Part shown: piece after piece, positions 1-64,000 of the stretch
Layout of the letters: each line of letters starts with the position of its first letter
Numbering within the stretch: the first letter of the stretch is position 1
Assembly (NCBI RefSeq): GCF_003970695.1
Contig: NZ_CP034570.1
Span: forward strand, 496,001-560,000
DNA from: Maribacter sp. MJ134
GTDB lineage: Bacteria > Bacteroidota > Bacteroidia > Flavobacteriales > Flavobacteriaceae
DNA length: 64,000 bases
Direction of reading: 5' to 3'
The notes under the pieces: model-generated
Databases searched by the model: none
What the model saw: only the letters and a program-made list of their open reading frames with translations
What the model was told of the DNA's origin: nothing
Program-made: the position numbers and the translations under genes

Positions 1-2
1 CC

Positions 3-380
3 GCCAAACATTTGGGAGCAGGTGTGGCCATAGGAGCCGTTGGAGGCTATGCAGCGCATAAAATCTTTAATGGGCAACGCGGTTGGACGTGGGCGGGCGC
101 TGTTGGCAGTAGCCTAGCTGCTGGTTTGGCGAAAGAGACCTACGACATCAACAGGGGTGCTCAATGGGAAACAGAGGATGTGCTTTTCACGACTTTAGGT
201 GGAGTCATTTCCGGACTAGCTCTTGACTTACTTTTAAAAAATAGAAGAAGGGGACGTAGTCGTAAAAATTGCGGTTGTCCGCCAATCGTTTTTGAATCCT
301 TAGATGTAGACCCGGTAAATGCTTCAGGAAGTATCACGGCTGCGATACAAGCAAATGATATTCTAAGTAACGGCTTATAG
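3..380 (+). CDS. DUF2279/YfiM-like protein, C-terminal part
   Basis: The frame is open to the left edge, so this is the tail of a gene that begins outside the window; a TTG at 12 is not a convincing start. The visible part has a His-rich entry (AKHLGAG), a glycine/alanine-rich membrane-like stretch, the motif GLAKETYD and then DVLFTTLGG, followed by a short hydrophobic segment and a basic tail. The order 'KH..G ... KE.YD ... D...T..GG' is that of small DUF2279/YfiM-like proteins of unknown function; the family call is from memory of the pattern. The stop overlaps the end of the convergent DUF58 gene by 6 bases. Confidence 0.6.
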   Translation, partial: AKHLGAGVAIGAVGGYAAHKIFNGQRGWTWAGAVGSSLAAGLAKETYDINRGAQWETEDVLFTTLGGVISGLALDLLLKNRRRGRSRKNCGCPPIVFESLDVDPVNASGSITAAIQANDILSNGL

Positions 381-1706
381 GATACCTCTGGCCTTTATTT
401 CTAAATACTTGTTTATAGTGTTTATCGTTAGCTCTTCCGGCCTTGTAAGTATGGTCTGTATACCGTATTTCTGTAACTCTTTTTGCATCAATTTCTTTTC
501 TAGGTAAAATTTTTCTGCAATGGTTTTGTGGTAAATGGCCTGTAGGTCCTCGGCATCCTCAGCTATGAGGGATTCTAGCTCTGAATTCTGAAAGAAAATG
601 ACCACTAGGACATGCTTTTTAGCAAGGCCCAATAAATAGGGTAATTGTCGTTTTAGGGAAGACATATGCTCAAAATTCGTGTAAAGGAGCAATAAACTTC
701 TGTGGTTTACTTTTCTTTTGACAAGACCATATAAAAGTCCAAAATCAGCGTCTGTAAAAGCGGTATCTATGCGGTAAAGCTTTTCTAAAATAGTATTTAA
801 ATGTGTTATTTTTTGAACGGCAGGAACAAAATTCTCTATCTGTTTTGAAAAAGATATCAATCCTGTTTTATCGTTTCTCTTCAAAGCCACATTAGAAAAG
901 GCCAGAGCGCTATTGATGGCAAAATCTAATAATTTAAGTCCGTTAAAAGGCATTTTCATTACCCTACCTGTATCAATAATAGAATATACCGGTTGTGATT
1001 TTTCATCCTGATATTGATTGACCATAAGTTGGTTTCGCTTTGCTGTTGCTTTCCAATTTAAAGTCCTGATGTCATCCCCGCGTACATAGTCTTTAATCTG
1101 CTCAAATTCTTGGGTATGACCAATCTTTCGAATCTTTTTTAGTCCTATTTCACGTAAACGGTTACTAATAGCGAGAAAGTCGTATTGCTGCATTTGTATA
1201 ATGGACGGATAGACCGGAACCATTTGGTCTTTCTGAAATACAAATCTCCTTTTTATAATTCGTAGGGGTGATGAGGCATAAACATTTAAATTCCCAAAGA
1301 AATATTCTCCTCGGTCAACTGGTCTTACGCTGTAATCAAATTGTTTTTTTTCACCCTTTATCGCCACAGTTCTGTAATTAAAGTCGCGCTTTTGAAATTG
1401 CACGGGTAGTTCATCAATGATGGTAATATGTGTTTTGAAAGGATAAAAACTTTCAAACTGAATTTGTATCGGATTAACATCACTATTCGATAGTTTTTTA
1501 GGAAGGGCCCTTTGTGCTTTAATACCTTCCGAAGAACTGAACAAAATAAAAATATCGAACAAAAAAAGTCCAAGTAGTACCAAGGTAAGAAGCCAAGCTA
1601 TTGGGTATATGTCAGATATCCAATACGATAGGATGAAGCTAGCGCAAAGCACTGCGATATACGTAAAGAACGCATTATGGATATAAAGTGCTTTTAAAAA
1701 CTTCAT
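375..1706 (-). CDS. DUF58 domain protein
   Basis: 443 residues. Two N-terminal membrane segments (about residues 13-31 and 36-56) are followed by a beta-rich region and the DUF58 signature at about 206-226 (DYVRGDDIRTLNWKATAKR). The following von Willebrand-like strand carries a degenerate metal site (DTGRV at 245-249). DUF58 proteins are regularly paired with MoxR AAA ATPases and are thought to be remodelling partners at the envelope; the exact substrate is unknown. The gene starts one base after moxR ends and is the last gene of a six-gene minus-strand operon. Confidence 0.9.
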   Translation of the reverse strand: MKFLKALYIHNAFFTYIAVLCASFILSYWISDIYPIAWLLTLVLLGLFLFDIFILFSSSEGIKAQRALPKKLSNSDVNPIQIQFESFYPFKTHITIIDELPVQFQKRDFNYRTVAIKGEKKQFDYSVRPVDRGEYFFGNLNVYASSPLRIIKRRFVFQKDQMVPVYPSIIQMQQYDFLAISNRLREIGLKKIRKIGHTQEFEQIKDYVRGDDIRTLNWKATAKRNQLMVNQYQDEKSQPVYSIIDTGRVMKMPFNGLKLLDFAINSALAFSNVALKRNDKTGLISFSKQIENFVPAVQKITHLNTILEKLYRIDTAFTDADFGLLYGLVKRKVNHRSLLLLYTNFEHMSSLKRQLPYLLGLAKKHVLVVIFFQNSELESLIAEDAEDLQAIYHKTIAEKFYLEKKLMQKELQKYGIQTILTRPEELTINTINKYLEIKARGIL

Positions 1707-2705
1707 TTATCTTGGGATTTCCACACTTTCGGTAATCATCTTTATAACATTCTCGGTGAACATTCCTTCCATTTCTCTTTCCGGGGTTAAAATAACCCTA
1801 TGGTTTAGTACGGGAACCAAGGCTTTTTTTACATCTTCTGGAGTAACAAAATCCCTTCCGTTTACTGCGGCAAAGGCCTTTGCACTATTTAGGGTTGCAA
1901 TAGATGCCCTTGGGGAGCCCCCCAAATACAAATGGGGATGATTCCTTGTTTTAGAAACTACCTCCGCTATGTACTTGAATATCTTTTCTTCTACTATAAT
2001 ATCCTGGATTTGTGCTTTGAATGTTTTTAACTTTGTAGGACTTAGGATGTCTTTAACCTTGGTTTGTGGTAAGGCACCTTTTCTTTCGTGGTGAGATTTC
2101 AGAATCAGGATTTCTTCATCTGTTTCAGGATAGGAAACTTTTATTTTAAACAGAAAACGGTCTAATTGTGCTTCGGGTAGGGCATAGGTACCTTCCTGTT
2201 CTATTGGGTTTTGAGTAGCTAATACCATAAAGGGAGATTCCATCGTATAGGTGGTACCGTCCATGGTTACCTGTCTTTCTTCCATAGTTTCGAACATGGC
2301 AGCCTGTGTTTTGGCCGGAGCCCTGTTAATTTCATCTATGAGGATAATATTGGAGAAAATAGGCCCTTTTTTAAATTCAAATTCTGAAGACTTAACGTTG
2401 AAAATAGAAGTCCCAAGAATATCGCTCGGCATAAGGTCCGGCGTAAATTGAATACGGCTAAAATTGGTCTTTAGGGTTTTAGCAAACAGCTTTGCGGTAA
2501 TCGTCTTTGCAACCCCGGGCACCCCTTCTATGAGTACATGGCCGTCAACCAAAAGGGATACGATCAATAACTCTATAAAATTATCTTGACCTATAATTAC
2601 CTTTGCCAACTCCTGTTTTATATCGGCGACTGCTTTTTGTAGATCTGCCAGAGGTATTCTAGCGTCAAAATTTAAGTCGGTTGTATTTTCTTCCTTATTT
2701 TCCAT
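1707..2705 (-). CDS. MoxR family AAA+ ATPase
   Basis: 332 residues. Walker A is GVPGVAKT at 61-68, Walker B is ILIDEIN near 121-127, followed by the MoxR-typical ATQNPIEQEGTYALPEAQLD block (sensor 1 and arginine-containing loop) and a C-terminal lid. MoxR ATPases act as chaperone-like remodelers on von Willebrand/DUF58 partners; the partner gene lies immediately downstream here. The start overlaps the end of the DUF4350 gene by 11 bases, which points to co-translation. Family assignment is secure; the biological substrate is not visible. Confidence 0.95.
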   Translation of the reverse strand: MENKEENTTDLNFDARIPLADLQKAVADIKQELAKVIIGQDNFIELLIVSLLVDGHVLIEGVPGVAKTITAKLFAKTLKTNFSRIQFTPDLMPSDILGTSIFNVKSSEFEFKKGPIFSNIILIDEINRAPAKTQAAMFETMEERQVTMDGTTYTMESPFMVLATQNPIEQEGTYALPEAQLDRFLFKIKVSYPETDEEILILKSHHERKGALPQTKVKDILSPTKLKTFKAQIQDIIVEEKIFKYIAEVVSKTRNHPHLYLGGSPRASIATLNSAKAFAAVNGRDFVTPEDVKKALVPVLNHRVILTPEREMEGMFTENVIKMITESVEIPR

Positions 2706-3912
2706 CTGTTTCAGATTTAAATTTTTGAATGCGTTTGTTCAGTTGCATCAGTTCATTATCAGTTATTTGAAGCTGCTCCCTAAGTTTTTCCATAAAGCCA
2801 AATAGCTTCTTGGTCTCATCTAGGGAATAGTTGCTACGAGCGGCTAAATTTTTATAAAAATCCTCTTCGTTGGCTATATTCCCTAAATAGTACTTGGTAC
2901 GCAGGTAATCTAGAAAGTAATTTATTTTGTGCTCAACGATAGCTTTTTGGTCTCCTTTTTCAAAATACATATCAGAAATGGTCCGTGTAAAGGCCAGGGT
3001 CTGATTTTGTAACGGCGTTACCACTGGTATGGCACGTTGCTTACGTTTGCCTTCAAAGACCACGTAGACAAGCACACCGATAAGCGCCAGATAGTATGCC
3101 CATTTCAATTCTTTGGTGTTTAAAAAAATGTGCATTGGGGAAGTGTAAAAGGTTTTACCGCTTTTGTAATGATTGTCTAAATATATGGTTTCATCTCCCT
3201 TAAAATAGGAAGCCAAACCGGCTGTGTAGGATTTGTTTTCTTTTTCTAAAATAAAATAATTTGTAAAGGCCTTGGGAAAAGTGGATAAAACTATCTCTCC
3301 TTTCCCAAAGGGTGACTTTATAACCGAAACGACCTCGGGTTGTTCTTCTTCCTCATCGGGAAAATTAACTACGCCGACAATGGTAGATTTTAAAGTATCT
3401 ATGGTCTTAAAATAGCGCATAGCGTTGTCCTTGCGGTAGCTGTAGGGTTCACTTTTCTCTAAAAACGGGTTTACAAGCTGATGGTCCTGATTTTGAACTA
3501 CTTCGAATCCGCCATAATGCGTAGCGGTTTCAAAATTCAGGGTATCCCTTAATTTTTCTTCGAAACCTTCGGAGGCTATGAACAGGGAATTTCCTTGGGC
3601 CACCCAGTCCAAAATTAGATATAGCTCCGCTTCTTGAAATTGTACCGAATTATTAATGAAAACGTAGGTTCCCTTTGCCCCATTATTTTTGGAAAGGAAT
3701 TCAAAAGGCGGAACCTGCAATTGCTTTGTTTTACCTGGAAATAGTTTCGTTTCCATAAGCTCGTTAAAGACCAGGGTGCCGTACGGTATTTTGTGGGACC
3801 GAACATAGGATTCAAACCAATTAATATCCTTTGTTTTATTATATTGTAGCAGGAGTATGGCGCCCAAGGTAACCAGTGCAATAATAATATAAGCAATGCC
3901 TTTTTTACCCAT
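2695..3912 (-). CDS. DUF4350 domain membrane protein
   Basis: 405 residues. An N-terminal membrane anchor (about 5-22) leads to an extracytoplasmic region that includes the strand pattern of DUF4350, with FIASEGFEE near 120; these domains resemble GATase-like folds but I see no catalytic triad. A second membrane helix lies near residue 270-285, followed by a cytoplasmic helical tail. It sits between the DUF4129 and MoxR genes and overlaps both by a few bases, so it is part of the same envelope-associated operon. Function unknown. Confidence 0.8.
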   Translation of the reverse strand: MGKKGIAYIIIALVTLGAILLLQYNKTKDINWFESYVRSHKIPYGTLVFNELMETKLFPGKTKQLQVPPFEFLSKNNGAKGTYVFINNSVQFQEAELYLILDWVAQGNSLFIASEGFEEKLRDTLNFETATHYGGFEVVQNQDHQLVNPFLEKSEPYSYRKDNAMRYFKTIDTLKSTIVGVVNFPDEEEEQPEVVSVIKSPFGKGEIVLSTFPKAFTNYFILEKENKSYTAGLASYFKGDETIYLDNHYKSGKTFYTSPMHIFLNTKELKWAYYLALIGVLVYVVFEGKRKQRAIPVVTPLQNQTLAFTRTISDMYFEKGDQKAIVEHKINYFLDYLRTKYYLGNIANEEDFYKNLAARSNYSLDETKKLFGFMEKLREQLQITDNELMQLNKRIQKFKSETDGK

Positions 3913-4642
3913 TGGACAAGAGTTGTTTTAAGGTTGAAAACGAGCTTTCTGCCTTTTGGTATTTCTCATGGTCCATAGGAAATTCCCCATACCAGATATA
4001 GTCGTACAGTCGCGTAATATCTTTAAAGGGATGCTGTAGTCGTTCTTGTCTTAGTTCCTTAAGATAGTCTTCGTTCGTCTTCTGTATTTGCCAATCTATT
4101 AACTCCTTTTCTGTCATTATTTGCAATATGAACAGGTAGTAATAACGAACGGCAAGACGGTAATTGTTATTGGCCAAGGCTTCCTGAATGAGCTTTTGAA
4201 TATTTTCGTTTTTAATGATATGCTCCTCCTCGGACATGGTCATGGCGGCTTGGTTCTTCTTGGCATAACTAATAGCGCGCGCATTGACGTTAAGGAAGAA
4301 TTTCACAAGAATAAATAGTAGTACTGCCAGCAACACATAGGGTAAGAACTCTAAAAAGAGATTCAGTGCGCCGGACGCCTTATTGACACCAAAAAGCCAT
4401 TCAAAAAAACGGATAAGCAGGTTTCCGGCCCAATTTTTAAAGGCTATCCACCATTCGGGAGCATCGTTTTGTACAACCTCATAATTAAAATTGGGGTCAT
4501 TTTTATAGACTTCTATATCTTGAGCTGAAATTTCTTTCTGTACTATTTTAGTCTTATCGTAGTTAAGCGCTAAAGAATCCTTTTGACAAAAGCTGCTTAA
4601 AGAGAGTAGAAAGACGGTTAGATACAGAAGACCTTTGGGCAT
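3905..4642 (-). CDS. DUF4129 domain membrane protein
   Basis: 245 residues. A signal peptide-like start (hydrophobic residues 4-18) precedes a periplasmic part with two aromatic-rich amphipathic segments, one membrane helix near 96-115, and a C-terminal cytoplasmic domain with the DUF4129 pattern (LAVRYYYLFILQIM ... WQIQKTNEDY). DUF4129 is frequently fused to or next to transglutaminase or MoxR/DUF58 genes; no transglutaminase is present here. It overlaps the DUF4350 gene by 8 bases and starts 2 bases after the upstream membrane-protein gene. Confidence 0.8.
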   Translation of the reverse strand: MPKGLLYLTVFLLSLSSFCQKDSLALNYDKTKIVQKEISAQDIEVYKNDPNFNYEVVQNDAPEWWIAFKNWAGNLLIRFFEWLFGVNKASGALNLFLEFLPYVLLAVLLFILVKFFLNVNARAISYAKKNQAAMTMSEEEHIIKNENIQKLIQEALANNNYRLAVRYYYLFILQIMTEKELIDWQIQKTNEDYLKELRQERLQHPFKDITRLYDYIWYGEFPMDHEKYQKAESSFSTLKQLLSNG

Positions 4643-4644
4643 CG

Positions 4645-5529
4645 TTAGTTATCAGAAGTTTTACCGAGATTTTCAATTTGTTCATAGGTGCCGGTAAAGT
4701 TCTTTTTCTCGTTGAGGTTAAAATAGATAAAGACTCCAGCGATAACGGAGATGAGGTTCAGTAGAAATTGACCTATAGTACCTACTATATTTAAAAGAAT
4801 ATAAATCGGGTCCTTAAAAATATCCAACATACTCTCAGCATCCATCTCACCCGAGAAGATACCCATCTTCATCCATTGGTATATGGCCGTGGGTAGTGCG
4901 AAGGCGTAAGAGGCAATTGCTACAATAATTCCGATTACAAAAAAGGTCGCAAAGGTCATCCACCATTCATCCTTTACTAGGGTAAAACTATAACTGTAGG
5001 CGTCAGAAGCTCCCATTCTATTAAATACTAGAACGGAGAAAGAAAGTGCCAAAGGAACATAGAGGTATATTCCAGGAATAATACAACAGATAAACCCTAC
5101 CATTACGGAAAGTCCCACCATAATTCCGAGTCCTATGAAGTTCCAAAAACTACCGTAGACTTCTTTTTGGACTGTATCAAAATCTGTAGTGCCTTTTCCG
5201 TTGGAGTAGGACTTAATATAATGCAATACCGTGGATTGCGACATGGTATACACGGCCATAATGGAAAGTATGTACACTAGGCCAATGATAAAAATAGTTG
5301 CCAAATTAGCCGCTTCGTTACCCGAATTGAACATCATGATATTAGCTATATTTCCTACGAAATAGAGGTAAGCGGCAAGCGCTAAAATCATTACGAGTAA
5401 AAAGGGGCCTACAATTTTGAAATAGGTAGTAAAGAAGGGTTTAAACTCTGCCCTGAGAAAAGCGAAAGTGTCCGAAAGTATATCCCCAAGTTCGCGCTGT
5501 TTTTTAAACTCTATATAATCAGTTTTCAT
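4645..5529 (-). CDS. Multi-spanning membrane protein (YciC/GdpP-membrane-domain-like)
   Basis: 294 residues with about six membrane segments separated by short loops, including a glycine-rich pair around the sequence CCIIPGIYLYVPLALSF, which is characteristic of the integral membrane domain shared by YciC-like proteins and some glycerophosphodiester phosphodiesterase membrane domains. No catalytic domain is attached. The start overlaps the spoIIM-like gene by 11 bases, making it the second gene of the operon. The function is unknown; an envelope role is inferred only from the neighbours. Confidence 0.75.
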   Translation of the reverse strand: MKTDYIEFKKQRELGDILSDTFAFLRAEFKPFFTTYFKIVGPFLLVMILALAAYLYFVGNIANIMMFNSGNEAANLATIFIIGLVYILSIMAVYTMSQSTVLHYIKSYSNGKGTTDFDTVQKEVYGSFWNFIGLGIMVGLSVMVGFICCIIPGIYLYVPLALSFSVLVFNRMGASDAYSYSFTLVKDEWWMTFATFFVIGIIVAIASYAFALPTAIYQWMKMGIFSGEMDAESMLDIFKDPIYILLNIVGTIGQFLLNLISVIAGVFIYFNLNEKKNFTGTYEQIENLGKTSDN

Positions 5530-6487
5530 GTGATGGTATTTTCTTATGTATTTGGTATGGATATATAACGTAATAAAAAAGAATTAGTGCTAAAGAGGCT
5601 AAAATTATGAATATGGCCAACCCATCTGGCATTTCTGTATGGCGGGTTACAAAGCCCTCTAAAAAACCTGCGATAATAAAGAACGGTATGGTACTTATCA
5701 TAATTTTCAAACCATTTTTAGTACCTCTTTTAAAGGATTCCAAACGGGAGTAGGTTCCAGGAAAGAGCATACCATTGGCCAAGACCAAGCCTGCACAGCC
5801 CGCAATGATGATCACTGAAATCTCAATGGTGCCATGAATCCAAATAGTTCTAACGGATTCCCAAAGCAATCCTTTTTCGTAAAAGAAATATTGAAAACTA
5901 CCCAACATGATACCATTTTGCAACATTATCATCAATGTGCCCACGCCTAACATAATTCCGTAAACAAAGGCCATTAAAGCTACCCTTATATTATTGATAG
6001 TGATGCCTAAAAACATGTTGAACTCTCCCATTTGCTTGTAAACGGCCATGGGGTCACCTTTCTCAATATTTTGAAGCGTCATATTTACATAGGCATCTCC
6101 AAGAATGGAACGGACAAAATCCCCTTCGTTGGCGGCTGAAAAGGCTCCGACGAAAGAGAAGAAAATGAACACTAAAAACGCGATGAGCAATTCGCGATGA
6201 TGCTGTTTGAACATCATGGGGAATTCTACTTTCCAAAAACTTATGATTCTATTTTTCGGCTCTCTTTTGGTCCTATATATTTTTTGATGCGCCTGGGACG
6301 CTAAGGAATTTAGATAATGTGCCGTATTACTAGCCGGATAAAAAGTCTTGGCGTAGCTAAGGTGATCCGTTATTTCTATATACAAATTGGACAATACATC
6401 TGGCTCCAGATTCGTTTTGTTAGCCAAAGCGCTTTCAAAAGTTGACCATTTGTCCTTATTTTGCTTTACAAAGGCGGCTTCGCGCAT
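5519..6487 (-). CDS. Stage II sporulation protein M family (DUF95) membrane protein
   Basis: 322 residues. The start MREAAFVKQNKDKW is typical for Bacteroidota members. An N-terminal helical cytoplasmic region of about 100 residues is followed by five or six membrane helices, with the FVYGIMLGVGT and WIHGTIEISVII segments typical of SpoIIM. In Bacillus SpoIIM is part of the engulfment machinery; here no other sporulation gene is seen, and the family is common in non-spore-formers next to RDD and MoxR genes. First gene of the minus-strand operon; only 33 bases separate its start from the divergent RDD gene, so its promoter must partly lie in that gene. Confidence 0.9.
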   Translation of the reverse strand: MREAAFVKQNKDKWSTFESALANKTNLEPDVLSNLYIEITDHLSYAKTFYPASNTAHYLNSLASQAHQKIYRTKREPKNRIISFWKVEFPMMFKQHHRELLIAFLVFIFFSFVGAFSAANEGDFVRSILGDAYVNMTLQNIEKGDPMAVYKQMGEFNMFLGITINNIRVALMAFVYGIMLGVGTLMIMLQNGIMLGSFQYFFYEKGLLWESVRTIWIHGTIEISVIIIAGCAGLVLANGMLFPGTYSRLESFKRGTKNGLKIMISTIPFFIIAGFLEGFVTRHTEMPDGLAIFIILASLALILFYYVIYPYQIHKKIPSHEN

Positions 6488-6520
6488 TCACAGAAGGGTT
6501 TATACCAAAGAAACAAAACA

Positions 6521-7237
6521 ATGGAACAATTTCAAATAGAAACGGCCCAAAATATAAGTATAGACCAAAACACTGCTCACTTGGGAGACCGTATGTTGGC
6601 CTTTATCATAGACACCCTTATAATCGTCATCTATTATGTGCTCATGATATGGTTTTTATTGGCCTTAGATGTAGATTTGGGAGACCAATGGGCCATTTAT
6701 ATGCTCATAGGATTACCAGCGTTCTTATATTACCTTCTTTTGGAAACTTTTATGGACGGAAAGACCATAGGAAAAAGTTTCATGAAGTTGCGAGTGGTAA
6801 AGTTAGATGGCACCAAAGCTGGTTTTTCCAGTTATTTTGTTAGATGGATACTTAGAATAATAGATGTCTCCATCAGTTCGGGGGGTGTCGCCGTATTTAC
6901 CATCTTAATTCGAGGAAAAGGACAGCGCGTTGGTGATATTGCAGCAGGTACAACCGTAATAAGCGAAAAGAAACGTGTTTTTCTAAAGGACACCCTTTTA
7001 AGGGAGTTACCAGAGGATTACAGTCCAAAGTTCCCACAAGTCACTGTTTTCAAGGATAATGAAATGCAGACCATAAAGAATCTGTATGATAGCGCCAAGC
7101 GAAATGGGAACCACAATGTGGTACTGTCTTTAAGTAACCGCATTAAAAAAGTTGCTGAGATTTCAACGGACCTAAAGCCAATTGATTTTGTGGATATCGT
7201 TATCAAGGATTACAACTACTACACCCAACAACTATAA
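6521..7237 (+). CDS. RDD family membrane protein
   Basis: 238 residues. I chose the ATG at 6521 (MEQFQIETAQN) because the RDD domain begins soon after it and the longer frame would run into the divergent gene. The domain shows the defining residues in HLGDRMLAFIIDTLI near residue 25-40, membrane helices near 30-50 and 65-85, and the conserved GKTIGKSFMKLRVV turn. A C-terminal soluble extension of about 80 residues is rich in charged residues. RDD proteins may act in ion transport. The divergent arrangement with spoIIM/moxR is recurrent in Bacteroidota; the exact role is unknown. Confidence 0.9.
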   Translation: MEQFQIETAQNISIDQNTAHLGDRMLAFIIDTLIIVIYYVLMIWFLLALDVDLGDQWAIYMLIGLPAFLYYLLLETFMDGKTIGKSFMKLRVVKLDGTKAGFSSYFVRWILRIIDVSISSGGVAVFTILIRGKGQRVGDIAAGTTVISEKKRVFLKDTLLRELPEDYSPKFPQVTVFKDNEMQTIKNLYDSAKRNGNHNVVLSLSNRIKKVAEISTDLKPIDFVDIVIKDYNYYTQQL

Positions 7238-7238
7238 T

Positions 7239-7844
7239 ATGTTCTATACGGTCATCGATATTTTAGGAACCATTGCCTTTGCAATTTCAGGAGTGTTGGT
7301 GGCCATGGAAAAACGCCTCGATTTCTTTGGGGTGGTAATTATAGCCTTTGTAACCTCAATCGGAGGGGGTACGCTACGCGATTTACTCATTGGGAATACG
7401 CCCGTGGTTTGGATGCGAGATGCCACCTATGTCATCACTATTTTATCTACTGTAATCCTGGCCATACTTTTCGTTAAGCAACTAAAGTATTTTAGGAAAT
7501 CACTCTTTTTATTCGATACTATAGGAATAGGTCTGTACACTTTGATAGGGGTAGAGAAAGGATTGGATGCCGGATTGTTACCGGTAATGTGCATCGCTCT
7601 AGGAACGATTACGGCAAGTTTTGGAGGTGTGTTACGGGATATTCTTTGCAACGAAATTCCTGTAATATTCAGAAAGGAAGTATACGCAACGGTCTGTATT
7701 CTGGGAGGCGCTTTTTATTTTTTATTGATTCAATTTCCTATAAACAGCACCTATGCCTATTCTGTGGCCATACTATCCATAATCGTAATGCGGATTTTAG
7801 CGGTAAAGTTCAGAATTTCCTTGCCTAATATTTATAGGGATTAG
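7239..7844 (+). CDS. UPF0126 (TRIC-like) membrane protein, YadS/YicG family
   Basis: 201 residues, taking the ATG at 7239, which lies one base after the RDD stop codon. Six to seven membrane helices are arranged as two repeats of the UPF0126 unit: the first has AFAISGVLVAMEKRLDFFGV and GGGTLRDLLIG, the second ITASFGGVLRDILCNEIP. This paired G-G-x-x-R-D motif is diagnostic. Bacterial members belong to the TRIC cation channel superfamily, and some have been linked to glycine uptake; substrate here is not known. Likely co-transcribed with the RDD gene. Confidence 0.92.
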   Translation: MFYTVIDILGTIAFAISGVLVAMEKRLDFFGVVIIAFVTSIGGGTLRDLLIGNTPVVWMRDATYVITILSTVILAILFVKQLKYFRKSLFLFDTIGIGLYTLIGVEKGLDAGLLPVMCIALGTITASFGGVLRDILCNEIPVIFRKEVYATVCILGGAFYFLLIQFPINSTYAYSVAILSIIVMRILAVKFRISLPNIYRD

Positions 7845-7862
7845 TCTCAATTCCCTACTTAT

Positions 7863-8177
7863 TTACCTTTCTTTTTCTATTAGATACTTTTTTAGTTTCA
7901 ATTCTCTTAGTTTTTTCTCAGCTTTATTTTTACCCATTATGTATCCAATGGGATATATTATAATATAGATTATGGCACAAAATAAAACAGCGTTTTGATA
8001 TTCCCAATTTTCTATCATTGGTCTCCTTCCTCTTCGTCCTGGAATAAAGGGAAATAAAAAGGAGAAGACAAAACCACCAAAGATTCCCCAAGGAATCTTT
8101 TTTTGCATTCGTTTTAATTTATCCTGATAATTTATTATTTCGGCATTAATATTTTCAATTTCCTTATCCTCAATCAA
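7863..8177 (-). CDS. Small two-helix membrane protein, hypothetical
   Basis: 104 residues with a charged helical N-terminus (about 1-27), a membrane helix near 29-47 (IPWGIFGGFVFSFLFPFIP), a basic loop GRRGRRP, a second hydrophobic segment near 66-85 and a lysine-rich tail. I do not recognise a family. It is very AT-rich but has plausible composition, lies alone between the convergent UPF0126 gene and the cyclophilin gene on its own strand, and could be co-transcribed with the latter (24-base gap). Real but of unknown function is the best reading. Confidence 0.6.
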   Translation of the reverse strand: MIEDKEIENINAEIINYQDKLKRMQKKIPWGIFGGFVFSFLFPFIPGRRGRRPMIENWEYQNAVLFCAIIYIIIYPIGYIMGKNKAEKKLRELKLKKYLIEKER

Positions 8178-8201
8178 AGCATTATTTCAGTTAACCATTA
8201 A

Positions 8202-8921
8202 TTACTCAACAACCTCCGCTTTTTGAATATAAATGTTCTGCGAAGGCCAATCCCCCTTGCCAACGGGCTGACGATTTATCTCATCAACCACGTCCATCCC
8301 TTCTATGACCTTCCCGAACGGGGTAAAGTCACCATCTAAATGATAAGAGCCAGGTTTGGTCACTACAATAAAAAACTCGTAGGGAGAAGCTAACATATGT
8401 GGGTTATTTATCTCGCTACTGGGCATGGATACGGTTCCACGATGATGCCTGTAACCCTTTCTGGTATCAGGAGGTAAGAGGTATCGTCCAATGTCCCTTC
8501 GTTTTTGAGCTGTTTTTTTGTCGTCAGAATTTCCACCTTGAATTATAAAATCTTTGACCACTCTATGAAACTGAGTATAGTCGAAATATCCTTTTTTCGT
8601 AAGATAGATGAAGTTTGCTTTATGATAGGGCACATTATCGTAGAGTTGAATCACAAAACTTCCAAATTTAGTGGTCATTTTAACTTTGGTGGTTTTTAAG
8701 TTTTGCTGGTATTCAAAAAAGAAATCAATGGCATTTTCTTCGGTAAGCTTAAAGGTATCCTTTTGAATTTCAGATACGAGCTTTTCTTCTTTCCGTTTTA
8801 CGGAATCTATTGTCGTAACGGGCTGTTTTGCATCAGATTCTGATTTCTTCGGACTATCTTTACATCCTGAACAAAGAATCGATAAAGCGGTAATTGTCAG
8901 AAAGTAATATAGTAAGCGCAT
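8202..8921 (-). CDS. Cyclophilin-type peptidyl-prolyl isomerase, lipoprotein
   Basis: 239 residues from the ATG whose first base is 8921. That start gives a clean lipoprotein signal (hydrophobic core, then LCSGC), so the protein should be tethered in the envelope. After a lysine/serine-rich linker, the cyclophilin domain shows TKFGSFVIQLYD, FHRVVKDFIIQGG, GTVSMPSSEINN and FTPFGKVIEGMDVV, with the catalytic arginine in FHRV. It catalyses proline isomerisation during folding of secreted proteins. An upstream in-frame ATG at 8933 would add four residues. The start codon overlaps the divergent Nudix start codon (CATG shared). Confidence 0.9.
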   Translation of the reverse strand: MRLLYYFLTITALSILCSGCKDSPKKSESDAKQPVTTIDSVKRKEEKLVSEIQKDTFKLTEENAIDFFFEYQQNLKTTKVKMTTKFGSFVIQLYDNVPYHKANFIYLTKKGYFDYTQFHRVVKDFIIQGGNSDDKKTAQKRRDIGRYLLPPDTRKGYRHHRGTVSMPSSEINNPHMLASPYEFFIVVTKPGSYHLDGDFTPFGKVIEGMDVVDEINRQPVGKGDWPSQNIYIQKAEVVE

Positions 8922-9561
8922 GAATTTTAGCATTTTTGAAGCAAGGTTATCAAAAATAAAAAATCTCTCGCTACCAGGCGAGGCATCACACTTTAAAATG
9001 GCGCCCGAGGAGCGAATCGAAGAACTTTTAAAAGATAAGTTCAAGAAGAAAAATCTAAGAAAAGCGGCTGTGATGGCACTTTTTTACCCAGATGCGAACC
9101 ATGAAACTAAAATACTTTGCATTCTTAGAAAAACGTATAAGGGAGTACATTCCAACCAGGTGGCCTTTCCCGGAGGAAAGGTTGAAACTACGGATAGGGA
9201 CTTGATGGAAACCGCTTTGAGGGAGACCCATGAAGAAGTAGGGGTACACCCAAGTAATGTAAATGTGATTTCGGAAATTACCAAGGTCTATATTCCACCC
9301 AGTAATTTTGAGGTACAACCTTTCATTGGTCTTTATCCTAGTCCCAAACCATTTGTGATACAAGAATCTGAAGTGGAGGCACTACTGGAAATTTCTTTAG
9401 TAGATTTCTTACAAGACCACAATGTAGTCTCAAAAAAATTAAGCACTTCGTATGCTTCCGAGATGGAAGTACCTGCCTTTAAACTAAACGATTACATCGT
9501 ATGGGGAGCTACGGCAATGATGATGAGCGAGATAAAAGACTTGTTGAAGCAGGTGTTATAA
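8920..9561 (+). CDS. Nudix hydrolase, CoA pyrophosphatase family
   Basis: 213 residues. Upstream of the Nudix box there is the CoA-pyrophosphatase signature (KGVHSNQVAFPGGK) and then the box itself ending in ALRETHEEVG, supplying the metal-binding glutamates. Family members cleave coenzyme A or acyl-CoA to phosphopantetheine and 3',5'-ADP. The N-terminal stretch LPGEASHFKMAPEER is conserved in Bacteroidota orthologues, which supports the first ATG although it overlaps the divergent cyclophilin start by two bases. Followed after 25 bases by an acyltransferase on the same strand. Confidence 0.88.
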   Translation: MNFSIFEARLSKIKNLSLPGEASHFKMAPEERIEELLKDKFKKKNLRKAAVMALFYPDANHETKILCILRKTYKGVHSNQVAFPGGKVETTDRDLMETALRETHEEVGVHPSNVNVISEITKVYIPPSNFEVQPFIGLYPSPKPFVIQESEVEALLEISLVDFLQDHNVVSKKLSTSYASEMEVPAFKLNDYIVWGATAMMMSEIKDLLKQVL

Positions 9562-9586
9562 AACTCTATTTACTACTTTAGCGTCT

Positions 9587-10393
9587 ATGGGATTATTCAA
9601 GAAAAACCCTTTTGGGCATAACCTATTTCTAAAAAAGTGGCTTATACGTGTTCTAGCGTTACTCTCGCACCAACGTTATAAACGCTTTAATACTTTGGAT
9701 ATTGAGGGTTCGGAAATTATAAGGGGTCTCCCGGACACGAACGTGCTTTTCGTGAGTAATCATCAAACTTATTTCGCAGATGTGGTCGCCATGTTCCATG
9801 TCTTTAATGCTAGTTTAAGTGGCAGGGAAGATTCCATTAAAAACCTAGGATATATTTGGCAGCCCAAATTAAATATGTATTACGTGGCCGCTGCAGAGAC
9901 CATGAAGAAGAGTCTACTTACCAAAATTTTGGCCTACGCAGGGTCTATAAGTGTTCAGCGAACATGGAGGTCAGAAGGCCAAGATGTGAACAGACAGGTA
10001 AAAATGAGTGATATTTCAAATATCGGAACCGCTTTGGAAGATGGGTGGGTAATTACTTTTCCGCAAGGAACTACAACACCTTGGAAGCCACTTAGAAAAG
10101 GCACGGCCCACATTATCAAAAAATATAAGCCCTTAGTGGTACCGGTGGTCATAGATGGTTTTCGCCGTTCATTTGATAAGAAAGGATTACGGGTTAAGAA
10201 AAAAGGTATTCTACAATCTATGGTTATCAAGGAGCCGTTGGAAATCGATTACGAAAACGAATCTACCGAGGCCATCATTGAAAAATTAGAATACGCCATA
10301 GAGCAGCACCCGTCTTTTCTAAAAGTGATTTCGGAAAAGGAACTATTGGCCTACGAGGAAGAAAATAAAATGCGCAAATGGCGCAACGGTTAA
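9587..10393 (+). CDS. 1-acyl-sn-glycerol-3-phosphate acyltransferase-like protein
   Basis: 268 residues. The acyltransferase core shows the NHxxxxD catalytic motif as NHQTYFAD near residue 58-65 and the later FPQGTTTP block that corresponds to FPEGTRS for substrate phosphate binding, then VVIDGFRRSF. The enzyme would transfer an acyl chain to a glycerolipid at the inner face of the membrane; the altered FPQGTTTP leaves the acceptor uncertain. The gene follows the Nudix CoA pyrophosphatase by 25 bases. Its stop shares TTAA with the convergent downstream gene. Confidence 0.82.
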   Translation: MGLFKKNPFGHNLFLKKWLIRVLALLSHQRYKRFNTLDIEGSEIIRGLPDTNVLFVSNHQTYFADVVAMFHVFNASLSGREDSIKNLGYIWQPKLNMYYVAAAETMKKSLLTKILAYAGSISVQRTWRSEGQDVNRQVKMSDISNIGTALEDGWVITFPQGTTTPWKPLRKGTAHIIKKYKPLVVPVVIDGFRRSFDKKGLRVKKKGILQSMVIKEPLEIDYENESTEAIIEKLEYAIEQHPSFLKVISEKELLAYEEENKMRKWRNG

Positions 10394-11040
10394 ACTTCCA
10401 GCTGCTTTAATTCTTTGTAGTTTTTATTCAGTTTACGTAATAGCAGACCATATAACAAGAAATATACTCCGCCCATAAACAGCGTTAATAAGACTCCAAA
10501 AATACCAATGGTAAGCATTAACGTAATCCTTAGTTTTTCTGGGGATACTTTGTCCAAACCATCCTTTAACTCCGGAAATGCTGCGGCAATATCTTCACTT
10601 AGGTAAATACCGATGACCATGACCATTATAGTCACCATAATCATGGAGAGGGAAAAAATAACATAGTGTTTCACCGTTCTTCTGGTCTTGATAATTTTCT
10701 TCATTAAATTCTTCGAACTATCCAATACGGATATTTCCTTGAACCGCTGATAGAACTGAAAAATGAAATACGCTGCAATACCGTAGGAGAAAATAGAAAG
10801 ACCAAATAAATATTTGGATACGCCGATGTTTTCATAAACCTGCAAACCATCTTGCCAAGAAGGTACGAGATATAATAGGTGCGGTAGTGTAAATTCAAGA
10901 ATACTTATGGTCAAAATCCACTTCACAATAGAAGATGATTTCTTCCAAATCATTTTATGAATTTCGGTATAGGATAGCTTAGGCACGGCAATTTCCTTCT
11001 TTTGCCAGTCTTTTTTTAATAATTCCAATTCATCCGTCAT
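10390..11040 (-). CDS. Four-helix membrane protein downstream of an ECF sigma factor
   Basis: 216 residues. A cytoplasmic N-terminus (MTDELELLKKDWQKKE) is followed by four hydrophobic segments at about 36-58, 75-97, 123-147 and 170-205. I do not recognise a catalytic motif. It starts 4 bases after the sigma factor gene on the same strand, the usual place of an anti-sigma factor, and the short acidic-helical N-terminus could be the sigma-binding part; it has no zinc-binding HxxxCxxC motif. Anti-sigma function is inference from position only. Confidence 0.65.
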   Translation of the reverse strand: MTDELELLKKDWQKKEIAVPKLSYTEIHKMIWKKSSSIVKWILTISILEFTLPHLLYLVPSWQDGLQVYENIGVSKYLFGLSIFSYGIAAYFIFQFYQRFKEISVLDSSKNLMKKIIKTRRTVKHYVIFSLSMIMVTIMVMVIGIYLSEDIAAAFPELKDGLDKVSPEKLRITLMLTIGIFGVLLTLFMGGVYFLLYGLLLRKLNKNYKELKQLEV

Positions 11041-11044
11041 AACC

Positions 11045-11539
11045 TTATGGATTCAAAATGGTTCTTAATTTGTTTTTGATACGGTTCATCTTAACTCTGG
11101 CATTTACTTCTGTAATCCCCAGTGTTTCAGAAATTTCCATATAATTTTTATCTTCCAAGTACATAAAGACCAAGGCCTTGTCAATATCTCCTAACTGCCT
11201 AACTGCCTTGTACATCAACTTAAGCTGTTGTTCCTCCGTCTCATCGTATTCGTCGGCTTTTATTTTATAAATTACAGACTCATAGTCCTGCGTGTCAACA
11301 CGTCGCTTAGACTTTCTATACAATGTAATGGCCGTATTCAACGCAACCCGGTACATCCAAGTACTAAATTTGGCTTCGCCCCTAAATTTTGGATAGGCCT
11401 TCCACAGCTGAATGGTTATTTCCTGAAACAAATCGTTATGAGAATCGCGGTCGTTTGTATACAACGTACAGACCTTGTGAACAATGTTTTGATTGTCCTG
11501 CAGTTCCGTCACAAATTGATGTTCCAGCTCTTTATTCAC
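11045..11539 (-). CDS. ECF-type RNA polymerase sigma-70 factor
   Basis: 164 residues. Region 2 is visible in DLFQEITIQLWKAYPKFRG and FSTWMYRVALNTAI near 36-72, and region 4 in LVFMYLEDKNYMEISETLGI with its helix-turn-helix near 125-150. It is a two-domain ECF sigma factor that would direct RNA polymerase to a small regulon, probably in response to an envelope signal passed on by the membrane protein encoded 4 bases downstream. The regulon is not evident in the window. Confidence 0.92.
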   Translation of the reverse strand: MNKELEHQFVTELQDNQNIVHKVCTLYTNDRDSHNDLFQEITIQLWKAYPKFRGEAKFSTWMYRVALNTAITLYRKSKRRVDTQDYESVIYKIKADEYDETEEQQLKLMYKAVRQLGDIDKALVFMYLEDKNYMEISETLGITEVNARVKMNRIKNKLRTILNP

Positions 11540-11624
11540 GCTTGGTTGGTAGTTCTTACGAGATAAGTGTGTACAGGGTTCTTTTTGTTACAACAAAAAG
11601 GAAGTTTTTATTGTTACATAGCCG

Positions 11625-11681
11625 CCAGTAGCCAGTAGCCAGTAGCCAGTAACCAGTAGACAGTAGCCATTAGCAGTAACC
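11625..11681. repeat. Tandem 7-bp repeat (ccagtag)
   Basis: About eight consecutive copies of ccagtag with increasing divergence toward the right end (ccagtag three times, ccagtaa, ccagtag, acagtag, ccattag, cagtaac). It lies in the 153-base gap between the start of the ECF sigma gene and the end of the M20 peptidase gene. A 7-bp unit outside a coding region would be free to change copy number; its position upstream of the sigma gene could affect promoter spacing. Confidence 0.8.
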
Positions 11682-11692
11682 GTTCGACTTTA

Positions 11693-13120
11693 CTAATTTC
11701 TATAGTCCAACGCCGGTGACCGTTCACCCAGCAAAGGAATATATTTAAAATCCGTTCCTCTTCGGTCCACGAATTCTTTCCTGGCCTCACTGACTAATTG
11801 TTTGTTCTTGAATAGATCAATAGCCGTAAGTGTTAGTGTTTTTGCCGCTATCATCATTCCCTTGTTGCCTATAGAGGTTCCGCCCGCCGCAACGGCCTGC
11901 CAGCTATGCGCGGGAGTACCTGGCACCCACGTAGAGGCGCTCATACCTACCGTGGGTACAGCAAAACTAACATCTCCAACATCCGTTGAGCCAAAAGCTT
12001 TTGCTTCCGTTTTATAAGGCTGTATCTTTTTAGCGGTATCACTGTCAACACCGTCTTGGCCTAAACTCTTGGCAATTTTATCCGCGAATATCTTTTCTTC
12101 AGGCGTGTACTCCATGCCACCGATTTTGGATAGATTATCGTGCATTAATTTTTGTAATGTCAGGTTCGGCAGTAGTTCATGGGTTCCGCCGATCATTTCA
12201 TAATCCATAGTCGTACCTGTACCTAAAGCGGCTCCTTCGGCAGCTTTAACGATACGGTCAAAAATCTCGATGACTACATCCCTCGTATTGTGGCGCGCAT
12301 AGTAATACACTTCTGCAAAATCTGGAACTACGTTCGGAGCTTTTCCGCCATCTGTGATTACATAATGAATTCTGGCTTTTTCAGGGATGTGCTCTCGCAT
12401 CATGTTCACCATCATGTTCATGGCCTCCACGCCATCTAAAGAGGAGCGACCCATTTCTGGAGATGCCGCGGCATGGGCGGATACACCGTAAAAACGAAAT
12501 TTAGCCGATTTATTGGCCAACGCAGCTCCCGCACTGGCCGCATTTTGAGCTCCGGGATGCCAATGAAGGGCAACATCTACATCATTAAAAAGTCCTTCTC
12601 GTACCATGTAGACTTTTCCAGAACCACCTTCTTCGGCAGGAGTTCCATAAAAACGAATGGTCCCTTGCATCTTATTGGCCTTTAGCCAGTCCTTGGTAGC
12701 GATTGCGGCAGCAGTAGAGGCCGTGCCGAACAGGTGATGTCCACAGGCATGCCCCGCTACTTTTCCGGCTGATTTTTTTTCGGCTACTGCTTGTTGGGAT
12801 AATCCGGGCAAGGCATCATACTCGCCCATAATCCCGATTACGGGATTTCCACTACCATATTCCGCAATAAAGGCCGTAGGTATTCCGGCAACGCCTGTTT
12901 TTATGGTAAAGCCTTCATCTTCCAGTGTTTTTTGAAGTAAAGCAGAACTTTTAACCTCTTGATAACCCATTTCGGCCAAACCCCAAATCTCTTGAGCTAT
13001 GTTGGCATAGGTCTCGCTTTTGGCATCTAATCTTTTTAAAACATCATCCGTTGTTTTTTGAGCCTGTACGGTATACTGGGATACGAGTAAGAAAACTAAG
13101 ATGTAAAGGGATTTGTACAT
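11693..13120 (-). CDS. M20 family amidohydrolase (AbgB-like), secreted
   Basis: 475 residues. A signal peptide (about 1-20, ending VQAQ) is followed by the M20D fold: IGIMGEYDALPGLSQQ, the metal ligands in AGHACGHHLFGTA (near 120-130), the acidic pair in YGTPAEEGGSGKV and LHWHPG. The closest functional family is AbgB, which hydrolyses p-aminobenzoyl-glutamate; related enzymes act on N-acyl amino acids or indole-amino acid conjugates. The signal peptide puts this one in the periplasm, so it probably scavenges amidated compounds. It stands alone between a sigma operon and the divergent NDH-2 gene. Confidence 0.88.
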   Translation of the reverse strand: MYKSLYILVFLLVSQYTVQAQKTTDDVLKRLDAKSETYANIAQEIWGLAEMGYQEVKSSALLQKTLEDEGFTIKTGVAGIPTAFIAEYGSGNPVIGIMGEYDALPGLSQQAVAEKKSAGKVAGHACGHHLFGTASTAAAIATKDWLKANKMQGTIRFYGTPAEEGGSGKVYMVREGLFNDVDVALHWHPGAQNAASAGAALANKSAKFRFYGVSAHAAASPEMGRSSLDGVEAMNMMVNMMREHIPEKARIHYVITDGGKAPNVVPDFAEVYYYARHNTRDVVIEIFDRIVKAAEGAALGTGTTMDYEMIGGTHELLPNLTLQKLMHDNLSKIGGMEYTPEEKIFADKIAKSLGQDGVDSDTAKKIQPYKTEAKAFGSTDVGDVSFAVPTVGMSASTWVPGTPAHSWQAVAAGGTSIGNKGMMIAAKTLTLTAIDLFKNKQLVSEARKEFVDRRGTDFKYIPLLGERSPALDYRN

Positions 13121-13196
13121 TTTTGTTGGTATTTGAAATTAGCTTCTAAATATACTAAAAACCCCATATTCTTTTTTCAATGGAAGAAGGTTTGTT

Positions 13197-13204
13197 TAAT
13201 TTTG
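13197..13204 (+). promoter_or_regulatory. -7 promoter element for the NDH-2 gene
   Basis: TAATTTTG matches the Bacteroidota -7 consensus TAnnTTTG exactly and lies 17 bases before the NDH-2 start at 13222. No good TTG is seen at the expected -33 spacing, so the assignment rests on the -7 element and its position. Confidence 0.5.
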
Positions 13205-13221
13205 TACGTAAGATTTAAATT

Positions 13222-14514
13222 ATGAACATACCGCAGTCCAATTATCCAAGAATCGTTATTGTGGGAGGTGGTTTTGGCGGCATTTCCTTAGCTCAAAAAC
13301 TAAGTAAAAAAGAAGTTCAGGTAGTGCTTCTGGATAAAAACAACTATCACACTTTTCAGCCTTTATTATATCAAGTTTCTACGGGTGGTCTGGAACCGGA
13401 TTCCATTGCCTATCCTTTACGTAAGGTTTTGATCGGTTATGATAATTTCTTCTTTAGACTTGCTGAGGTAAAGGAAATACAGCCAGAAAAGAAGGTGTTA
13501 AGTACTTCCATAGGGGAAGTGAGTTATGATTATTTGGTTGTTGCCACCGGCTCGGAGACCAATTTCTTCGGGAACAAAGAGTTAGAAAAAAATGCGATGG
13601 CAATGAAATCCATTCCGCAATCCTTAAACCTTAGAAGTCTGATTCTCGAAAATTTTGAACAAGCCCTTTTAACGGACGATTACCATGAGCGAGATGCCCT
13701 AATGAATTTTGTTATTGTGGGTGGCGGACCAACAGGTGTGGAATTGGCAGGCGCCTTGGCCGAAATAAAAAAGGGAATTCTACCTAAGGATTATCCTGAT
13801 TTGGATACGCGGAGGGCACAAATCAATTTAGTACAGGGAGGCGACCGACTTCTAGATGCCATGAGTGCTAATGCTTCTGAAAAATCAGAACAATTTTTAG
13901 AAAAACTGGGCGTGCAAGTTTGGAAAAACACTAGAGTTACCGGCTACGATGGTAAAACGGTAACCACCAAAACCGATTTAACCTTTGACACGGCGACCCT
14001 TGTTTGGGCGGCCGGTGTAATGGGAGCAACGATTAAGGGTTTAGATGCAAAAGAATTACTGGCCGGCGGTAACCGATTGAATGTGAACGAATTTAATCAG
14101 GTAGAAGGATATCCCGAGATATTTGCCATTGGTGATATTGCCTGCATGCAAAGTGAGGATTATCCAAGAGGGCATCCTATGATGGCACAACCGGCCATAC
14201 AGCAAGGAAAGCATCTTGGTGAAAACCTGGTGCGTTTAATAGATGGAAAATCCCTGAAACCTTTTTCCTATCTGGATAAAGGCAGTATGGCAACAGTAGG
14301 TAGGAATAAAGCGGTGGTAGACTTGAAAAACCTTAAATTTCAAGGGGTTTTTGCTTGGTTCGTTTGGATGTTCGTGCACCTATTTTTCTTGATAGGCTTT
14401 AGAAATAGGGTAGTGGTCTTTGTAAATTGGGTGTATAATTATGTGCGCTTTGACCGTGAAGCAAGACTAATCATTAGGCCTTTTAAAAGAAATTATAGTC
14501 AATTCAAAGATTAG
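13222..14514 (+). CDS. ndh: Type II NADH dehydrogenase (NDH-2)
   Basis: 430 residues. Two dinucleotide-binding motifs are seen: VGGGFGGISLAQ at 14-25 for FAD and VIVGGGPTGVELAG at 164-178 for NADH. The ATG and GD motifs (VVATGSETNFF, FAIGDIACM) are also present. The C-terminal part has an aromatic hydrophobic stretch (WFVWMFVHLFFLIGF) that would anchor the protein to the inner membrane. It passes electrons from NADH to quinone without proton pumping. Its stop codon shares the bases TTAG with the convergent GH13 gene. Confidence 0.93.
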   Translation: MNIPQSNYPRIVIVGGGFGGISLAQKLSKKEVQVVLLDKNNYHTFQPLLYQVSTGGLEPDSIAYPLRKVLIGYDNFFFRLAEVKEIQPEKKVLSTSIGEVSYDYLVVATGSETNFFGNKELEKNAMAMKSIPQSLNLRSLILENFEQALLTDDYHERDALMNFVIVGGGPTGVELAGALAEIKKGILPKDYPDLDTRRAQINLVQGGDRLLDAMSANASEKSEQFLEKLGVQVWKNTRVTGYDGKTVTTKTDLTFDTATLVWAAGVMGATIKGLDAKELLAGGNRLNVNEFNQVEGYPEIFAIGDIACMQSEDYPRGHPMMAQPAIQQGKHLGENLVRLIDGKSLKPFSYLDKGSMATVGRNKAVVDLKNLKFQGVFAWFVWMFVHLFFLIGFRNRVVVFVNWVYNYVRFDREARLIIRPFKRNYSQFKD

Positions 14515-16214
14515 TCAATTGTATACAGCATGGCATGATAAGGGCGTACTTTAAATACGCCGTCTTTTACATGTACTACGGCATCATCGTTTGCCAAGAG
14601 TAATTTTGCATTCTGACCCTTGAACTGCTCTAAAGTTAGTATTTCCCGTTCCCTAGAAAAACTAAGAAGAATTAAATATTTGTCTTCTTCTAAAGTTCTC
14701 GTGTAGGCATAAACCCGTTCATTGTCCGGTGCAAGGAGTTCATAACTCCCATAGATGAGGGCTAAATGATCTTTCCTGATTTGAACCATTTTACGGAAAT
14801 AGTTCAAAACCGAGCCCCTATCATTTTCCTGTGATGCTACATTGATACCTTCTGCATAGTTATCGTTTACCTTGATCCATGGTTTTTCGTCTGAAAATCC
14901 CGCATTTTTAGAGGTGTCCCATTGCATGGGGGTTCTAGCATTATCTCTACTGGCATCTTTTTCATTTTCGATAAAAGCAGATACATCTCCACCTACATTC
15001 TTAACGCTTGCATATCTGTTCAGGGTATTAATGTCCTTGTAATCGGTAATATTTTGAAATCTAATATTCGTCATACCTATTTCTTCTCCGTAATAAAAAT
15101 AGGGAGTGCCCCTCATGGTCAATAAAAACGTTTGAAGCATGGTCGCGGAGTTGTACCAATGTGTTTTGGAATCGTCTCCCCATCTACTTACACTTCTGGG
15201 AAAATCGTGATTGTTAAGATACATACTACCCCAGCCTTTTTCAGAAAAAACAGCATCCCAATCGGTATGTATTTTTTTAAACTCCGTAAGTTTCCATTTA
15301 TCTTTTCGCATCATGAAAACTTCGTCTCCATCGCGGTCTAGGGACATCAAATCAAAATGGAAAAACATGTTCAGTTCCTTTCGGTCTTCGTCTACAAAGT
15401 CCAATGCGTTTTTTAAAGTAACTCCTGGAGCTTCTCCAACCGTCATCACATCATACTTAGAAAGTACTTCGTTGTTCATTTCATTGAGGTATTCGTGTAA
15501 ATTTGGTCCGTTAGCATAAAAGGGGACAAAGTTTCCCTCGTATTCCTGGGGAAGCTCTGGGTAGTTCGTGTCTTTTGAAATAAAGGATATTACATCCATA
15601 CGGAAACCATCTACGCCTTTCTCGAACCAAAAACGCATGGCATTGTATACTTCTTCCCTAAGTTTTGGATTCTCCCACTTTAAATCGGGTTGCTTCTCGG
15701 AAAAGTAATGCAGGTAGTATGCATTGGTGGTCTCGTCATATTTCCATGCATTGCCCTCCACATCAAAATAACTCCACCTTTTTGGCGGTATGCCTTTTTC
15801 GGCTGGCCACCAATGGTAATAATCCCTAAAAGGATTATCCCTGGACTTGCGAGATTCTACAAACCATTGGTGTTCATCGCTACTATGGTTAACCACAAGG
15901 TCCATGACGAGTTTTAGACCTCTTTGCTTCATTTCTTCAAGAAGCTGGTCAAAATCTTCCATGGTTCCAAACTCGGACATAATACCTCTGTAGTCACTTA
16001 TGTCGTAACCGTTATCATCGTTTGGTGAGGTGTATACCGGGTTGAGCCAAATAATGGTCACCCCTAGGCTTTTTATATAATCCAAACGCTTAATTATACC
16101 CTGTAAATCACCTATTCCGTTACCTGTAGTATCCTGAAAACTTCTAGGGTAGATTTGATATACGATACCTTCTTTCCACCACAATCTTTCTAAATGCTCT
16201 TTCAATTCGGCCAA
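14511..16214 (-). CDS. GH13 alpha-glucosidase (oligo-1,6-glucosidase / exo-alpha-glucosidase type)
   Basis: 567 residues, no signal peptide, so cytoplasmic. The GH13 core begins at GIVYQIYPRSFQDT; conserved regions are DLVVNHSSDEH near 105-115, the nucleophile Asp207 in GFRMDV, the acid/base Glu261 in TVGEAPG and Asp337 in NNHDFPRS. QPDLKWENP near 175 is typical of alpha-1,4/1,6-glucosidases of subfamilies such as 17, 23 and 31. It would release glucose from malto- or isomalto-oligosaccharides. Monocistronic, convergent with NDH-2; related alpha-glucan genes occur at 25-29 kb. Confidence 0.93.
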   Translation of the reverse strand: MAELKEHLERLWWKEGIVYQIYPRSFQDTTGNGIGDLQGIIKRLDYIKSLGVTIIWLNPVYTSPNDDNGYDISDYRGIMSEFGTMEDFDQLLEEMKQRGLKLVMDLVVNHSSDEHQWFVESRKSRDNPFRDYYHWWPAEKGIPPKRWSYFDVEGNAWKYDETTNAYYLHYFSEKQPDLKWENPKLREEVYNAMRFWFEKGVDGFRMDVISFISKDTNYPELPQEYEGNFVPFYANGPNLHEYLNEMNNEVLSKYDVMTVGEAPGVTLKNALDFVDEDRKELNMFFHFDLMSLDRDGDEVFMMRKDKWKLTEFKKIHTDWDAVFSEKGWGSMYLNNHDFPRSVSRWGDDSKTHWYNSATMLQTFLLTMRGTPYFYYGEEIGMTNIRFQNITDYKDINTLNRYASVKNVGGDVSAFIENEKDASRDNARTPMQWDTSKNAGFSDEKPWIKVNDNYAEGINVASQENDRGSVLNYFRKMVQIRKDHLALIYGSYELLAPDNERVYAYTRTLEEDKYLILLSFSREREILTLEQFKGQNAKLLLANDDAVVHVKDGVFKVRPYHAMLYTID

Positions 16215-16404
16215 TTTTTTTATAAATATATTGTTTTGGTTATTAAAAAAAGAGAATCAAAAAGGATAAGCGACACTATAACGATGGAGTTGTTTTCTTA
16301 TGAATGTTAAATACAGTATAATCTCGTTAAATGATTCATAAAAATGGATAGTCGTTTTATTTTTTAGAATAGCTTTAAAGTGGTTGAACTTCTAAAAAGG
16401 GCTT

Positions 16405-16920
16405 ATGTGGAAAATACATTCTTTTCTCTGTTTGTTTGTCATTTTACAATATGGCTTCTCGCAAAACCGGGAGAACGCTTCGGCAATATCGGATGCTGAA
16501 CCGAAATTGACACGCTCTACTTTTTCGTATCCCTTATTTTTAGATGATGAAGAGCATAGCTCTTTTTTGGTAAGGTATAGGCTCTCCGATAAGACCAGCG
16601 CAGAACTAAGAACCTTTTACGATACCTATAGAGCTACAAATCGTGTACGTTCCAATTTTCGGTTTAAACAGTGTTTGAACAAGAAATTATACCTGTACTC
16701 AGGACTGGAAATAGAAGCGGAGATAAATAAATATCCTCATGTAAAACAACAACCACCAAGAGTAGGACTCATTAATGGTCTGGGCTATGAGGTAAACAAA
16801 AGTTTTGTGATAGAAGGTGGATCAAATATTCAGATAAACAATTCTCCTATGGGTGTTTTTGGTGAACGCGATATTCCAATGCCGCAAGTTTATACGCTAG
16901 GCGGTAAAATCAAATTTTGA
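16405..16920 (+). CDS. Secreted hypothetical protein, possible small outer-membrane protein
   Basis: 171 residues. A signal peptide of about 19 residues (hydrophobic, ending GFSQ) is followed by a polar region and then alternating hydrophobic/polar strands (RYRLSDKTSAELRTFYDTY, KLYLYSGLEIEAEI, FVIEGGSNIQI) with a terminal phenylalanine after LGGKIK, as expected of a beta-barrel or an autonomously folding beta-sheet protein. No named family recognised. It lies alone, converging on xerD with only 3 bases between stops. The 190-base gap before it shows nothing else I can identify. Confidence 0.65.
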   Translation: MWKIHSFLCLFVILQYGFSQNRENASAISDAEPKLTRSTFSYPLFLDDEEHSSFLVRYRLSDKTSAELRTFYDTYRATNRVRSNFRFKQCLNKKLYLYSGLEIEAEINKYPHVKQQPPRVGLINGLGYEVNKSFVIEGGSNIQINNSPMGVFGERDIPMPQVYTLGGKIKF

Positions 16921-16923
16921 AGG

Positions 16924-17820
16924 CTATTTTCTAGGATGAAATTTATTCATCACTTCAGCTAAGTGACTCCTATCAACATGCATATATACCTCCGTTGTAG
17001 TAATACTTTCGTGTCCTAACATTTGTTGTATAGACCTAAGGTCTGCCCCATTTTCCAATAAATGCGTCGCAAAGGAGTGTCTAAAGGTATGTGGACTTAT
17101 ATTTTTGCGAAGCCCTATGTGCTCAGCCAAATCCTTGACTATGGTAAACACCATGGCACGTGTAAGCTGTTTACCTCTTCTGTTCAGAAAAAGAATATCT
17201 TGAAAACCCTCTTGGATTTTTAGGTGAATACGAACCTCGTCTTTGTAAATATTGATATATTTTTTATTGATGTTGCTTATGGGCACAAACCTTTGTTTAT
17301 TGCCTTTGCCGGTAACTTTGATAAAGTCTTCTTCAAAATAAAGGTCGGAAATTTTGAGTCCGATTAGCTCCGAAACACGTAGGCCACAGCCGTATAATGT
17401 TTCTAACATTGCTCGGTTTCGTTCTCCTTCTTTCTTACTTAAATCAATGGCGGCAATGAGTTGGTTTATTTCGTTTTCTGAAATCGTATCTGGAAGCTTA
17501 CGTCCAATTTTTGGAGACTCTATGAGGTCTAAGGGATTGTTGTCCCGGTAATCCTCAAAGACCAAATAGATGAAGAAACTTTTAAGTCCGGAAATAATAC
17601 GCGCTTGGGACCTGGGATTAACCTCTTTAGCAATTTCATAAACAAAGCGCTCCACCGTGTCTTTATGAATGTCCAAGGGAGAATCTTTTAACTTATTGGT
17701 CTCAAGAAATTTCACTAATTTCTCTATATCCCAAACATAGTTTTTTATAGAGTTATCCGCTAACCCTCTTTCTATTTTAAGGTAGGATTTAAAGTCTTTT
17801 AGGGCATGTTCCCAATTCAT
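16924..17820 (-). CDS. xerD: Tyrosine recombinase XerD/XerC
   Basis: 298 residues, the usual XerC/D length. The N-terminal SAM-like DNA-binding domain (1-105) is followed by the catalytic domain with Arg148 (CGLRVSEL), the HxxR box at His244/Arg247 (PHTFRHSFATHLL), His270 (MLGHESI) and the nucleophile Tyr279 (TTEVYMH). It resolves chromosome dimers at dif together with a partner and FtsK. Sequence features such as LENGADLRSIQQMLGH are typical of chromosomal XerD, and there is no mobile-element context, so I do not read it as a phage integrase. Confidence 0.92.
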   Translation of the reverse strand: MNWEHALKDFKSYLKIERGLADNSIKNYVWDIEKLVKFLETNKLKDSPLDIHKDTVERFVYEIAKEVNPRSQARIISGLKSFFIYLVFEDYRDNNPLDLIESPKIGRKLPDTISENEINQLIAAIDLSKKEGERNRAMLETLYGCGLRVSELIGLKISDLYFEEDFIKVTGKGNKQRFVPISNINKKYINIYKDEVRIHLKIQEGFQDILFLNRRGKQLTRAMVFTIVKDLAEHIGLRKNISPHTFRHSFATHLLENGADLRSIQQMLGHESITTTEVYMHVDRSHLAEVMNKFHPRK

Positions 17821-17948
17821 TGACCAATAGTTGTTTTCTAAAAAATTTGACTATTATTTAGGAAAGATAGGTCGAAAATTACAAATGCAAAGCCTCTGAA
17901 TAATAAAGATTTATATCTTTAACGCTTCAATCTAAAACACACTTTAAA

Positions 17949-18509
17949 ATGAAAAAATTACTATTTGTTACGGTATTACTCTCCTTAATGGCCTATAAAT
18001 CAAAGGCTCAGGATGGAATGAGGTTTGGAGCAAAAGCAGGACTTAATGTTTCCTCTTTGGGTGGCGATGCTGTTTATAGCTACGACGCTAAATTAGGATT
18101 CCACGCCGGCGGCGTGCTGGAAATTCCTTTTTCAGACAAGATAATCATCCAACCGGAAGCGCTTATCTCTTTACAGGGAAGTGGTGGCTTTTTTCAGGAT
18201 GATTTAAATTTTGTGTATTTGTCCATTCCTGTCGTTGCCAAGTATAATGTGTGGGACGCCTTGTATATTGAGGCCGGACCACAAGTGGGTCTTCTACTAT
18301 CCAATAATTTAGATGGAAATACTTTTGGTACGGGTCAGAATTTTGATGAGACGAACGGGCTAGACCTTGGGCTCACCGTTGGCGCAGGGTATCGTTTAAA
18401 TGAAAATTTTTACTTCCAAGCTAGGTTTGCTGCGGGCTTTATAAACGCTATTGAGGATGTCACCTCCAAAAATAGAGTTTTTCAAGTATCGGCAGTATAT
18501 TTTTTCTAA
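17949..18509 (+). CDS. Outer-membrane beta-barrel protein, PorT-like family
   Basis: 186 residues. A signal peptide (KKLLFVTVLLSLMAY...KAQ) precedes a series of amphipathic strands, starting with FGAKAGLNVSSLGG, then LGFHAGGVLEIPFSDKIIIQ, YLSIPVVAKYNVW, LYIEAGPQVGLLLS and ending with aromatic VYFF. This order is that of the small PorT-like outer-membrane proteins abundant in Bacteroidota. No enzymatic or transport role can be read from the sequence. A strong terminator follows at 18531. Confidence 0.85.
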   Translation: MKKLLFVTVLLSLMAYKSKAQDGMRFGAKAGLNVSSLGGDAVYSYDAKLGFHAGGVLEIPFSDKIIIQPEALISLQGSGGFFQDDLNFVYLSIPVVAKYNVWDALYIEAGPQVGLLLSNNLDGNTFGTGQNFDETNGLDLGLTVGAGYRLNENFYFQARFAAGFINAIEDVTSKNRVFQVSAVYFF

Positions 18510-18530
18510 ACTAGGATGAGATTATTTAGA

Positions 18531-18560
18531 AAAGCGAGAGGTGTACCTCTCGCTTTTTTT
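18531..18560 (+). terminator. Rho-independent terminator
   Basis: Inverted repeat AAAGCGAGAGGT / ACCTCTCGCTTT with a very short loop, followed by a run of T. It lies 21 bases after the outer-membrane protein stop. The rest of the 268-base gap to the next gene shows nothing else that I recognise. Confidence 0.9.
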
Positions 18561-18777
18561 GATGTGGAGGATAGTCGAGGTTTAAAATGTTCTGATGTTT
18601 GCGTGGGGATAAATGTTGACTTTCTTTCTAATGCTTGGAGGTCATTCACCAGTATTCTAATTCTGTTTTCTTCATAAAATGAGTGTTTTACAACGAAATT
18701 CAGGGCGATTACAACTTTTATTATCAGACCGTGATTAAGGTGTTATGTTTACATGACAATCAAACCTATAAAATCAA

Positions 18778-19293
18778 ATGAAAACATTTTATATAGCCAT
18801 CTGTCTCTTGGTCGCTTCTTTTTCAGCTGAAGCGCAAATAGACAGAACTAATTTTAGGGCTGGCGTCAACGCCGGACTCGTGGTAGGCGATTTTTCCGAA
18901 GCTTACAGTCTTACATTAGGTGTAGATATTTATCAACATTGGGGTGTGTCAAAAGAACTGGACTTAGGAATCGCCACAGGTTTTTCCAATGCCTTTGGAG
19001 AAAAGGAATCTTCTTCGGTTGGTGGTGTAACCGTCCAAACCGAATTTGACAATGCACAGTTCATTCCGGTTGCCGGGTCCTTACGCATTTATCCAACTTC
19101 CGGGTTTAAGATAGGTGCGGACGTGGGATACGCCATTGGCCTCAATGAAGGTAATGATGGCGGCTTTTACTATAGGCCAAGTATGGGCGTAGATGTAAGT
19201 GGAGGTTCCACCGAAATAAATGTTTCCTACTTTGCCGTTAATGGAGATGTTAATTTCTCCACAGTACTTTTAGGGTTTCTCATTCTATTCTAA
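18778..19293 (+). CDS. Outer-membrane-like beta-barrel protein, hypothetical
   Basis: 171 residues. A signal peptide (about 1-19, ending AEAQ) is followed by FRAGVNAGLVVGDFSE and further alternating strands (YSLTLGVDIYQHW, LDLGIATGFSNAF, FKIGADVGYAIGLNEG), closing on a hydrophobic LGFLILF. It resembles the preceding outer-membrane protein in architecture but is clearly a different sequence. It is probably a small outer-membrane barrel of unknown function, transcribed alone because a terminator precedes it. Confidence 0.72.
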   Translation: MKTFYIAICLLVASFSAEAQIDRTNFRAGVNAGLVVGDFSEAYSLTLGVDIYQHWGVSKELDLGIATGFSNAFGEKESSSVGGVTVQTEFDNAQFIPVAGSLRIYPTSGFKIGADVGYAIGLNEGNDGGFYYRPSMGVDVSGGSTEINVSYFAVNGDVNFSTVLLGFLILF

Positions 19294-19428
19294 AAGCACA
19301 AGCTTGCTGCTGTCGCTTTCTCTAGCATAATTATTTAGTATTTTTGATGACAGGATATGCTTTATAGGTCTTTGGCAATAAGATTGAAGCGTTTGTTCTA
19401 ATTCTAGATAATAACAGAAGCGATTTAT

Positions 19429-19842
19429 ATGAAAATCATCATCATTAACGGACCCAATCTAAACCTTTTAGGCAAACGTGAACCAGAAGTTTATGGGGAT
19501 AAAACCTTTGAAGACTATTTTGCCGAGCTTCAATTTAAGTTTAAGGAGGTACAACTAGAATATTTTCAATCTAACATAGAGGGAGAGCTAATTTCCAAAC
19601 TACAGGAGACAGGTTTTTCCTATGACGGTATTGTTTTAAACGCAGCATCTTACACCCACACCTCGGTAGGTATAGGCGATGCGGTAAAAGCTATAGAGAC
19701 TCCCGTCGTTGAGGTGCATATTTCCAATACCCATAAAAGAGAAGACTTCAGACATGTTTCGTATATTTCTTCTGGTGCAAAAGGCGTAATTCTTGGCTTT
19801 GGTCTTCAGAGCTATAATTTAGCCATACAAAGTTTTTTATAG
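19429..19842 (+). CDS. aroQ: Type II 3-dehydroquinate dehydratase
   Basis: 137 residues, slightly shorter than the usual 145-150. The N-terminal block INGPNLNLLGKREPEVYG carries the catalytic arginine and tyrosine; the later LNAASYTHTSVGI and VEVHISNTHKREDFRHVSYI blocks carry the substrate-binding asparagine and the catalytic histidine. It converts 3-dehydroquinate to 3-dehydroshikimate in the shikimate pathway, in the cytoplasm. No other shikimate gene is adjacent; the dehydroquinate-synthase-like gene at 56.4 kb belongs to another pathway. Confidence 0.95.
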   Translation: MKIIIINGPNLNLLGKREPEVYGDKTFEDYFAELQFKFKEVQLEYFQSNIEGELISKLQETGFSYDGIVLNAASYTHTSVGIGDAVKAIETPVVEVHISNTHKREDFRHVSYISSGAKGVILGFGLQSYNLAIQSFL

Positions 19843-19922
19843 CCCTACGCTTATTCAATGGTTGGTTTTTGAAATACGTCCAAACAGGACTATTTCTACG
19901 TAAATAAAGAAAGCCTATAGCT

Positions 19923-21089
19923 ATGAAAAGGATTATTGCACCCATCTCATTTGCTTTATTGGTCCTATTTTCCTGTAGCAAGGACGAGGACAATAAACTT
20001 GTTCCGCTTCCCGAGGGCGCCGTAAGTTTGGTAAACGCGTTCCCCAATTTAGAATTTTCGAGACCTTTGGACTTCCAAAGCCCGGACGACGGTACCAATC
20101 GTATTTTTGTAGCCGAACAAGGAGGAAGTATCAAGGTTTTTCCAAATGATGAAACTACGCAGGCAAGCACTACTTTTTTAGATTTGGAAAACCGAACTGT
20201 TAGTACCGGTGAACTGGGTCTTCTTGGTTTTGCATTTCATCCCAATTACAGCTCTAACGGCTTCTTTTACGTGACCTACACGCCAACAGAAGATATGGCA
20301 TTGGTCTCAAGGTTTCAAGTTTCCGGTGCTTCCGATGATATCGCGGACGTAGCTAGCGAAACAATTTTATTACGGATTCCTCAACCAGAAACAAACCATA
20401 ACGGAGGGCAATTAGCCTTTGGTCCGGATGGTTACTTATATATTGCTTCGGGTGATGGTGGAGGAGGAGGTGACCCCCAAGGTAACGCTCAAAATTTAGA
20501 GAACCTGCTAGGTGCAATTTTAAGAATTGATGTGGACTTTCCGGGGTCGGAAGCTAACTACAGCATTCCCTCCGACAATCCATTTGTGAATATGAATAAT
20601 GCAAGAGGGGAGATTTATGCCTACGGTCTTCGTAATCCGTGGCGTTTTAGTTTTGACGAACAAACCAAAAGTATATGGACCGGCGATGTGGGTCAAGGAG
20701 AAATGGAAGAGATAAATATCATAGAAAAAGGCGGTAATTACGGTTGGAACATTCTAGAGGGTACCTCCTGTTTTGGCTCGGACACTTGTGATGGTGCTAA
20801 TACGATTGCACCTGTTTTTGAATACAACCACAATGCCAATGACAGGTCAATAACAGGCGGTTATGTGTATAGAGGAGATGAGGTTAGTACTTTGAAAGGA
20901 TATTACATTTATGGCGATTTTATCTCAGGGCGCATATGGGCTTTGGACAGTAATCTAAACGGTAGTCCTAGTAATCAGCTTTTGGTAGAATCTGGTTTAA
21001 ATATCTCTTCTTTCGGTACGGATAATGCCAAAGAAATCTATGTCTGTAGTTTCGATGGACAAATTTACAAGTTTAAGGAAACCGAATAA
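19923..21089 (+). CDS. PQQ-dependent sugar dehydrogenase-like lipoprotein
   Basis: 388 residues. A lipoprotein signal (MKRIIAPISFALLVLFSC) puts it in the envelope. The six-bladed propeller of the soluble glucose dehydrogenase family is clear: DGTNRIFVAEQGGSIKV, the PQQ-site histidine in ETNHNGGQLAFGPDGYLYI, SGDGGGGGDPQGNAQN, AYGLRNPWRFSFD, WTGDVGQGEMEEI, and SITGGYVYRG. It probably oxidises an aldose or a related sugar with quinone cofactor; specificity cannot be told. PQQ biosynthesis genes are not seen here. Starts 80 bases after aroQ and converges with the DUF3817 gene. Confidence 0.9.
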   Translation: MKRIIAPISFALLVLFSCSKDEDNKLVPLPEGAVSLVNAFPNLEFSRPLDFQSPDDGTNRIFVAEQGGSIKVFPNDETTQASTTFLDLENRTVSTGELGLLGFAFHPNYSSNGFFYVTYTPTEDMALVSRFQVSGASDDIADVASETILLRIPQPETNHNGGQLAFGPDGYLYIASGDGGGGGDPQGNAQNLENLLGAILRIDVDFPGSEANYSIPSDNPFVNMNNARGEIYAYGLRNPWRFSFDEQTKSIWTGDVGQGEMEEINIIEKGGNYGWNILEGTSCFGSDTCDGANTIAPVFEYNHNANDRSITGGYVYRGDEVSTLKGYYIYGDFISGRIWALDSNLNGSPSNQLLVESGLNISSFGTDNAKEIYVCSFDGQIYKFKETE

Positions 21090-21092
21090 CCG

Positions 21093-21374
21093 CTATTCTT
21101 CTCTTAAATATTTTTCTTCCACGTAGAACGTCGCAAAAGGTAATAGTGAAGCTATTCCGAAAATAATGAAGCGTTTTATCCCCCATTTTTTGTTAAAACA
21201 GACGAGAAGGGCTAGCGCTATGAAGGCAATAAATAAAACCCCGTGCGCATAGCCCACTACCTTATTGGGACCAGGAATTTCTGCCCAATATTTCAAGGGC
21301 ATGGTTACCCCAAAAAGGGCTAGATATGAGATACCTTCTAAAATGGCCGTGGCCCTAAAAGCTTTTAATAACAT
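21093..21374 (-). CDS. DUF3817 small membrane protein
   Basis: 93 residues with three hydrophobic helices. The start LLKAFRATAILEGISYLALFGVTMPLKY and the middle VGYAHGVLFIAFIALALLVCF are characteristic of DUF3817 (also seen as the C-terminal domain of some MFS proteins). Function unknown. It overlaps by about 20 bases a possible tiny upstream gene on the same strand, and lies downstream of lpdA. Confidence 0.85.
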   Translation of the reverse strand: MLLKAFRATAILEGISYLALFGVTMPLKYWAEIPGPNKVVGYAHGVLFIAFIALALLVCFNKKWGIKRFIIFGIASLLPFATFYVEEKYLREE

Positions 21375-21471
21375 AGTATGCGAATAAAATAAGTATGAAT
21401 ATCGAAAAAATTAGGCCAAGAGCGGTTAATTCGAAACCGTCCTTGTTAGAATCGTCCGCATCCCATCTCAA
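21355..21471 (-). CDS. Possible 38-residue single-pass membrane protein
   Basis: On the minus strand a TTG at 21471, preceded by AGGAAA about six bases upstream, opens a frame of 38 codons: a polar N-terminus (RWDADDSNKDGFELT) followed by a clean hydrophobic helix (LGLIFSIFILILFAYYV) and a short basic end. The stop (21357-21355) lies inside the start of the DUF3817 gene, a typical operon overlap. There is no in-frame ATG; a stop codon lies just upstream. The composition is protein-like, but the unusual start keeps confidence moderate. Family not recognised. Confidence 0.45.
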   Translation of the reverse strand: MRWDADDSNKDGFELTALGLIFSIFILILFAYYVIKSF

Positions 21472-21501
21472 TGGATTTTCCTAATTTTCGGCTTCATAAA
21501 A

Positions 21502-22893
21502 TTATAAATGAATTACCTCGTCATAGGCATCTGCCACTGCTTCCATCACGGCCTCACTCATCGTAGGATGTGGGTGTACGGCCTTTAAAACCTCATGACC
21601 GGTCGTTTCCAACTTACGGGCTACAACCGCTTCTGCAATCATATCGGTAACACCAGCACCGATCATATGGCACCCAAGCCATTCACCGTATTTGGCATCG
21701 AAAATTACTTTCACAAAACCGTCAGAAGTTCCGGCGGCTTTGGCCTTTCCACTAGCCGAAAAGGGAAATTTACCAACCTTGATATCCAGTCCTTGTTCTT
21801 TTGCTTGTTTTTCTGTGAGTCCGACAGAGGCAATTTCAGGCGTGCAATAGGTACATCCAGGTATGTTTCCGTAATCTAGGGCTTCCACATGCATCCCTGC
21901 TATTTTTTCAACACAAAGTATACCTTCGGCCGAGGCAACGTGGGCTAAGGCCTGTCCAGGGGTAACGTCACCAATGGCATAGTATCCCGGTATATTGGTC
22001 TGGTAGAAATCGTTTACTATGATCTTATCCCTATCGGTAGCGATACCTACATCCTCTAATCCTATATTTTCAATATTAGTCTTGATACCCACTGCAGACA
22101 GGACAATATCAGCTTCCAATACTTGTTCTCCTTTAGCAGTCTTTACGGTAGCTTTCACACCTTCACCCGAAGTATCTACAGAAGTTACTTCCGCAGACGT
22201 CATAATTTTAACCCCTGATTTCTTGAAGCTACGTTCCAATTGTTTGGAGATGTCCTCGTCTTCTACGGGGACAATATTCGGAAGGTATTCTACCACGGTA
22301 ACCTCGGTACCCATGGCGTTATAGAAATAGGCGAACTCTATACCTATGGCGCCACTACCCACAACAATCATCTTCTTGGGTTGGTCGGCCAAGGTCATTG
22401 CCTCCCGGTAACCAATTATTTTTTTTCCGTCCTGTGGTAAACTCGGTAATTCCCTACTACGGGCTCCTGTAGCTACTATGATATGATCCGCAGAGTATTC
22501 CGCAGGTTCTCCGTGCTCTCCTTTAACCACCACCTTTTTTCCAGGCATTAGTCGGCCGAACCCATTAATAACCTCGATTTTGTTCTTCTTCATTAAGAAT
22601 TGCACGCCTTTACTCATGCCATCGGCCACATTTCTACTTCTTTTCACCACGGCATCAAAATCCTTATCAACACCTTCGGCCTTAAGTCCATAATCACCGG
22701 CATGTTGAAGATATTCAAAAACCTGAGCTGACTTTAATAAAGCTTTAGTTGGGATACAACCCCAGTTTAAACAAACTCCACCAAGGTTTTCCTTTTCTAT
22801 AATTGCTGTTTTAAGACCTAGCTGAGAAGCTCTAATAGCAGTAACATAGCCACCTGGGCCACTACCTAAAACAATAACATCGAAAGTGCTCAT
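21502..22893 (-). CDS. lpdA: Dihydrolipoyl dehydrogenase
   Basis: 463 residues. FAD motif GSGPGGYVTAIRA at 10-22, redox-active cysteines Cys41 and Cys46 in GGVCLNWGCIPTKAL, NAD motif VVGSGAIGIEFAYFY, and the C-terminal active-site base in HPHPTMSEA. It reoxidises dihydrolipoamide as E3 of the pyruvate, 2-oxoglutarate or branched-chain dehydrogenase complexes or the glycine cleavage system. No E1/E2 gene is adjacent, so it may serve several complexes. A near-perfect Bacteroidota promoter lies just upstream. Confidence 0.96.
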   Translation of the reverse strand: MSTFDVIVLGSGPGGYVTAIRASQLGLKTAIIEKENLGGVCLNWGCIPTKALLKSAQVFEYLQHAGDYGLKAEGVDKDFDAVVKRSRNVADGMSKGVQFLMKKNKIEVINGFGRLMPGKKVVVKGEHGEPAEYSADHIIVATGARSRELPSLPQDGKKIIGYREAMTLADQPKKMIVVGSGAIGIEFAYFYNAMGTEVTVVEYLPNIVPVEDEDISKQLERSFKKSGVKIMTSAEVTSVDTSGEGVKATVKTAKGEQVLEADIVLSAVGIKTNIENIGLEDVGIATDRDKIIVNDFYQTNIPGYYAIGDVTPGQALAHVASAEGILCVEKIAGMHVEALDYGNIPGCTYCTPEIASVGLTEKQAKEQGLDIKVGKFPFSASGKAKAAGTSDGFVKVIFDAKYGEWLGCHMIGAGVTDMIAEAVVARKLETTGHEVLKAVHPHPTMSEAVMEAVADAYDEVIHL

Positions 22894-22938
22894 ATTTTTA
22901 ATTTTAAATGTTTAAAGCGATTCTTTTTGAAAGCGCTG

Positions 22939-22968
22939 CAAAAATACAAAACCAAACCTGAAGGACAA
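22939..22968 (-). promoter_or_regulatory. lpdA promoter (TTG-N19-TATTTTTG)
   Basis: Read on the minus strand, TTG (22968-22966) is followed after exactly 19 bases by TATTTTTG (22946-22939), a full match to the Bacteroidota -33/-7 consensus. The start codon of lpdA is 45 bases downstream of the -7 element. Confidence 0.75.
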
Positions 22969-23007
22969 TTATCCTATTTGAAATTAAAACTAAGGATTTT
23001 GTGATTT

Positions 23008-23547
23008 TCACTCATTTAAATCTGTACCAAACTTTTCTTTGTTAAAAGAAACCGATCCGCCCTTTGGTATGGACAGGGAAATCCAGTCTTTTCCTTTCCG
23101 CATCTTTCCTAAAAGCACAATTTGCCCTACATGGTTTGCATAATGTGCAAGCTGTCTGTTGATAGCTTCTACCAACGTATGTTCTTCATTCCTAATCTTG
23201 ATCTTCTGATTGAAATTAGACTCGCTTACTTGATCAAGCGCGTGGAAAAGACAATCCCAACCACTGTTCCAAAGGACAATGGTCTCTGATTTGGATACAG
23301 GAGGGAGGGTAAATTCTTTTTCGCGAAAACGCCATTTTTTCTCACCATCTTCGGTCAGAAAATTTGTCCATCTGCTGCGCATATTACCCACCATGTGCTT
23401 TACGATTACAGCAATGGAGTTATCGGTAGCTGCGTAAGCCCATTGTAAATCGTCTTCTGAAAGTTGTTCAAAAGTTCTGTCGCCCAATGTTTTGTAGCGC
23501 TCAAATTCAAAACGAGCACTTTCGATATAGTTTTGGGCAAATTCCAT
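23008..23547 (-). CDS. DinB family protein (DUF1572-like)
   Basis: 179 residues. The four-helix DinB fold is indicated by AVIVKHMVGNMRSRW near 50 and QLAHYANHVGQIVLLGKM near 135-150, which supply the three histidines of the usual metal site. DinB proteins include bacillithiol-dependent transferases and many members with no known activity. The gene is 14 bases downstream of msrB on the same strand, so the two are probably co-transcribed, perhaps in oxidative or electrophile stress; that link is inference. Confidence 0.85.
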   Translation of the reverse strand: MEFAQNYIESARFEFERYKTLGDRTFEQLSEDDLQWAYAATDNSIAVIVKHMVGNMRSRWTNFLTEDGEKKWRFREKEFTLPPVSKSETIVLWNSGWDCLFHALDQVSESNFNQKIKIRNEEHTLVEAINRQLAHYANHVGQIVLLGKMRKGKDWISLSIPKGGSVSFNKEKFGTDLNE

Positions 23548-23561
23548 TACAGGCGGTATTC

Positions 23562-24059
23562 TTAGTTTTCCGGAACGAATTTAAGTGCAACCCCGTTGAT
23601 ACAGTGCCTTTCGCCCGTAGGTGCAGGACCATCCTCAAAAACATGACCTAGGTGTCCGCCGCAAGTAGCACAATGCTCTTCCGTTCTCTTATAGCCTATT
23701 TTATAATCTACGTCGTAGGCTACATTACCTTCAATTTCTTCATAAAAACTGGGCCATCCCGTACCGGAATCAAATTTTGTGGCACTTTTGAATAATGGCG
23801 TATCACAGCCTGCACAAACATAAACGCCTTCTTTTTTATTGTCTAGGAGGTCACTAGTGAAGGGGTTTTCTGTGGCCGCTTTTCTTAGCACATAGAACTG
23901 CGCATCGGTGAGTTCTTTTTTCCATTCCGCTTCGGTTTTCTGAACGGCAAATTCTTTGACGTTCTGGCTTTCATTTTTTGCCATTTCTCCCTTCTCTTGG
24001 GAAACACCTTTGCAGCTAGCTGCAAATATTAGTAAAATGATCAAGGCATTTAATTTCAT
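23562..24059 (-). CDS. msrB: Peptide-methionine (R)-S-oxide reductase MsrB, lipoprotein
   Basis: 165 residues. A lipoprotein signal (MKLNALIILLIFAASC) is followed by a linker and the MsrB domain: zinc cysteines in CAGCDTPLF and CATCGGHLG, the substrate-binding block FDSGTGWPSFY, and the catalytic cysteine in ERHCINGVAL. It reduces methionine R-sulfoxide in proteins. The lipobox places it in the envelope, where it would repair secreted proteins. The TAAATTTG element at 24103 is a likely promoter. DinB gene follows. Confidence 0.95.
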   Translation of the reverse strand: MKLNALIILLIFAASCKGVSQEKGEMAKNESQNVKEFAVQKTEAEWKKELTDAQFYVLRKAATENPFTSDLLDNKKEGVYVCAGCDTPLFKSATKFDSGTGWPSFYEEIEGNVAYDVDYKIGYKRTEEHCATCGGHLGHVFEDGPAPTGERHCINGVALKFVPEN

Positions 24060-24102
24060 AATTATATTTTTTTACTTCGTCTTTTCTTTTATCAATTCCT
24101 TT

Positions 24103-24110
24103 CAAATTTA
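24103..24110 (-). promoter_or_regulatory. -7 promoter element for msrB-dinB
   Basis: Minus-strand TAAATTTG is an exact match to TAnnTTTG and lies 43 bases before the msrB start codon. No TTG is seen at the ideal -33 spacing. Confidence 0.45.
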
Positions 24111-24167
24111 AGTTACTTAAAAGGATACTACTGTTAAGTTTTCTATAAAGGCGCTATTTTTTGGTAT

Positions 24168-24197
24168 AAAAAAGCCTCACGAACTCGTGAGGCTTTT
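24168..24197 (-). terminator. Rho-independent terminator of the collagen-like gene
   Basis: AAAAGCCTCACGA / TCGTGAGGCTTTT forms a 13-bp stem with a 2-base loop. A-rich sequence on its left is the T run for minus-strand transcription. It begins 21 bases after the stop codon of the collagen-like gene; T on the right may also allow termination in the other direction. Confidence 0.85.
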
Positions 24198-24217
24198 ACT
24201 AGCTTCGTATGCTTTTT

Positions 24218-24805
24218 TTAATTCATTTTTATTTTTTTAATCTGTGTTTCTGAAATTCCTAAGCTTGACATTAAGGATGACATGCTAGACGTATCCATTT
24301 TACCACTTGAAGCACCCACCGCTGGTATGATGGCAATCCTAAAAAGTTGATTATCTGTAAAATTCTCGTTCAGATTAACTAAATCGAAATCACCATCAAT
24401 CAAAACAACCACATCTCTCAAAGTATGTGAGGAGACATATTGTATGATACCTTCGTTCAAGAAGAAGTTTTGAGGAATTAATCCCCACGAATCTTCTACG
24501 GCACCATCATTAAATTCTACCGGACCATCATACCTATAAACTAAAATGATATCTTCCTTTAATACTTCAAAGTTTGTAAATTCTAAAAAGTCAAATGCGG
24601 TTTCCCAAATATTTTCTGAGTCTATGTAAGTAAGGTCAACCCCATCAACTTCAAATATCTGGGCTTGTATGCCATCCTCGCCATCTAAGCCATCCCTACC
24701 CGGTGGACCTTGTATTCCATCAAACCCTGGAGGTCCTTGTGGGCCTTCACAGGCGATGAATAATAAAGCGAATAAACAACCTAGTACTAAACTTAATTTT
24801 TTCAT
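24218..24805 (-). CDS. Collagen-like repeat lipoprotein
   Basis: 195 residues. A lipoprotein signal (KKLSLVLGCLFALLFIAC) is directly followed by about nine Gly-X-Y triplets (GPQGPPGFDG, GPPGRDGLDGEDG) at residues 20-47, then a globular beta-rich domain of about 145 residues without known motif. Short collagen-like stalks of this kind can trimerise and hold a head domain away from the membrane. The gene is monocistronic with its own terminator. I do not know its partner or function. Confidence 0.82.
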   Translation of the reverse strand: MKKLSLVLGCLFALLFIACEGPQGPPGFDGIQGPPGRDGLDGEDGIQAQIFEVDGVDLTYIDSENIWETAFDFLEFTNFEVLKEDIILVYRYDGPVEFNDGAVEDSWGLIPQNFFLNEGIIQYVSSHTLRDVVVLIDGDFDLVNLNENFTDNQLFRIAIIPAVGASSGKMDTSSMSSLMSSLGISETQIKKIKMN

Positions 24806-24984
24806 GATGTATTGATTTTTTTGGTTTACTATTTCCTTAATAACCTGAGTGTTTTCAAAAAGCGTTCCATTTTCGTAATTTGAAAAATAAATTGAGATAT
24901 TTAATTGGATGTAATCAAGTAAAACTACTAAATTCTACTCCTTAATTTAAAGTTGATTAGATTTACCGCAAAATTAATATACAC

Positions 24985-26880
24985 ATGTCTAAAGTTATTG
25001 TCCATTCTTTGTTCACGGATTTTGATATTGACCTCTTTAAGGGAGGAAAGCACTATCGTCTTTATGATAAACTAGGTTCACATCCTACAAAAGTAGACGG
25101 TGTAGAAGGTACTTATTTTGCGGTCTGGGCCCCTTCCGCCAAATCGGTATCCGTTGTTGGGGATTTTAATTTTTGGGATGCAAGTACACATCAATTGAAT
25201 GTGCGTTGGGATTCCAGTGGCATATGGGAAGGTTTCATCCCCGCTGTAGGTTCCGGGGATATTTATAAATATAAGATACAGTCCAACAACAATGATATTT
25301 GGACAGAAAAAGCAGACCCTTTTGCAAGACAATGTGAACATCCGCCTAAGACGGCATCCGTTATTTGGAATTCCGATTATAAATGGAAGGATAAGGCCTG
25401 GATGGGTTATCGAAAGGAAAAAAACGGATTGGATAGACCTTACTCCGTTTATGAAGTGCATTTAGGTTCTTGGAAAAGAAACAAAGATGGAGATTTTTTA
25501 ACCTATAAGGAGCTGGCCAAGGATTTGGTTGGTTACGTTAAAGAAATGGGATATACCCACGTTGAGTTCATGCCAATAATGGAATATCCGTACGATCCTT
25601 CTTGGGGATATCAGCTAACCGGATATTTTGCGCCTACTTCTAGATTTGGTAGTCCAGAGGATTTTAAATTATTGGTAGATGCTTTTCATCAAAACGATAT
25701 TGGTGTAATCCTGGACTGGGTTCCATCACATTTTCCTGAGGATGCTCACGGACTAGGGTTTTTTGACGGTTCTAACTTATATGAACATCCGGATAGGAGA
25801 AGGGGTTATCACCCAGATTGGAAAAGTTTAATCTTCAATTACGGAAGAAACGAGGTAAGGGCATTTTTGATAAGTAATGCACTTTTTTGGTTAGAACAAT
25901 TTCATGTAGACGGATTACGTGTAGATGCCGTGGCCTCTATGCTTTATTTAGATTACTCTAGAGAAGAAGGCGAATGGGAAGCTAATATGTACGGGAATAA
26001 TGAAAACTTGGAAGCCATGTCCTTTATTAGGGAGCTCAACCAAGAAATATATTCCAGTTTTGATGGAGTACAGACCATTGCGGAAGAATCAACGGCCTTC
26101 ACCGGAGTTTCCAAACCGGTAAACTTAGGAGGTTTGGGTTTTGGAATGAAATGGATGATGGGTTGGATGCACGATACGCTAGAATATTTCAAAAAAGAAC
26201 CGATATACAGAAAACACCATCAGAACGATTTGACTTTTAGTATGACGTATGCCTTTACGGAAAACTTTATGCTGCCTTTTTCACACGATGAGGTAGTGTA
26301 CGGAAAGCAATCTTTGGTGTATAGGATGCCCGGTGACGAATGGCAGCGGTTCGCCAATTTAAGATTACTCTTTGGCTACATGTTCACGCACCCTGGCACT
26401 AACATTATGTTTATGGGCGGCGAATTCGGACAAACGGCAGAATGGAATTTTCAACAAAGTTTAGATTGGCATTTGCTGCAATATGACGGACATTCTGGTG
26501 TGCAACAATTTGTTAAGGATTTAAATGCCACATATAAAAATTATCCAGCGCTTTACGAAAAGCAGTTTAGCCCGGAAGGTTTTCAATGGATCGATTATGG
26601 AGATCATGAGAATTCTGTTCTAACTTATATCAGAAAAGGACATGATGAAAAAAATGACCTCATAATTGCCTGTAATTTCACTCCTATTCTAAGAGAAAAA
26701 TATAAGATTGGAATTCATAAAAAGGGGAAGCTTAAAGAAATTCTTAATAGCGACGCAAAAGAATATGGCGGAGGGGGAAATTTCAACACTTCCATAAAAA
26801 CTGTGAAAAAAGCATGGCACGGGTATAATAATTCGGCAGAAATCACCATTCCCCCGTTAGGAATTGTCATTATAAAGTAA
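24985..26880 (+). CDS. glgB: 1,4-alpha-glucan branching enzyme
   Basis: 631 residues. An N-terminal CBM48 domain (FAVWAPSAKSVSVVGDFNFW near 45-64) precedes the GH13 barrel with VYEVHLGSWKR, DWVPSHFPEDAHGL, nucleophile Asp314 in HVDGLRVDAV, acid/base Glu367 in IAEEST and Asp435 in PFSHDEVVYG. The C-terminal beta domain closes the protein. It introduces alpha-1,6 branches into glycogen. It lacks the extra N1 domain of E. coli GlgB, as many shorter homologues do. glgA/glgC are not in the window. Next gene is a GH31 alpha-glucosidase 101 bases downstream. Confidence 0.96.
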   Translation: MSKVIVHSLFTDFDIDLFKGGKHYRLYDKLGSHPTKVDGVEGTYFAVWAPSAKSVSVVGDFNFWDASTHQLNVRWDSSGIWEGFIPAVGSGDIYKYKIQSNNNDIWTEKADPFARQCEHPPKTASVIWNSDYKWKDKAWMGYRKEKNGLDRPYSVYEVHLGSWKRNKDGDFLTYKELAKDLVGYVKEMGYTHVEFMPIMEYPYDPSWGYQLTGYFAPTSRFGSPEDFKLLVDAFHQNDIGVILDWVPSHFPEDAHGLGFFDGSNLYEHPDRRRGYHPDWKSLIFNYGRNEVRAFLISNALFWLEQFHVDGLRVDAVASMLYLDYSREEGEWEANMYGNNENLEAMSFIRELNQEIYSSFDGVQTIAEESTAFTGVSKPVNLGGLGFGMKWMMGWMHDTLEYFKKEPIYRKHHQNDLTFSMTYAFTENFMLPFSHDEVVYGKQSLVYRMPGDEWQRFANLRLLFGYMFTHPGTNIMFMGGEFGQTAEWNFQQSLDWHLLQYDGHSGVQQFVKDLNATYKNYPALYEKQFSPEGFQWIDYGDHENSVLTYIRKGHDEKNDLIIACNFTPILREKYKIGIHKKGKLKEILNSDAKEYGGGGNFNTSIKTVKKAWHGYNNSAEITIPPLGIVIIK

Positions 26881-26981
26881 CTTTCTTTTCCTAAATCGTT
26901 ATAGTTTGTAATTGCTCGGATAATATTTCGTGCTTCCGTGTTATTGTGCTTCTTTTGCTATTGATTTAAAATAATTAATCA

Positions 26982-29381
26982 ATGATTACAAATACAGAAT
27001 TAGAATATAAGGGTAATCTTTACCCCAACCAGATAGTTGATTTTAAACAAGATACCGACAAACTTTACTTTACTACGGAAAATGGGGTTATTTTACAAGT
27101 AACTATTTTGCGAGGAAGTTTAATACGTTTTAGGTACGCGACCAATTACGTTTTTGAACCAGACTTCTCATACGCTATAGATCCAGAAGCTACGCTGGGT
27201 TATAGTAGTCTGGAAGTAGAGGAGAATGATACGGAATATATCATTAAAACCGCTAGAGTTCATGTTCTAGTGGATAAAAAATCCCTACGAACCCAGATAT
27301 CGGATTTAGACGGAAATATCATCAACGAAGATGAAATAGGTTTTCACTGGGAAGAAAACTATGAGTATGGCGGTAATACCGTTAAGATGAGTAAAATTAC
27401 CCAGACCGGTGAGAGTTTTTACGGCATGGGAGATAAGGCAACACATAGTAATCTTAAGGGAAAGCGCATACACAATTGGGTAACCGACCAATATGCCTAT
27501 GGCAAAGACCAAGACCCCTTATATAAGGCTATACCTTTTTACGTGGGGCTTCATAAAGGACGTGCGTATGGAATATATTTTGATAATACGTTTAAGACCC
27601 ATTTTGATTTTGCCCATGAAAGGAGAAATACTACTAGTTTTTGGGCCGATGGTGGCGAGCTGAACTATTATTTCTTTTACGGTCCGGAAATGTCTAAAGT
27701 GGTGGCTGCATATTCAAATTTAACGGGTACTCCGGAACTACCTCCAATGTGGGCTTTGGGATATCATCAATCTAAATGGAGCTATTACCCGGAAAGTAAT
27801 GTGAAGGAAATTACAAAGCAATTTAGGGACCTTAATATTCCCTGCGATGCTATCTACCTGGACATTGATTATATGGATGGGTTCAGATGTTTTACCTGGG
27901 ATAAAAAATTGTTTCCGGATCCTAAAAGAATGATCGGTGAGTTGGAAGAAGACGGTTTTAAAACCGTTGTAATGATAGACCCGGGAATAAAAATAGATAA
28001 GGAGTATTGGATTTATAAAGAGGCATTGGAAAAGGGTTTTTTCTGCAGTAGGGGAGATGGTCCTCTAATGCGCGGGAAAGTGTGGCCTGGAGATTGTAAT
28101 TTCCCCGATTTCACCAATCCTGAAGTTCGGGAATGGTGGGCAGAACTTTACAAAGAATTTATGTCCGATCTGGGGGTACATGCCGTTTGGAACGACATGA
28201 ACGAACCAGCCGTAATGGAAGTACCGTCCAAAACTGCCCCGTTGGATACAAGGCACGATTACGATGGTCATCCCTGTACACATAGGAAGGCACATAATAT
28301 TTATGGCATGCAGATGGTTAGGGCTACCTACGAAGGTGTTAAAAAATATGTATATCCTAAGAGGCCTTTTGTAATTACAAGAGCGGCTTTTTCCGGCACA
28401 CAGCGCTATTCCTCGACCTGGACCGGGGATAATGTTGCAACTTGGGAACATTTGTGGATTGCCAATGTGCAAATGCAGCGTATGTGCATGAGCGGTTATT
28501 CGTTTGTAGGTTCCGATATTGGTGGCTTTGCCGAACAACCGAATGGTGAGTTGTTTGCTAGATGGGTACAACTTGGTATTTTTCATCCTTTCTGTAGGGT
28601 ACATTCTAGTGGTGATCATGGTGATCAAGAGCCTTGGTCTTTTGGTACCGAGATTACGGACATCGTAAGGAAGTTCATAGAGATAAGATACCAACTATTA
28701 CCTTACTTATATACCATGTTCTATAAATACAGTAAGGAACAGAAACCAATGCTACAGCCCTTGGTACTTTTTGATCAGGAAGACGCACAGACCCATTTTA
28801 GGACAGATGAATTCATATTTGGAGAACAAATACTGGTTTGTCCTATTCAAGAACCGAATGCCAAGGGTAGAAGAATGTACATACCAAGAGGTAAATGGTA
28901 TGATTTTTGGACCGAGGAACTCGTTGAAGGTGGTAAAGAAAGTTGGGTTACGGCAGATCTGGACAAGGTGCCTGTCTATATTAAGGAAGGTGCGATCATC
29001 CCTAAATATCCCGTACAGCAGTACGTAGGCGAATTAAAGATAGAGGAACTTATTTTAGATACGTATTACAAATTGGGTGTTGAGACCTCCGAGGTGTATG
29101 AAGACGCAGCTGACGGATATGATTATAAAAAAGGAAGATATTCCTTCCGTAATTTTAAATTTACGGGAAAAGAAAAGTCCGTGACCGTACAGCAGTTTAA
29201 AGATGGTAGTTTTGTTACGGAATATGAAACGTTGAAATTTAATTTTCATGGCCTCCCATTTAAAATAGCCAAAATTGAGGTGGACAATGAAGAGGTTTCC
29301 TTAAAATCGGTAAAACCAAATGGCGAACAGAGTTTGCATATAGACAAAAACTTTACGCTGTTGCACATCACGGGAAAATAA
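26982..29381 (+). CDS. GH31 family alpha-glucosidase
   Basis: 799 residues without signal peptide, so likely cytoplasmic. The N-terminal beta-sandwich (galactose-mutarotase-like) occupies about 1-235; the catalytic barrel carries the nucleophile Asp405 in VWNDMNEPAV and the acid/base Asp483 in STWTGDN; PPMWALGYHQSKWSYY near 252 and RVHSSGDHG near 545 are also GH31-typical. A proximal and distal C-terminal beta domain follow. It would cleave terminal alpha-glucosidic bonds of glycogen- or starch-derived oligosaccharides, in line with glgB next to it. Confidence 0.95.
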   Translation: MITNTELEYKGNLYPNQIVDFKQDTDKLYFTTENGVILQVTILRGSLIRFRYATNYVFEPDFSYAIDPEATLGYSSLEVEENDTEYIIKTARVHVLVDKKSLRTQISDLDGNIINEDEIGFHWEENYEYGGNTVKMSKITQTGESFYGMGDKATHSNLKGKRIHNWVTDQYAYGKDQDPLYKAIPFYVGLHKGRAYGIYFDNTFKTHFDFAHERRNTTSFWADGGELNYYFFYGPEMSKVVAAYSNLTGTPELPPMWALGYHQSKWSYYPESNVKEITKQFRDLNIPCDAIYLDIDYMDGFRCFTWDKKLFPDPKRMIGELEEDGFKTVVMIDPGIKIDKEYWIYKEALEKGFFCSRGDGPLMRGKVWPGDCNFPDFTNPEVREWWAELYKEFMSDLGVHAVWNDMNEPAVMEVPSKTAPLDTRHDYDGHPCTHRKAHNIYGMQMVRATYEGVKKYVYPKRPFVITRAAFSGTQRYSSTWTGDNVATWEHLWIANVQMQRMCMSGYSFVGSDIGGFAEQPNGELFARWVQLGIFHPFCRVHSSGDHGDQEPWSFGTEITDIVRKFIEIRYQLLPYLYTMFYKYSKEQKPMLQPLVLFDQEDAQTHFRTDEFIFGEQILVCPIQEPNAKGRRMYIPRGKWYDFWTEELVEGGKESWVTADLDKVPVYIKEGAIIPKYPVQQYVGELKIEELILDTYYKLGVETSEVYEDAADGYDYKKGRYSFRNFKFTGKEKSVTVQQFKDGSFVTEYETLKFNFHGLPFKIAKIEVDNEEVSLKSVKPNGEQSLHIDKNFTLLHITGK

Positions 29382-29418
29382 AAATTTTGTATTTTGTCCG
29401 ATGCTAAACACACATAAT

Positions 29419-30228
29419 ATGAAAAAAATAATTTTAATAATCACCCTTTTTATAGGCGTTTCAGGATGTAAGGTAAATCCTTTTACTGGCCAGAAAACCT
29501 TGAATTTTTATCCTAATAGTCAGATTTTTCCAATGGCTTTTGCTCAGTATGACCAGTTTTTGGGAGAAAACAAAGTCATTACCGGTACCAAAGAGGCGAA
29601 CATGATTACAAGAACAGGTCAGCGCATTTCCGCTGCAGCGGAAAGATGGTTGGCCGCAAACGGATATCCTGGTTACCTAAGCGATTACAAATGGGAATAT
29701 AACCTGGTACAGGACGATGCTGTCAATGCTTGGTGTATGCCAGGTGGTAAAATTGTTTTTTATACAGGTATTCTGCCTATAACACAGACAGAAACGGGCG
29801 TAGCCGTGGTTATGGGTCATGAAGTTGCTCACGCTTTGGCGGATCATGGAGCACAACGTATGAGTGCTGGGATGATGCAACAGCTTGGTGCAGTTGCCGG
29901 TAATATTGCTATCAAAGACCCAAAGACCAGAAACATATTTAATCAGGCCTATGGGGTCGGTTCTCAGGTCGGTGTTATGCTACCTTTTAGTAGAGGTCAT
30001 GAAACAGAAGCGGACCGTATTGGTCTGCAGATTATGGCCATTGCCGGTTATGACCCTTATGAGGCTGCTGAGCTTTGGAAACGTATGAAAGCCAATAGTG
30101 GTGGACAAGCCCCGCCAGAATTCATGAGCACACACCCTTCTAACGACACTAGGATTAATAACCTTACGGTTTGGGCTCCGGAAGCCGCGGCCGAAGCTGC
30201 CAAATTTGGTGTTACGGAATTTAAATAA
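29419..30228 (+). CDS. M48 family metalloprotease, lipoprotein
   Basis: 269 residues from the ATG at 29419, chosen because it starts a good lipoprotein signal (MKKIILIITLFIGVSGC); an upstream ATG at 29401 would add six residues. The zinc site is VVMGHEVAHALADHGAQRM (HExxH) and the third ligand lies in GHETEADRIGLQIM. The family includes Oma1/LoiP/BepA-like periplasmic proteases that degrade misfolded outer-membrane proteins. The signal agrees with that location. A terminator follows. Confidence 0.93.
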   Translation: MKKIILIITLFIGVSGCKVNPFTGQKTLNFYPNSQIFPMAFAQYDQFLGENKVITGTKEANMITRTGQRISAAAERWLAANGYPGYLSDYKWEYNLVQDDAVNAWCMPGGKIVFYTGILPITQTETGVAVVMGHEVAHALADHGAQRMSAGMMQQLGAVAGNIAIKDPKTRNIFNQAYGVGSQVGVMLPFSRGHETEADRIGLQIMAIAGYDPYEAAELWKRMKANSGGQAPPEFMSTHPSNDTRINNLTVWAPEAAAEAAKFGVTEFK

Positions 30229-30258
30229 AGTCCAATACGAGTTTTATTGTATATTGAA

Positions 30259-30290
30259 GCCGCTCTTAACATGAGAGCGGCTTTTATTTT
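30259..30290 (+). terminator. Rho-independent terminator after M48 gene
   Basis: GCCGCTCT / AGAGCGGC stem of 8 bp with a 7-base loop, followed by TTTTATTTTTT. It lies 30 bases after the M48 protease stop and immediately before the MFS gene, which therefore needs its own promoter or read-through. Confidence 0.85.
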
Positions 30291-30295
30291 TTAGT

Positions 30296-31615
30296 ATGAC
30301 CAGAACTTTAGCGATTAAAGGGAGTAAAAAATTATTGAACGCTTGGGCCTTTTATGATTGGGCGAACTCGGTATATAGTCTTGTAATTGCGTCTGCTATT
30401 TTCCCCATTTTTTATGGAGCCCTATTTCGAGTGGCAGAAATAGAAAAAGTGGTTGTTTTTGGAGGAGAGATTGCCAGAGCTCCTTTAATAAGTTATGTTA
30501 CTTCTGCCGCCTTTGTTTTTATAGCGATCATTACCCCTTTAATTTCAGGTGTTGCCGATTATCTGGGTAATAAGAAGGTGTTCATGAAATTTTTCTGTTA
30601 TCTCGGAGGCGTATCCTGTATTGGACTTTACTGGTTTTCCTTAGAAAATATTTATATAGGTCTCCTTTGCTACTTCTTTGGACTGGTAGGTTTTTGGGTC
30701 AGCTTCGCTATAAATAATTCGTATCTGCCAGATGTAGCCTTTCCAGAACAACAAGACAGGATAAGCGCAAAAGGGTTTTCCATGGGTTACATAGGTAGCG
30801 TCATCTTGCTTTTATTTAACCTTGCCATGGTGATGAAACCCGATTTTTTCAACATAGTGTCTGATGAAGGTGGTATCGCCGAAGTGAAAGCAATGAAGTA
30901 CTCCTTTGTATCCGTTGGTATTTGGTGGATTATCTTTGCCCAATACTCTTTTTATCACCTACCTAAGGGTCATAGAAAAGAAGGAGAGCGTACCAATGTT
31001 ATCTTAAACGGATTTAAAGAGCTTAGGGATGTCTGGCACCAATTGGGTGAGCAGATAAAGCTAAAACGGTATTTGGTCGCTTTTTTTGTTTACAGTATGG
31101 CGGTGCAGACCGTGATGTTGATTGCTACCTACTTTGGGGAGGAGGAAATAGCCTGGGGTACGGATAGCGAAAGAACTACAGGACTTATTGTAAGTATTTT
31201 GGTTATTCAGATTGTGGCTATTTTAGGAGCCACGGTGACTGCATGGGCGTCCAAGAACTTTGGTAATATCAAAACACTTATTGTAGTAAATGCATTATGG
31301 ATTATTATTTGTATCTACGCCTATTTTGTAATAACACCCATGGATTTTTATATTGCTGCCGGATGTGTAGGTATCGTTATGGGTGGTATTCAAGCATTAT
31401 CGAGATCTACATATTCCAAGTTTTTGCCCGAAACCACAGACACTACCTCTTTCTTCAGTTTTTATGACGTTGCGGAGAAAATAGGAATCATTATAGGAAC
31501 TTTCTTATATGGTTTTGTAGCGCAATTTACGGGGAGCATGAGAAATGCCATTATCTTTTTGGGCTTATTTTTTCTTATTGGTATGTTATTACTCACTCGG
31601 GTAAAGGACAAATAA
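30296..31615 (+). CDS. MFS transporter, UMF1/Atg22-like family
   Basis: 439 residues with about twelve membrane helices. The start LLNAWAFYDWANSVYSLVI and GFWVSFAINNSYLPDVAF are hallmarks of the UMF1 family (vacuole effluxer Atg22-like). In yeast Atg22 exports amino acids from the vacuole; bacterial substrates are not known. The start ATG lies only 6 bases after the T run of the preceding terminator, so either a few initial codons are non-coding or the transcript begins almost at the start codon. Ends at a hairpin shared with the convergent DUF2807 gene. Confidence 0.88.
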   Translation: MTRTLAIKGSKKLLNAWAFYDWANSVYSLVIASAIFPIFYGALFRVAEIEKVVVFGGEIARAPLISYVTSAAFVFIAIITPLISGVADYLGNKKVFMKFFCYLGGVSCIGLYWFSLENIYIGLLCYFFGLVGFWVSFAINNSYLPDVAFPEQQDRISAKGFSMGYIGSVILLLFNLAMVMKPDFFNIVSDEGGIAEVKAMKYSFVSVGIWWIIFAQYSFYHLPKGHRKEGERTNVILNGFKELRDVWHQLGEQIKLKRYLVAFFVYSMAVQTVMLIATYFGEEEIAWGTDSERTTGLIVSILVIQIVAILGATVTAWASKNFGNIKTLIVVNALWIIICIYAYFVITPMDFYIAAGCVGIVMGGIQALSRSTYSKFLPETTDTTSFFSFYDVAEKIGIIIGTFLYGFVAQFTGSMRNAIIFLGLFFLIGMLLLTRVKDK

Positions 31616-31640
31616 AAAAGCCCCTTAAAAAAGAGGCTTT
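31614..31640 (-). terminator. Hairpin terminator of the sigma/beta-helix operon
   Basis: AAAGCC(C)CTT / AAG(A)GGCTTT forms a stem with one mismatch between the convergent MFS and DUF2807 genes. The A run on the left side is a T run for the minus strand, so it mainly serves the DUF2807 operon. Confidence 0.65.
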
Positions 31641-31670
31641 CCCAGTTGTTGATTGTTCGTGTTTTTGATG

Positions 31671-32396
31671 TTATCCTTTTGAAATATCTCCTGACCCTGA
31701 GGTTTTAGTGTCTAGTTTTTCCGGATTTCCCTTATAGGTAATATCCCCGGACCCGGAAACTCTCGCTTTGAGCATTTTATTGGCAGTTACCTTAATATCC
31801 GCGGAACCTGAGACAGTGGCATTCACATTATCCGCCTCAAGTTCAAAAGCCTTGATATCACCACTTCCAGAAATAGTAGCTTCAAAATCAGAAGTTCTTC
31901 CGCTGAAAGTAATATCACCTGAACCGGACATGCTCGCGTCTACAGATTTAGCCTCTACATCCAAGGTAATATCCCCAGAACCGGACATAGATGTACTCAA
32001 ACGGTCCGTTTTGATGGTCTTTTTACCAACGATATCACCTGAACCTGAGAGCGCTATTGAACTTACTTGCTCAACAGGAACGGTAATTCTTATTCCGCTG
32101 TTCCAATTGGAAGGTTTTAGGTTAACACCCTTTTCCGTCTTAAGAACCAATTTTCCGTTTTTCACTTCGGTTACAATGTACTCTAAGAGATTAGATTCTC
32201 CTTCAATAGTTAATTTCCCTTCCTCACCTTCTATCAAATCCACATCAAACCATCCTGAGACCGCTATGGCATCATAGTCGCCCGTTGAGCGGTCTATGGT
32301 TACCGTGTTTCCGTTTCCTTTTACTTTTTTACCCCATTGCGCGGAACAGGAAACCGTTAATGCTAATACTACTGCTAGTGTTGTTAAATTTTTCAT
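31671..32396 (-). CDS. DUF2807 (head GIN domain) secreted protein
   Basis: 241 residues. A lipoprotein-like signal (VVLALTVSC) precedes a beta-helix built from short repeats ending in SGSGDI or a close variant: seven occurrences between residues about 117 and 239, spaced about 20 residues. Such domains (DUF2807) form right-handed beta-helices or adhesin-like structures; the binding partner is unknown. It is the last gene of the ECF sigma operon, 30 bases after the DUF4097-like gene, and could be a surface product made in response to envelope stress. Confidence 0.85.
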   Translation of the reverse strand: MKNLTTLAVVLALTVSCSAQWGKKVKGNGNTVTIDRSTGDYDAIAVSGWFDVDLIEGEEGKLTIEGESNLLEYIVTEVKNGKLVLKTEKGVNLKPSNWNSGIRITVPVEQVSSIALSGSGDIVGKKTIKTDRLSTSMSGSGDITLDVEAKSVDASMSGSGDITFSGRTSDFEATISGSGDIKAFELEADNVNATVSGSADIKVTANKMLKARVSGSGDITYKGNPEKLDTKTSGSGDISKG

Positions 32397-32426
32397 TTTG
32401 TGTTGATTTTAATTGTTTTTTGATTG

Positions 32427-33521
32427 TTATTTTTTTGTAAAACTTATGCCTCCGTATTCACTGTTCAAGGTAATCATATTACCGCTATCCTTGCTGCCAT
32501 AAAAACCTTCGTAATGTTTTGAAGAGGATTTTTCAGTACTGATATTGATGTCAAAATCCTCCTTACCGCTAACACCGGCATATCTAGTGGTGATATCAAA
32601 ATTGAAGTGATACGCTGAATGATAACCTATTTTAATACCCGTGTAGTCTGATTTTATGGAGACATTTCCTGCATCTTGGGCCAATTCGTTAATCCTAATA
32701 GAGCCATAATCCGAGGTAATATCGACGTTGCCATGTATTTCCCCTAGTTTAACCGTAATATAGTCACCATTTCCGAGCACATTGTTGGCTTCACCTACTT
32801 CAATACTACCGTAATCGCTGGTATAGTCTAGATTTTCCATTTTGTCAATACTGGCATTCGTATAGTCTGCGTTCACTTTTAAATTTCCGGCCTTTCCTAT
32901 AGTAAAACCTGAATAATCCGCTCTTATTTCTCCACTATTAATAAAACCGATTGTGGATTTTGAAGTATAGTCAAAATTAAGTTGATTGTTTCTACCTCTT
33001 AATTCGCCTATTTCTATTCTACCATAGTCGCAATTGATTTTCGCATGACCATCTACACGATCCAGGATGATATTGCCATAATCATTGTCTAGGTTAACAC
33101 TGTTCTTTATCGGTACTTTTATGGTGTAATTGATTTGCATATTTACATTGTTGTTCTTACCCCAATTCCAACCCCAATTATTTTTCTTTTCTCCATAGGT
33201 AGTTCTTGCATAGACAACACTTTTGCTAGCTTCAAAATTAACTGAAATTTCATTTAACTTCTGTTGTACTTTCTCCTCATTATTACCATTGGTCTTAATG
33301 TGAACTTCAATAACCACTCTATTTTCGTTCCAGGAAGTAATATTGAGGTTCCCGTAATTATTGTTCACTTTTAGTAACGCGTCTACGTTTACACTAAACT
33401 CTTTTTTAATGGTTTTTTCCTTGGTGTGTTTTCCTCTGGGCTTACCATCATTGGCAAGGATCAATCCCGGACTTGCCAGTATTAAAATGGTAAGGTATTT
33501 AAATAGTAAAGTTTTCATCAT
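32427..33521 (-). CDS. DUF4097-like beta-helix adhesin-type protein
   Basis: 364 residues with a signal peptide (about 1-23). From residue 50 on it consists of repeated strands with a DYG/DYT/DYS core: NNYGNLNI, DNDYGNIIL, NCDYGRIEI, NADYTNASI, TSDYGSIEV, TSDYGSIRI, KSDYTGIKI and NSEYGGISF, spaced mostly 18-25 residues. This periodic pattern indicates a beta-helix of the DUF4097 type. The function is unknown. The start overlaps the end of the putative anti-sigma gene by 23 bases, and the operon order sigma, membrane regulator, DUF4097, DUF2807 suggests joint control. Confidence 0.83.
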   Translation of the reverse strand: MMKTLLFKYLTILILASPGLILANDGKPRGKHTKEKTIKKEFSVNVDALLKVNNNYGNLNITSWNENRVVIEVHIKTNGNNEEKVQQKLNEISVNFEASKSVVYARTTYGEKKNNWGWNWGKNNNVNMQINYTIKVPIKNSVNLDNDYGNIILDRVDGHAKINCDYGRIEIGELRGRNNQLNFDYTSKSTIGFINSGEIRADYSGFTIGKAGNLKVNADYTNASIDKMENLDYTSDYGSIEVGEANNVLGNGDYITVKLGEIHGNVDITSDYGSIRINELAQDAGNVSIKSDYTGIKIGYHSAYHFNFDITTRYAGVSGKEDFDINISTEKSSSKHYEGFYGSKDSGNMITLNSEYGGISFTKK

Positions 33522-34059
33522 TATAGTTTTTTAAATTTTTAATTGTTTCAATTTGGTTAAGGACATCATTTAATAGATCGATCCTAGTCTGAAAATTGGT
33601 AATCATAGCGCTTAGAATTAGTTTGCTATTTCCTCCCTTCAATAATTCTCCTTCTAATTTGTTGTAATCCATTTCCAAACTCTTAAGTTGGTCCATGGTA
33701 TCTGCCACGATTTTCTGAGTCTCCGGTGAACTTTCTGCTTCTAATGCTTTTACCTGCTCTTGAATAAGACTTGCAAAATGAAATTGTGCGTTGGAAACTT
33801 CCGGTGAAATCTTTGCGACACGTTCGTCAACACTCGGTTCGGTGTTGTTAATACCGTAAAAAATACCAAAGGCCAAGACAATAGAAGCCGCTATGGATAA
33901 GGGTTTCCACCAAAATGTTTTCTTTTGGCTAATACTAGCAGTTCCTTGGGCTTTATTTAGTTTGGCCAGAAAACGCTGTTCGTGCCCGTTATCCGGCTCC
34001 TCAAAATCGAAAGAACCCGTAATATTTTTCAAGAATTCGTCTCTATAATCTTTTTCCAT
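33499..34059 (-). CDS. Single-pass membrane protein, putative anti-sigma factor
   Basis: 186 residues. A cytoplasmic N-terminus (MEKDYRDEFLKNITGSFDFEEPDNGHEQRFLAKL shortened: acidic, helical) is followed by a basic stretch, a membrane helix near 51-68 (LSIAASIVLAFGIFYGI) and an extracytoplasmic coiled, charged domain to the end. The start codon shares bases with the sigma factor stop (TAATG), giving translational coupling, the classic layout for an anti-sigma factor. No zinc-binding anti-sigma motif is present, so the assignment is by position and topology. Confidence 0.7.
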   Translation of the reverse strand: MEKDYRDEFLKNITGSFDFEEPDNGHEQRFLAKLNKAQGTASISQKKTFWWKPLSIAASIVLAFGIFYGINNTEPSVDERVAKISPEVSNAQFHFASLIQEQVKALEAESSPETQKIVADTMDQLKSLEMDYNKLEGELLKGGNSKLILSAMITNFQTRIDLLNDVLNQIETIKNLKNYNDENFTI

Positions 34060-34613
34060 TAGTTCGCAATTAAAAGTTGTTTTCTAAGGCTTTCCTTAGC
34101 CCTGGAAATTGTTGTTCTGCAGTTTGCATAACTTAAGTTCATAATGGTACCAATTTCTTCATAGTCGTAACCTTCTATTAAATGTAAGGTCAAAGAAATT
34201 CTGTAATTATCTTTCAAACTTTTCATGGTTTCCATCACTTTTTGAGCCTTTTGTTCCGTAAACACATGATCTGAAGCAATTCCGTCATTATCTTCGACCT
34301 TGTACATTAAATCATCTAATGCAACTTCATTTTTCTTCCGTTGCTTTTTGTAATGATAAATACTGTTGTTTACTACAATTCGCTTTAGCCAGGCACCAAA
34401 GGCTACTTCACCTTTGAAAGTATGCAGTTTCGTAAACGCGTTAAGAAACGATTCTTGCATAATATCCTCCGCCTCCGCGCTGTCTTTTACAATTCGTACG
34501 GCCGTGTTGTACATGGCTTTGTAGTACCTGTTGTAAACTTCTAGCTGTGCACTTTGTTTTCCTAGCATGCACGATTGCAGTAATGCATCAATATGTACTT
34601 TTTTTTGGCTCAA
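34059..34613 (-). CDS. ECF-type RNA polymerase sigma-70 factor
   Basis: 184 residues. Region 2 is seen in AEDIMQESFLNAFTKLHTF and FGAWLKRIVVNNSIYHYKK near 47-92, region 4 in ISLTLHLIEGYDYEEIGTIM and the recognition helix NCRTTISRAKESLRK near 160-176. It heads a four-gene operon with a putative anti-sigma factor and two repeat proteins. The 206-base region upstream is shared with the divergent galactose-oxidase-like gene; no convincing promoter match was found there. Confidence 0.93.
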   Translation of the reverse strand: MSQKKVHIDALLQSCMLGKQSAQLEVYNRYYKAMYNTAVRIVKDSAEAEDIMQESFLNAFTKLHTFKGEVAFGAWLKRIVVNNSIYHYKKQRKKNEVALDDLMYKVEDNDGIASDHVFTEQKAQKVMETMKSLKDNYRISLTLHLIEGYDYEEIGTIMNLSYANCRTTISRAKESLRKQLLIAN

Positions 34614-34819
34614 AAAGTGATTGGTTTGTTATAGAGATGAAACAATTTACAGATTGTTACAGTTTGGTGATAAGGTAAGAATGTATTTTATCGAATTTAA
34701 TTGATTTTCATCGATTTAAGATAATAAATACATGCCTTCTTATGGGATTAAAATATTTTTGATTACTTCCTCGACTATTTTGCAGCCAGAATTTACCGGC
34801 AAATTCTAAAAACCAACTA

Positions 34820-36913
34820 ATGGAAATAAATCATTCATTCTACATTAAACCAATTTTTATTTTTTTAATTACGCTTACGACTTTAAATGGACAAGATAAC
34901 TACCAAAACGGTGCTTGGAGTGACCCAATACCCTTTGATTTAGTTCCTGTAGCCGTAGCCAATTTACCTGACGGGCGACTCATTACTTGGTCGTCTAAAT
35001 TTCACGATAATTTTGGTGGTGAAGACGGATTTACATTCACTCAAATTTTTGATCCTTCCATTGGCGCAGATGGTGATGTATTAGCCAGAACTGTTACGCA
35101 GACTAATCACGATATGTTTTGTCCAGGAATAACAAATCTTCCTGATGGCAGAATAATGGCTACCGGAGGAAGTTCAAGTGAGCGTTCAAGTATTTATAAT
35201 CCAACTACAGAAACTTGGATTAGGGCAGATGATATGAATATACCTAGGGGTTATCATGGTGCAGTGACGTTATCTGATGGTTCAACCTTTACAATCGGAG
35301 GTTCATGGAGTGGTGGAGAGGGAAATAAAGATGCCGAAATTTGGCGTCCTGAAACGGGTTGGAGAGTTCTTAGCGGTCTTCAAAATGAAATACTCTGGAA
35401 TGTAAATGATTCCGATTCAGAAGGGCAGGGAATTTATAGATTAGATAATCATGCTTGGTTATGGCCTGCACCAAATGGGAAAATTTTTCATGCGGGACCC
35501 GGCGAAACTATGCATTGGATAGATGAAAAAGGAAATAATGGCAATGGTTCATTTTCCTCTGCAGGAAAACGATTAAATGACACCTATTCTATGAATGGTA
35601 ATACAGTGATGTTTGATATTGGTAAATTACTCAAAGTTGGGGGTAGTGGTACGTATGCACTCGACTCTCCCGCAAACGAAAATTCCTATGTTATTGATAT
35701 TAATGATGAGAATAATGTACAAACAATACCAACCTTAAACTCTATGGAAAATGCAAGAGTTTTTGTTAGCAGTGTTGTCTTGCCTAATGGTGAAGTTTTG
35801 ATTGTGGGAGGAATGGACAAAGCAGATGATTTTTCTGATACAGGAGCGTATTTAACAGGAGAAATCTATAATCCGGATACTAATTCCTTTAGAACCGTAG
35901 CCAGTATGCAAGTTCCAAGAACGTACCATAGCGCTGGAATACTTTTAAACGATGGAAGAGTTTTTATAGGGGGTGGGGGTTTGTGTGGAAATTGTGATGA
36001 TTTGAATCATTTTGATGCTGAAATATATAGTCCGCCCTATCTTTTTAATACTAATGGTTCCTTGGCCACTCGACCTGAAATTGAAGCACCTGAAGTTGCT
36101 GATTATAATAGTGATATTTCTGTAACAGGAACTCAAGGTATAGTAGAATTTAGTCTTATTAGATTCTCATCAGCTACTCATAGTGTTAACAATGAACAAA
36201 GAAGAATCCCAATATCTTTTAGTGAGAATGCTGGGGCGTACAACTTGACTATACCTAATAGGGAACTTTTGCCTCCAGGAAACTATATGCTCTTTGCATT
36301 AGACAGTTTTGGGGTTCCGAGTATTTCCGAAACCGTTCGTGTTGGCTCTGCCTTACCTGTAGAAAATTTGCCGAATTTAGTTTTAGATTTAAAATTCGAA
36401 GAGGGAACAGGTATTAACGTCGTAGATAGTTCAGGTAATGGAAATAATGCCACAATAGTGGAACGTGATAATAATAAGAATCCGATTCCTGTTACACAAA
36501 GTTATTGGACTTCTGATGGATTGTTCGGGAATGCGATGGAAATGGATGGGAAAGAGTTTGAAAGTAATAGTATAGTGGAAGTGCCTTACTCCGACTCTAT
36601 GGCTTCTATTGATGAAGAATTAACGGTTATGGCATGGGTTTATCGTGATGAAATAGAGAAGAATGTTGCAATTTTATCACATGATTATCCTAGCTTGTTT
36701 TTTGGATTTCATAATAGTCTTTATAAATTAGAGTTTCCAACAAATAACGGTAGTTCAGTAAATTGCTATGTAGGATATTCACCTGCTCAAAAGTGGGTCC
36801 ATATAGCAGCCACATTTGATGGTCAAGTAGGTAGATTATACGCAAATGGAGTAGAAATTTGTAGTGATTTAGCCTCTGGCCAAATAAATTTGGAATCTTC
36901 TGAACAGTTTTAA
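34820..36913 (+). CDS. Galactose oxidase-like copper radical oxidase, truncated within LamG domain
   Basis: 697 residues ending at an in-frame TAA. A signal peptide (about 1-24) leads directly to a kelch propeller plus DUF1929 domain that resembles fungal galactose oxidase closely. All active-site residues are recognisable: Cys101 (DMFCPG) and Tyr145 (RGYHG) for the thioether cofactor, stacking Trp163 (GGSWSGG), and copper ligands Tyr369/His370 (RTYHSAG) and His454 (ATHSVN). The structural GGGGLCGNC segment is also present. A LamG-like domain starts near 515 and is cut at residue 697; the frame continues unchanged after the stop. The catalytic domain should still be complete and secreted, but without the T9SS sorting signal. 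Confidence 0.88.
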   Translation: MEINHSFYIKPIFIFLITLTTLNGQDNYQNGAWSDPIPFDLVPVAVANLPDGRLITWSSKFHDNFGGEDGFTFTQIFDPSIGADGDVLARTVTQTNHDMFCPGITNLPDGRIMATGGSSSERSSIYNPTTETWIRADDMNIPRGYHGAVTLSDGSTFTIGGSWSGGEGNKDAEIWRPETGWRVLSGLQNEILWNVNDSDSEGQGIYRLDNHAWLWPAPNGKIFHAGPGETMHWIDEKGNNGNGSFSSAGKRLNDTYSMNGNTVMFDIGKLLKVGGSGTYALDSPANENSYVIDINDENNVQTIPTLNSMENARVFVSSVVLPNGEVLIVGGMDKADDFSDTGAYLTGEIYNPDTNSFRTVASMQVPRTYHSAGILLNDGRVFIGGGGLCGNCDDLNHFDAEIYSPPYLFNTNGSLATRPEIEAPEVADYNSDISVTGTQGIVEFSLIRFSSATHSVNNEQRRIPISFSENAGAYNLTIPNRELLPPGNYMLFALDSFGVPSISETVRVGSALPVENLPNLVLDLKFEEGTGINVVDSSGNGNNATIVERDNNKNPIPVTQSYWTSDGLFGNAMEMDGKEFESNSIVEVPYSDSMASIDEELTVMAWVYRDEIEKNVAILSHDYPSLFFGFHNSLYKLEFPTNNGSSVNCYVGYSPAQKWVHIAATFDGQVGRLYANGVEICSDLASGQINLESSEQF
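36911..36913 (+). other. In-frame TAA interrupting the galactose oxidase gene
   Basis: The frame that starts at 34820 is identical to the frame that continues to 39928; only this TAA separates them. The 22 codons after it (SSFTTSGFYDDR...) read as ordinary LamG sequence and lead into DGRIDELKVFNSAL, the usual end of a LamG domain. The stop is followed by T, the strong termination context. Single-base changes from CAA, AAA, GAA, TAC or TCA would all create it. Confidence 0.85.
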
Positions 36914-36982
36914 TCTTCATTTACAACTTCTGGGTTTTACGATGATAGGCAGGTTCAAAGTATCAGTGGAATTACGGATGAG

Positions 36983-39928
36983 TTGGACGGTCGCATAGAT
37001 GAATTGAAGGTTTTTAATAGTGCGTTGGGTCCTAATGAAATTGAAGCATTTTATGATTTGGGCGTACAACAGAATAATCCCGATGTTGTCACCTGCGAAG
37101 TGGGAACTATAAGCGCTCAATTTAAAATTGGCGCTAGCGGTTCATGGCAAACGGGAAATGTAGCCAATGTTAATATTGGCGATGAGGTATATATCAGAGC
37201 AAATGTTGCCACAGACGAAGAATACTTTGTTACCTTACCTTTTAATCAACAAAATACATTTAGCTCGATAGATAATTTTCCGAACTTCGAAGATACAACT
37301 TCATATAAAATTAACACTTTTAATGGAGGCAACGGTAGAATTGAAAATAATAATTTAGGGCAATATGCACTCACCACTGCTAGCGGATGTACTGCTGTTA
37401 TTGATGTTAGAATAGCAGGAGACTGTAATTTAATAGAACAAGAATATAGGATAAATGGTGTTTGGCAAAGTGGTGCCGAGGAAATTACTTTGGATGAAGG
37501 TGACGAACTAGTTCTCAGCATACTTCCAAACGGTATTGACGTGACAATTACATTACCAAATGGCTCATTCGAACAAGACAATTACAATCTGGGTAATGTC
37601 ACTTTATCGAATTCCGGTAATTACACATTCACAACAGCTGATGGATGCACCAAGACCTTAACAGTGAATATAGGAACGGATGAAACCTTAGTGTGCAATG
37701 ATATTTTTACACAGTATAGCATAAATGGTTTGACAAGCATACAAGGCACTGAGGTCAATTTAGAAGAGGGTGACGATATTACACTGAGTCTTTTTCCAGA
37801 TGGAGTTGAGTATGAGATAATTTCTCCCGAAGGATTAAATCTTGATGGGAATAGTTTAGACGGTTACACACTTACTGATATTTCAAAATCTCAAGAAGGA
37901 GACTATACCTTTATCACTCAATTGAGTGGTTCAGGTGCTAATAATCCAGATATTTCAGTAGTTTTTACCGACAGTGAAGAAGTAGATGCTGAAGACGGTC
38001 GTGCAATCAATGTCCTAGATGGAAATTCTTCTACAATATGGCACACCAGATGGTCTGGTAATACTAATGATAGCCAACCTCATGAAATTCAATTTGATTT
38101 GGGAGGTACATTTGAGATCAATGGTCTAACATATTTACCAAGACAAGATAATATCTTAAATGGTACAATCGTCCAATATGAAGTATATATAAGTGACAAT
38201 ACCAATGATTGGGGCAACCCATTGGTTCAAGGTAATTGGGTAGGAGATAATAGTCTTAAAACCATTAATTTTCAAACTACTTTGGGGCAATATGTAAGAT
38301 TGGTATCTTTAGCTGAGATTAACGGGGAAGCCTGGGCTTCTGCCTCTGAAATTACCATTAGCACGACCGAAATAATTCAGGACTGTGAAAAAATCATGAC
38401 AATTACCGTTGAGTCGGCTGATCCTGATGGTCTTTTGAGCGTTAACGATGTTGGAGAGGTGGTTAGTTCTTATGCTCCGGGTTCTCAGGACAATGGCTCC
38501 CATGAGGTGTTGGACGGCGGCGGCACGTTGCGAATGACGGGCAACTCTTGGAAGAAGGTGCCGTTGTCCTACGAGATTACTTCTGGAACGGTGTTGGAGT
38601 TCGATTTGCGTGTTACCGGTCTTGGCGAGATACATGGAATCGGTTTTGATAATGATAATACTCTTGAAAGTTCTGATGCTGTAAGTTCGTTTCAGTTGGC
38701 GGGAACTCAAAACTATGGAAATCAGGATTTCCGTACGTACGGCGGTAGTGATTGGGTTTCGTTCTCCATACCCGTTGGACAGTATTTCACAGGTGGTTTC
38801 GCCTATCTTGTTTTCGCCGGTGACAAGGATAGTAACGCTAATGTCCAAGATAGTTCTTTCAGGAACATTGTATTGAGGGAAGTTTCACCTGTTGCCGTTT
38901 CGGGAATAGTTGTTAATCCTCAGGAGCTTACTCTTTCCGTTGGTGCCGTAGGTAATCCATCTTATGAGATTTTGCCCTCGGATGCGACGGACCGTAATGT
39001 ATCATGGAGTGTTTCCGATGATGATATAGCCTCGGTTGACCAGAACGGTAGGATATCCGCACTATCCATTGGTGAAACGACAATTACCGTAACTACGGAC
39101 GATGGCGGTTTCATTGATGATATAATAGTTACTTTTGAGTCGGCTGATCCTGATGGTCTTTTGAGCGTTAACGATGTTGGAGAGGTGGTTAGTTCTTATG
39201 CTCCGGGTTCTCAGGACAATGGCTCCCATGAGGTGTTGGACGGCGGCGGCACGTTGCGAATGACGGGCAACTCTTGGAAGAAGGTGCCGTTGTCCTACGA
39301 GATTACTTCTGGAACGGTGTTGGAGTTCGATTTGCGTGTTACCGGTCTTGGCGAGATACATGGAATCGGTTTTGATAATGATAATACTCTTGAAAGTTCT
39401 GATGCTGTAAGTTCGTTTCAGTTGGCGGGAACTCAAAACTATGGAAATCAGGATTTCCGTACGTACGGCGGTAGTGATTGGGTTTCGTTCTCCATACCCG
39501 TTGGACAGTATTTCACAGGTGGTTTCGCCTATCTTGTTTTCGCCGGTGACAAGGATAGTAACGCTAATGTCCAAGATAGTTCTTTCAGGAACATTGTATT
39601 GAGGGAAAATACAGTTACTAGCAAGACACTAAGTTTAACAAATGATACGAAAATCTTGTCTGGTGGTATCCAAGAAAATGATATAATTATATACCCCAAT
39701 CCAACGGAGGGAATTATAAATATAGACCTGTCAATGTATCTTGGTACTGCAATTACTATTGACATTATAAATTCTGCGGGTCAGAGTATGATAAAAGTGG
39801 TATTGGATGAAAATCATGAAACGGTTGCATCTATAAATTTGGATAGTCTAATAGATGGTATTTATTATGTTATTGTGGATGGAGAAATAGGAAAGACGAG
39901 CAGGTCAGTCGTCCTATTGAAAAAATAA
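36983..39928 (+). CDS. Distal part of the galactose oxidase-like protein: Ig-like repeats, discoidin-like domain, CBM-like repeats, T9SS signal
   Basis: Frame open from 36914; 36983 is a TTG that could start translation but has no signal peptide after it, so this part is probably not a separate functional gene. Order of domains: end of LamG (1-27), three Ig-like repeats beginning with a cysteine (about 38-145, 149-232, 238 on), a discoidin (F5/8C)-like domain (about 320-465), a 157-residue CBM-like domain (477-633), a BIG2-like Ig domain (about 636-718), an identical second CBM-like domain (719-875), and a T9SS type A sorting domain (IIYPNPTEGIINIDLS... to KK). In an intact protein these would bind surface polysaccharide and anchor or export the oxidase. 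Confidence 0.75.
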   Translation: MDGRIDELKVFNSALGPNEIEAFYDLGVQQNNPDVVTCEVGTISAQFKIGASGSWQTGNVANVNIGDEVYIRANVATDEEYFVTLPFNQQNTFSSIDNFPNFEDTTSYKINTFNGGNGRIENNNLGQYALTTASGCTAVIDVRIAGDCNLIEQEYRINGVWQSGAEEITLDEGDELVLSILPNGIDVTITLPNGSFEQDNYNLGNVTLSNSGNYTFTTADGCTKTLTVNIGTDETLVCNDIFTQYSINGLTSIQGTEVNLEEGDDITLSLFPDGVEYEIISPEGLNLDGNSLDGYTLTDISKSQEGDYTFITQLSGSGANNPDISVVFTDSEEVDAEDGRAINVLDGNSSTIWHTRWSGNTNDSQPHEIQFDLGGTFEINGLTYLPRQDNILNGTIVQYEVYISDNTNDWGNPLVQGNWVGDNSLKTINFQTTLGQYVRLVSLAEINGEAWASASEITISTTEIIQDCEKIMTITVESADPDGLLSVNDVGEVVSSYAPGSQDNGSHEVLDGGGTLRMTGNSWKKVPLSYEITSGTVLEFDLRVTGLGEIHGIGFDNDNTLESSDAVSSFQLAGTQNYGNQDFRTYGGSDWVSFSIPVGQYFTGGFAYLVFAGDKDSNANVQDSSFRNIVLREVSPVAVSGIVVNPQELTLSVGAVGNPSYEILPSDATDRNVSWSVSDDDIASVDQNGRISALSIGETTITVTTDDGGFIDDIIVTFESADPDGLLSVNDVGEVVSSYAPGSQDNGSHEVLDGGGTLRMTGNSWKKVPLSYEITSGTVLEFDLRVTGLGEIHGIGFDNDNTLESSDAVSSFQLAGTQNYGNQDFRTYGGSDWVSFSIPVGQYFTGGFAYLVFAGDKDSNANVQDSSFRNIVLRENTVTSKTLSLTNDTKILSGGIQENDIIIYPNPTEGIINIDLSMYLGTAITIDIINSAGQSMIKVVLDENHETVASINLDSLIDGIYYVIVDGEIGKTSRSVVLLKK
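38411..38881 (+). repeat. 471-bp direct repeat, copy 1
   Basis: Encodes 157 residues from ESADPDG to NIVLRE. By reading both copies side by side I find no difference from copy 2, which starts exactly 726 bases later. The repeat is GC-richer than the flanks: about 55 percent in its first 120 bases, counted by hand. Confidence 0.95.
39137..39607 (+). repeat. 471-bp direct repeat, copy 2
   Basis: Identical in sequence to 38411-38881, in frame, with a BIG2-like domain of 85 codons between the copies. Identity at synonymous positions means a recent duplication or ongoing gene conversion. Confidence 0.95.
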
Positions 39929-39955
39929 AATCTTCTTACGTTACATAAATTTATG

Positions 39956-39988
39956 AAACCTTAGACCATGGTCTAAGGTTTTTTTTTA
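39956..39988 (+). terminator. Rho-independent terminator
   Basis: AAACCTTAGAC-CATG-GTCTAAGGTTT, a perfect 11-bp stem with 4-base loop, followed by a run of T. Lies 28 bases after the end of the galactose-oxidase region. Confidence 0.92.
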
Positions 39989-40095
39989 AGCTTGGCATAA
40001 GAATTGAATTATTGATTTGAAAAATATAGCTAAAGATGCGGACGACTAAGTATTAATAGTTGTTCCGCAATATTCACAAAGATTTAAAAAAAGAT

Positions 40096-40123
40096 GTCAT
40101 CGTCATTTTAATGACAGAATGAC
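40096..40123 (+). promoter_or_regulatory. Doubled palindrome before lon (operator or leader hairpin)
   Basis: Two GTCAT boxes (40096-40100, 40102-40106) face two ATGAC boxes (40111-40115, 40119-40123), ending 12 bases before the lon start codon. The inner pair alone is the palindrome GTCATTTTAATGAC. It could be a repressor site for stress control of lon, or an mRNA hairpin that covers the translation start. Which of these is not decidable from sequence. Confidence 0.5.
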
Positions 40124-40135
40124 CGAAATATAGGT

Positions 40136-42589
40136 ATGGGAGATTCTAAATTTTCAAATTTTGACAATATGTCCTTGCAGGGAATCGATGAGGATTCTGA
40201 GTTAATCCCGCTTTTGACGGCGGAGGATGAGGAGCAGATGAATAGTGAGCAACTACCCGAAACCTTGCCTATTCTGCCATTGCGTAACACGGTATTGTTC
40301 CCCGGGGTGGTAATTCCTATAACTGCCGGGAGAGATAAATCTATTCGCCTGATTAAAGATGCCAATAACGGCTCAAAGGTAATTGGTGTAGTTTCGCAAA
40401 AAGACGAGGAAACTGAGAATCCCGATGTAAAGGATATTAATACACTGGGAACCGTTGCCCGTATCTTAAGAGTGCTTCAAATGCCAGACGGAAATACCAC
40501 GGTAATCATTCAAGGAAAGAAAAGGTTCGAGGTAGCCGAGGTACTCTCCAAAAAGCCGTATTTGACCGCTACTGTAAGGGAAACCCAGGAAACCAGACCT
40601 GAAAAAAACAGCAAAGAGTTTTCGGCTATTATAGAATCAATAAAAGATTTAGCATTAAAGATAATACGCGACAATCCCAATATTCCGAGCGAGGCTTCCT
40701 TTGCTATAAAGAATATTCAAAGCGATTCTTTCTTAATCAACTTTGTTTCGTCCAATTTAAATTTGGAAGTCCAAGCCAAACAGGAATTGTTGGAAATCGG
40801 TGACCTAAAGGAGAGAGCCCTTGCTACATTAAAGTATATGAATGTAGAACTTCAAAAATTAGAATTGAAAAATGATATTCAGTCTAAAGTGAGAAGTGAT
40901 CTAGATAAACAACAACGCGATTATTTTCTACATCAACAAATGAAGACCATTCAAGAAGAATTGGGTGGAGTTTCTTATGATGAGGAGATTGATGAGATGC
41001 GTAATAAGTCCAAAAAGAAAAAGTGGGGTAAAAAGGTAAAGGAGCATTTTACCAAGGAATTGGCAAAAATGCAACGTATGAACCCCCAAGTGGCAGAATA
41101 TTCCATACAGCGTAATTACCTAGATCTTTTTCTAGATTTGCCCTGGAACGAATTCTCAAAGGATAAATTTGATCTGAAGCGTGCGGAGCGTATTTTAGAT
41201 AGGGACCATTACGGTTTGGAAGATGTTAAGAAACGGATTATTGAGTATTTAGCGGTTCTGAAGCTTCGTAACGATATGAAATCCCCAATTCTATGTTTGT
41301 ACGGACCTCCAGGTGTGGGTAAAACATCCTTGGGAAAATCTGTAGCTGAGGCTTTAGGAAGGGAATACGTGCGTATCTCCCTGGGGGGATTACGGGATGA
41401 GGCTGAAATAAGAGGTCACAGAAAAACGTATATAGGAGCAATGCCCGGTAGAATTGTACAGAGCCTTAAAAAGGCGGGGACTTCTAACCCGGTTTTTATT
41501 TTAGATGAAATAGACAAACTTTCCAATAGTCATCAGGGCGATCCATCATCCGCGATGCTAGAGGTATTGGATCCTGAGCAGAATAGCGAGTTTTATGATA
41601 ATTTCCTTGAGATGGGATATGACCTTTCTAAAGTCATGTTCATAGCTACGGCAAATAGCCTTGGAACAATTCAGCCGGCCTTACGCGATCGTATGGAAAT
41701 TATAAACGTAACTGGTTACACCATAGAGGAGAAGGTGGAGATCGCAAAAAAGCATTTGCTCCCTAAACAATTAGCGGAACATGGTTTGGACGCAACACAT
41801 TTGAAAATTGCAAAGCCACAATTAGAAAAAATCGTTGAGGGGTATACCCGTGAATCTGGCGTGCGTTCTTTGGAAAAACAAATCGCTAAGATGGTGCGTT
41901 ATGCGGCCAAGTCCATTGCAATTGAAGAATCTTATAATGTAAAGATCAGCAATGAAGACATTATTGATGTGCTTGGCGCGCCCAAAATGGAACGCGGAAA
42001 ATATGAGAACAATGAAGTAGCGGGCGTTGTTACTGGTCTTGCATGGACAAGTGTGGGTGGAGATATACTATTTATAGAATCCATTTTATCGAAAGGAAAA
42101 GGCACCTTGAACATCACAGGTAACTTAGGCAAGGTAATGAAGGAATCGGCTACCATAGCCATGGAATATATCAAGTCTAATGCAGAGCGGTTTGGAATTG
42201 ACAGCTCGGTATTTGGAAACTATAATGTTCACATACACGTGCCGGAAGGAGCAACACCAAAGGATGGTCCAAGCGCTGGTATTACGATGCTTACCTCGCT
42301 AGTCTCTTTATTTACCCAAAAAAGAGTAAAGAAAAGTTTAGCGATGACGGGTGAAATTACTTTAAGGGGTAAAGTGTTACCCGTTGGTGGTATAAAAGAA
42401 AAGATACTAGCGGCCAAACGTGCTAAAATCAAGGAAATAATTCTTTGTGCGGACAACGAACGAGATATAAAGGAAATTAAAGAATCCTACCTAAAGGGCC
42501 TCACATTCCATTATGTAAAAGAGATGCATGAAGTGATAGCTATAGCCATAACGAATACTAAAGTTAAAAACGCAAAGTCCTTATCGTAA
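40136..42589 (+). CDS. lon: ATP-dependent protease Lon
   Basis: 817 residues. LON substrate-binding N-domain ([19 protein letters not shown] near 42-60), AAA+ module with Walker A GPPGVGKT at 390-397 and Walker [10 protein letters not shown], and the protease domain with catalytic Ser713 ([10 protein letters not shown]) and Lys756 (GGIKEKIL). It degrades damaged and regulatory proteins in the cytoplasm. A doubled palindrome directly upstream of the start suggests specific control. The next gene is cmk after 78 bases. Confidence 0.97.
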
Positions 42590-42667
42590 AAAATAGTCAT
42601 CCCTAAGGTTATGCATGAGCACTAATTCTAACTATTTTAGTAAACTGAAAGTTGTTATTTAGCTTAG

Positions 42668-43357
42668 ATGAAAAGAATTACCATAGCCATAGACGGATTT
42701 TCTTCTACAGGGAAAAGTACTCTAGCCAAACAATTAGCAAAAGCACTGAGCTACGTCTACGTAGATACAGGTGCTATGTATAGGGCGGTTACATTATTTG
42801 CAATGCAAAAAGGGTTCATAGGTTCTGGTAAAAACGATTTTGACGGATTAGTAAGGTCATTAGAGGACATTGTTTTAAAATTCTCCTATAACGAAGAACT
42901 TGGTTTCGCAGAAATGTTTCTGAATGGTAAGAATGTAGAAAAAGATATACGCACTTTGGAAGTGTCTAGGAACGTAAGCCAAGTCGCAGAAATAGAAGAG
43001 GTTAGAGCCAAGTTGGTAGAGCTACAAAAAGAAATGGGTAAGGAAAAAGGTGTTGTAATGGACGGTAGGGATATAGGTACCGTGGTTTTTCCTAATGCCG
43101 AACTTAAAATTTTCATGACTGCATCTCCCGAAAAAAGGGCGTATAGAAGATATAAAGAACTATTGGAGAGGGGAGATAACGTAGTTTATGAAGATGTTCT
43201 AGAGAATGTTCAGAAGCGTGACTATATTGACTCTCATCGTGAAATTTCTCCTTTGAAAAAAGCTGATGATGCCGTGGAATTCGATAATAGTGATATGGGT
43301 CTAAAAGAGCAGTTTGAAAGGTTACACAATCATGCTTTACACGTTATAGATAGGTAA
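42668..43357 (+). CDS. cmk: Cytidylate kinase
   Basis: 229 residues. P-loop GFSSTGKSTLAKQLA at 10-24, CMP-binding region YVDTGAMYRAVTLFA, and MDGRDIGTVVFPNAELKIF near 134-152 with the lid arginines in KRAYRRYKEL. It phosphorylates CMP and dCMP. The P-loop motif has STGKST rather than the GxxGxGKS/T seen in most kinases, normal for this family. It is followed by a bidirectional terminator. Confidence 0.96.
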   Translation: MKRITIAIDGFSSTGKSTLAKQLAKALSYVYVDTGAMYRAVTLFAMQKGFIGSGKNDFDGLVRSLEDIVLKFSYNEELGFAEMFLNGKNVEKDIRTLEVSRNVSQVAEIEEVRAKLVELQKEMGKEKGVVMDGRDIGTVVFPNAELKIFMTASPEKRAYRRYKELLERGDNVVYEDVLENVQKRDYIDSHREISPLKKADDAVEFDNSDMGLKEQFERLHNHALHVIDR

Positions 43358-43404
43358 GTCTGATGTATTTATCCAAGGCTGTTTGAAAATTCAATAATAC
43401 AAAC

Positions 43405-43437
43405 AAAAAATGCCGATGATATGTCATCGGCATTTTT
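43405..43437. terminator. Bidirectional terminator between cmk and the LysM gene
   Basis: AAAAATGCCGATGA-TATG-TCATCGGCATTTTT: a 14-bp stem with A run on the left and T run on the right, placed between two convergent genes. Confidence 0.92.
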
Positions 43438-43457
43438 AAATTTTGTCTAACGTCCAA

Positions 43458-43838
43458 CTATGGATTTGGAATAACCAAAACTTGATCAGGATGAATCACA
43501 TCCGGATTCTTCAAGATATTTGTATTGGCTTCGAATATTTGCTTGTACTTCATTGCATCACCATAATAGTGCTTTGCAATTTTACTTAGAGATTCTCCGC
43601 TGGCCACGGTATGTCTGTGATAAACAGAACTATCGCCAACAGAAATATTTGCTTTGATGTCCGAAGCACTTTCGCCTCCGATGGCTTTTATTTTATCCCA
43701 TAATAAATCCTTTTCGTAAGGCGTATTCGCCTCTCCTTTTATTTTTAGGACACCACCTTCTTCGGTTACATTTCCATCTTTAATTCCTAGTTGTTCGCCA
43801 AGGTCTAGAACACCTTGATATTTAGCTTTAACGCTCAT
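43458..43838 (-). CDS. BON and LysM domain protein (YgaU-like)
   Basis: 126 residues. An N-terminal BON-like domain (LGIKDGNVTEEGGVLKIKGEA) is followed by a LysM domain (HTVASGESLSKIAKHYYGDA ... HPDQVLVIP). No signal peptide is present. E. coli YgaU/Kbp has the same two-domain order and length range and binds potassium in the cytoplasm; that function is a good guess by analogy but is not shown here. Confidence 0.88.
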   Translation of the reverse strand: MSVKAKYQGVLDLGEQLGIKDGNVTEEGGVLKIKGEANTPYEKDLLWDKIKAIGGESASDIKANISVGDSSVYHRHTVASGESLSKIAKHYYGDAMKYKQIFEANTNILKNPDVIHPDQVLVIPNP

Positions 43839-43951
43839 GTTGCTTATTTTTAATGGTTAAAAATTCTCGTGGTAAGATAGCAATATTTAAAGACTTTAAA
43901 CTTAAAAAAAAGTAAATCCTGAAATAATTCTTTTTCTGTGGAAACTATTCT

Positions 43952-43981
43952 TTGTATAAACCTTTTTTAATTGTATTTTTG
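43952..43981 (+). promoter_or_regulatory. rpsA promoter (TTG-N19-TATTTTTG)
   Basis: TTG at 43952-43954, then exactly 19 bases, then TATTTTTG at 43974-43981: full match to the Bacteroidota housekeeping promoter. Transcription would start near 43988, leaving a leader of about 115 bases before rpsA. Confidence 0.78.
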
Positions 43982-44003
43982 CAAACCTTTTTTACAACAT
44001 TAC

Positions 44004-44067
44004 TAAGAGCGGAAAAGGGAAAACAAAAATTTATATAACAACTTCTGTATCTGTTGTTTAGCTCTTA
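44004..44067 (+). promoter_or_regulatory. Structured rpsA leader (nested inverted repeats)
   Basis: TAAGAGC at 44004-44010 pairs with GCTCTTA at 44061-44067, and inside it AACAAC at 44037-44042 pairs with GTTGTT at 44053-44058. The position in the 5' leader of the S1 gene, which in other bacteria controls its own translation, suggests a regulatory fold; this is inference. Confidence 0.45.
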
Positions 44068-44101
44068 AAAACGATACAGGATACAAATTAATGATCAGCA
44101 A

Positions 44102-45943
44102 ATGGCTGAAGAAAAAACACAAGCTGAGGTAGTAGAAACTGCTGAAGTTGCACAAGAAAAAGCGGTGGAGACACCAAAACAAGATCCACAAGAATTTTTA
44201 GAAAACTTTAATTGGGAGAAATACGAGCAAGGAATTGAGCGTGTTGAAGATTCCAAATTAAAGGAGTTCGAAGAATTGGTAGCTGAGAACTTTGTAGATA
44301 CTGCCGATGAGGAAGTAGTTACAGGAACGGTAGTATACATTACGGATAGGGAGGCAATCATTGATATTAACGCAAAGTCCGAAGGTGTTATCTCCTTGAA
44401 CGAGTTCCGTTACAATCCAGATTTAAAAGTAGGTGATAAGGTAGAGGTGCTTATTGACATCCGTGAGGATAAAAGCGGTCAATTGGTACTTTCGCACAGA
44501 AAGGCACGTACGATTATGGCTTGGGACCGTGTAAATGCGGCGCACGATAAAGAAGAAATTGTTAGTGGATTTGTAAAATGCAGAACTAAAGGTGGAATGA
44601 TCGTTGATGTTTTTGGAATCGAGGCGTTCTTGCCAGGTTCTCAAATAGACGTGAAGCCTATCCGCGATTACGACCAGTATGTAAATAAAACAATGGAATT
44701 CAAGGTGGTGAAAATCAACCATGAGTTCAAAAACGTTGTTGTTTCCCATAAAGCGCTTATCGAAGCGGATATTGAGGAGCAGAAAAAAGAAATCATCAGT
44801 CAACTAGAAAAAGGACAAGTACTGGAAGGTGTTGTTAAAAACATTACTTCTTACGGTGTGTTCATTGATCTTGGTGGTGTTGACGGTCTCGTACATATTA
44901 CAGACCTTTCTTGGAGCAGAATCAATCACCCGAACGAGGTGGTAGAGCTAGATCAAAAATTGAACGTTGTAATCCTTGATTTTGATGAAAACAAGTCTAG
45001 AATTCAATTAGGTCTTAAGCAATTAGAGAAGCATCCTTGGGAAGCGCTAAGTGATGAAATCAAGATTGGTGACAAAGTAAAAGGTAAAGTAGTTGTAATA
45101 GCGGATTACGGCGCGTTTATTGAAGTTGTTGAAGGTGTTGAAGGATTAATACACGTTTCTGAAATGTCATGGTCTACACATTTACGTTCCGCACAGGACT
45201 TTGTAAAAGTAGGTGATGAGGTAGAAGCTGTAGTACTTACTTTGGATCGTGAAGATCGCAAGATGTCCTTAGGTATCAAACAATTGACGCCAGACCCATG
45301 GACGGATATTACGACTAAATATCCTGTAGGTTCTAAACACAAAGGTATCGTTAGAAACTTTACCAACTTTGGAGTGTTCGTAGAATTAGAAGAAGGAATA
45401 GATGGTCTAATTTACATATCTGACCTTTCTTGGACCAAGAAAATCAAACATCCATCAGAATTTACCAATGTTGGTGACACCTTGGAAGTTGAAGTATTGG
45501 AGTTAGATGTAGAAGGACGCAAGTTAAGTCTTGGTCATAAGCAGACGACCGAGAATCCTTGGGACAAGTATGAGACGGAATTCGCTTTAGATACGGTTCA
45601 CAAGGCAGCGATTACCGAAATTGTTGACAAGGGAGCTACCATTGAGTTCAATGATGATATTACGGCATTTGTACCACAACGTCATTTAGAAAAAGAAGAT
45701 GGTAAGAAACTTGGCAAGGGAGAGGAAGCTGAATTTAAGATCATTGAGTTTAACAAAGATTTCAAGAGAGTTGTTGCTAGTCATACAGCAATCTTCAGAG
45801 AGGAAGAGAAACGTAATGTAAAAGCGGCCGTTAAGAGACAAGCTGCTGCTGCAGATGAGGCTAAACCCACATTGGGAGATGCTAATGATGCATTACAAGC
45901 GTTAAAAGATAAGATGGAGGCTGATTCTAAGAAAAAGAAATAA
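44102..45943 (+). CDS. rpsA: 30S ribosomal protein S1
   Basis: 613 residues. After an acidic, alanine/glutamate-rich N-terminal extension (about 1-70) there are six S1 RNA-binding repeats; the clearest units contain ITSYGVFIDLGGVDGLVHI, IADYGAFIEVVEGVEGLIHV and FTNFGVFVELEEGIDGLIYI. S1 brings mRNA to the 30S subunit. In Bacteroidota, S1 matters because genes lack strong Shine-Dalgarno sequences, as is seen throughout this window. Its promoter and structured leader lie upstream, a terminator downstream. Confidence 0.97.
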   Translation: MAEEKTQAEVVETAEVAQEKAVETPKQDPQEFLENFNWEKYEQGIERVEDSKLKEFEELVAENFVDTADEEVVTGTVVYITDREAIIDINAKSEGVISLNEFRYNPDLKVGDKVEVLIDIREDKSGQLVLSHRKARTIMAWDRVNAAHDKEEIVSGFVKCRTKGGMIVDVFGIEAFLPGSQIDVKPIRDYDQYVNKTMEFKVVKINHEFKNVVVSHKALIEADIEEQKKEIISQLEKGQVLEGVVKNITSYGVFIDLGGVDGLVHITDLSWSRINHPNEVVELDQKLNVVILDFDENKSRIQLGLKQLEKHPWEALSDEIKIGDKVKGKVVVIADYGAFIEVVEGVEGLIHVSEMSWSTHLRSAQDFVKVGDEVEAVVLTLDREDRKMSLGIKQLTPDPWTDITTKYPVGSKHKGIVRNFTNFGVFVELEEGIDGLIYISDLSWTKKIKHPSEFTNVGDTLEVEVLELDVEGRKLSLGHKQTTENPWDKYETEFALDTVHKAAITEIVDKGATIEFNDDITAFVPQRHLEKEDGKKLGKGEEAEFKIIEFNKDFKRVVASHTAIFREEEKRNVKAAVKRQAAAADEAKPTLGDANDALQALKDKMEADSKKKK

Positions 45944-45973
45944 GCACTGTAATTTTAACTTTATAATAGTACC

Positions 45974-46006
45974 AAAAGCCTCAATGAATTCATTGAGGCT
46001 TTTTCT
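45974..46006 (+). terminator. rpsA terminator
   Basis: AAAAGCCTCAATG-AATT-CATTGAGGCTTTT, a 13-bp perfect stem with a 4-base loop, followed by further T. Starts 30 bases after the rpsA stop. Confidence 0.93.
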
Positions 46007-46043
46007 TTAGGGGTAAGGTAAAAGATTATTTAATAGAATTGTC

Positions 46044-46051
46044 TATTTTTG
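46044..46051 (+). promoter_or_regulatory. -7 promoter element for pyrR
   Basis: TATTTTTG, exact match to TAnnTTTG, 26 bases before the chosen pyrR start at 46078. No TTG occurs at the ideal -33 spacing. Confidence 0.45.
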
Positions 46052-46077
46052 TTTTTAGCAAAGTTTTGCGGTCATCT

Positions 46078-46617
46078 ATGAGTCAAAAAGTACTACTTTC
46101 CTCAAAAGAAATAAACATCATTCTTCATCGTTTGGCTTGCCAACTTCTTGAAAACCATTTAGATTTTGAAAATACAGCGCTCATTGGCATACAGCCAAGG
46201 GGTATTTTTGTTGCCAATAGATTATGTAAAATATTAAAAGAGGAATATGGGGTAAAACATATTAATCTTGGGTTTTTGGACACGACGTTCTTTCGTGACG
46301 ATTTTAGAAGGGGTGATAAAACACTTGAGGCTACTAAAACCAAAATCAATTTTCTAGTTGAAGATAAAAAAGTGGTTTTAATTGATGATGTGCTCTATAC
46401 AGGAAGAAGCATAAATGCCGCGCTTACGGCGCTACAATCTTTTGGTAGACCGTCTGAAGTTGAACTTCTAACCCTTATAGATAGGAGGTTTAGTCGTCAT
46501 TTGCCCATACAGCCCAACTATAGGGGAAGACAGGTAGATGCTATAGATGATGAAAAAGTAAAAGTAATGTGGAAGGAGAATGACGGTAAGGATGTAATTT
46601 ATTTGATGAATAGGTAA
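46078..46617 (+). CDS. pyrR: Bifunctional pyr operon regulator / uracil phosphoribosyltransferase PyrR
   Basis: 179 residues from the ATG at 46078; a longer frame would place the start inside the promoter element. The PRPP-binding motif is VVLIDDVLYTGRSINAAL near 98-115; IGIQPRGIFVANRL near 40 and LIDRRFSRHLPIQPNYRGRQ near 140 are typical of PyrR. In Gram-positives PyrR binds pyr leader RNA; here it precedes pyrB by 1 base. I see no antiterminator structure between them, so regulation here may act elsewhere or the enzyme role may dominate. Confidence 0.93.
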   Translation: MSQKVLLSSKEINIILHRLACQLLENHLDFENTALIGIQPRGIFVANRLCKILKEEYGVKHINLGFLDTTFFRDDFRRGDKTLEATKTKINFLVEDKKVVLIDDVLYTGRSINAALTALQSFGRPSEVELLTLIDRRFSRHLPIQPNYRGRQVDAIDDEKVKVMWKENDGKDVIYLMNR

Positions 46618-46618
46618 G

Positions 46619-47548
46619 ATGAGCGAACTGAGTGTAAATCACTTGTTGGGTATAAAATATTTGAATGAGTCGGATATTCAACTCATTTTTGAAACTGCTG
46701 ACCATTTTAAGGAAGTAATTAACCGATCCATAAAAAAAGTACCCTCGCTTAGGGATATTACAATTGCCAATATATTTTTCGAAAACAGTACGCGGACAAA
46801 ACTATCGTTTGAATTGGCAGAAAAGAGACTTTCAGCCGATGTGTTGAATTTTTCGGCTAGCCAGTCTTCCGTTAAAAAAGGAGAAACCTTAATAGATACG
46901 GTCAATAATATTTTATCCATGAAGGTTGATATGGTGGTAATGCGCCATCCGAATCCTGGAGCGGGTATTTTCCTTTCGAAGCACGTAAAGGCCGCGATTA
47001 TCAACGCAGGAGATGGTGCTCATGAACATCCTACACAGGCATTGTTAGATTCTTATTCGATTAGGGAAAGACTAGGCGATGTGGCGAACAAGAATGTTGT
47101 TATAGTGGGGGATATTCTGCATTCTCGCGTGGCCTTATCCAATATTTTCGCATTAAAATTGCAAGGTGCAAATGTAAAAGTGTGCGGTCCTAAAACACTG
47201 CTTCCCAAATATATAGAATCTCTCGGTGTAAGCGTTGAGACCAATTTGAGAAAGGCGTTAGAATGGTGCGATGTTGCCAATATGCTGCGCATACAGAACG
47301 AACGTTTAGATATTAGCTATTTCCCAACCACAAGGGAATACACACAACAATTTGGAGTAAATAAAGAGCTTCTGGATAGTTTGGACAAAGAGATTGTAAT
47401 TATGCACCCAGGCCCCATAAACAGAGGTGTAGAAATTACAAGTGATGTGGCGGACTCCAACCAATCCATAATACTAAACCAAGTAGAGAACGGTGTTGCT
47501 ATACGTATGGCGGTAATCTATTTATTAGCTTCCAAAATAAAACAATAG
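46619..47548 (+). CDS. pyrB: Aspartate carbamoyltransferase catalytic subunit
   Basis: 309 residues. Carbamoyl phosphate motif FFENSTRTKLSFELAEKRL near 50-68 (STRT), MRHPNPGAG near 105, HEHPTQALLDSYSI near 132-145 and the C-terminal aspartate-binding MHPGPINRGVEI. It makes N-carbamoyl-aspartate in pyrimidine synthesis. No pyrI gene follows, so it is probably an unregulated trimer controlled through PyrR. It is adjacent to pyrR with one base between them. Confidence 0.97.
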   Translation: MSELSVNHLLGIKYLNESDIQLIFETADHFKEVINRSIKKVPSLRDITIANIFFENSTRTKLSFELAEKRLSADVLNFSASQSSVKKGETLIDTVNNILSMKVDMVVMRHPNPGAGIFLSKHVKAAIINAGDGAHEHPTQALLDSYSIRERLGDVANKNVVIVGDILHSRVALSNIFALKLQGANVKVCGPKTLLPKYIESLGVSVETNLRKALEWCDVANMLRIQNERLDISYFPTTREYTQQFGVNKELLDSLDKEIVIMHPGPINRGVEITSDVADSNQSIILNQVENGVAIRMAVIYLLASKIKQ

Positions 47549-47552
47549 ACCT

Positions 47553-47885
47553 ATGATTTTTGATAAAGAGGGGAATACGTCAATCGTCTATCAGGAAAAG
47601 ATTTCTATAGCCGCGTTTTTGGAAAACTTAGAAAGGGAATATAAAAAGGTTGCGAATGATAATTTGGTTTTGAACCTTTTCTCTTTTGAGAAACTTACAA
47701 CGGGAGATGTGCTAGAGTTTCTACAATTTTCTAAGAAGCATAAGCAAAATGGCAAATCCTTTGTCATAGTAACGGACAAGGTATCTTATGATGATGTTCC
47801 TGAAGAAATCATAGTAACCCCTACCATCCAAGAGGCTAAGGATATTATTGAAATGGAAGAAATCGAAAGAGAGTTGGGCCTGTGA
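47553..47885 (+). CDS. Small STAS-like protein coupled to rnz
   Basis: 110 residues, cytoplasmic, with alternating strands and helices (LVLNLFSFEKLTTGDVLEFLQF, SFVIVTDKVSYDDVPEEIIVTPT, then IQEAKDIIEMEEIERELG). The pattern of a core strand LVLNL, a helix, and VIVTDKV resembles a STAS-like fold, as in anti-sigma-factor antagonists, but the phosphorylatable serine position is not obvious. Its stop overlaps the rnz start by 3 bases. It also follows pyrB by 4 bases. The role is unknown. Confidence 0.7.
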   Translation: MIFDKEGNTSIVYQEKISIAAFLENLEREYKKVANDNLVLNLFSFEKLTTGDVLEFLQFSKKHKQNGKSFVIVTDKVSYDDVPEEIIVTPTIQEAKDIIEMEEIERELGL

Positions 47886-48787
47886 AATTAACAATATTAG
47901 GTTGTTATGCCGCTACTCCAAGAACACTAACGAATCCTACGGCTCAAGTTCTTGAAATTAAGAATCATATGTTCTTGATAGATTGTGGTGAAGGAACCCA
48001 AGTGCAACTGCGCAAACACAAAATAAAATTTTCTAGAATTAACCACATTTTTATTTCGCATCTCCATGGAGACCACTTTTTTGGTCTTCCCGGACTTATT
48101 TCTACTTTTCGTCTTTTGGGCAGGGACAAAGAAATGCATATTTACGGTCCCAAAGGTATAAAGGAAGCGATTACACTCTTATTAAAATTAGGAGATTCTT
48201 GGACCAACTATCACTTGTACTTTCATGAACTTACTTCCAACGAAAGTGAATTAATCTATGAAGATGAGAAGGTAAGTGTTAGGACCATACCACTGGAACA
48301 CCGCATCTACACCAACGGTTACCTTTTCAAGGAAAAGTTGGGGGAGCGCAAATTGGATATTGCTGCGGCAGAGAAATACGGTATAGATAAAGCATATTAT
48401 AGGAATATTAAATTGGGTAAGGATGGGGTTTCCAATACTGGAGAAGTGGTGCCCAACAATAAAATCTCTACGGACCCTCAGAAACCTAAATCATATGCCT
48501 TCTGCAGTGATACGGTTTATAAGCCGACCATTGTTCCGCTTATAGAGAATGTAGATGTGTTGTATCATGAAGCTACATTTTTAGATTCCGAATCGGCCTT
48601 AGCAGTTAAAACAAAACATTCCACGGCAAAGGAGGCGGCAACCATTGCGCAATCGGCAGAGGTAAAAACACTTATTTTAGGACATTATTCTACAAGATAT
48701 AAGAGTATCTCTCTATTCAAAGAGGAAGCGCAAACCCTATTTCCTTATGTGGAACTTGCAGAAGACGGGAAGACTTTTCAATTTTAA
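47882..48787 (+). CDS. rnz: Ribonuclease Z
   Basis: 301 residues from a GTG start at 47882 that overlaps the preceding stop. The metallo-beta-lactamase zinc motif SHLHGDHFFGLPGL is at about 59-72, with further ligands in FCSDTVY and LILGHYSTRYK. It trims the 3' trailer of tRNA precursors. The sequence begins MKLTILGCYAATPR, the normal start of the family, which supports the GTG. Last gene of the pyrR-pyrB-STAS-rnz run. Confidence 0.96.
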   Translation: MKLTILGCYAATPRTLTNPTAQVLEIKNHMFLIDCGEGTQVQLRKHKIKFSRINHIFISHLHGDHFFGLPGLISTFRLLGRDKEMHIYGPKGIKEAITLLLKLGDSWTNYHLYFHELTSNESELIYEDEKVSVRTIPLEHRIYTNGYLFKEKLGERKLDIAAAEKYGIDKAYYRNIKLGKDGVSNTGEVVPNNKISTDPQKPKSYAFCSDTVYKPTIVPLIENVDVLYHEATFLDSESALAVKTKHSTAKEAATIAQSAEVKTLILGHYSTRYKSISLFKEEAQTLFPYVELAEDGKTFQF

Positions 48788-48894
48788 GTCCAAAGTACTT
48801 TCCTTTCACTAAAATTTTGATAAAAGCAAAATTCCAACTTTAAATTGTCACTTCTTTTCCGCAACTTTGAGTATCTTACTTCTAAAGTGTAAAG

Positions 48895-49542
48895 ATGCAG
48901 AAAGATTTAGGTAGTTATAGAAAATCATACGAAAAGAGCGAATTGTTAGAGGATAGTATTCCCGACAATCCCATGCAGCTTTTTCAAACATGGTTTTATG
49001 AAGTGGAACAGGCAGACGGGTTAGATGAGCCCAACGCTATGACCGTCTCTACCTTAGGGTTAGATGGGTTTCCAAAGAACAGGGTAGTATTACTTAAAAA
49101 GTACAATCACGAGGGTTTTATTTTCTATACCAATTATAATAGTGAAAAAGGTAAGGCTATAGACGCAAACCCTAAGCTGTGCCTGTCTTTCTTTTGGCCC
49201 AATCTAGAAAGACAGATAATCATAAAAGGTAGCGCAGAAAAAATAGCTTTAAATCTATCCGATGGGTACTTTGAATCTAGACCGGATGGAAGTAAGTTGG
49301 GAGCCATAGTATCTGATCAAAGCAGTGTTATTAGCTCAAGGGATATTCTAGAAGAAAAACTAGAGGCCTTGGAATCCGAATACAAAGGAAAAGAAATTAA
49401 AAGACCTGACCACTGGGGCGGTTATATAGTGAAGCCGGTATCTATAGAATTCTGGCAGGGCAGACCTAATAGATTACACGATAGAATACGTTACACGCTT
49501 CAAAAAGATTTTGATTGGAAAATAGAGCGCTTGGCGCCATAA
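48895..49542 (+). CDS. pdxH: Pyridoxamine 5'-phosphate oxidase
   Basis: 215 residues. FMN-binding and PNP-oxidase features: AMTVSTLGLDGFPKNRVVLLK near 44-64, GFIFYTNYNSEKGKAI, FFWPNLERQIIIKG, and the C-terminal EFWQGRPNRLHDRIRY. It forms pyridoxal 5'-phosphate in the salvage and final synthesis step. The following gene, sixA, starts 11 bases after the stop, so pdxH-sixA-ppk1-ppx probably form one transcript. Confidence 0.96.
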   Translation: MQKDLGSYRKSYEKSELLEDSIPDNPMQLFQTWFYEVEQADGLDEPNAMTVSTLGLDGFPKNRVVLLKKYNHEGFIFYTNYNSEKGKAIDANPKLCLSFFWPNLERQIIIKGSAEKIALNLSDGYFESRPDGSKLGAIVSDQSSVISSRDILEEKLEALESEYKGKEIKRPDHWGGYIVKPVSIEFWQGRPNRLHDRIRYTLQKDFDWKIERLAP

Positions 49543-49553
49543 GTATAAAGCAA

Positions 49554-50042
49554 ATGAAGAATCTATTATTAATGCGCCACGGAAAATCCTCTTGGGAACT
49601 AAATGTGAATGATGAAGATAGGGCGTTGCTGCAGAGAGGAATTAACGACAGCAAACGTATCGGTCAAGAATTGGAAACCCAGGAGTTGAACATAGATTTC
49701 GCATTTTCGAGTCCGGCGAACAGGGCTTTACATACCGCAATGATTTGTCTGAGACAGATAAGATTTCCGTTGAATAAATTTCAGGTAGTCCCTGAACTCT
49801 ATGATTTTTCTGGGAATTATGTATTAGATTTTGTAAAAAAGCTGCCAAACGATTTAAACACGGTTTTGCTATTTGGTCATAACCACGCTTTTACACACAT
49901 TACCAATTCATTGGGACATCAACATATTGAAAACGTACCGACCGCAGGATTTGTTCAGCTACAATTTGCAATACAATCTTGGGAGTCGCTTTCCAAAGGA
50001 ACAACGATACGAACCATTTTTCCAAAGCTGTTAAAGAAATGA
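49554..50042 (+). CDS. sixA: SixA-type phosphohistidine phosphatase
   Basis: 162 residues from the ATG at 49554; the longer frame would overlap pdxH. The phosphate-binding histidine motif is LLMRHGKSSWEL at 4-15, the second histidine is in LLFGHNHAFTHITN, and FSSPANRALHTAM carries conserved arginine. SixA removes phosphate from histidine in phosphorelay or PTS proteins. The stop codon overlaps the ppk1 start (ATGA), suggesting translational coupling with polyphosphate metabolism. Confidence 0.9.
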   Translation: MKNLLLMRHGKSSWELNVNDEDRALLQRGINDSKRIGQELETQELNIDFAFSSPANRALHTAMICLRQIRFPLNKFQVVPELYDFSGNYVLDFVKKLPNDLNTVLLFGHNHAFTHITNSLGHQHIENVPTAGFVQLQFAIQSWESLSKGTTIRTIFPKLLKK

Positions 50043-52123
50043 TGAAGAACAAGAACCAATATATTAATAGAGAAATTAGCTGGCTTAGATTTAACGAACG
50101 AGTCCTGCAAGAGAGCGCGGATAAGAACGTACCCTTAATAGAACGTTTACGGTTTGCAGGAATTTTTTCTAATAATCTAGATGAATTTTTTAAGGTGCGT
50201 TATGCCACGGTAAAACGAATTGTAGAGGCAGGTAAAAAAGGCAAAAGCGTTTTAGGAGGCGAGGTTGCCAAAGATTTACTAGAGGAAATAACTAAAATTG
50301 TCATTAAGCAACAGGCAAAAAGTATTGATATCATCCGAGATATCGAAAATGAATTAGAGGAGCAAAATGTTTTCTTGATTACGGAAAAAGAATTATCAAA
50401 TCAACAACAAGAGTTTGTAAAGAAGTATTTCCTTCAAAATGTAAGTCCGCAGCTAACCACCATTATATTAAGCGATTATGCTGAATTCCCAACGCTGAAG
50501 GATACCGCGGCTTATTTGGCCATACGTATGTTACTAAAACCGGATGATAGAACAAGGGAAACTTCCAGTAAGGTTGAAAAAAGGTTTGCCTTAATAGAGA
50601 TTCCCAAAGGAATCGAACGATTTGTTGTGTTACCAAAAGAGGGAGCAAAGGATTACGTAATTATGCTAGACGATGTCATCCGTTTTTGTATGGATAGCAT
50701 ATTTACGATGTTCGATTATAGTGCCATTTCAGCCCACATGATTAAGATTACTAGAGACGCTGAACTGGATATTGATAATGACCTGAGCAAAAGTTTTATC
50801 GAAAAGATATACTCCAGTGTAGAGCATCGAAAAATCAGCGACCCCGTACGTTTTGTGTATGACAAGAAAATAGGAAAGGATACCTTGAAGTTCTTAAAGG
50901 AAAAGATGAACGTTGAGGATACGGATAGCGTTATCCCGGGAGGAAGGTACCATAATAAGAGAGATTACTTAAGTTTTCCAAGTTTAGGTAGGCAAGACTT
51001 GTTATATGATAAAATCACGCCATTACCGGTAAAGGGCTTAAGCTTGGAGGGTAGCTTACTGGAGAAAATAGCCGATAAGGACTATTTGCAGTATACACCC
51101 TATCATACCTTTTCTTATGTACTCAAATTTCTAAGGGAAGCTGCATTGGATCCTAAGGTCAAGACCATTAAGATTACGGTGTACAGATTGGCAAATGATT
51201 CTCAGGTAGCGGCATGTTTGTCAAATGCGGTGAAGAACGGAAAACAGGTTACGCTACAAATAGAGTTACGCGCCAGATTTGATGAGCATGCTAATATTCG
51301 TTACGCGGAAGAACTGCAGGCGGAAGGGGTTAAGTTAATTTTTGGTGTACCGGGACTTAAAGTGCATAGTAAGATTTGTTTAATTGAGCGGGAAGAAGAA
51401 GGGCAGATGAAACGCTATGGTTTTATTAGCACGGGTAATTTTAACGAATCTACGGCTAAAATTTATACCGATTATACCTTATTTACGGCCCACGAGCCCA
51501 TTTTGAAGGAATTGAACAAGGTTTTCGACTTTTTTGAAACAACCTATAAGATTAATAAATATAAGCACCTGATCGTATCGCCTCACTACACTACGAAAGT
51601 GTTTAAGAGTTTGATTGATCAGGAAATTGAAAATGCTAACCAAGGCAAAGAGGCGTTTATAAGAATTAAGATGAACAGCTTCACTTCGTATAGTATGATC
51701 GATAGATTGTACAAGGCAAGTAATGCAGGGGTCAAAATACAGTTAATTGTGCGTGGTATCTGTTGTTTAATTCCGGGTGTTAAAGGAATGAGTGAAAACA
51801 TTGAGGCCATTAGTGTGGTCGATAAATTTCTGGAACATCCGAGAATGTTCATTTTCTGTAATGACGGGGATACTAAAGTCTATATCTCATCAGCAGATTT
51901 TATGACTCGTAACTTAGAGAATAGGGTAGAGGTTGGTTGTCCTATCTATGATGAGGATGTTAAACAGGAATTGATAGATACATTTGACATTTCCTGGAAT
52001 GACAATGTAAAAGCAAGGGTTTTCAATGAAGCTCAGGACAATGCATACCGAAAGGACAATAGGAAAAAAGTACGTTCTCAGTTTGCACTATATGATTATT
52101 ATGTTGAGAAATTAAAAGAGTAA
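50039..52123 (+). CDS. ppk1: Polyphosphate kinase 1
   Basis: 694 residues from the ATG at 50039 (an adjacent ATG at 50042 is equally possible). N-terminal domain with NREISWLRFNERVLQESAD, middle domains, and the phospholipase-D-like catalytic core with the phosphorylated histidine in GLKVHSKICLI (residue 443 from the first ATG) and RARFDEHANIRYAEEL before it. It polymerises ATP gamma-phosphate into polyphosphate. It overlaps sixA and precedes ppx by 3 bases, so synthesis and breakdown genes are transcribed together. Confidence 0.96.
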   Translation: MMKNKNQYINREISWLRFNERVLQESADKNVPLIERLRFAGIFSNNLDEFFKVRYATVKRIVEAGKKGKSVLGGEVAKDLLEEITKIVIKQQAKSIDIIRDIENELEEQNVFLITEKELSNQQQEFVKKYFLQNVSPQLTTIILSDYAEFPTLKDTAAYLAIRMLLKPDDRTRETSSKVEKRFALIEIPKGIERFVVLPKEGAKDYVIMLDDVIRFCMDSIFTMFDYSAISAHMIKITRDAELDIDNDLSKSFIEKIYSSVEHRKISDPVRFVYDKKIGKDTLKFLKEKMNVEDTDSVIPGGRYHNKRDYLSFPSLGRQDLLYDKITPLPVKGLSLEGSLLEKIADKDYLQYTPYHTFSYVLKFLREAALDPKVKTIKITVYRLANDSQVAACLSNAVKNGKQVTLQIELRARFDEHANIRYAEELQAEGVKLIFGVPGLKVHSKICLIEREEEGQMKRYGFISTGNFNESTAKIYTDYTLFTAHEPILKELNKVFDFFETTYKINKYKHLIVSPHYTTKVFKSLIDQEIENANQGKEAFIRIKMNSFTSYSMIDRLYKASNAGVKIQLIVRGICCLIPGVKGMSENIEAISVVDKFLEHPRMFIFCNDGDTKVYISSADFMTRNLENRVEVGCPIYDEDVKQELIDTFDISWNDNVKARVFNEAQDNAYRKDNRKKVRSQFALYDYYVEKLKE

Positions 52124-52126
52124 CTT

Positions 52127-53026
52127 TTGAAAGTAAAAAAGTTTGCGGCTATCGATATTGGATCTAATGCCATACGTCTGTTGACCCATAACGTAATAGA
52201 AGAGCAGGGTAAGAAAACACAGTTCCGTAAAAGTGCCCTTATCAGGGTGCCCGTTCGTTTGGGTGAGGATTCTTTTACCGTAGGAGAAATTTCAGAACAC
52301 AATGTAGCCCGTATGGTAAAGACCATGCTGGCCTTTAAGCTTTTAATGGATGTTGCTGGTGTCCAAAATTATAGGGCATGCGCAACTTCCGCAATGCGAG
52401 AAGCCAATAACGGTAATGAGGTCATCAATCTCATTGCCGAGAAATCGGGCATACAGATAGAGGTCATAGATGGCAAACAAGAAGCAGCAATAATAGCTTC
52501 CACGGATTTAAAGGAAATTATTAAGGAAGACCAATCTTATCTGTATATCGATGTTGGAGGTGGTAGTACTGAGTTTACTTTGTTTACAAAAGGAAAAATA
52601 AAGTTATCCAAGTCGTTTAAGTTAGGTACGGTAAGATTATTAAAGGACTTAGTAAAAGAAAGTACCTGGTTAAGGTTGCAAGAATGGATTCAAGAAAATG
52701 TCAAGGATGCACCAAAGCTATCGATTATAGGTTCTGGGGGAAATATAAATAAATTGCATAAGATGTCCGGTAGAAAGGAGGGAGAACCTTTGTCTTATAT
52801 TTGGCTGAACGCACAGTATCGCTTTTTGGAAAGTTTAAGTTATGACGACCGTGTATCCGAATTGGGATTGAATCCCGATAGAGCGGATGTTATCATACCC
52901 GCAACGCGAATATTTTTATCCGCAGCAAAGTGGAGTGGTGCAAAAAAAATTCATGTACCCAAGATTGGACTATCGGACGGGATTATCAAAAACCTATATT
53001 ATAGTCAAAAAGAAAATAAGGCTTAG
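52127..53026 (+). CDS. ppx: Exopolyphosphatase / guanosine pentaphosphate phosphohydrolase family
   Basis: 299 residues from a TTG at 52127; the first residues KVKKFAAIDIGSNAIRLL are the phosphate-1 motif of the family, so no later start is possible, and no ATG or GTG precedes it in frame after the ppk1 stop. DVGGGSTEFTLF near 143-154 is the second phosphate motif. It is the short two-domain form without the HD domain of E. coli Ppx. It shares TTAG with the convergent miaE stop. Confidence 0.93.
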   Translation: MKVKKFAAIDIGSNAIRLLTHNVIEEQGKKTQFRKSALIRVPVRLGEDSFTVGEISEHNVARMVKTMLAFKLLMDVAGVQNYRACATSAMREANNGNEVINLIAEKSGIQIEVIDGKQEAAIIASTDLKEIIKEDQSYLYIDVGGGSTEFTLFTKGKIKLSKSFKLGTVRLLKDLVKESTWLRLQEWIQENVKDAPKLSIIGSGGNINKLHKMSGRKEGEPLSYIWLNAQYRFLESLSYDDRVSELGLNPDRADVIIPATRIFLSAAKWSGAKKIHVPKIGLSDGIIKNLYYSQKENKA

Positions 53027-53604
53027 CCGTGAATAGTTTCCTTAGTGCTTAAATTTTTCATGATTTCCGCTTCGTAATCAAGCAAGTCCTGCCATTTTTT
53101 ATTCACGGTTTCCAATTCACCGTACTTGCGTGCAAATTTCAAGAACATGGTGTAATGAGAAGCTTCACTCACCATTAATTTATAATAAAATTCAGCCAAT
53201 TCTTTATCTTCTAGTTGCTCTGACAAAAGTCTAAAACGCTCACAACTTCTTGCTTCAATAAGTGCGGCATAAAGCAGTCTATGTACCAGTTGTGTGGTTC
53301 TACTACCACCTTTAGGGAAAAATTTAACCAGTTGTAGCACATATTCGTCCTTGCGGTCTCTTCCTAATGTTTTTCCCCGTGCAATGATTCTATCATGTAC
53401 CATTTTAAAATGGCCCATTTCCTCTCGCGATAAGGCGATCATTTCTTCAATAAGTTCCGTATACTCCGGGAAAGAGACAATCAAGGAAATAGCCGTGCTA
53501 GCTGCCTTTTGTTCGCAATAAGCATGGTCCGTAAGTATTTCATCAATATTTTTTTCAACAATATTTACCCATCTTGGGTCCGTTGGTAGTTTAAGACCTA
53601 GCAT
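53023..53604 (-). CDS. miaE: tRNA-(ms2io6A37) hydroxylase MiaE
   Basis: 193 residues. A ferritin-like di-iron protein: CEQKAASTAISLI near 31-43 (first Glu), SREEMGHFKMVHDRI near 74-88 (ExxH), EARSCERFRLL and EASHYTMFLKFA (second ExxH). The family hydroxylates the isopentenyl group at tRNA position 37. A minus-strand -7 element (TACTTTTG) lies 48 bases upstream, in the divergent region shared with the ebo operon. Confidence 0.92.
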   Translation of the reverse strand: MLGLKLPTDPRWVNIVEKNIDEILTDHAYCEQKAASTAISLIVSFPEYTELIEEMIALSREEMGHFKMVHDRIIARGKTLGRDRKDEYVLQLVKFFPKGGSRTTQLVHRLLYAALIEARSCERFRLLSEQLEDKELAEFYYKLMVSEASHYTMFLKFARKYGELETVNKKWQDLLDYEAEIMKNLSTKETIHG

Positions 53605-53652
53605 ATTTTCTTTTTAGTACTGCACCGCATAAACAGTGTACGCTTTATGCTG

Positions 53653-53660
53653 CAAAAGTA
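53653..53660 (-). promoter_or_regulatory. -7 promoter element for miaE
   Basis: Minus-strand TACTTTTG matches TAnnTTTG; start codon of miaE is 48 bases downstream. It is only 21 bases from the divergent ebo element. Confidence 0.45.
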
Positions 53661-53681
53661 AGAATAATGGGTTTTAATAAT

Positions 53682-53689
53682 TATTTTTG
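53682..53689 (+). promoter_or_regulatory. -7 promoter element of the ebo operon
   Basis: TATTTTTG, an exact TAnnTTTG match, ending 16 bases before the eboA start. No TTG at the ideal -33 distance, so the promoter may be weak or need an activator. Confidence 0.5.
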
Positions 53690-53705
53690 AGAGAAACTAT
53701 TCCAG

Positions 53706-54563
53706 ATGGCATACATGCACGTAAGCAAGGACATTTATGAGATCTTAAGTTCTTGCGCCGAGCAAGAAGCAATGGCTTGGTTGTTAGACCGTATCGCTAA
53801 AATTGAAGATTCACGAACTACAAGGGATTTGTTCATGGGCTATAGTCTATTGGCTTCAAAGTTTAGTGCAGACCAATCCATGGAGTCAAACCCAAAGGTT
53901 TCTGATGCAATTACTTTGTTTTCCGCCCACAAGGCAAGTTTACTGGAAGTGTCAAGAATTTATCTTTTAGTAAAAGTACTGGAAATAGATTTCGGTCACT
54001 TTAGTCCTCAAGTGAATCGTATCATTGAGGTTGCGGATACGGCGGAGCTAGAAACATTTTTAAAATATTTGGTTTTATTGCCAGATGCCCAACGCTTCAA
54101 GAATACGGCAGTAGAAGCTTTGCGCACTAACATCGCTACCATTTTTGATGCTATAACTTTAAATAACCTCTATCCCGCTAAGTATTTCAATGACCAACAA
54201 TGGAACCAAATGTATCTTAAAGCTGCCTTTATGGAAAGGGACTTATCTCTGATACAAGCCGTTGATGAGCGAGCAAACAAGGACCTTTCCCGTATTATTT
54301 CGGACTATGCACATGAACGGTGGGCCGCCTCTAGGAATATTGACCCTATGTTTTGGCGTCCGGTAACTAAATTCATAGACGATGTATTGCTTTTGGATAT
54401 GGAACGTCTACTTTCTAGTGACAATGAGATTGAAAATAGGGCCGGCGGACTCTGTTGTTTTTATTCTCAAGATGATAGGGCACTGAAATTGCTCAACCAA
54501 TATCCGAAATTGGAAAAACAGATTGCATCAAAAGAAATAACTTGGAACACCTTAAAGAAATAG
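53706..54563 (+). CDS. eboA: EboA family protein
   Basis: 285 residues, almost wholly helical, no signal peptide, no catalytic motif. The pattern CAEQEAMAWLLDRI near 17-30, DFGHFSPQVNRII, YLVLLPDAQRF and the aromatic C-terminal SDYAHERWAASRNIDPMFWRPV is what I associate with the EboA family. The function of EboA is not known; it is defined by its constant presence in the ebo cluster. First gene of the operon, 3 bases before eboB. Identification rests on both sequence pattern and the following five genes. Confidence 0.85.
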   Translation: MAYMHVSKDIYEILSSCAEQEAMAWLLDRIAKIEDSRTTRDLFMGYSLLASKFSADQSMESNPKVSDAITLFSAHKASLLEVSRIYLLVKVLEIDFGHFSPQVNRIIEVADTAELETFLKYLVLLPDAQRFKNTAVEALRTNIATIFDAITLNNLYPAKYFNDQQWNQMYLKAAFMERDLSLIQAVDERANKDLSRIISDYAHERWAASRNIDPMFWRPVTKFIDDVLLLDMERLLSSDNEIENRAGGLCCFYSQDDRALKLLNQYPKLEKQIASKEITWNTLKK

Positions 54564-54566
54564 ACA

Positions 54567-55475
54567 ATGGAAGATAAATTGATGATAATAGACCCGCATG
54601 TGCACATGACCTCGCGCACTACAGACGACTATGAAGTCATGGCTGCAGCAGGTGTTGTAGCCGTCATAGAGCCATCCTTTTGGCTAGGGCAACCCAGAAC
54701 ACAAGTAGGGTCTTTTCAAGACTATTACAGTAGTTTGGTAGGTTGGGAACCCTTTAGGGCAAGTCAATTTGGGATAAAGCATTATTGTACGATAGGACTC
54801 AACTCCAAAGAAGCTAATAATGAAGCACTAGCAGAACAAGTGATTGAATTGTTGCCGCTATATCTGCATAAAGACAATGTTGTGGCGATCGGTGAAATTG
54901 GTTACGATGACCAGACTCCGGCAGAGGATAAGTTCTTTAGGATGCAATTGGATATGGCCAAGGAATTGGATATGACCGTTCAGGTCCATACACCACACAG
55001 AGATAAAAAGGCAGGCACCATTAAAAGTATGGAGGTATGTCTAGAACACGGATTAGACCCCGCTAATGTAATCATAGACCATAATAACGAAGAGACGGTA
55101 AAAGAGGTACTGGATAGAGGTTTCATTGCAGCTTTCACAATTTATCCCAAAACCAAAATGGGTAATGAACGTATGGTTGAGTTGGTGCGTAAATTTGGCA
55201 GTACTAATATTATCGTTGATAGCTCTGCAGATTGGGGCGTGAGCGACCCGTTAGCTGTTCCAAAAACAGCTTCATTAATGCTTAAACGAGGTATTCCCAA
55301 GGAGGATGTCGTAAAAACATGCTATCAAAATGCATTAGATGCCTTTGGTAAAAACGGAAAAATGAAAGAGGAACATTGGATGAAACCAAATAGCATTGAT
55401 CAGTCCCAACTTTTTAACGACAATAGTGTACTACGTGGTCAGAAACCTCGGATTGATGATGACCAAATCACCTAG
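54567..55475 (+). CDS. eboB: TatD-like metal-dependent hydrolase (EboB)
   Basis: 302 residues. The amidohydrolase/TatD barrel shows IDPHVHM (His11, His13), Glu110 in AIGEIGYDD, His141 in VQVHTPHRDK, His172 in IIDHNNEE and a likely catalytic aspartate in VDSSADWG near 218-222. All metal ligands expected for this fold are present, so it is probably active. The usual TatD substrates are nucleic-acid ends, but in the ebo context the substrate is unknown. One base before the chosen eboC start. Confidence 0.88.
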   Translation: MEDKLMIIDPHVHMTSRTTDDYEVMAAAGVVAVIEPSFWLGQPRTQVGSFQDYYSSLVGWEPFRASQFGIKHYCTIGLNSKEANNEALAEQVIELLPLYLHKDNVVAIGEIGYDDQTPAEDKFFRMQLDMAKELDMTVQVHTPHRDKKAGTIKSMEVCLEHGLDPANVIIDHNNEETVKEVLDRGFIAAFTIYPKTKMGNERMVELVRKFGSTNIIVDSSADWGVSDPLAVPKTASLMLKRGIPKEDVVKTCYQNALDAFGKNGKMKEEHWMKPNSIDQSQLFNDNSVLRGQKPRIDDDQIT

Positions 55476-55476
55476 A

Positions 55477-56376
55477 ATGAGAAAAAAAATTATGGGTTTT
55501 GCCCGTTTGGCAAGACCTGCAAATTTGCCTACTGCTGCAGCTGATATTCTTGCTGGTGCGGCTATAGCTGATTTTTTTAGCATTAACAATGATTTTGTTG
55601 CTATTACGGATGATGCTTCAAAACTAATTTTACTAGTGGTTTCGTCAATATGCTTGTATGCAGGTGGCGTAGTTTTCAATGATGTTTTCGATGCAAAGTT
55701 AGATGCTGTCGAACGGCCCGAAAGAGCAATTCCCAATGGTGTAGTCTCATTACGGCAGGCCGTACTTTGGGGTAGCCTATTAATTCTTGTTGGGTTAATC
55801 TTAGCTTTAAACGTAACGCTATTAAGCGGAATAATTGCTTTGGTGCTCACGGCTTCAATCTTTTCTTACGATGCTTATTTTAAGCAATTTGGTTTTTTTG
55901 GCCCATTAAATATGGGTACTTGCAGAGGTCTTAATCTTATGTTGGGGATGTCCATAATCGGAGATATCACGACTTGGTGGGTCGCTATCATTCCGGTTCT
56001 CTATATTTTTGCTATTACTTTAATAAGTAGGGGGGAGGTACATGGCAACAACAAAAATCATATTATAAAAGCAGCGGTGATGTATATTGTCGTTGTGGTA
56101 TTATTAACGCTCGCTATCGGTATTTATACTACTAATTTGCTATGGGCATTACCTTTTCTATTTTTATTTGTTGTTTTAATTTTTAGGCCTCTATGGAAGG
56201 CATATCGGATAAATTCTCCCGAGAATATTAAGAAATCTGTTATTGTAGGGGTAGTATCCTTAGTGGTCATAGATGCCTGCTGGGCCGCTGGTTTTTCCAA
56301 TATTTATGTTGGATTAGCCGTTTTATTACTTTTGCCCCTATCTTTAGTACTCTCTAAATTATTTGCGGTTACTTAA
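55477..56376 (+). CDS. eboC: UbiA-like prenyltransferase (EboC)
   Basis: 299 residues from the ATG at 55477, which follows the eboB stop by one base (upstream in-frame ATGs at 55456 and 55459 would overlap eboB; one at 55492 is also possible). Eight or nine membrane helices. The first Asp-rich motif of UbiA enzymes is NDVFDAKLD at 67-75, followed by ERPERAIPNG; the second region is SYDAYFKQFGFFG. It should transfer a prenyl chain to a soluble or lipid acceptor in the inner membrane. Donor and acceptor are unknown. Confidence 0.9.
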   Translation: MRKKIMGFARLARPANLPTAAADILAGAAIADFFSINNDFVAITDDASKLILLVVSSICLYAGGVVFNDVFDAKLDAVERPERAIPNGVVSLRQAVLWGSLLILVGLILALNVTLLSGIIALVLTASIFSYDAYFKQFGFFGPLNMGTCRGLNLMLGMSIIGDITTWWVAIIPVLYIFAITLISRGEVHGNNKNHIIKAAVMYIVVVVLLTLAIGIYTTNLLWALPFLFLFVVLIFRPLWKAYRINSPENIKKSVIVGVVSLVVIDACWAAGFSNIYVGLAVLLLLPLSLVLSKLFAVT

Positions 56377-56381
56377 GCCAT

Positions 56382-57542
56382 ATGAAATTAAAGCCTATTA
56401 CACAGTCTTTTTCGGTTCGGTATGAATACAACTTGTATTTTACCCAAGGTTTGTTTCAAAGAGGCAACAGTGTATTTCTAGATATTTTAAAGGGTTACAA
56501 AGCCGATGAAAAAATAAAATTACTCTTCGTAATCGATAAAGTCGTTTCTGCAGCGCATCCAGATTTGTTAAATCAAATAGAAGCATATTGCGAAGCAAAC
56601 CCTAATCATTTAAATTATACGCAGACGCTACTCATTGCGGGGGGAGAGCAGTCCAAAAACAAAGCTGAACTCGTAGATACGATACTCAAGGGCATCAACG
56701 AAAACGCTATTTGCAGACATTCTTTTGTGGTTGTCATAGGAGGTGGGGCCGTAATAGATATGGTTGGCTATGCCGCTACAATTGCCCATAGGGGTGTAAA
56801 GTTAATTAGGATACCTACCACGGTACTCGCGCAAAACGATGCTGCCGTTGGCGTAAAGAATAGCGTTAATGCTTTTGGAAAAAAAAATTTCTTGGGAACT
56901 TTCGCCACACCTTTTGCGATTATAAACGATAGCGACTTTCTAAAGACATTAACACAACGCGATTGGATTTCCGGTATTGCCGAAGCCATTAAGGTTGCGC
57001 TGATAAAGGACAAGCTTTTTTTTGAGTATATAGCTAAAAACGCCATCCCATTGAAGATGCGGGAGATGGATGCCATGCATCATGTTATTTATACATGCGC
57101 CCAAATGCACATGCATCATATCGCGCAAGGAGGAGACCCTTTTGAATCTGGTTCTTCAAGACCGCTGGATTTTGGGCACTGGGCGGCGCATAAACTAGAA
57201 CATATGACCAATTATGAATTGCGTCATGGAGAGGCCGTTGCCATGGGTATAGCCTTAGATGTTACCTATGCTCATTTAGTTGGACTAATTACAGAAAAGG
57301 AATTGCAGGTAATATTGGAGGTGCTTAGTACCATAGGCTTTAATTTGCAACTTCCGATAGGAACAGGAGAAGAAATAAGTCAACTATTAGGTGGTATCGA
57401 AGAATTCAGGGAACATTTAGGAGGTAAACTAACCATTACATTACTATCCGAAATTGGTAAAAAGCACGATGTACACGAAATAGATGTAGCCCTAATGCGA
57501 AAAGCGATAGAAGACCTCCGGGACCAACCAATTTTAAAATAA
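56382..57542 (+). CDS. eboD: Dehydroquinate-synthase-like sugar phosphate cyclase (EboD)
   Basis: 386 residues. The fold is that of 3-dehydroquinate synthase: GGEQSKN at 87-93, NAD-binding GGGAVIDMVGYAA near 120-132, PTTVLAQNDAAVGVKNSVN near 145-163. Metal ligands are Glu201, His266 and His282 (GIAEAIK, DFGHWAAHK, LRHGEAVAMG). The SSVGGKTG loop of true AroB is AAVGVKNSVN here, and the chain is longer than AroB, so a different cyclised sugar phosphate is likely. Central gene of the ebo operon. Confidence 0.88.
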   Translation: MKLKPITQSFSVRYEYNLYFTQGLFQRGNSVFLDILKGYKADEKIKLLFVIDKVVSAAHPDLLNQIEAYCEANPNHLNYTQTLLIAGGEQSKNKAELVDTILKGINENAICRHSFVVVIGGGAVIDMVGYAATIAHRGVKLIRIPTTVLAQNDAAVGVKNSVNAFGKKNFLGTFATPFAIINDSDFLKTLTQRDWISGIAEAIKVALIKDKLFFEYIAKNAIPLKMREMDAMHHVIYTCAQMHMHHIAQGGDPFESGSSRPLDFGHWAAHKLEHMTNYELRHGEAVAMGIALDVTYAHLVGLITEKELQVILEVLSTIGFNLQLPIGTGEEISQLLGGIEEFREHLGGKLTITLLSEIGKKHDVHEIDVALMRKAIEDLRDQPILK

Positions 57543-57548
57543 TCAGAC

Positions 57549-58742
57549 ATGTTCATAGAAGATACTTTTCATCTTTCGTATTGCACGAATATACATCCAG
57601 GACAGGATTGGGAAAGTACTTTCCAGAGTTTGAAAGATTACGTTCCTAAAATTAAGCAAGAGGTATCACCGGAGCATTCCTTTGGATTAGGGTTGCGTTT
57701 GTCCAATAAAGCCAGTGAAGAATTAGGGCAGGGCAATAATATGGTAGGTTTTAAGCAATGGTTAAATCAAAACAACGTATATGTATTTACCATGAACGGT
57801 TTTCCCTACGGAAACTTTCATGATGAACGGGTGAAAGAAAACGTACACGCACCAGATTGGACGGCCCAGAAGCGTGTTGACTATACCATTAGGCTTTTCA
57901 ATCAACTAGAAACCTTACTGCCCAAAGGACTTTCGGGAGGGATATCCACTTCTCCCATTAGTTATAAATATTGGCATAAGACCAATGCGGATAAAAACAG
58001 AGCTTTTGAGCTTGGTGCTAGGAATATGATCAAGGTAGCAAAACATCTTTTTGATTTGGAGCGAGTTACCGGAACATATATGCATTTAGATGTAGAGCCA
58101 GAGCCGGACGGTCTCTTGGAGAATAGTGATGAGGTGCTCTCTTTTTATGAGGAATATTTAGTTCCCATAGGACTTATGACGTTGAAGGATGAGCTAGGTC
58201 TTGAAGCTTCCGAAATTGAGAACATTATAAAAAGGCACATAACCGTTTGTTATGATATTTGCCATTTTTCCTTGGCTTATGAGGAGCCTACTGATACTTT
58301 TAAGAAGTTTAAATCGGCCCATATTAATGTAGGTAAGATTCAAGTCAGTGCTGCCCTGAAAATCTTGTTTAATGGCAAGGATGATGCAAGGATTTGGAAA
58401 TTACTTTCACAATTCAACGAACCCACCTATTTACATCAGGTAACGGAAAAAATGGATAATGGGGTAAAAACATATAACGATCTTCCCGTAGTTTTAGAGA
58501 ATAAGCATAGTTTTAAGGAACTGCGAGCCCATTTTCATGTGCCCATTTTTGTGGAAGAATTTGGCCCGTTGTTTTCTACGCAAGACCATATTTTAAAAGT
58601 AATAACTTTCTTAAAAGAGAATCCGCTGACGGAGCATCTTGAGATAGAGACCTATACTTGGGATGTCTTACCTATTGAACTAAAGGAAGATCTGGGGAAC
58701 TCAATTGTTCGTGAGATCAACTGGTTAAAAGACCGCTTATAG
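57549..58742 (+). CDS. eboE: Metabolite traffic protein EboE (TIM-barrel)
   Basis: 397 residues. The start LSYCTNIHPGQDWESTF and later HLDVEPEPDGLLENSDE, TVCYDICHFSLAYEEP, HINVGKIQVSAAL and VFVEEFGPLF are consistent with a xylose-isomerase-like TIM barrel with a carboxylate/histidine metal centre. In other organisms EboE is reported as part of a cluster needed to move a precursor to the periplasm, and the protein itself has no known reaction. No signal peptide is seen here, so it acts in the cytoplasm. Confidence 0.87.
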   Translation: MFIEDTFHLSYCTNIHPGQDWESTFQSLKDYVPKIKQEVSPEHSFGLGLRLSNKASEELGQGNNMVGFKQWLNQNNVYVFTMNGFPYGNFHDERVKENVHAPDWTAQKRVDYTIRLFNQLETLLPKGLSGGISTSPISYKYWHKTNADKNRAFELGARNMIKVAKHLFDLERVTGTYMHLDVEPEPDGLLENSDEVLSFYEEYLVPIGLMTLKDELGLEASEIENIIKRHITVCYDICHFSLAYEEPTDTFKKFKSAHINVGKIQVSAALKILFNGKDDARIWKLLSQFNEPTYLHQVTEKMDNGVKTYNDLPVVLENKHSFKELRAHFHVPIFVEEFGPLFSTQDHILKVITFLKENPLTEHLEIETYTWDVLPIELKEDLGNSIVREINWLKDRL

Positions 58743-58743
58743 T

Positions 58744-60117
58744 ATGAAAAAAACGGTAGTCATCAATGTGGTAGGTTTAACCAAACGCCTAATAGGTGAA
58801 CATACTCCTTTTATAAAATCGTTTTTAGAAAAGGGAACATTCAACTACATAAAACCCGTATTGCCAGCGGTTACTTGTTCAGCGCAATCTACATACCTTA
58901 CCGGTAAATGGCCATCGGAACATGGTGTCGTGGGCAATGGTTGGTATTTTAAGGAAGAATGTGAGGTTAAGTTTTGGCGGCAGTCCAATAAATTGGTACA
59001 ACAACCGAAAGTATGGGATGTTTTAAAAGCAAAAAACCCGGACTTTACCTGTGCTAACCATTTTTGGTGGTACAATATGTATTCCACTGCAGACTATAGC
59101 ATAACACCTAGGCCTAATTATTTGGCGGACGGTCGTAAAATACCCGATATATATTCACATCCAGCAGATTTGAGAGATAAGGTTCAGGCCACTTTAGGTA
59201 CTTTTCCCTTATTTGAATTTTGGGGGCCTAGAACCACGATTAATTCTTCGCAATGGATAGCGGATGGGGCAATGGAAACGGATAAACTTCATGATCCTAC
59301 CTTAACATTTATCTATTTACCACACCTAGATTACAATCTACAGCGCTACGGACTTGATTTTGATAGCATCGCCAAAGATTTACGGGAGATAGATGGGGTA
59401 GTGGCGGAGTTGGTAAATTATTATGAAAACCAAGGTGCAAACATTGTTCTACTATCTGAGTATGGTATTACTAATGTAAATAATCCCGTACACCTTAATC
59501 GGGTCTTAAGGAAAAATGGCTACCTGAGCATAAGAACGGAGCGCGGTCTAGAGCTTTTAGATGCTGGGGCTAGTAATGCGTTTTCCGTTGCAGATCATCA
59601 GATAGCCCATGTGTACGTGAAGGACAAATCTAGCATTATGGCCATTAAGAACTTATTGCAAAAGATAGATGGCGTACAGCAGGTGCTGTCCGGAACAGAA
59701 ATCCAAAAAGAACATTTGCAACATGAACGCTGTGGTGACCTCGTCGTCCTAGCCGATAAGGATTCGTGGTTTACCTATTATTTTTGGATGGATGATGCCA
59801 AGGCACCAGATTATGCAAGAATGGTGGACATCCATAAAAAACCGGGATACGATCCCGTTGAAATGTTGACCAATCCTAAGGATAAATTTGTAACTGCTAA
59901 GGTGCTTTGGAAGCTTTTTAAAAAGAGGTTGGGCTTTAGAACGGTAATGAATATTATACCTGTAGATGCTACATTGATCAAAGGATCCCATGGGCGCATT
60001 CCAGAAGATATAGAAGATTACCCTATGTTAATTACCAATTATAGCATACCGCAGGAAGAGGCCATGATTAAAGCCGTAGCTGTACGCAAAATCATTGAAG
60101 ATCACGTAATAAAATAA
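58744..60117 (+). CDS. eboF: Alkaline-phosphatase-superfamily phosphodiesterase-like protein (EboF)
   Basis: 457 residues. The nucleotide pyrophosphatase/phosphodiesterase fold is recognisable from LPAVTCSAQSTYLTGKWPSE, with Thr44 in the nucleophile position. The first metal-binding aspartate expected near residue 9 is replaced (NVVGLT), and the later DH pair is E-Y (LLSEYGI, 238-242); Asp197 and His416 (GSHG) remain. The metal site therefore looks incomplete compared with classical NPP enzymes. Conserved in ebo clusters as EboF. No signal peptide. Two bases after the eboE stop. Confidence 0.83.
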   Translation: MKKTVVINVVGLTKRLIGEHTPFIKSFLEKGTFNYIKPVLPAVTCSAQSTYLTGKWPSEHGVVGNGWYFKEECEVKFWRQSNKLVQQPKVWDVLKAKNPDFTCANHFWWYNMYSTADYSITPRPNYLADGRKIPDIYSHPADLRDKVQATLGTFPLFEFWGPRTTINSSQWIADGAMETDKLHDPTLTFIYLPHLDYNLQRYGLDFDSIAKDLREIDGVVAELVNYYENQGANIVLLSEYGITNVNNPVHLNRVLRKNGYLSIRTERGLELLDAGASNAFSVADHQIAHVYVKDKSSIMAIKNLLQKIDGVQQVLSGTEIQKEHLQHERCGDLVVLADKDSWFTYYFWMDDAKAPDYARMVDIHKKPGYDPVEMLTNPKDKFVTAKVLWKLFKKRLGFRTVMNIIPVDATLIKGSHGRIPEDIEDYPMLITNYSIPQEEAMIKAVAVRKIIEDHVIK

Positions 60118-60123
60118 GTTGAT

Positions 60124-60477
60124 ATGAATATATTATTTAAGGTTATCGGTTGTTTGTTTACTGTTTTATTCACTTTAGGTGCGGTGGTGCAGTACAATGA
60201 TCCAGATTCATTGGTGTGGATTATAATTTATGCCATCGCCGCGGTAATTTCACTGCTTTTTGTACTTAACAGATTAAAAATAGTAGTGCCTTTAGTTTTA
60301 GGGGTATTATGTTTCGCAGGCTTTGTTTATTTATATCCACCGGATTTTCAAGGTTTCGATTTAAATGATGGAGATATTAGGACGGTTGAGCTGGGTAGAG
60401 AGGCCTTTGGACTCTTAATAATCGCTATCGTATTTTTTCTGTACGTCTTTGGCTTAAAGAGAATGTCAAAGATCTAG
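60124..60477 (+). CDS. TMEM220-like small membrane protein at the end of the ebo operon
   Basis: 117 residues with four hydrophobic helices. The segment AVVQYNDPDSLVWIIIYAIAA near 21-41 (QYNDPD, W, Y) is the signature of TMEM220-type proteins found from bacteria to animals; none has a known function. It starts 6 bases after eboF on the same strand and overlaps the convergent dnaX by 12 bases. It may belong to the ebo transcript, though it is not part of the six-gene core as usually described. Confidence 0.8.
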   Translation: MNILFKVIGCLFTVLFTLGAVVQYNDPDSLVWIIIYAIAAVISLLFVLNRLKIVVPLVLGVLCFAGFVYLYPPDFQGFDLNDGDIRTVELGREAFGLLIIAIVFFLYVFGLKRMSKI

Positions 60478-62448
60478 GTCAAACTCTTTTCGTAACAGGT
60501 CTATGGCCGGGTTCTTTTCTCTTAACTTTTCATACTTCTCCTCTGGGGTAAAAGCGAATTTCTTAGCAGTGGCCTCGTTTACGGAAATTTCAAGTTGAAT
60601 GAAGTGATTGTTGAGCTTAGCCCTTAAGTATTCCATAAGGTCGTAGTTGCCACGTTCAATTTCCTTTTTCATCGTACCATTAGGAAGTTCAATACTAATG
60701 GTGAAATTTTCTTTTAGTTTCGGAATATCCGTATTTAAGTTCGATGCAAGTATTTTTTGACCTTTAGCATCAATTTCTTGAACAAAATCTGCCCAGTGTT
60801 TTCTTAACTCTTCTTCGGTAAAGTCGTCCTTAGGTAGCGCATCCTCGTCTAGAACAACCTCAATTCTGTTGAGTTCGTGCTCTTTTTTAGCCTTTAAACT
60901 AGAGATGGATAGGCCAGAAACCCGTTTTTCGGGTACGGTAATATTAATTTTTTTCGCAACCGGTTCTTGTCGTGTGGTTGTTGTTTTAACGGCATTAGTA
61001 GAGGGGTAAACCTTGTATACCGGCTCCGTGGGTTGGCCGTTATTTTTTGTATTAATTTCTTTAGCAACCGGTTCTTGTACCGTAGTCGGTATTTCAGTAG
61101 TATTTGTAAGGGGCTGTACTTTTTTTATTGGTGCTGTGCCTTGCTGAATGTTGTCTTCTATAAAATGAGGAGCCTCTATTTCTTCTCGTTCTTCCGCTTT
61201 AGGGGCATGTTGCTCAACTAATTTTTGAAATGTTTCCGCTCGCTGCTCGGGTAAAGTATTCGTTTCGTTACTAGGTTCGGAAAGCGCGTTTTGCTTTGGT
61301 TTTGGGGTAGTGTTCTCGTAAAAGGAGGCAGGGGCAATAAAGTCTATTGTTTTGTCCTGTACTGCTACTGATTCAGGATTTTTTTTTTCTCCATCAAAGT
61401 CGATAGAGGCTAATTTCATCAACGAAAGCTCTACCAAAAGCCGTTGATTTTTACTGGTTTTGTATTTCAGGTCACAATCATTGGCAATATCCAATGCTTT
61501 CAATAGAAAACTACTCGACGTACGTTGGGATTGTTCTCGATAACTTTTTTGAGCCATTTCACCCACTTCTAAGAGCGCTATGGTGTCTTGATGCTGGCAT
61601 ACCATCAAATCCCTAAAATGTGAAGCCAGACCAGCTATAAAATGATGCCCGTCGAATCCAAGACCTAAGGTTGTGTTGAACAATACCAATAAGTGCGGAA
61701 TATTATGTTCTAATATCAGGTCGGTTGCCTCGAAATAGGTATCATAATCCAAGACGTTTAAATTTTCTGTCACCGCTTTTCTAGTGAGGTCCTTTCCGGA
61801 AAAACTTACAACCCGGTCAAAGATGGAGAGTGCATCACGCATGGCGCCATCCGCTTTTTGAGCAATGATATGTAGCGCATCTTCTTCAGCATTGATATCT
61901 TGGCTCTCCGCAATATATTTCAAATATTCTGCGGCATCCTTTACGGTTATCCGCTTAAAATCAAAAATTTGACAACGAGATAAAATCGTAGGAATAATTT
62001 TGTGTTTTTCCGTTGTGGCAAGAATAAAAATAGCATGTTTTGGAGGCTCCTCTAAGGTCTTTAAAAAGGCGTTGAAGGCACTTGTGGATAGCATATGTAC
62101 CTCGTCAATGATATAGACTTTGTATTTACCCACTTGTGGCGGTATGCGCACTTGATCTATCAAACTTCTGATATCATCAACGGAATTGTTGGAAGCCGCA
62201 TCCAGTTCAAAAATATTAAAGGCAAAATCTTCATCCGGACTTTCGGTTCCGTCGGCGTTTATTTGCTTTGCAAGAATTCTAGCACATGTAGTTTTACCGA
62301 CACCTCTGGGGCCGCAGAAAAGCAGGGCCTGTGCCAAGTGATTGTTATCTATTGCATTTTGGAGAGTATTGGTAATGGCCCGTTGCCCAACAACATCTTT
62401 AAATGTTTGAGGTCTATACTTCCGTGCCGATACTATAAATGGTTCCAA
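60466..62448 (-). CDS. dnaX: DNA polymerase III subunits gamma and tau
   Basis: 660 residues. Walker A CGPRGVGKTTCA near 44-55, Walker B YIIDEVHMLS, and the arginine-finger region ILSRCQIFDF. The loop that holds the zinc cysteines in E. coli DnaX is replaced by INADGTESPDED, which lacks all of them; this is the form I know from other Flavobacteriia. A low-complexity proline/threonine/glutamate region (about 360-510) precedes the tau-specific C-terminus. It loads the sliding clamp. A minus-strand TATATTTG at 62471 is a likely promoter. Confidence 0.95.
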   Translation of the reverse strand: MEPFIVSARKYRPQTFKDVVGQRAITNTLQNAIDNNHLAQALLFCGPRGVGKTTCARILAKQINADGTESPDEDFAFNIFELDAASNNSVDDIRSLIDQVRIPPQVGKYKVYIIDEVHMLSTSAFNAFLKTLEEPPKHAIFILATTEKHKIIPTILSRCQIFDFKRITVKDAAEYLKYIAESQDINAEEDALHIIAQKADGAMRDALSIFDRVVSFSGKDLTRKAVTENLNVLDYDTYFEATDLILEHNIPHLLVLFNTTLGLGFDGHHFIAGLASHFRDLMVCQHQDTIALLEVGEMAQKSYREQSQRTSSSFLLKALDIANDCDLKYKTSKNQRLLVELSLMKLASIDFDGEKKNPESVAVQDKTIDFIAPASFYENTTPKPKQNALSEPSNETNTLPEQRAETFQKLVEQHAPKAEEREEIEAPHFIEDNIQQGTAPIKKVQPLTNTTEIPTTVQEPVAKEINTKNNGQPTEPVYKVYPSTNAVKTTTTRQEPVAKKINITVPEKRVSGLSISSLKAKKEHELNRIEVVLDEDALPKDDFTEEELRKHWADFVQEIDAKGQKILASNLNTDIPKLKENFTISIELPNGTMKKEIERGNYDLMEYLRAKLNNHFIQLEISVNEATAKKFAFTPEEKYEKLREKNPAIDLLRKEFDLDL

Positions 62449-62470
62449 ATTAGAGTTTTTCGTGCCTATA

Positions 62471-62478
62471 CAAATATA
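62471..62478 (-). promoter_or_regulatory. -7 promoter element for dnaX
   Basis: Minus-strand TATATTTG matches TAnnTTTG and lies 22 bases before the dnaX start codon. No TTG at the ideal -33 spacing. Confidence 0.5.
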
Positions 62479-62543
62479 AAAATTGAGCTTAATTCTAGGA
62501 GGTATTTAAAACAGAGATCATCCTTAGTTATCAACAATTGCAG

Positions 62544-62551
62544 TACATTTG
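62544..62551 (+). promoter_or_regulatory. -7 promoter element for rnpB
   Basis: TACATTTG, an exact TAnnTTTG match. Its right end is 5 bases before the first base of the P1 stem at 62557, the distance expected from -7 to the transcription start. Confidence 0.65.
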
Positions 62552-62556
62552 TTCGT

Positions 62557-62863
62557 AGCAGGCCAACCTATCGCGGTTTAATTTATTAAAACGAGGAAAG
62601 TCCGGACACCATAGTGCAGTATAGCGGGTAACGCCCGTCCGCCGAGAGGTGAGGACAAGTGCAACAGAAAGCAAGTACAGTTCGGCTGTAGTGAAACCAG
62701 GTAAACTCTATACGGTGAAACGTCATGTAAACCGACGTTTGAGGGCGGCACGTCCAAGTCGAAGGGTAGGCGGTTAGAGTCTTTGGGTAACTAAGGGCCT
62801 AGATAAATGATAGGTAATTTAGAACGCAGTTCTAGATACACAGAATCCGGCTTATGGCCTGCT
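62557..62863 (+). ncRNA. rnpB: RNase P RNA, bacterial class A
   Basis: Conserved core GAGGAAAGTCCGGAC (near 62594) and the 3' partner CAGAATCCGGCTTA (near 62841) form the P4 region; ACAGAAAGCAAG and GGGTAA-type loops are also typical. The ends pair as P1: AGCAGGCC at 62557-62564 with GGCCTGCT at 62856-62863, giving about 307 bases. It is the catalytic RNA that removes 5' leaders from tRNA precursors. It is divergent from dnaX, and a T run follows the P1 stem as a terminator. Confidence 0.95.
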
Positions 62864-62877
62864 TTTTCAATAAAACA

Positions 62878-62911
62878 GCAAATCTGTGATTTGCGTAGTT
62901 TTATTGAACCC
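62878..62911 (+). repeat. 34-bp direct repeat, copy 1 (with internal inverted repeat)
   Basis: Starts with GCAAATC-TGT-GATTTGC, a 7-bp inverted repeat, then GTAGTTTTATTGAACCC. The second copy begins 79 bases downstream with a single mismatch. It lies just after rnpB in the 407-base gap before the isocitrate dehydrogenase gene. Confidence 0.85.
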
Positions 62912-62928
62912 TGAGCGAAGTCGAAGGG
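62909..62928. repeat. Short GC-rich interspersed element (ccctgagcgaagtcgaaggg)
   Basis: A 20-base imperfect palindrome that I recognise as a widespread intergenic element in many bacterial genomes. It is fused to the end of the first 34-bp repeat. A frame reading NPERSRRV across it is an artefact of this element. Confidence 0.65.
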
Positions 62929-62956
62929 TCTATCCAGAATATGTAGTATTTCTTTG

Positions 62957-62990
62957 GCAAATCTGTGATTTGCGTAGTTTTATCGAACCC
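62957..62990 (+). repeat. 34-bp direct repeat, copy 2
   Basis: Same sequence as 62878-62911 except one base (C for T before GAACCC). From here to 63270 the gap is AT-rich and I see no gene, RNA or clear promoter in it. Confidence 0.85.
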
Positions 62991-63270
62991 AGAGTACTTC
63001 ATAGAATCCCAATGGTAGCTAGTGTAGCCCTCATATTATGTGTATTGAAGCACTTTATTCCAATAAGTGAACGATTAGTTTAGAGTAAAGCTATTATTTC
63101 TCTTTGAGATGGACTTATTACAATCGTCAATCTGATGTGCGATTATTTCAACCGAAGCAGAAGTATTACGTAAATTATAAAATATTTTAATGCATATCAT
63201 CAAAAACATAAATAAAAATATATGAATTAATTAGTTGAACTTTACACTCGATAACTAAAACAGCGTTTAT

Positions 63271-64000
63271 ATGAAATCAAGTGTATTGCATCAAAAATCA
63301 AATGAAAATTTAAATGAAACTGCAGTAAAAGTTGCAGTAGCTAAAGGAGATGGTATAGGTCCTGAAATTATGGATGCCACCTTGAAAATTCTTGAAGCCG
63401 CAGGTGCAAATATTGAACCGGAGTACATACAGTTGGGAGAACAGGTATATTTATCCGGAAACTCCGCTGGTATTGCAAAGGAAACTTGGGAGATTATAAA
63501 CAAGAACAAAATTATATTAAAGGCTCCTATCACTACACCCCAAGGTAAGGGCTACAAAAGTTTGAACGTAACCTTGCGCAAATCTCTTGGATTATTTGCA
63601 AATGTAAGGCCGGTAAGCGCATTGTACCCTTACGTGGAAACGAATTTTCCACAAATGGATGTTGTGGTGATCAGGGAAAACGAAGAGGATTTATACGCCG
63701 GTATCGAACACCAACAAACACAGGATGTAGTGCAATGTTTAAAGTTGATTACAAGGCCTGGTTGCGAAAAAATTGTGAGATATGCTTTTGAATACGCTAG
63801 GGTTTACGGACGAAAGAAAGTAACCTGTATGGTAAAGGACAATATCATGAAACTCACGGATGGTTTGTTCCATCAGGTTTTTGATGAAATCGCTACGGAA
63901 TATCCAGAGATACAGAACGAAACACAGATAATAGATATAGGTGCAGCCCGATTGGCCGCAAACCCTGAAAACTATGATGTTGTGGTGACTTCAAATTTAT
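63271..64000 (+). CDS. Isocitrate dehydrogenase (NADP), N-terminal part
   Basis: Open from the ATG at 63271 to the right edge (243 codons seen). Family motifs of the isocitrate/isopropylmalate dehydrogenases are in order: VAKGDGIGPEIMDA near 21-34, LKAPITTPQGKGYKSLNVTLRKSLGL with substrate-binding serine and arginines near 85-108, RENEEDLYAGIEH near 134-146 with the catalytic tyrosine, and VKDNIMKLTDG near 190 with the catalytic lysine. It oxidises isocitrate to 2-oxoglutarate in the TCA cycle. The GKGYKSLN and EDLYAGIEH forms favour isocitrate dehydrogenase of the long Thermus-like type; the cofactor cannot be told without the C-terminus. Confidence 0.88.
   Translation, partial: MKSSVLHQKSNENLNETAVKVAVAKGDGIGPEIMDATLKILEAAGANIEPEYIQLGEQVYLSGNSAGIAKETWEIINKNKIILKAPITTPQGKGYKSLNVTLRKSLGLFANVRPVSALYPYVETNFPQMDVVVIRENEEDLYAGIEHQQTQDVVQCLKLITRPGCEKIVRYAFEYARVYGRKKVTCMVKDNIMKLTDGLFHQVFDEIATEYPEIQNETQIIDIGAARLAANPENYDVVVTSNL

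Follow-up and report, generated by a model that had tools for sequence, protein, structure and literature searches.

The window, a stretch of 64,000 nucleotides from Maribacter sp. MJ134, carries a complete and tightly packed eboABCDEF operon (53706-60117), followed by a gene of the TMEM220 family that looks like a real partner of ebo. The ebo cluster itself is in print (PMC5133447 and the available part of PMC6282210); the partnership with TMEM220 is new here. Since ebo is widespread and has no known product, the co-inherited TMEM220 provides a concrete candidate partner. For the TMEM220 family, whose literature among the matches listed is human and other animal work, this is a first bacterial setting.

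Organization of the ebo operon

The six ebo genes follow each other in the order A-B-C-D-E-F on the plus strand, with open reading frames and profile matches in agreement. The all-helical EboA (53706-54563, 285 amino acids) matches the EboA domain model NF035938 with 144 bits (cut-off 50) and misses the stricter family model NF035937 (166.5 of 320 bits). The TatD-like metallo-hydrolase EboB (54567-55475, 302 amino acids) is recognized by PF01026 (65.4 bits, cut-off 27). EboC (55477-56376), a UbiA-type prenyltransferase, reaches 357.5 bits with NF035940 (cut-off 250) and 70.8 bits with the UbiA model (34.2), and stays at 139.9 bits with NF045897, below its cut-off of 260. EboD (56382-57542, 386 amino acids) is a sugar phosphate cyclase, apparently of the EboD kind, matched by PF01761, DHQ_synthase (117.1 bits, cut-off 24.2), and by PF24621 (110.2 bits). 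The TIM-barrel protein EboE (57549-58742, 397 amino acids) scores 482.4 bits with NF035939 (cut-off 250). EboF (58744-60117, 457 amino acids), an alkaline-phosphatase-superfamily protein with an altered metal site, scores 211.1 bits with PF01663, Phosphodiest (cut-off 23). The proposed seventh gene (60124-60477, plus strand) encodes a TMEM220 family protein of 117 amino acids (PF15071, 76.6 bits, cut-off 27). The first-pass annotation had called the six packed genes an ebo cluster with a TMEM220-like gene six bases after eboF. The profile searches, in which the EboA domain, EboC and EboE all exceed curated cut-offs, bear this out.

From eboA through TMEM220, the genes are separated by 3, 1, 5, 6, 1 and 6 bases. 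The start of eboC could be any of three in-frame ATGs (55456, 55459 and 55477); the last leaves the 1-base gap to eboB, and with the two earlier ones the genes overlap by 17 or 20 bases. The unit is flanked upstream by the divergent miaE (53023-53604, minus strand; PF06175, 147.2 bits), which lies outside it, and downstream by the convergent dnaX (60466-62448, minus strand; NF011531, 714.1 bits). As the 3' ends of the TMEM220 and dnaX reading frames share 12 bases, the seven-gene unit probably ends after TMEM220. Scans of the window for sigma-70 promoters and terminators gave matches at chance level; the Bacteroidota promoter pattern had 7 matches in the window against 4.0 expected, none of them upstream of eboA.

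Operons of the ABCDEF type are described from Bacteroidetes, Cyanobacteria and eustigmatophyte plastids (PMC5133447). The window has the same six genes, order, strand and families, and differs in the TMEM220 gene that comes next in the unit. Extra genes inserted into ebo operons were left unanalysed in that study (section 3.2), and the word TMEM220 is absent from its main text.

Sequence features of the Ebo proteins

The AlphaFold2 model of EboA consists of 18 helices (pLDDT 95.3); the HEAT/ARM-like matches that a fold search against the PDB returned were weak, all with E above 0.001. EboA has been reported to carry no export signal (PMC5133447). The profiles of EboA and EboE found no match among PDB sequences, and an alignment of 22 EboE sequences contains 72 invariant columns. 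In EboB, the TatD-type residues H-x-H, E, H, H and D, which we take to be ligands, are invariant across 93 rows, as is N-D-x-x-D-x-x-x-D across 94 EboC rows (both counts include a few repeat fetches).

The NCBIfam model that fits EboD best bears the name of 3-dehydroquinate synthase (PRK06203; 557.7 bits against a cut-off of 333). Compared to the AroB encoded separately in the same genome (G000:C1:1155152), however, EboD has SSRPLDFGH in place of IRKVLNYGH and EEFREHLGG in place of KYDKKNSHG. The residues presumed to form the active site of 3-dehydroquinate synthase are thus replaced, which places EboD, as judged from its sequence, in a kind of its own outside that enzyme. The positions GVKN, RPLDFGHW and EF-EHLGG are common to at least 95% of 100 EboD rows (97 distinct, a few being repeat fetches), of which five are plasmid-borne, four of these outside Bacteroidota.

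In an alignment with NPP and PhnA, EboF carries V10 for Asp, Q200 for His and E239-Y240 for Asp-His, the Asp-to-Glu exchange being conservative. All four residues are present in 104 of 104 EboF rows (101 distinct), so that four of what we take to be six ligands of the two-metal site are replaced throughout. T44 and D196 are retained in the 104 rows and H416 in 103, with one gap. EboF hence lacks the canonical NPP/PhnA set of D, D, H, D, H and H with the nucleophile T. The earlier description as phosphodiesterase-like holds for family membership and fails for the metal site; the replacements argue against the usual annotation and alter how the pathway should be assayed.

Genomic neighbourhood of TMEM220

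How often TMEM220 accompanies ebo elsewhere, a survey proposed with the first-pass annotation, was assessed in the best 80 of 589 confirmed loci, a set that leans towards the kin of the window. TMEM220 adjoins ebo in 44 of these 80, in four layouts and not only after eboF. It follows eboF in most Flavobacteriaceae, and precedes eboA on the same strand in all seven Sphingobacteriaceae and in Jejuia, Salegentibacter and an Allomuricauda MAG. It is divergent upstream in four of ten Chitinophaga, and convergent downstream in Adhaeribacter. In a further genome (G510), 116 bases separate it from an EboE match downstream. Within 1.5 kb of ebo, TMEM220 occurs in 43 of the best 80 loci and in three named families; the next neighbour family with this spread reaches 10 loci, and dnaX (28) and miaE (27) have this position in Flavobacteriaceae alone.

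Adjacency in Flavobacteriaceae is part of a wider synteny, which counts against a partnership. One genome without ebo (G392) still has TMEM220 between miaE and dnaX. TMEM220 is present in 76 of the 80 genomes with the best loci. A whole-genome search covered 45 of them, namely the 36 without a linked copy, 32 of which have one elsewhere, and nine with; in the remaining 35, presence rests on the linked copy. The TMEM220 tree does not split into a clade of linked and a clade of unlinked copies, which also counts against a partnership. The linked copies fall on several branches, and at least six changes are forced by the starred branches.

The neighbours of unlinked TMEM220 genes are mostly variable, and in some Bacteroidia without ebo they are unrelated genes. 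A cluster present at 17 of 42 unlinked loci includes two members with carboxypeptidase-regulatory domains and one with a TonB plug. The TMEM220 profile found no match in seven ebo loci on plasmids, six of them outside Bacteroidota, and neither did tblastn of the window protein against plasmids, a single and insensitive query.

Co-inheritance of TMEM220 and ebo

Across genomes, the association is strong. TMEM220 was found in 21 of 22 genomes with ebo and 29 of 373 without in a first sample of the class Bacteroidia, which includes the genome of the window and some of those with the best 80 loci. The corresponding figures were 57 of 66 against 7 of 128 in a second sample, and 12 of 19 against 14 of 98 in a third. 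Some genomes occur in both the class and the order sample (same coordinates), and matches below the family cut-off were dropped (G457, G603). The association persists after collapsing by genus (p 2e-13) and when 30 genomes smaller than 2.5 Mb are left out (p 2e-26). In independent pairs drawn on an rpoB tree, TMEM220 tracks ebo in an average of 6.7 of 9 (p values from 0.016 to 0.125, median 0.016), with one opposed pair in one of 200 pairings. This FastTree phylogeny of a single marker was built from 100 of the 194 genomes. It includes 8 of 9 with ebo only and 4 of 7 with TMEM220 only (those with a listed rpoB place), 51 of 57 with both genes and, chosen in listing order, 37 of the 121 that have neither.

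A control with miaE gave p = 1. As a candidate ebo gene, miaE was rejected: its cluster neighbours ebo in 28 loci and shows no association across genomes. Among 50 genomes with TMEM220 only, none had EboC over the cut-off. Conversely, ebo occurs without TMEM220 in 1 of 22, 9 of 66 and 7 of 19 genomes of the three samples, requiring six separate changes on the rpoB tree, which counts against a partnership. The dependence is one-sided, as ebo can lack TMEM220. The proposal that TMEM220 belongs to the ebo unit thus gains support beyond adjacency from co-occurrence, independent pairs and the miaE control, at least within Bacteroidota.

Predicted topology and possible activity of TMEM220

The protein of the window is the only PF15071 match in its genome. 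As expected of the family, it has four predicted transmembrane helices (residues 3-25, 29-47, 54-70 and 85-116; pLDDT 94.8). The positive-inside pattern places N25, D26, D28, W32 and Y36, together with E89, R92, E93 and G96, towards the outer side; the prediction thus has the conserved polar residues on the periplasmic side. Within the helices, as delimited by hand on the predicted model, 76 sequences average 0.01, 0.00, 0.01 and 0.03 Asp plus Glu per sequence in helices 1 to 4. The membrane-embedded glutamate of SMR-type small transporters has no counterpart here. A fold search against the PDB returned nothing at E <= 0.001, the best match in a viral library had an E-value of 3.4e-3, and the profile found one chance-level match among PDB sequences (E 0.34).

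A role as transporter or flippase, suggested in the first-pass annotation, survives as one of several; the near absence of buried charge in helices 1-3 and the searches, which returned no solved-structure relative, speak against it. By analogy with the four-helix proteins ArnE/ArnF or EmrE, TMEM220 might be a small protein that flips the ebo lipid, which we regard as possible yet unlikely. Its size and helix number would suit such a role. Furthermore, the available part of PMC6282210 reports that Nostoc depends on ebo for the passage of a metabolite through the inner membrane. This precursor transfer, the best-studied role of ebo, comes without a dedicated exporter; the authors propose a capsule-type ABC permease, borrowed for their model, and this weighs against a TMEM220 flippase, as do the ebo-bearing genomes that lack the gene.

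Of similarly limited probability is that TMEM220 is a membrane enzyme, with an acidic and arginine-containing site at the outer face that would finish or recycle the ebo lipid chemically. The conserved N, D, D, W, Y and E, R, E, G at the outer helix ends resemble a ligand or catalytic site more than a channel, and the one-sided dependence would agree with this; the fold search, which matched no solved structure, counts against it.

Proposed model of the ebo unit

We favour, with moderate confidence, a seven-member ebo unit, in which the Ebo proteins make a prenylated cyclitol-type lipid and TMEM220 acts as an accessory at the outer face. Synthesis would most likely take place on the inner side of the cytoplasmic membrane. 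There, EboD may form a ring, EboE and EboB would remodel it, and EboC would attach a prenyl chain within the membrane, with EboA as a putative scaffold. EboF may bind a phosphate-bearing ligand, without the usual two-metal cutting. TMEM220 would be an accessory subunit, dependent on what the ebo genes make, and could hold, flip, modify or hand on the lipid or a cargo on the outer side of the same membrane. We infer which product arises and in what order of steps, on which side of the membrane each Ebo protein works, and how TMEM220 acts. Transport is considered because every studied Nostoc ebo deletion retains the scytonemin monomer in the cytoplasm, as stated in the accessible text of PMC6282210, which assigns to ebo the movement of the precursor to the periplasm.

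A prenylated cyclitol product, a published guess (PMC5133447), is consistent with the genes. Two further clusters count for the cyclitol theme. In Ketogulonicigenium, two Gfo/Idh/MocA oxidoreductases adjoin eboD. A Streptomyces plasmid carries a cluster of the actinobacterial SCO3242 type that, like the window, has an EboA domain, TatD, EboE, a pyrophosphatase-type protein and a related prenyltransferase, the kinship behind the score of the window EboC with NF045897. It differs in an annotated inositol-3-phosphate synthase, which seems to stand in for EboD, in having no annotated EboD-type cyclase, and in that the TMEM220 profile finds no match nearby.

There is some chance, again a minor one, that the product of the ebo genes is a secondary metabolite, soluble or aromatic, instead of a carrier lipid. 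Homologues of EboC from Maribacter, Zobellia and Algoriphagus (Ubi-297), of the same family and bacterial groups as the prenyltransferase of the window, farnesylate 8-hydroxyquinoline-2-carboxylic acid in vitro, as described in the available part of PMC9235831. They favoured this aromatic quinoline acceptor, and the same part mentions no cyclitol among the acceptors, which counts against the cyclitol model; nor does it mention TMEM220. The acceptor came from a substrate screen and is not the natural one. The EDB cluster, which contains ebo (PMC6282210, available part), is tied to indole products (PMC9655573, available part). Against this, the Nostoc mutants all accumulate the same scytonemin monomer and no gene-specific intermediates (PMC6282210, same part), and an indole can be cargo rather than product. 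The Nostoc punctiforme cluster linked to scytonemin in that source has the same gene families; by contrast, the ten window proteins scanned include no scytonemin enzyme, and eboD of the window lies inside the operon.

It is quite improbable that TMEM220 is an unrelated housekeeping membrane gene, co-occurring through shared ancestry or genome size: the conserved miaE and dnaX around ebo in Flavobacteriaceae, the miaE-TMEM220-dnaX order kept without ebo and the unlinked copies in 32 of 36 genomes (best 80 of 589 loci) would fit, but the association outlasts genus collapsing, small-genome removal and independent pairs, the equally adjacent miaE lacks it, and linked copies lie on several tree branches.

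Extending the accessory model, we tentatively postulate that in Bacteroidota TMEM220 is the missing far-side component of ebo. On the outer side of the inner membrane it would take over a prenyl-cyclitol lipid, or a metabolite carried by this lipid, while EboF would bind phosphate without cleaving. The whole TMEM220 family, the human Golgi protein included, would then handle polyprenyl- or cyclitol-type lipids; taken together, we consider this unlikely. Human TMEM220, which presumably belongs to PF15071, shares the Pfam family name with the protein of the window. The endogenous human protein is located in the Golgi, and its knock-down disturbs the Golgi and glycoprotein secretion (PMC6979480, available part).

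Gene content of the ebo operon

ORF reading places seven same-strand genes at 53706-60477 of the window. The first six, eboA through eboF, keep the gene order originally reported from eustigmatophyte plastids, Bacteroidetes and Cyanobacteria (PMC5133447). EboC and EboE clearly passed their curated models (357.5 and 482.4 bits, cut-off 250 each), and EboA passed its domain model (144 bits, cut-off 50) while missing the stricter EboA family model (166.5 of 320). Pfam searches assigned EboB to TatD, EboD to DHQ_synthase, and EboF to Phosphodiest. Gene order and the EboA-domain, EboC and EboE matches thus bear out the ebo cluster call of the first-pass annotation. Within the best 80 of 589 loci, the closest EboE matches come from an uncultured Flavobacteriaceae contig (70%) and Maribacter zhoushanensis (68%).

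The seventh gene (60124-60477) encodes a TMEM220 family protein (PF15071, 76.6 bits, cut-off 27), the single PF15071 match in the whole 4.0 Mb, single-contig genome and 71% identical to the Maribacter litopenaei copy. In the complete genome of that species (locus L060), eboA and eboF are each found in two ORFs (6129-6958 and 11423-12285), reflecting either sequencing error or decay. Work on TMEM220 concerns humans or other animals, judging by titles among the matches listed. No paper combining TMEM220 with bacteria and Bacteroidetes was found in the literature searched, which mostly excludes subscription papers and so is no proof of novelty, and the word TMEM220 is absent from the main text of the 2016 ebo paper (PMC5133447).

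TMEM220 linkage to ebo in other genomes

Linkage of TMEM220 outside this genome had been set beforehand as a test of its proposed membership. Genome contigs were scanned with an EboE alignment, and the best 80 of 589 confirmed loci, nearly all titled Bacteroidota, were searched with a profile of 29 fetched TMEM220s (the window copy among these) plus the window protein. TMEM220 lies beside ebo in 44 of these 80 named loci, or in 42/67 when the count is restricted to loci flanked by 1.5 kb or more at each end. Four layouts were observed in this set. In most Flavobacteriaceae, TMEM220 directly follows eboF. In 7/7 Sphingobacteriaceae, and in Jejuia, Salegentibacter and an Allomuricauda MAG, it precedes eboA in the same orientation. 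In 4/10 Chitinophaga it is divergent and lies about 400-520 bases upstream, and in Adhaeribacter it is convergent and downstream.

Adjacency alone is weak evidence for membership, because the wider Flavobacteriaceae neighbourhood, including miaE and dnaX, is conserved too. Within 1.5 kb of ebo in the best 80 of 589 loci, TMEM220 occurs at 43 loci from three named families. The runner-up among gene clusters found across three families reaches 10 loci, and dnaX (28 loci) and miaE (27 loci) are confined to Flavobacteriaceae. A TMEM220 tree of 93 rows, built by a quick method from few columns, requires 11 label changes for linked copies, at least six of them forced by starred branches, and gives no clean split between linked and unlinked copies.

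Co-occurrence of TMEM220 and ebo

A whole-genome search covered 45 of the 80 named genomes, comprising all 36 without a linked copy and nine with one, and found TMEM220 over the cut-off in 41. Adding the 35 others known from a linked copy, TMEM220 is present in 76/80 named genomes (best 80 of 589 loci). The four genomes without it are Fodinibius roseus (family Balneolaceae), whose ebo cluster is rearranged and whose whole genome gave no TMEM220, Zhouia amylolytica, and the MAGs L090 and L119. The 21 kb Zhouia locus (L109) holds eboE alone (9974-11197) and no other ebo gene.

Three genome samples, with Fisher tests that ignore kinship, extend this comparison. EboE, TMEM220 and both were found in 22, 50 and 21 of 395 genomes from the class of the window (p 3.6e-20), in 19, 26 and 12 of 117 from the class of Fodinibius (p 2.5e-5), and in 66, 64 and 57 of 194 from the order of genome G433 (p 2e-31); some genomes are in both the first and third samples. 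The association persists when the window-class sample is collapsed to genera (15/16 ebo+ vs 15/181 ebo-, p 2e-13) and when 30 genomes below 2.5 Mb are removed from the G433-order sample (57/66 vs 7/98, p 2e-26).

An rpoB tree of 100 of the 194 G433-order genomes provided nine independent pairs differing in ebo on well supported branches. Averaged over 200 pairings, TMEM220 differed the same way as ebo in 6.7 pairs, the opposite way in 0.0, and not at all in 2.3 (median p 0.016, range 0.016-0.125). As a control, miaE was searched in the same 194 genomes; among those above 2.5 Mb it is present in 59/66 ebo+ vs 87/98 ebo- genomes (p = 1), and it tracks ebo in 0.2 of nine pairs. Beyond adjacency, and at least within Bacteroidota, the proposed membership of TMEM220 is therefore supported by co-occurrence in three samples, by the rpoB-tree pairs, and by the miaE control.

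One-sided relation between TMEM220 and ebo

In the G433 order, TMEM220 is present in 7/128 ebo- genomes, and the four of these on the rpoB tree form one clade, whereas ebo without TMEM220 requires six separate changes. TMEM220 therefore seems to depend on ebo or its product, while ebo can do without TMEM220. In profile searches, EboC was over the cut-off in 0/50 TMEM220-only genomes; these are not hidden ebo genomes. Exceptions to the dependence are G392, a genome of the window's family that keeps TMEM220 without ebo, and 11 genomes of one genus (g18) in the window-class sample with TMEM220 but no EboE. In G392 (locus L158, G392:C1:3657000-3670000), TMEM220 sits between miaE and dnaX at 6887-7890, where the window has ebo. 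Seven plasmid ebo loci gave no match to the TMEM220 profile; six come from outside Bacteroidota (Deinococcota, Pseudomonadota and Actinomycetota), and no ebo-TMEM220 partnership was seen in them.

Genome G030 is TMEM220-only, with EboE and EboC both below the cut-off or absent. At 4622-6985 of its locus L172 (G030:C32:56000-65316), eboA, a short fragment of eboF and TMEM220 follow one another, with eboB-E missing between; the arrangement resembles the remains of an ebo cluster in which TMEM220 was retained. Genome G363 (L142, L181) carries TMEM220 twice. One copy lies beside ebo; the other, at a separate locus, clusters with ebo-linked Chitinophaga copies and with those from genomes lacking ebo, two of these being of the same genus. 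Near unlinked TMEM220 genes, one gene cluster recurs on the same strand in 17/42 loci. In the two examples read out, L170 (4088-6848) and L162 (6505-9152), it lies directly upstream and has a carboxypeptidase-regulatory domain, accompanied in L162 by a TonB plug.

Predicted structure of TMEM220

Structure prediction from a 76-sequence alignment gave a confident four-helix model (pLDDT 94.8). In the predicted topology, charges obey the positive-inside rule with both ends cytoplasmic: K+R per sequence is 1.20 at the N-terminus, 1.57 in the middle loop and 2.26 at the C-terminus, but 0.22 in the first outer loop; in the second, 3.05 K+R are outweighed by 5.55 D+E. N25, D26, W32, E93 and G96 are invariant in this alignment, and D28, Y36, E89 and R92 nearly so. 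All nine are predicted at the two outer loops or outer helix parts, which suggests a conserved, putatively periplasm-facing site. Fold and sequence searches of the PDB matched no solved structure. Among predicted viral structures, the model best matched an uncharacterised protein of pithovirus LCPAC104 (E 3.4e-3, probability 1.00; TM-score 0.78 over the query), a hint that a virus carries a protein resembling TMEM220.

Ebo enzymes

EboB keeps the TatD-type metal ligands (93 rows) and EboC the Asp-rich motif (94 rows). EboD differs at several DHQS active-site positions from the genome's own AroB, the second PF01761 gene (G000:C1:1155152). An EboD signature is common to at least 95% of 100 rows, five of them plasmid-borne.

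EboF was aligned by profile to NPP (2gsn) and phosphonoacetate hydrolase (1ei6). Val10 takes the place of the first metal-binding Asp, Gln200 replaces a His, and Glu239-Tyr240 replace an Asp-His pair; Thr44, Asp196 and His416 align with conserved residues. Each single-domain alignment scores weakly, at about 14-23 bits, and the final region, around His416, falls below zero, but the flanking motifs are clear. One replacement, Asp to Glu, is conservative. The four substitutions occur together in 104/104 EboF rows (101 distinct), seven of them plasmid-borne in Bacteroidota, Deinococcota, Pseudomonadota and Actinomycetota, which makes an ordinary two-metal phosphodiesterase unlikely, contrary to the prediction in PMC5133447. 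The earlier label "phosphodiesterase-like" holds for the family match but not for the metal site.

Proposed product of ebo and a possible step for TMEM220

A Streptomyces sp. NBC_00663 plasmid (L234, 2936-11546) carries an otherwise ebo-like cluster annotated with inositol-3-phosphate synthase and an SCO3242-type prenyltransferase; unlike the window's ebo, it has no annotated EboD-type cyclase. A protein annotated as ScyD/ScyE family lies upstream. In Ketogulonicigenium, two Gfo/Idh/MocA oxidoreductases adjoin eboD. That two unrelated cyclitol-forming enzymes occupy the same slot favours a cyclitol core, and would make glucose 6-phosphate, besides sedoheptulose 7-phosphate, a candidate substrate of EboD. 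Against the cyclitol idea, the EboC homologues assayed to date transfer farnesyl to quinoline acids (PMC9235831).

In Nostoc, the scytonemin monomer stays cytoplasmic in every ebo deletion studied, and the authors proposed that a capsule-type ABC permease moves a lipid carrier (PMC6282210). We postulate that TMEM220, as an ebo-dependent membrane protein with a predicted outward polar site, could perform a step at the membrane's far side; binding, flipping or modifying the ebo product would all be compatible with its sequence.

Two plasmid loci from different phyla, Aureibacter pAT1 (L228, 2064-5124) and Mycetohabitans (L233, 3051-6069), share a homologous gene pair just upstream of ebo. The product of one member is about 600 aa long (38% identity over 616, E 5e-120), the Aureibacter copy being without a Pfam match; the other encodes a ferritin-like protein of PF12902 (229.6 and 206.1 bits). 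PF12902 is the domain of VioB-type enzymes, whose substrates are indole-pyruvate imines, and would thus agree with the connection of other ebo clusters to indole.
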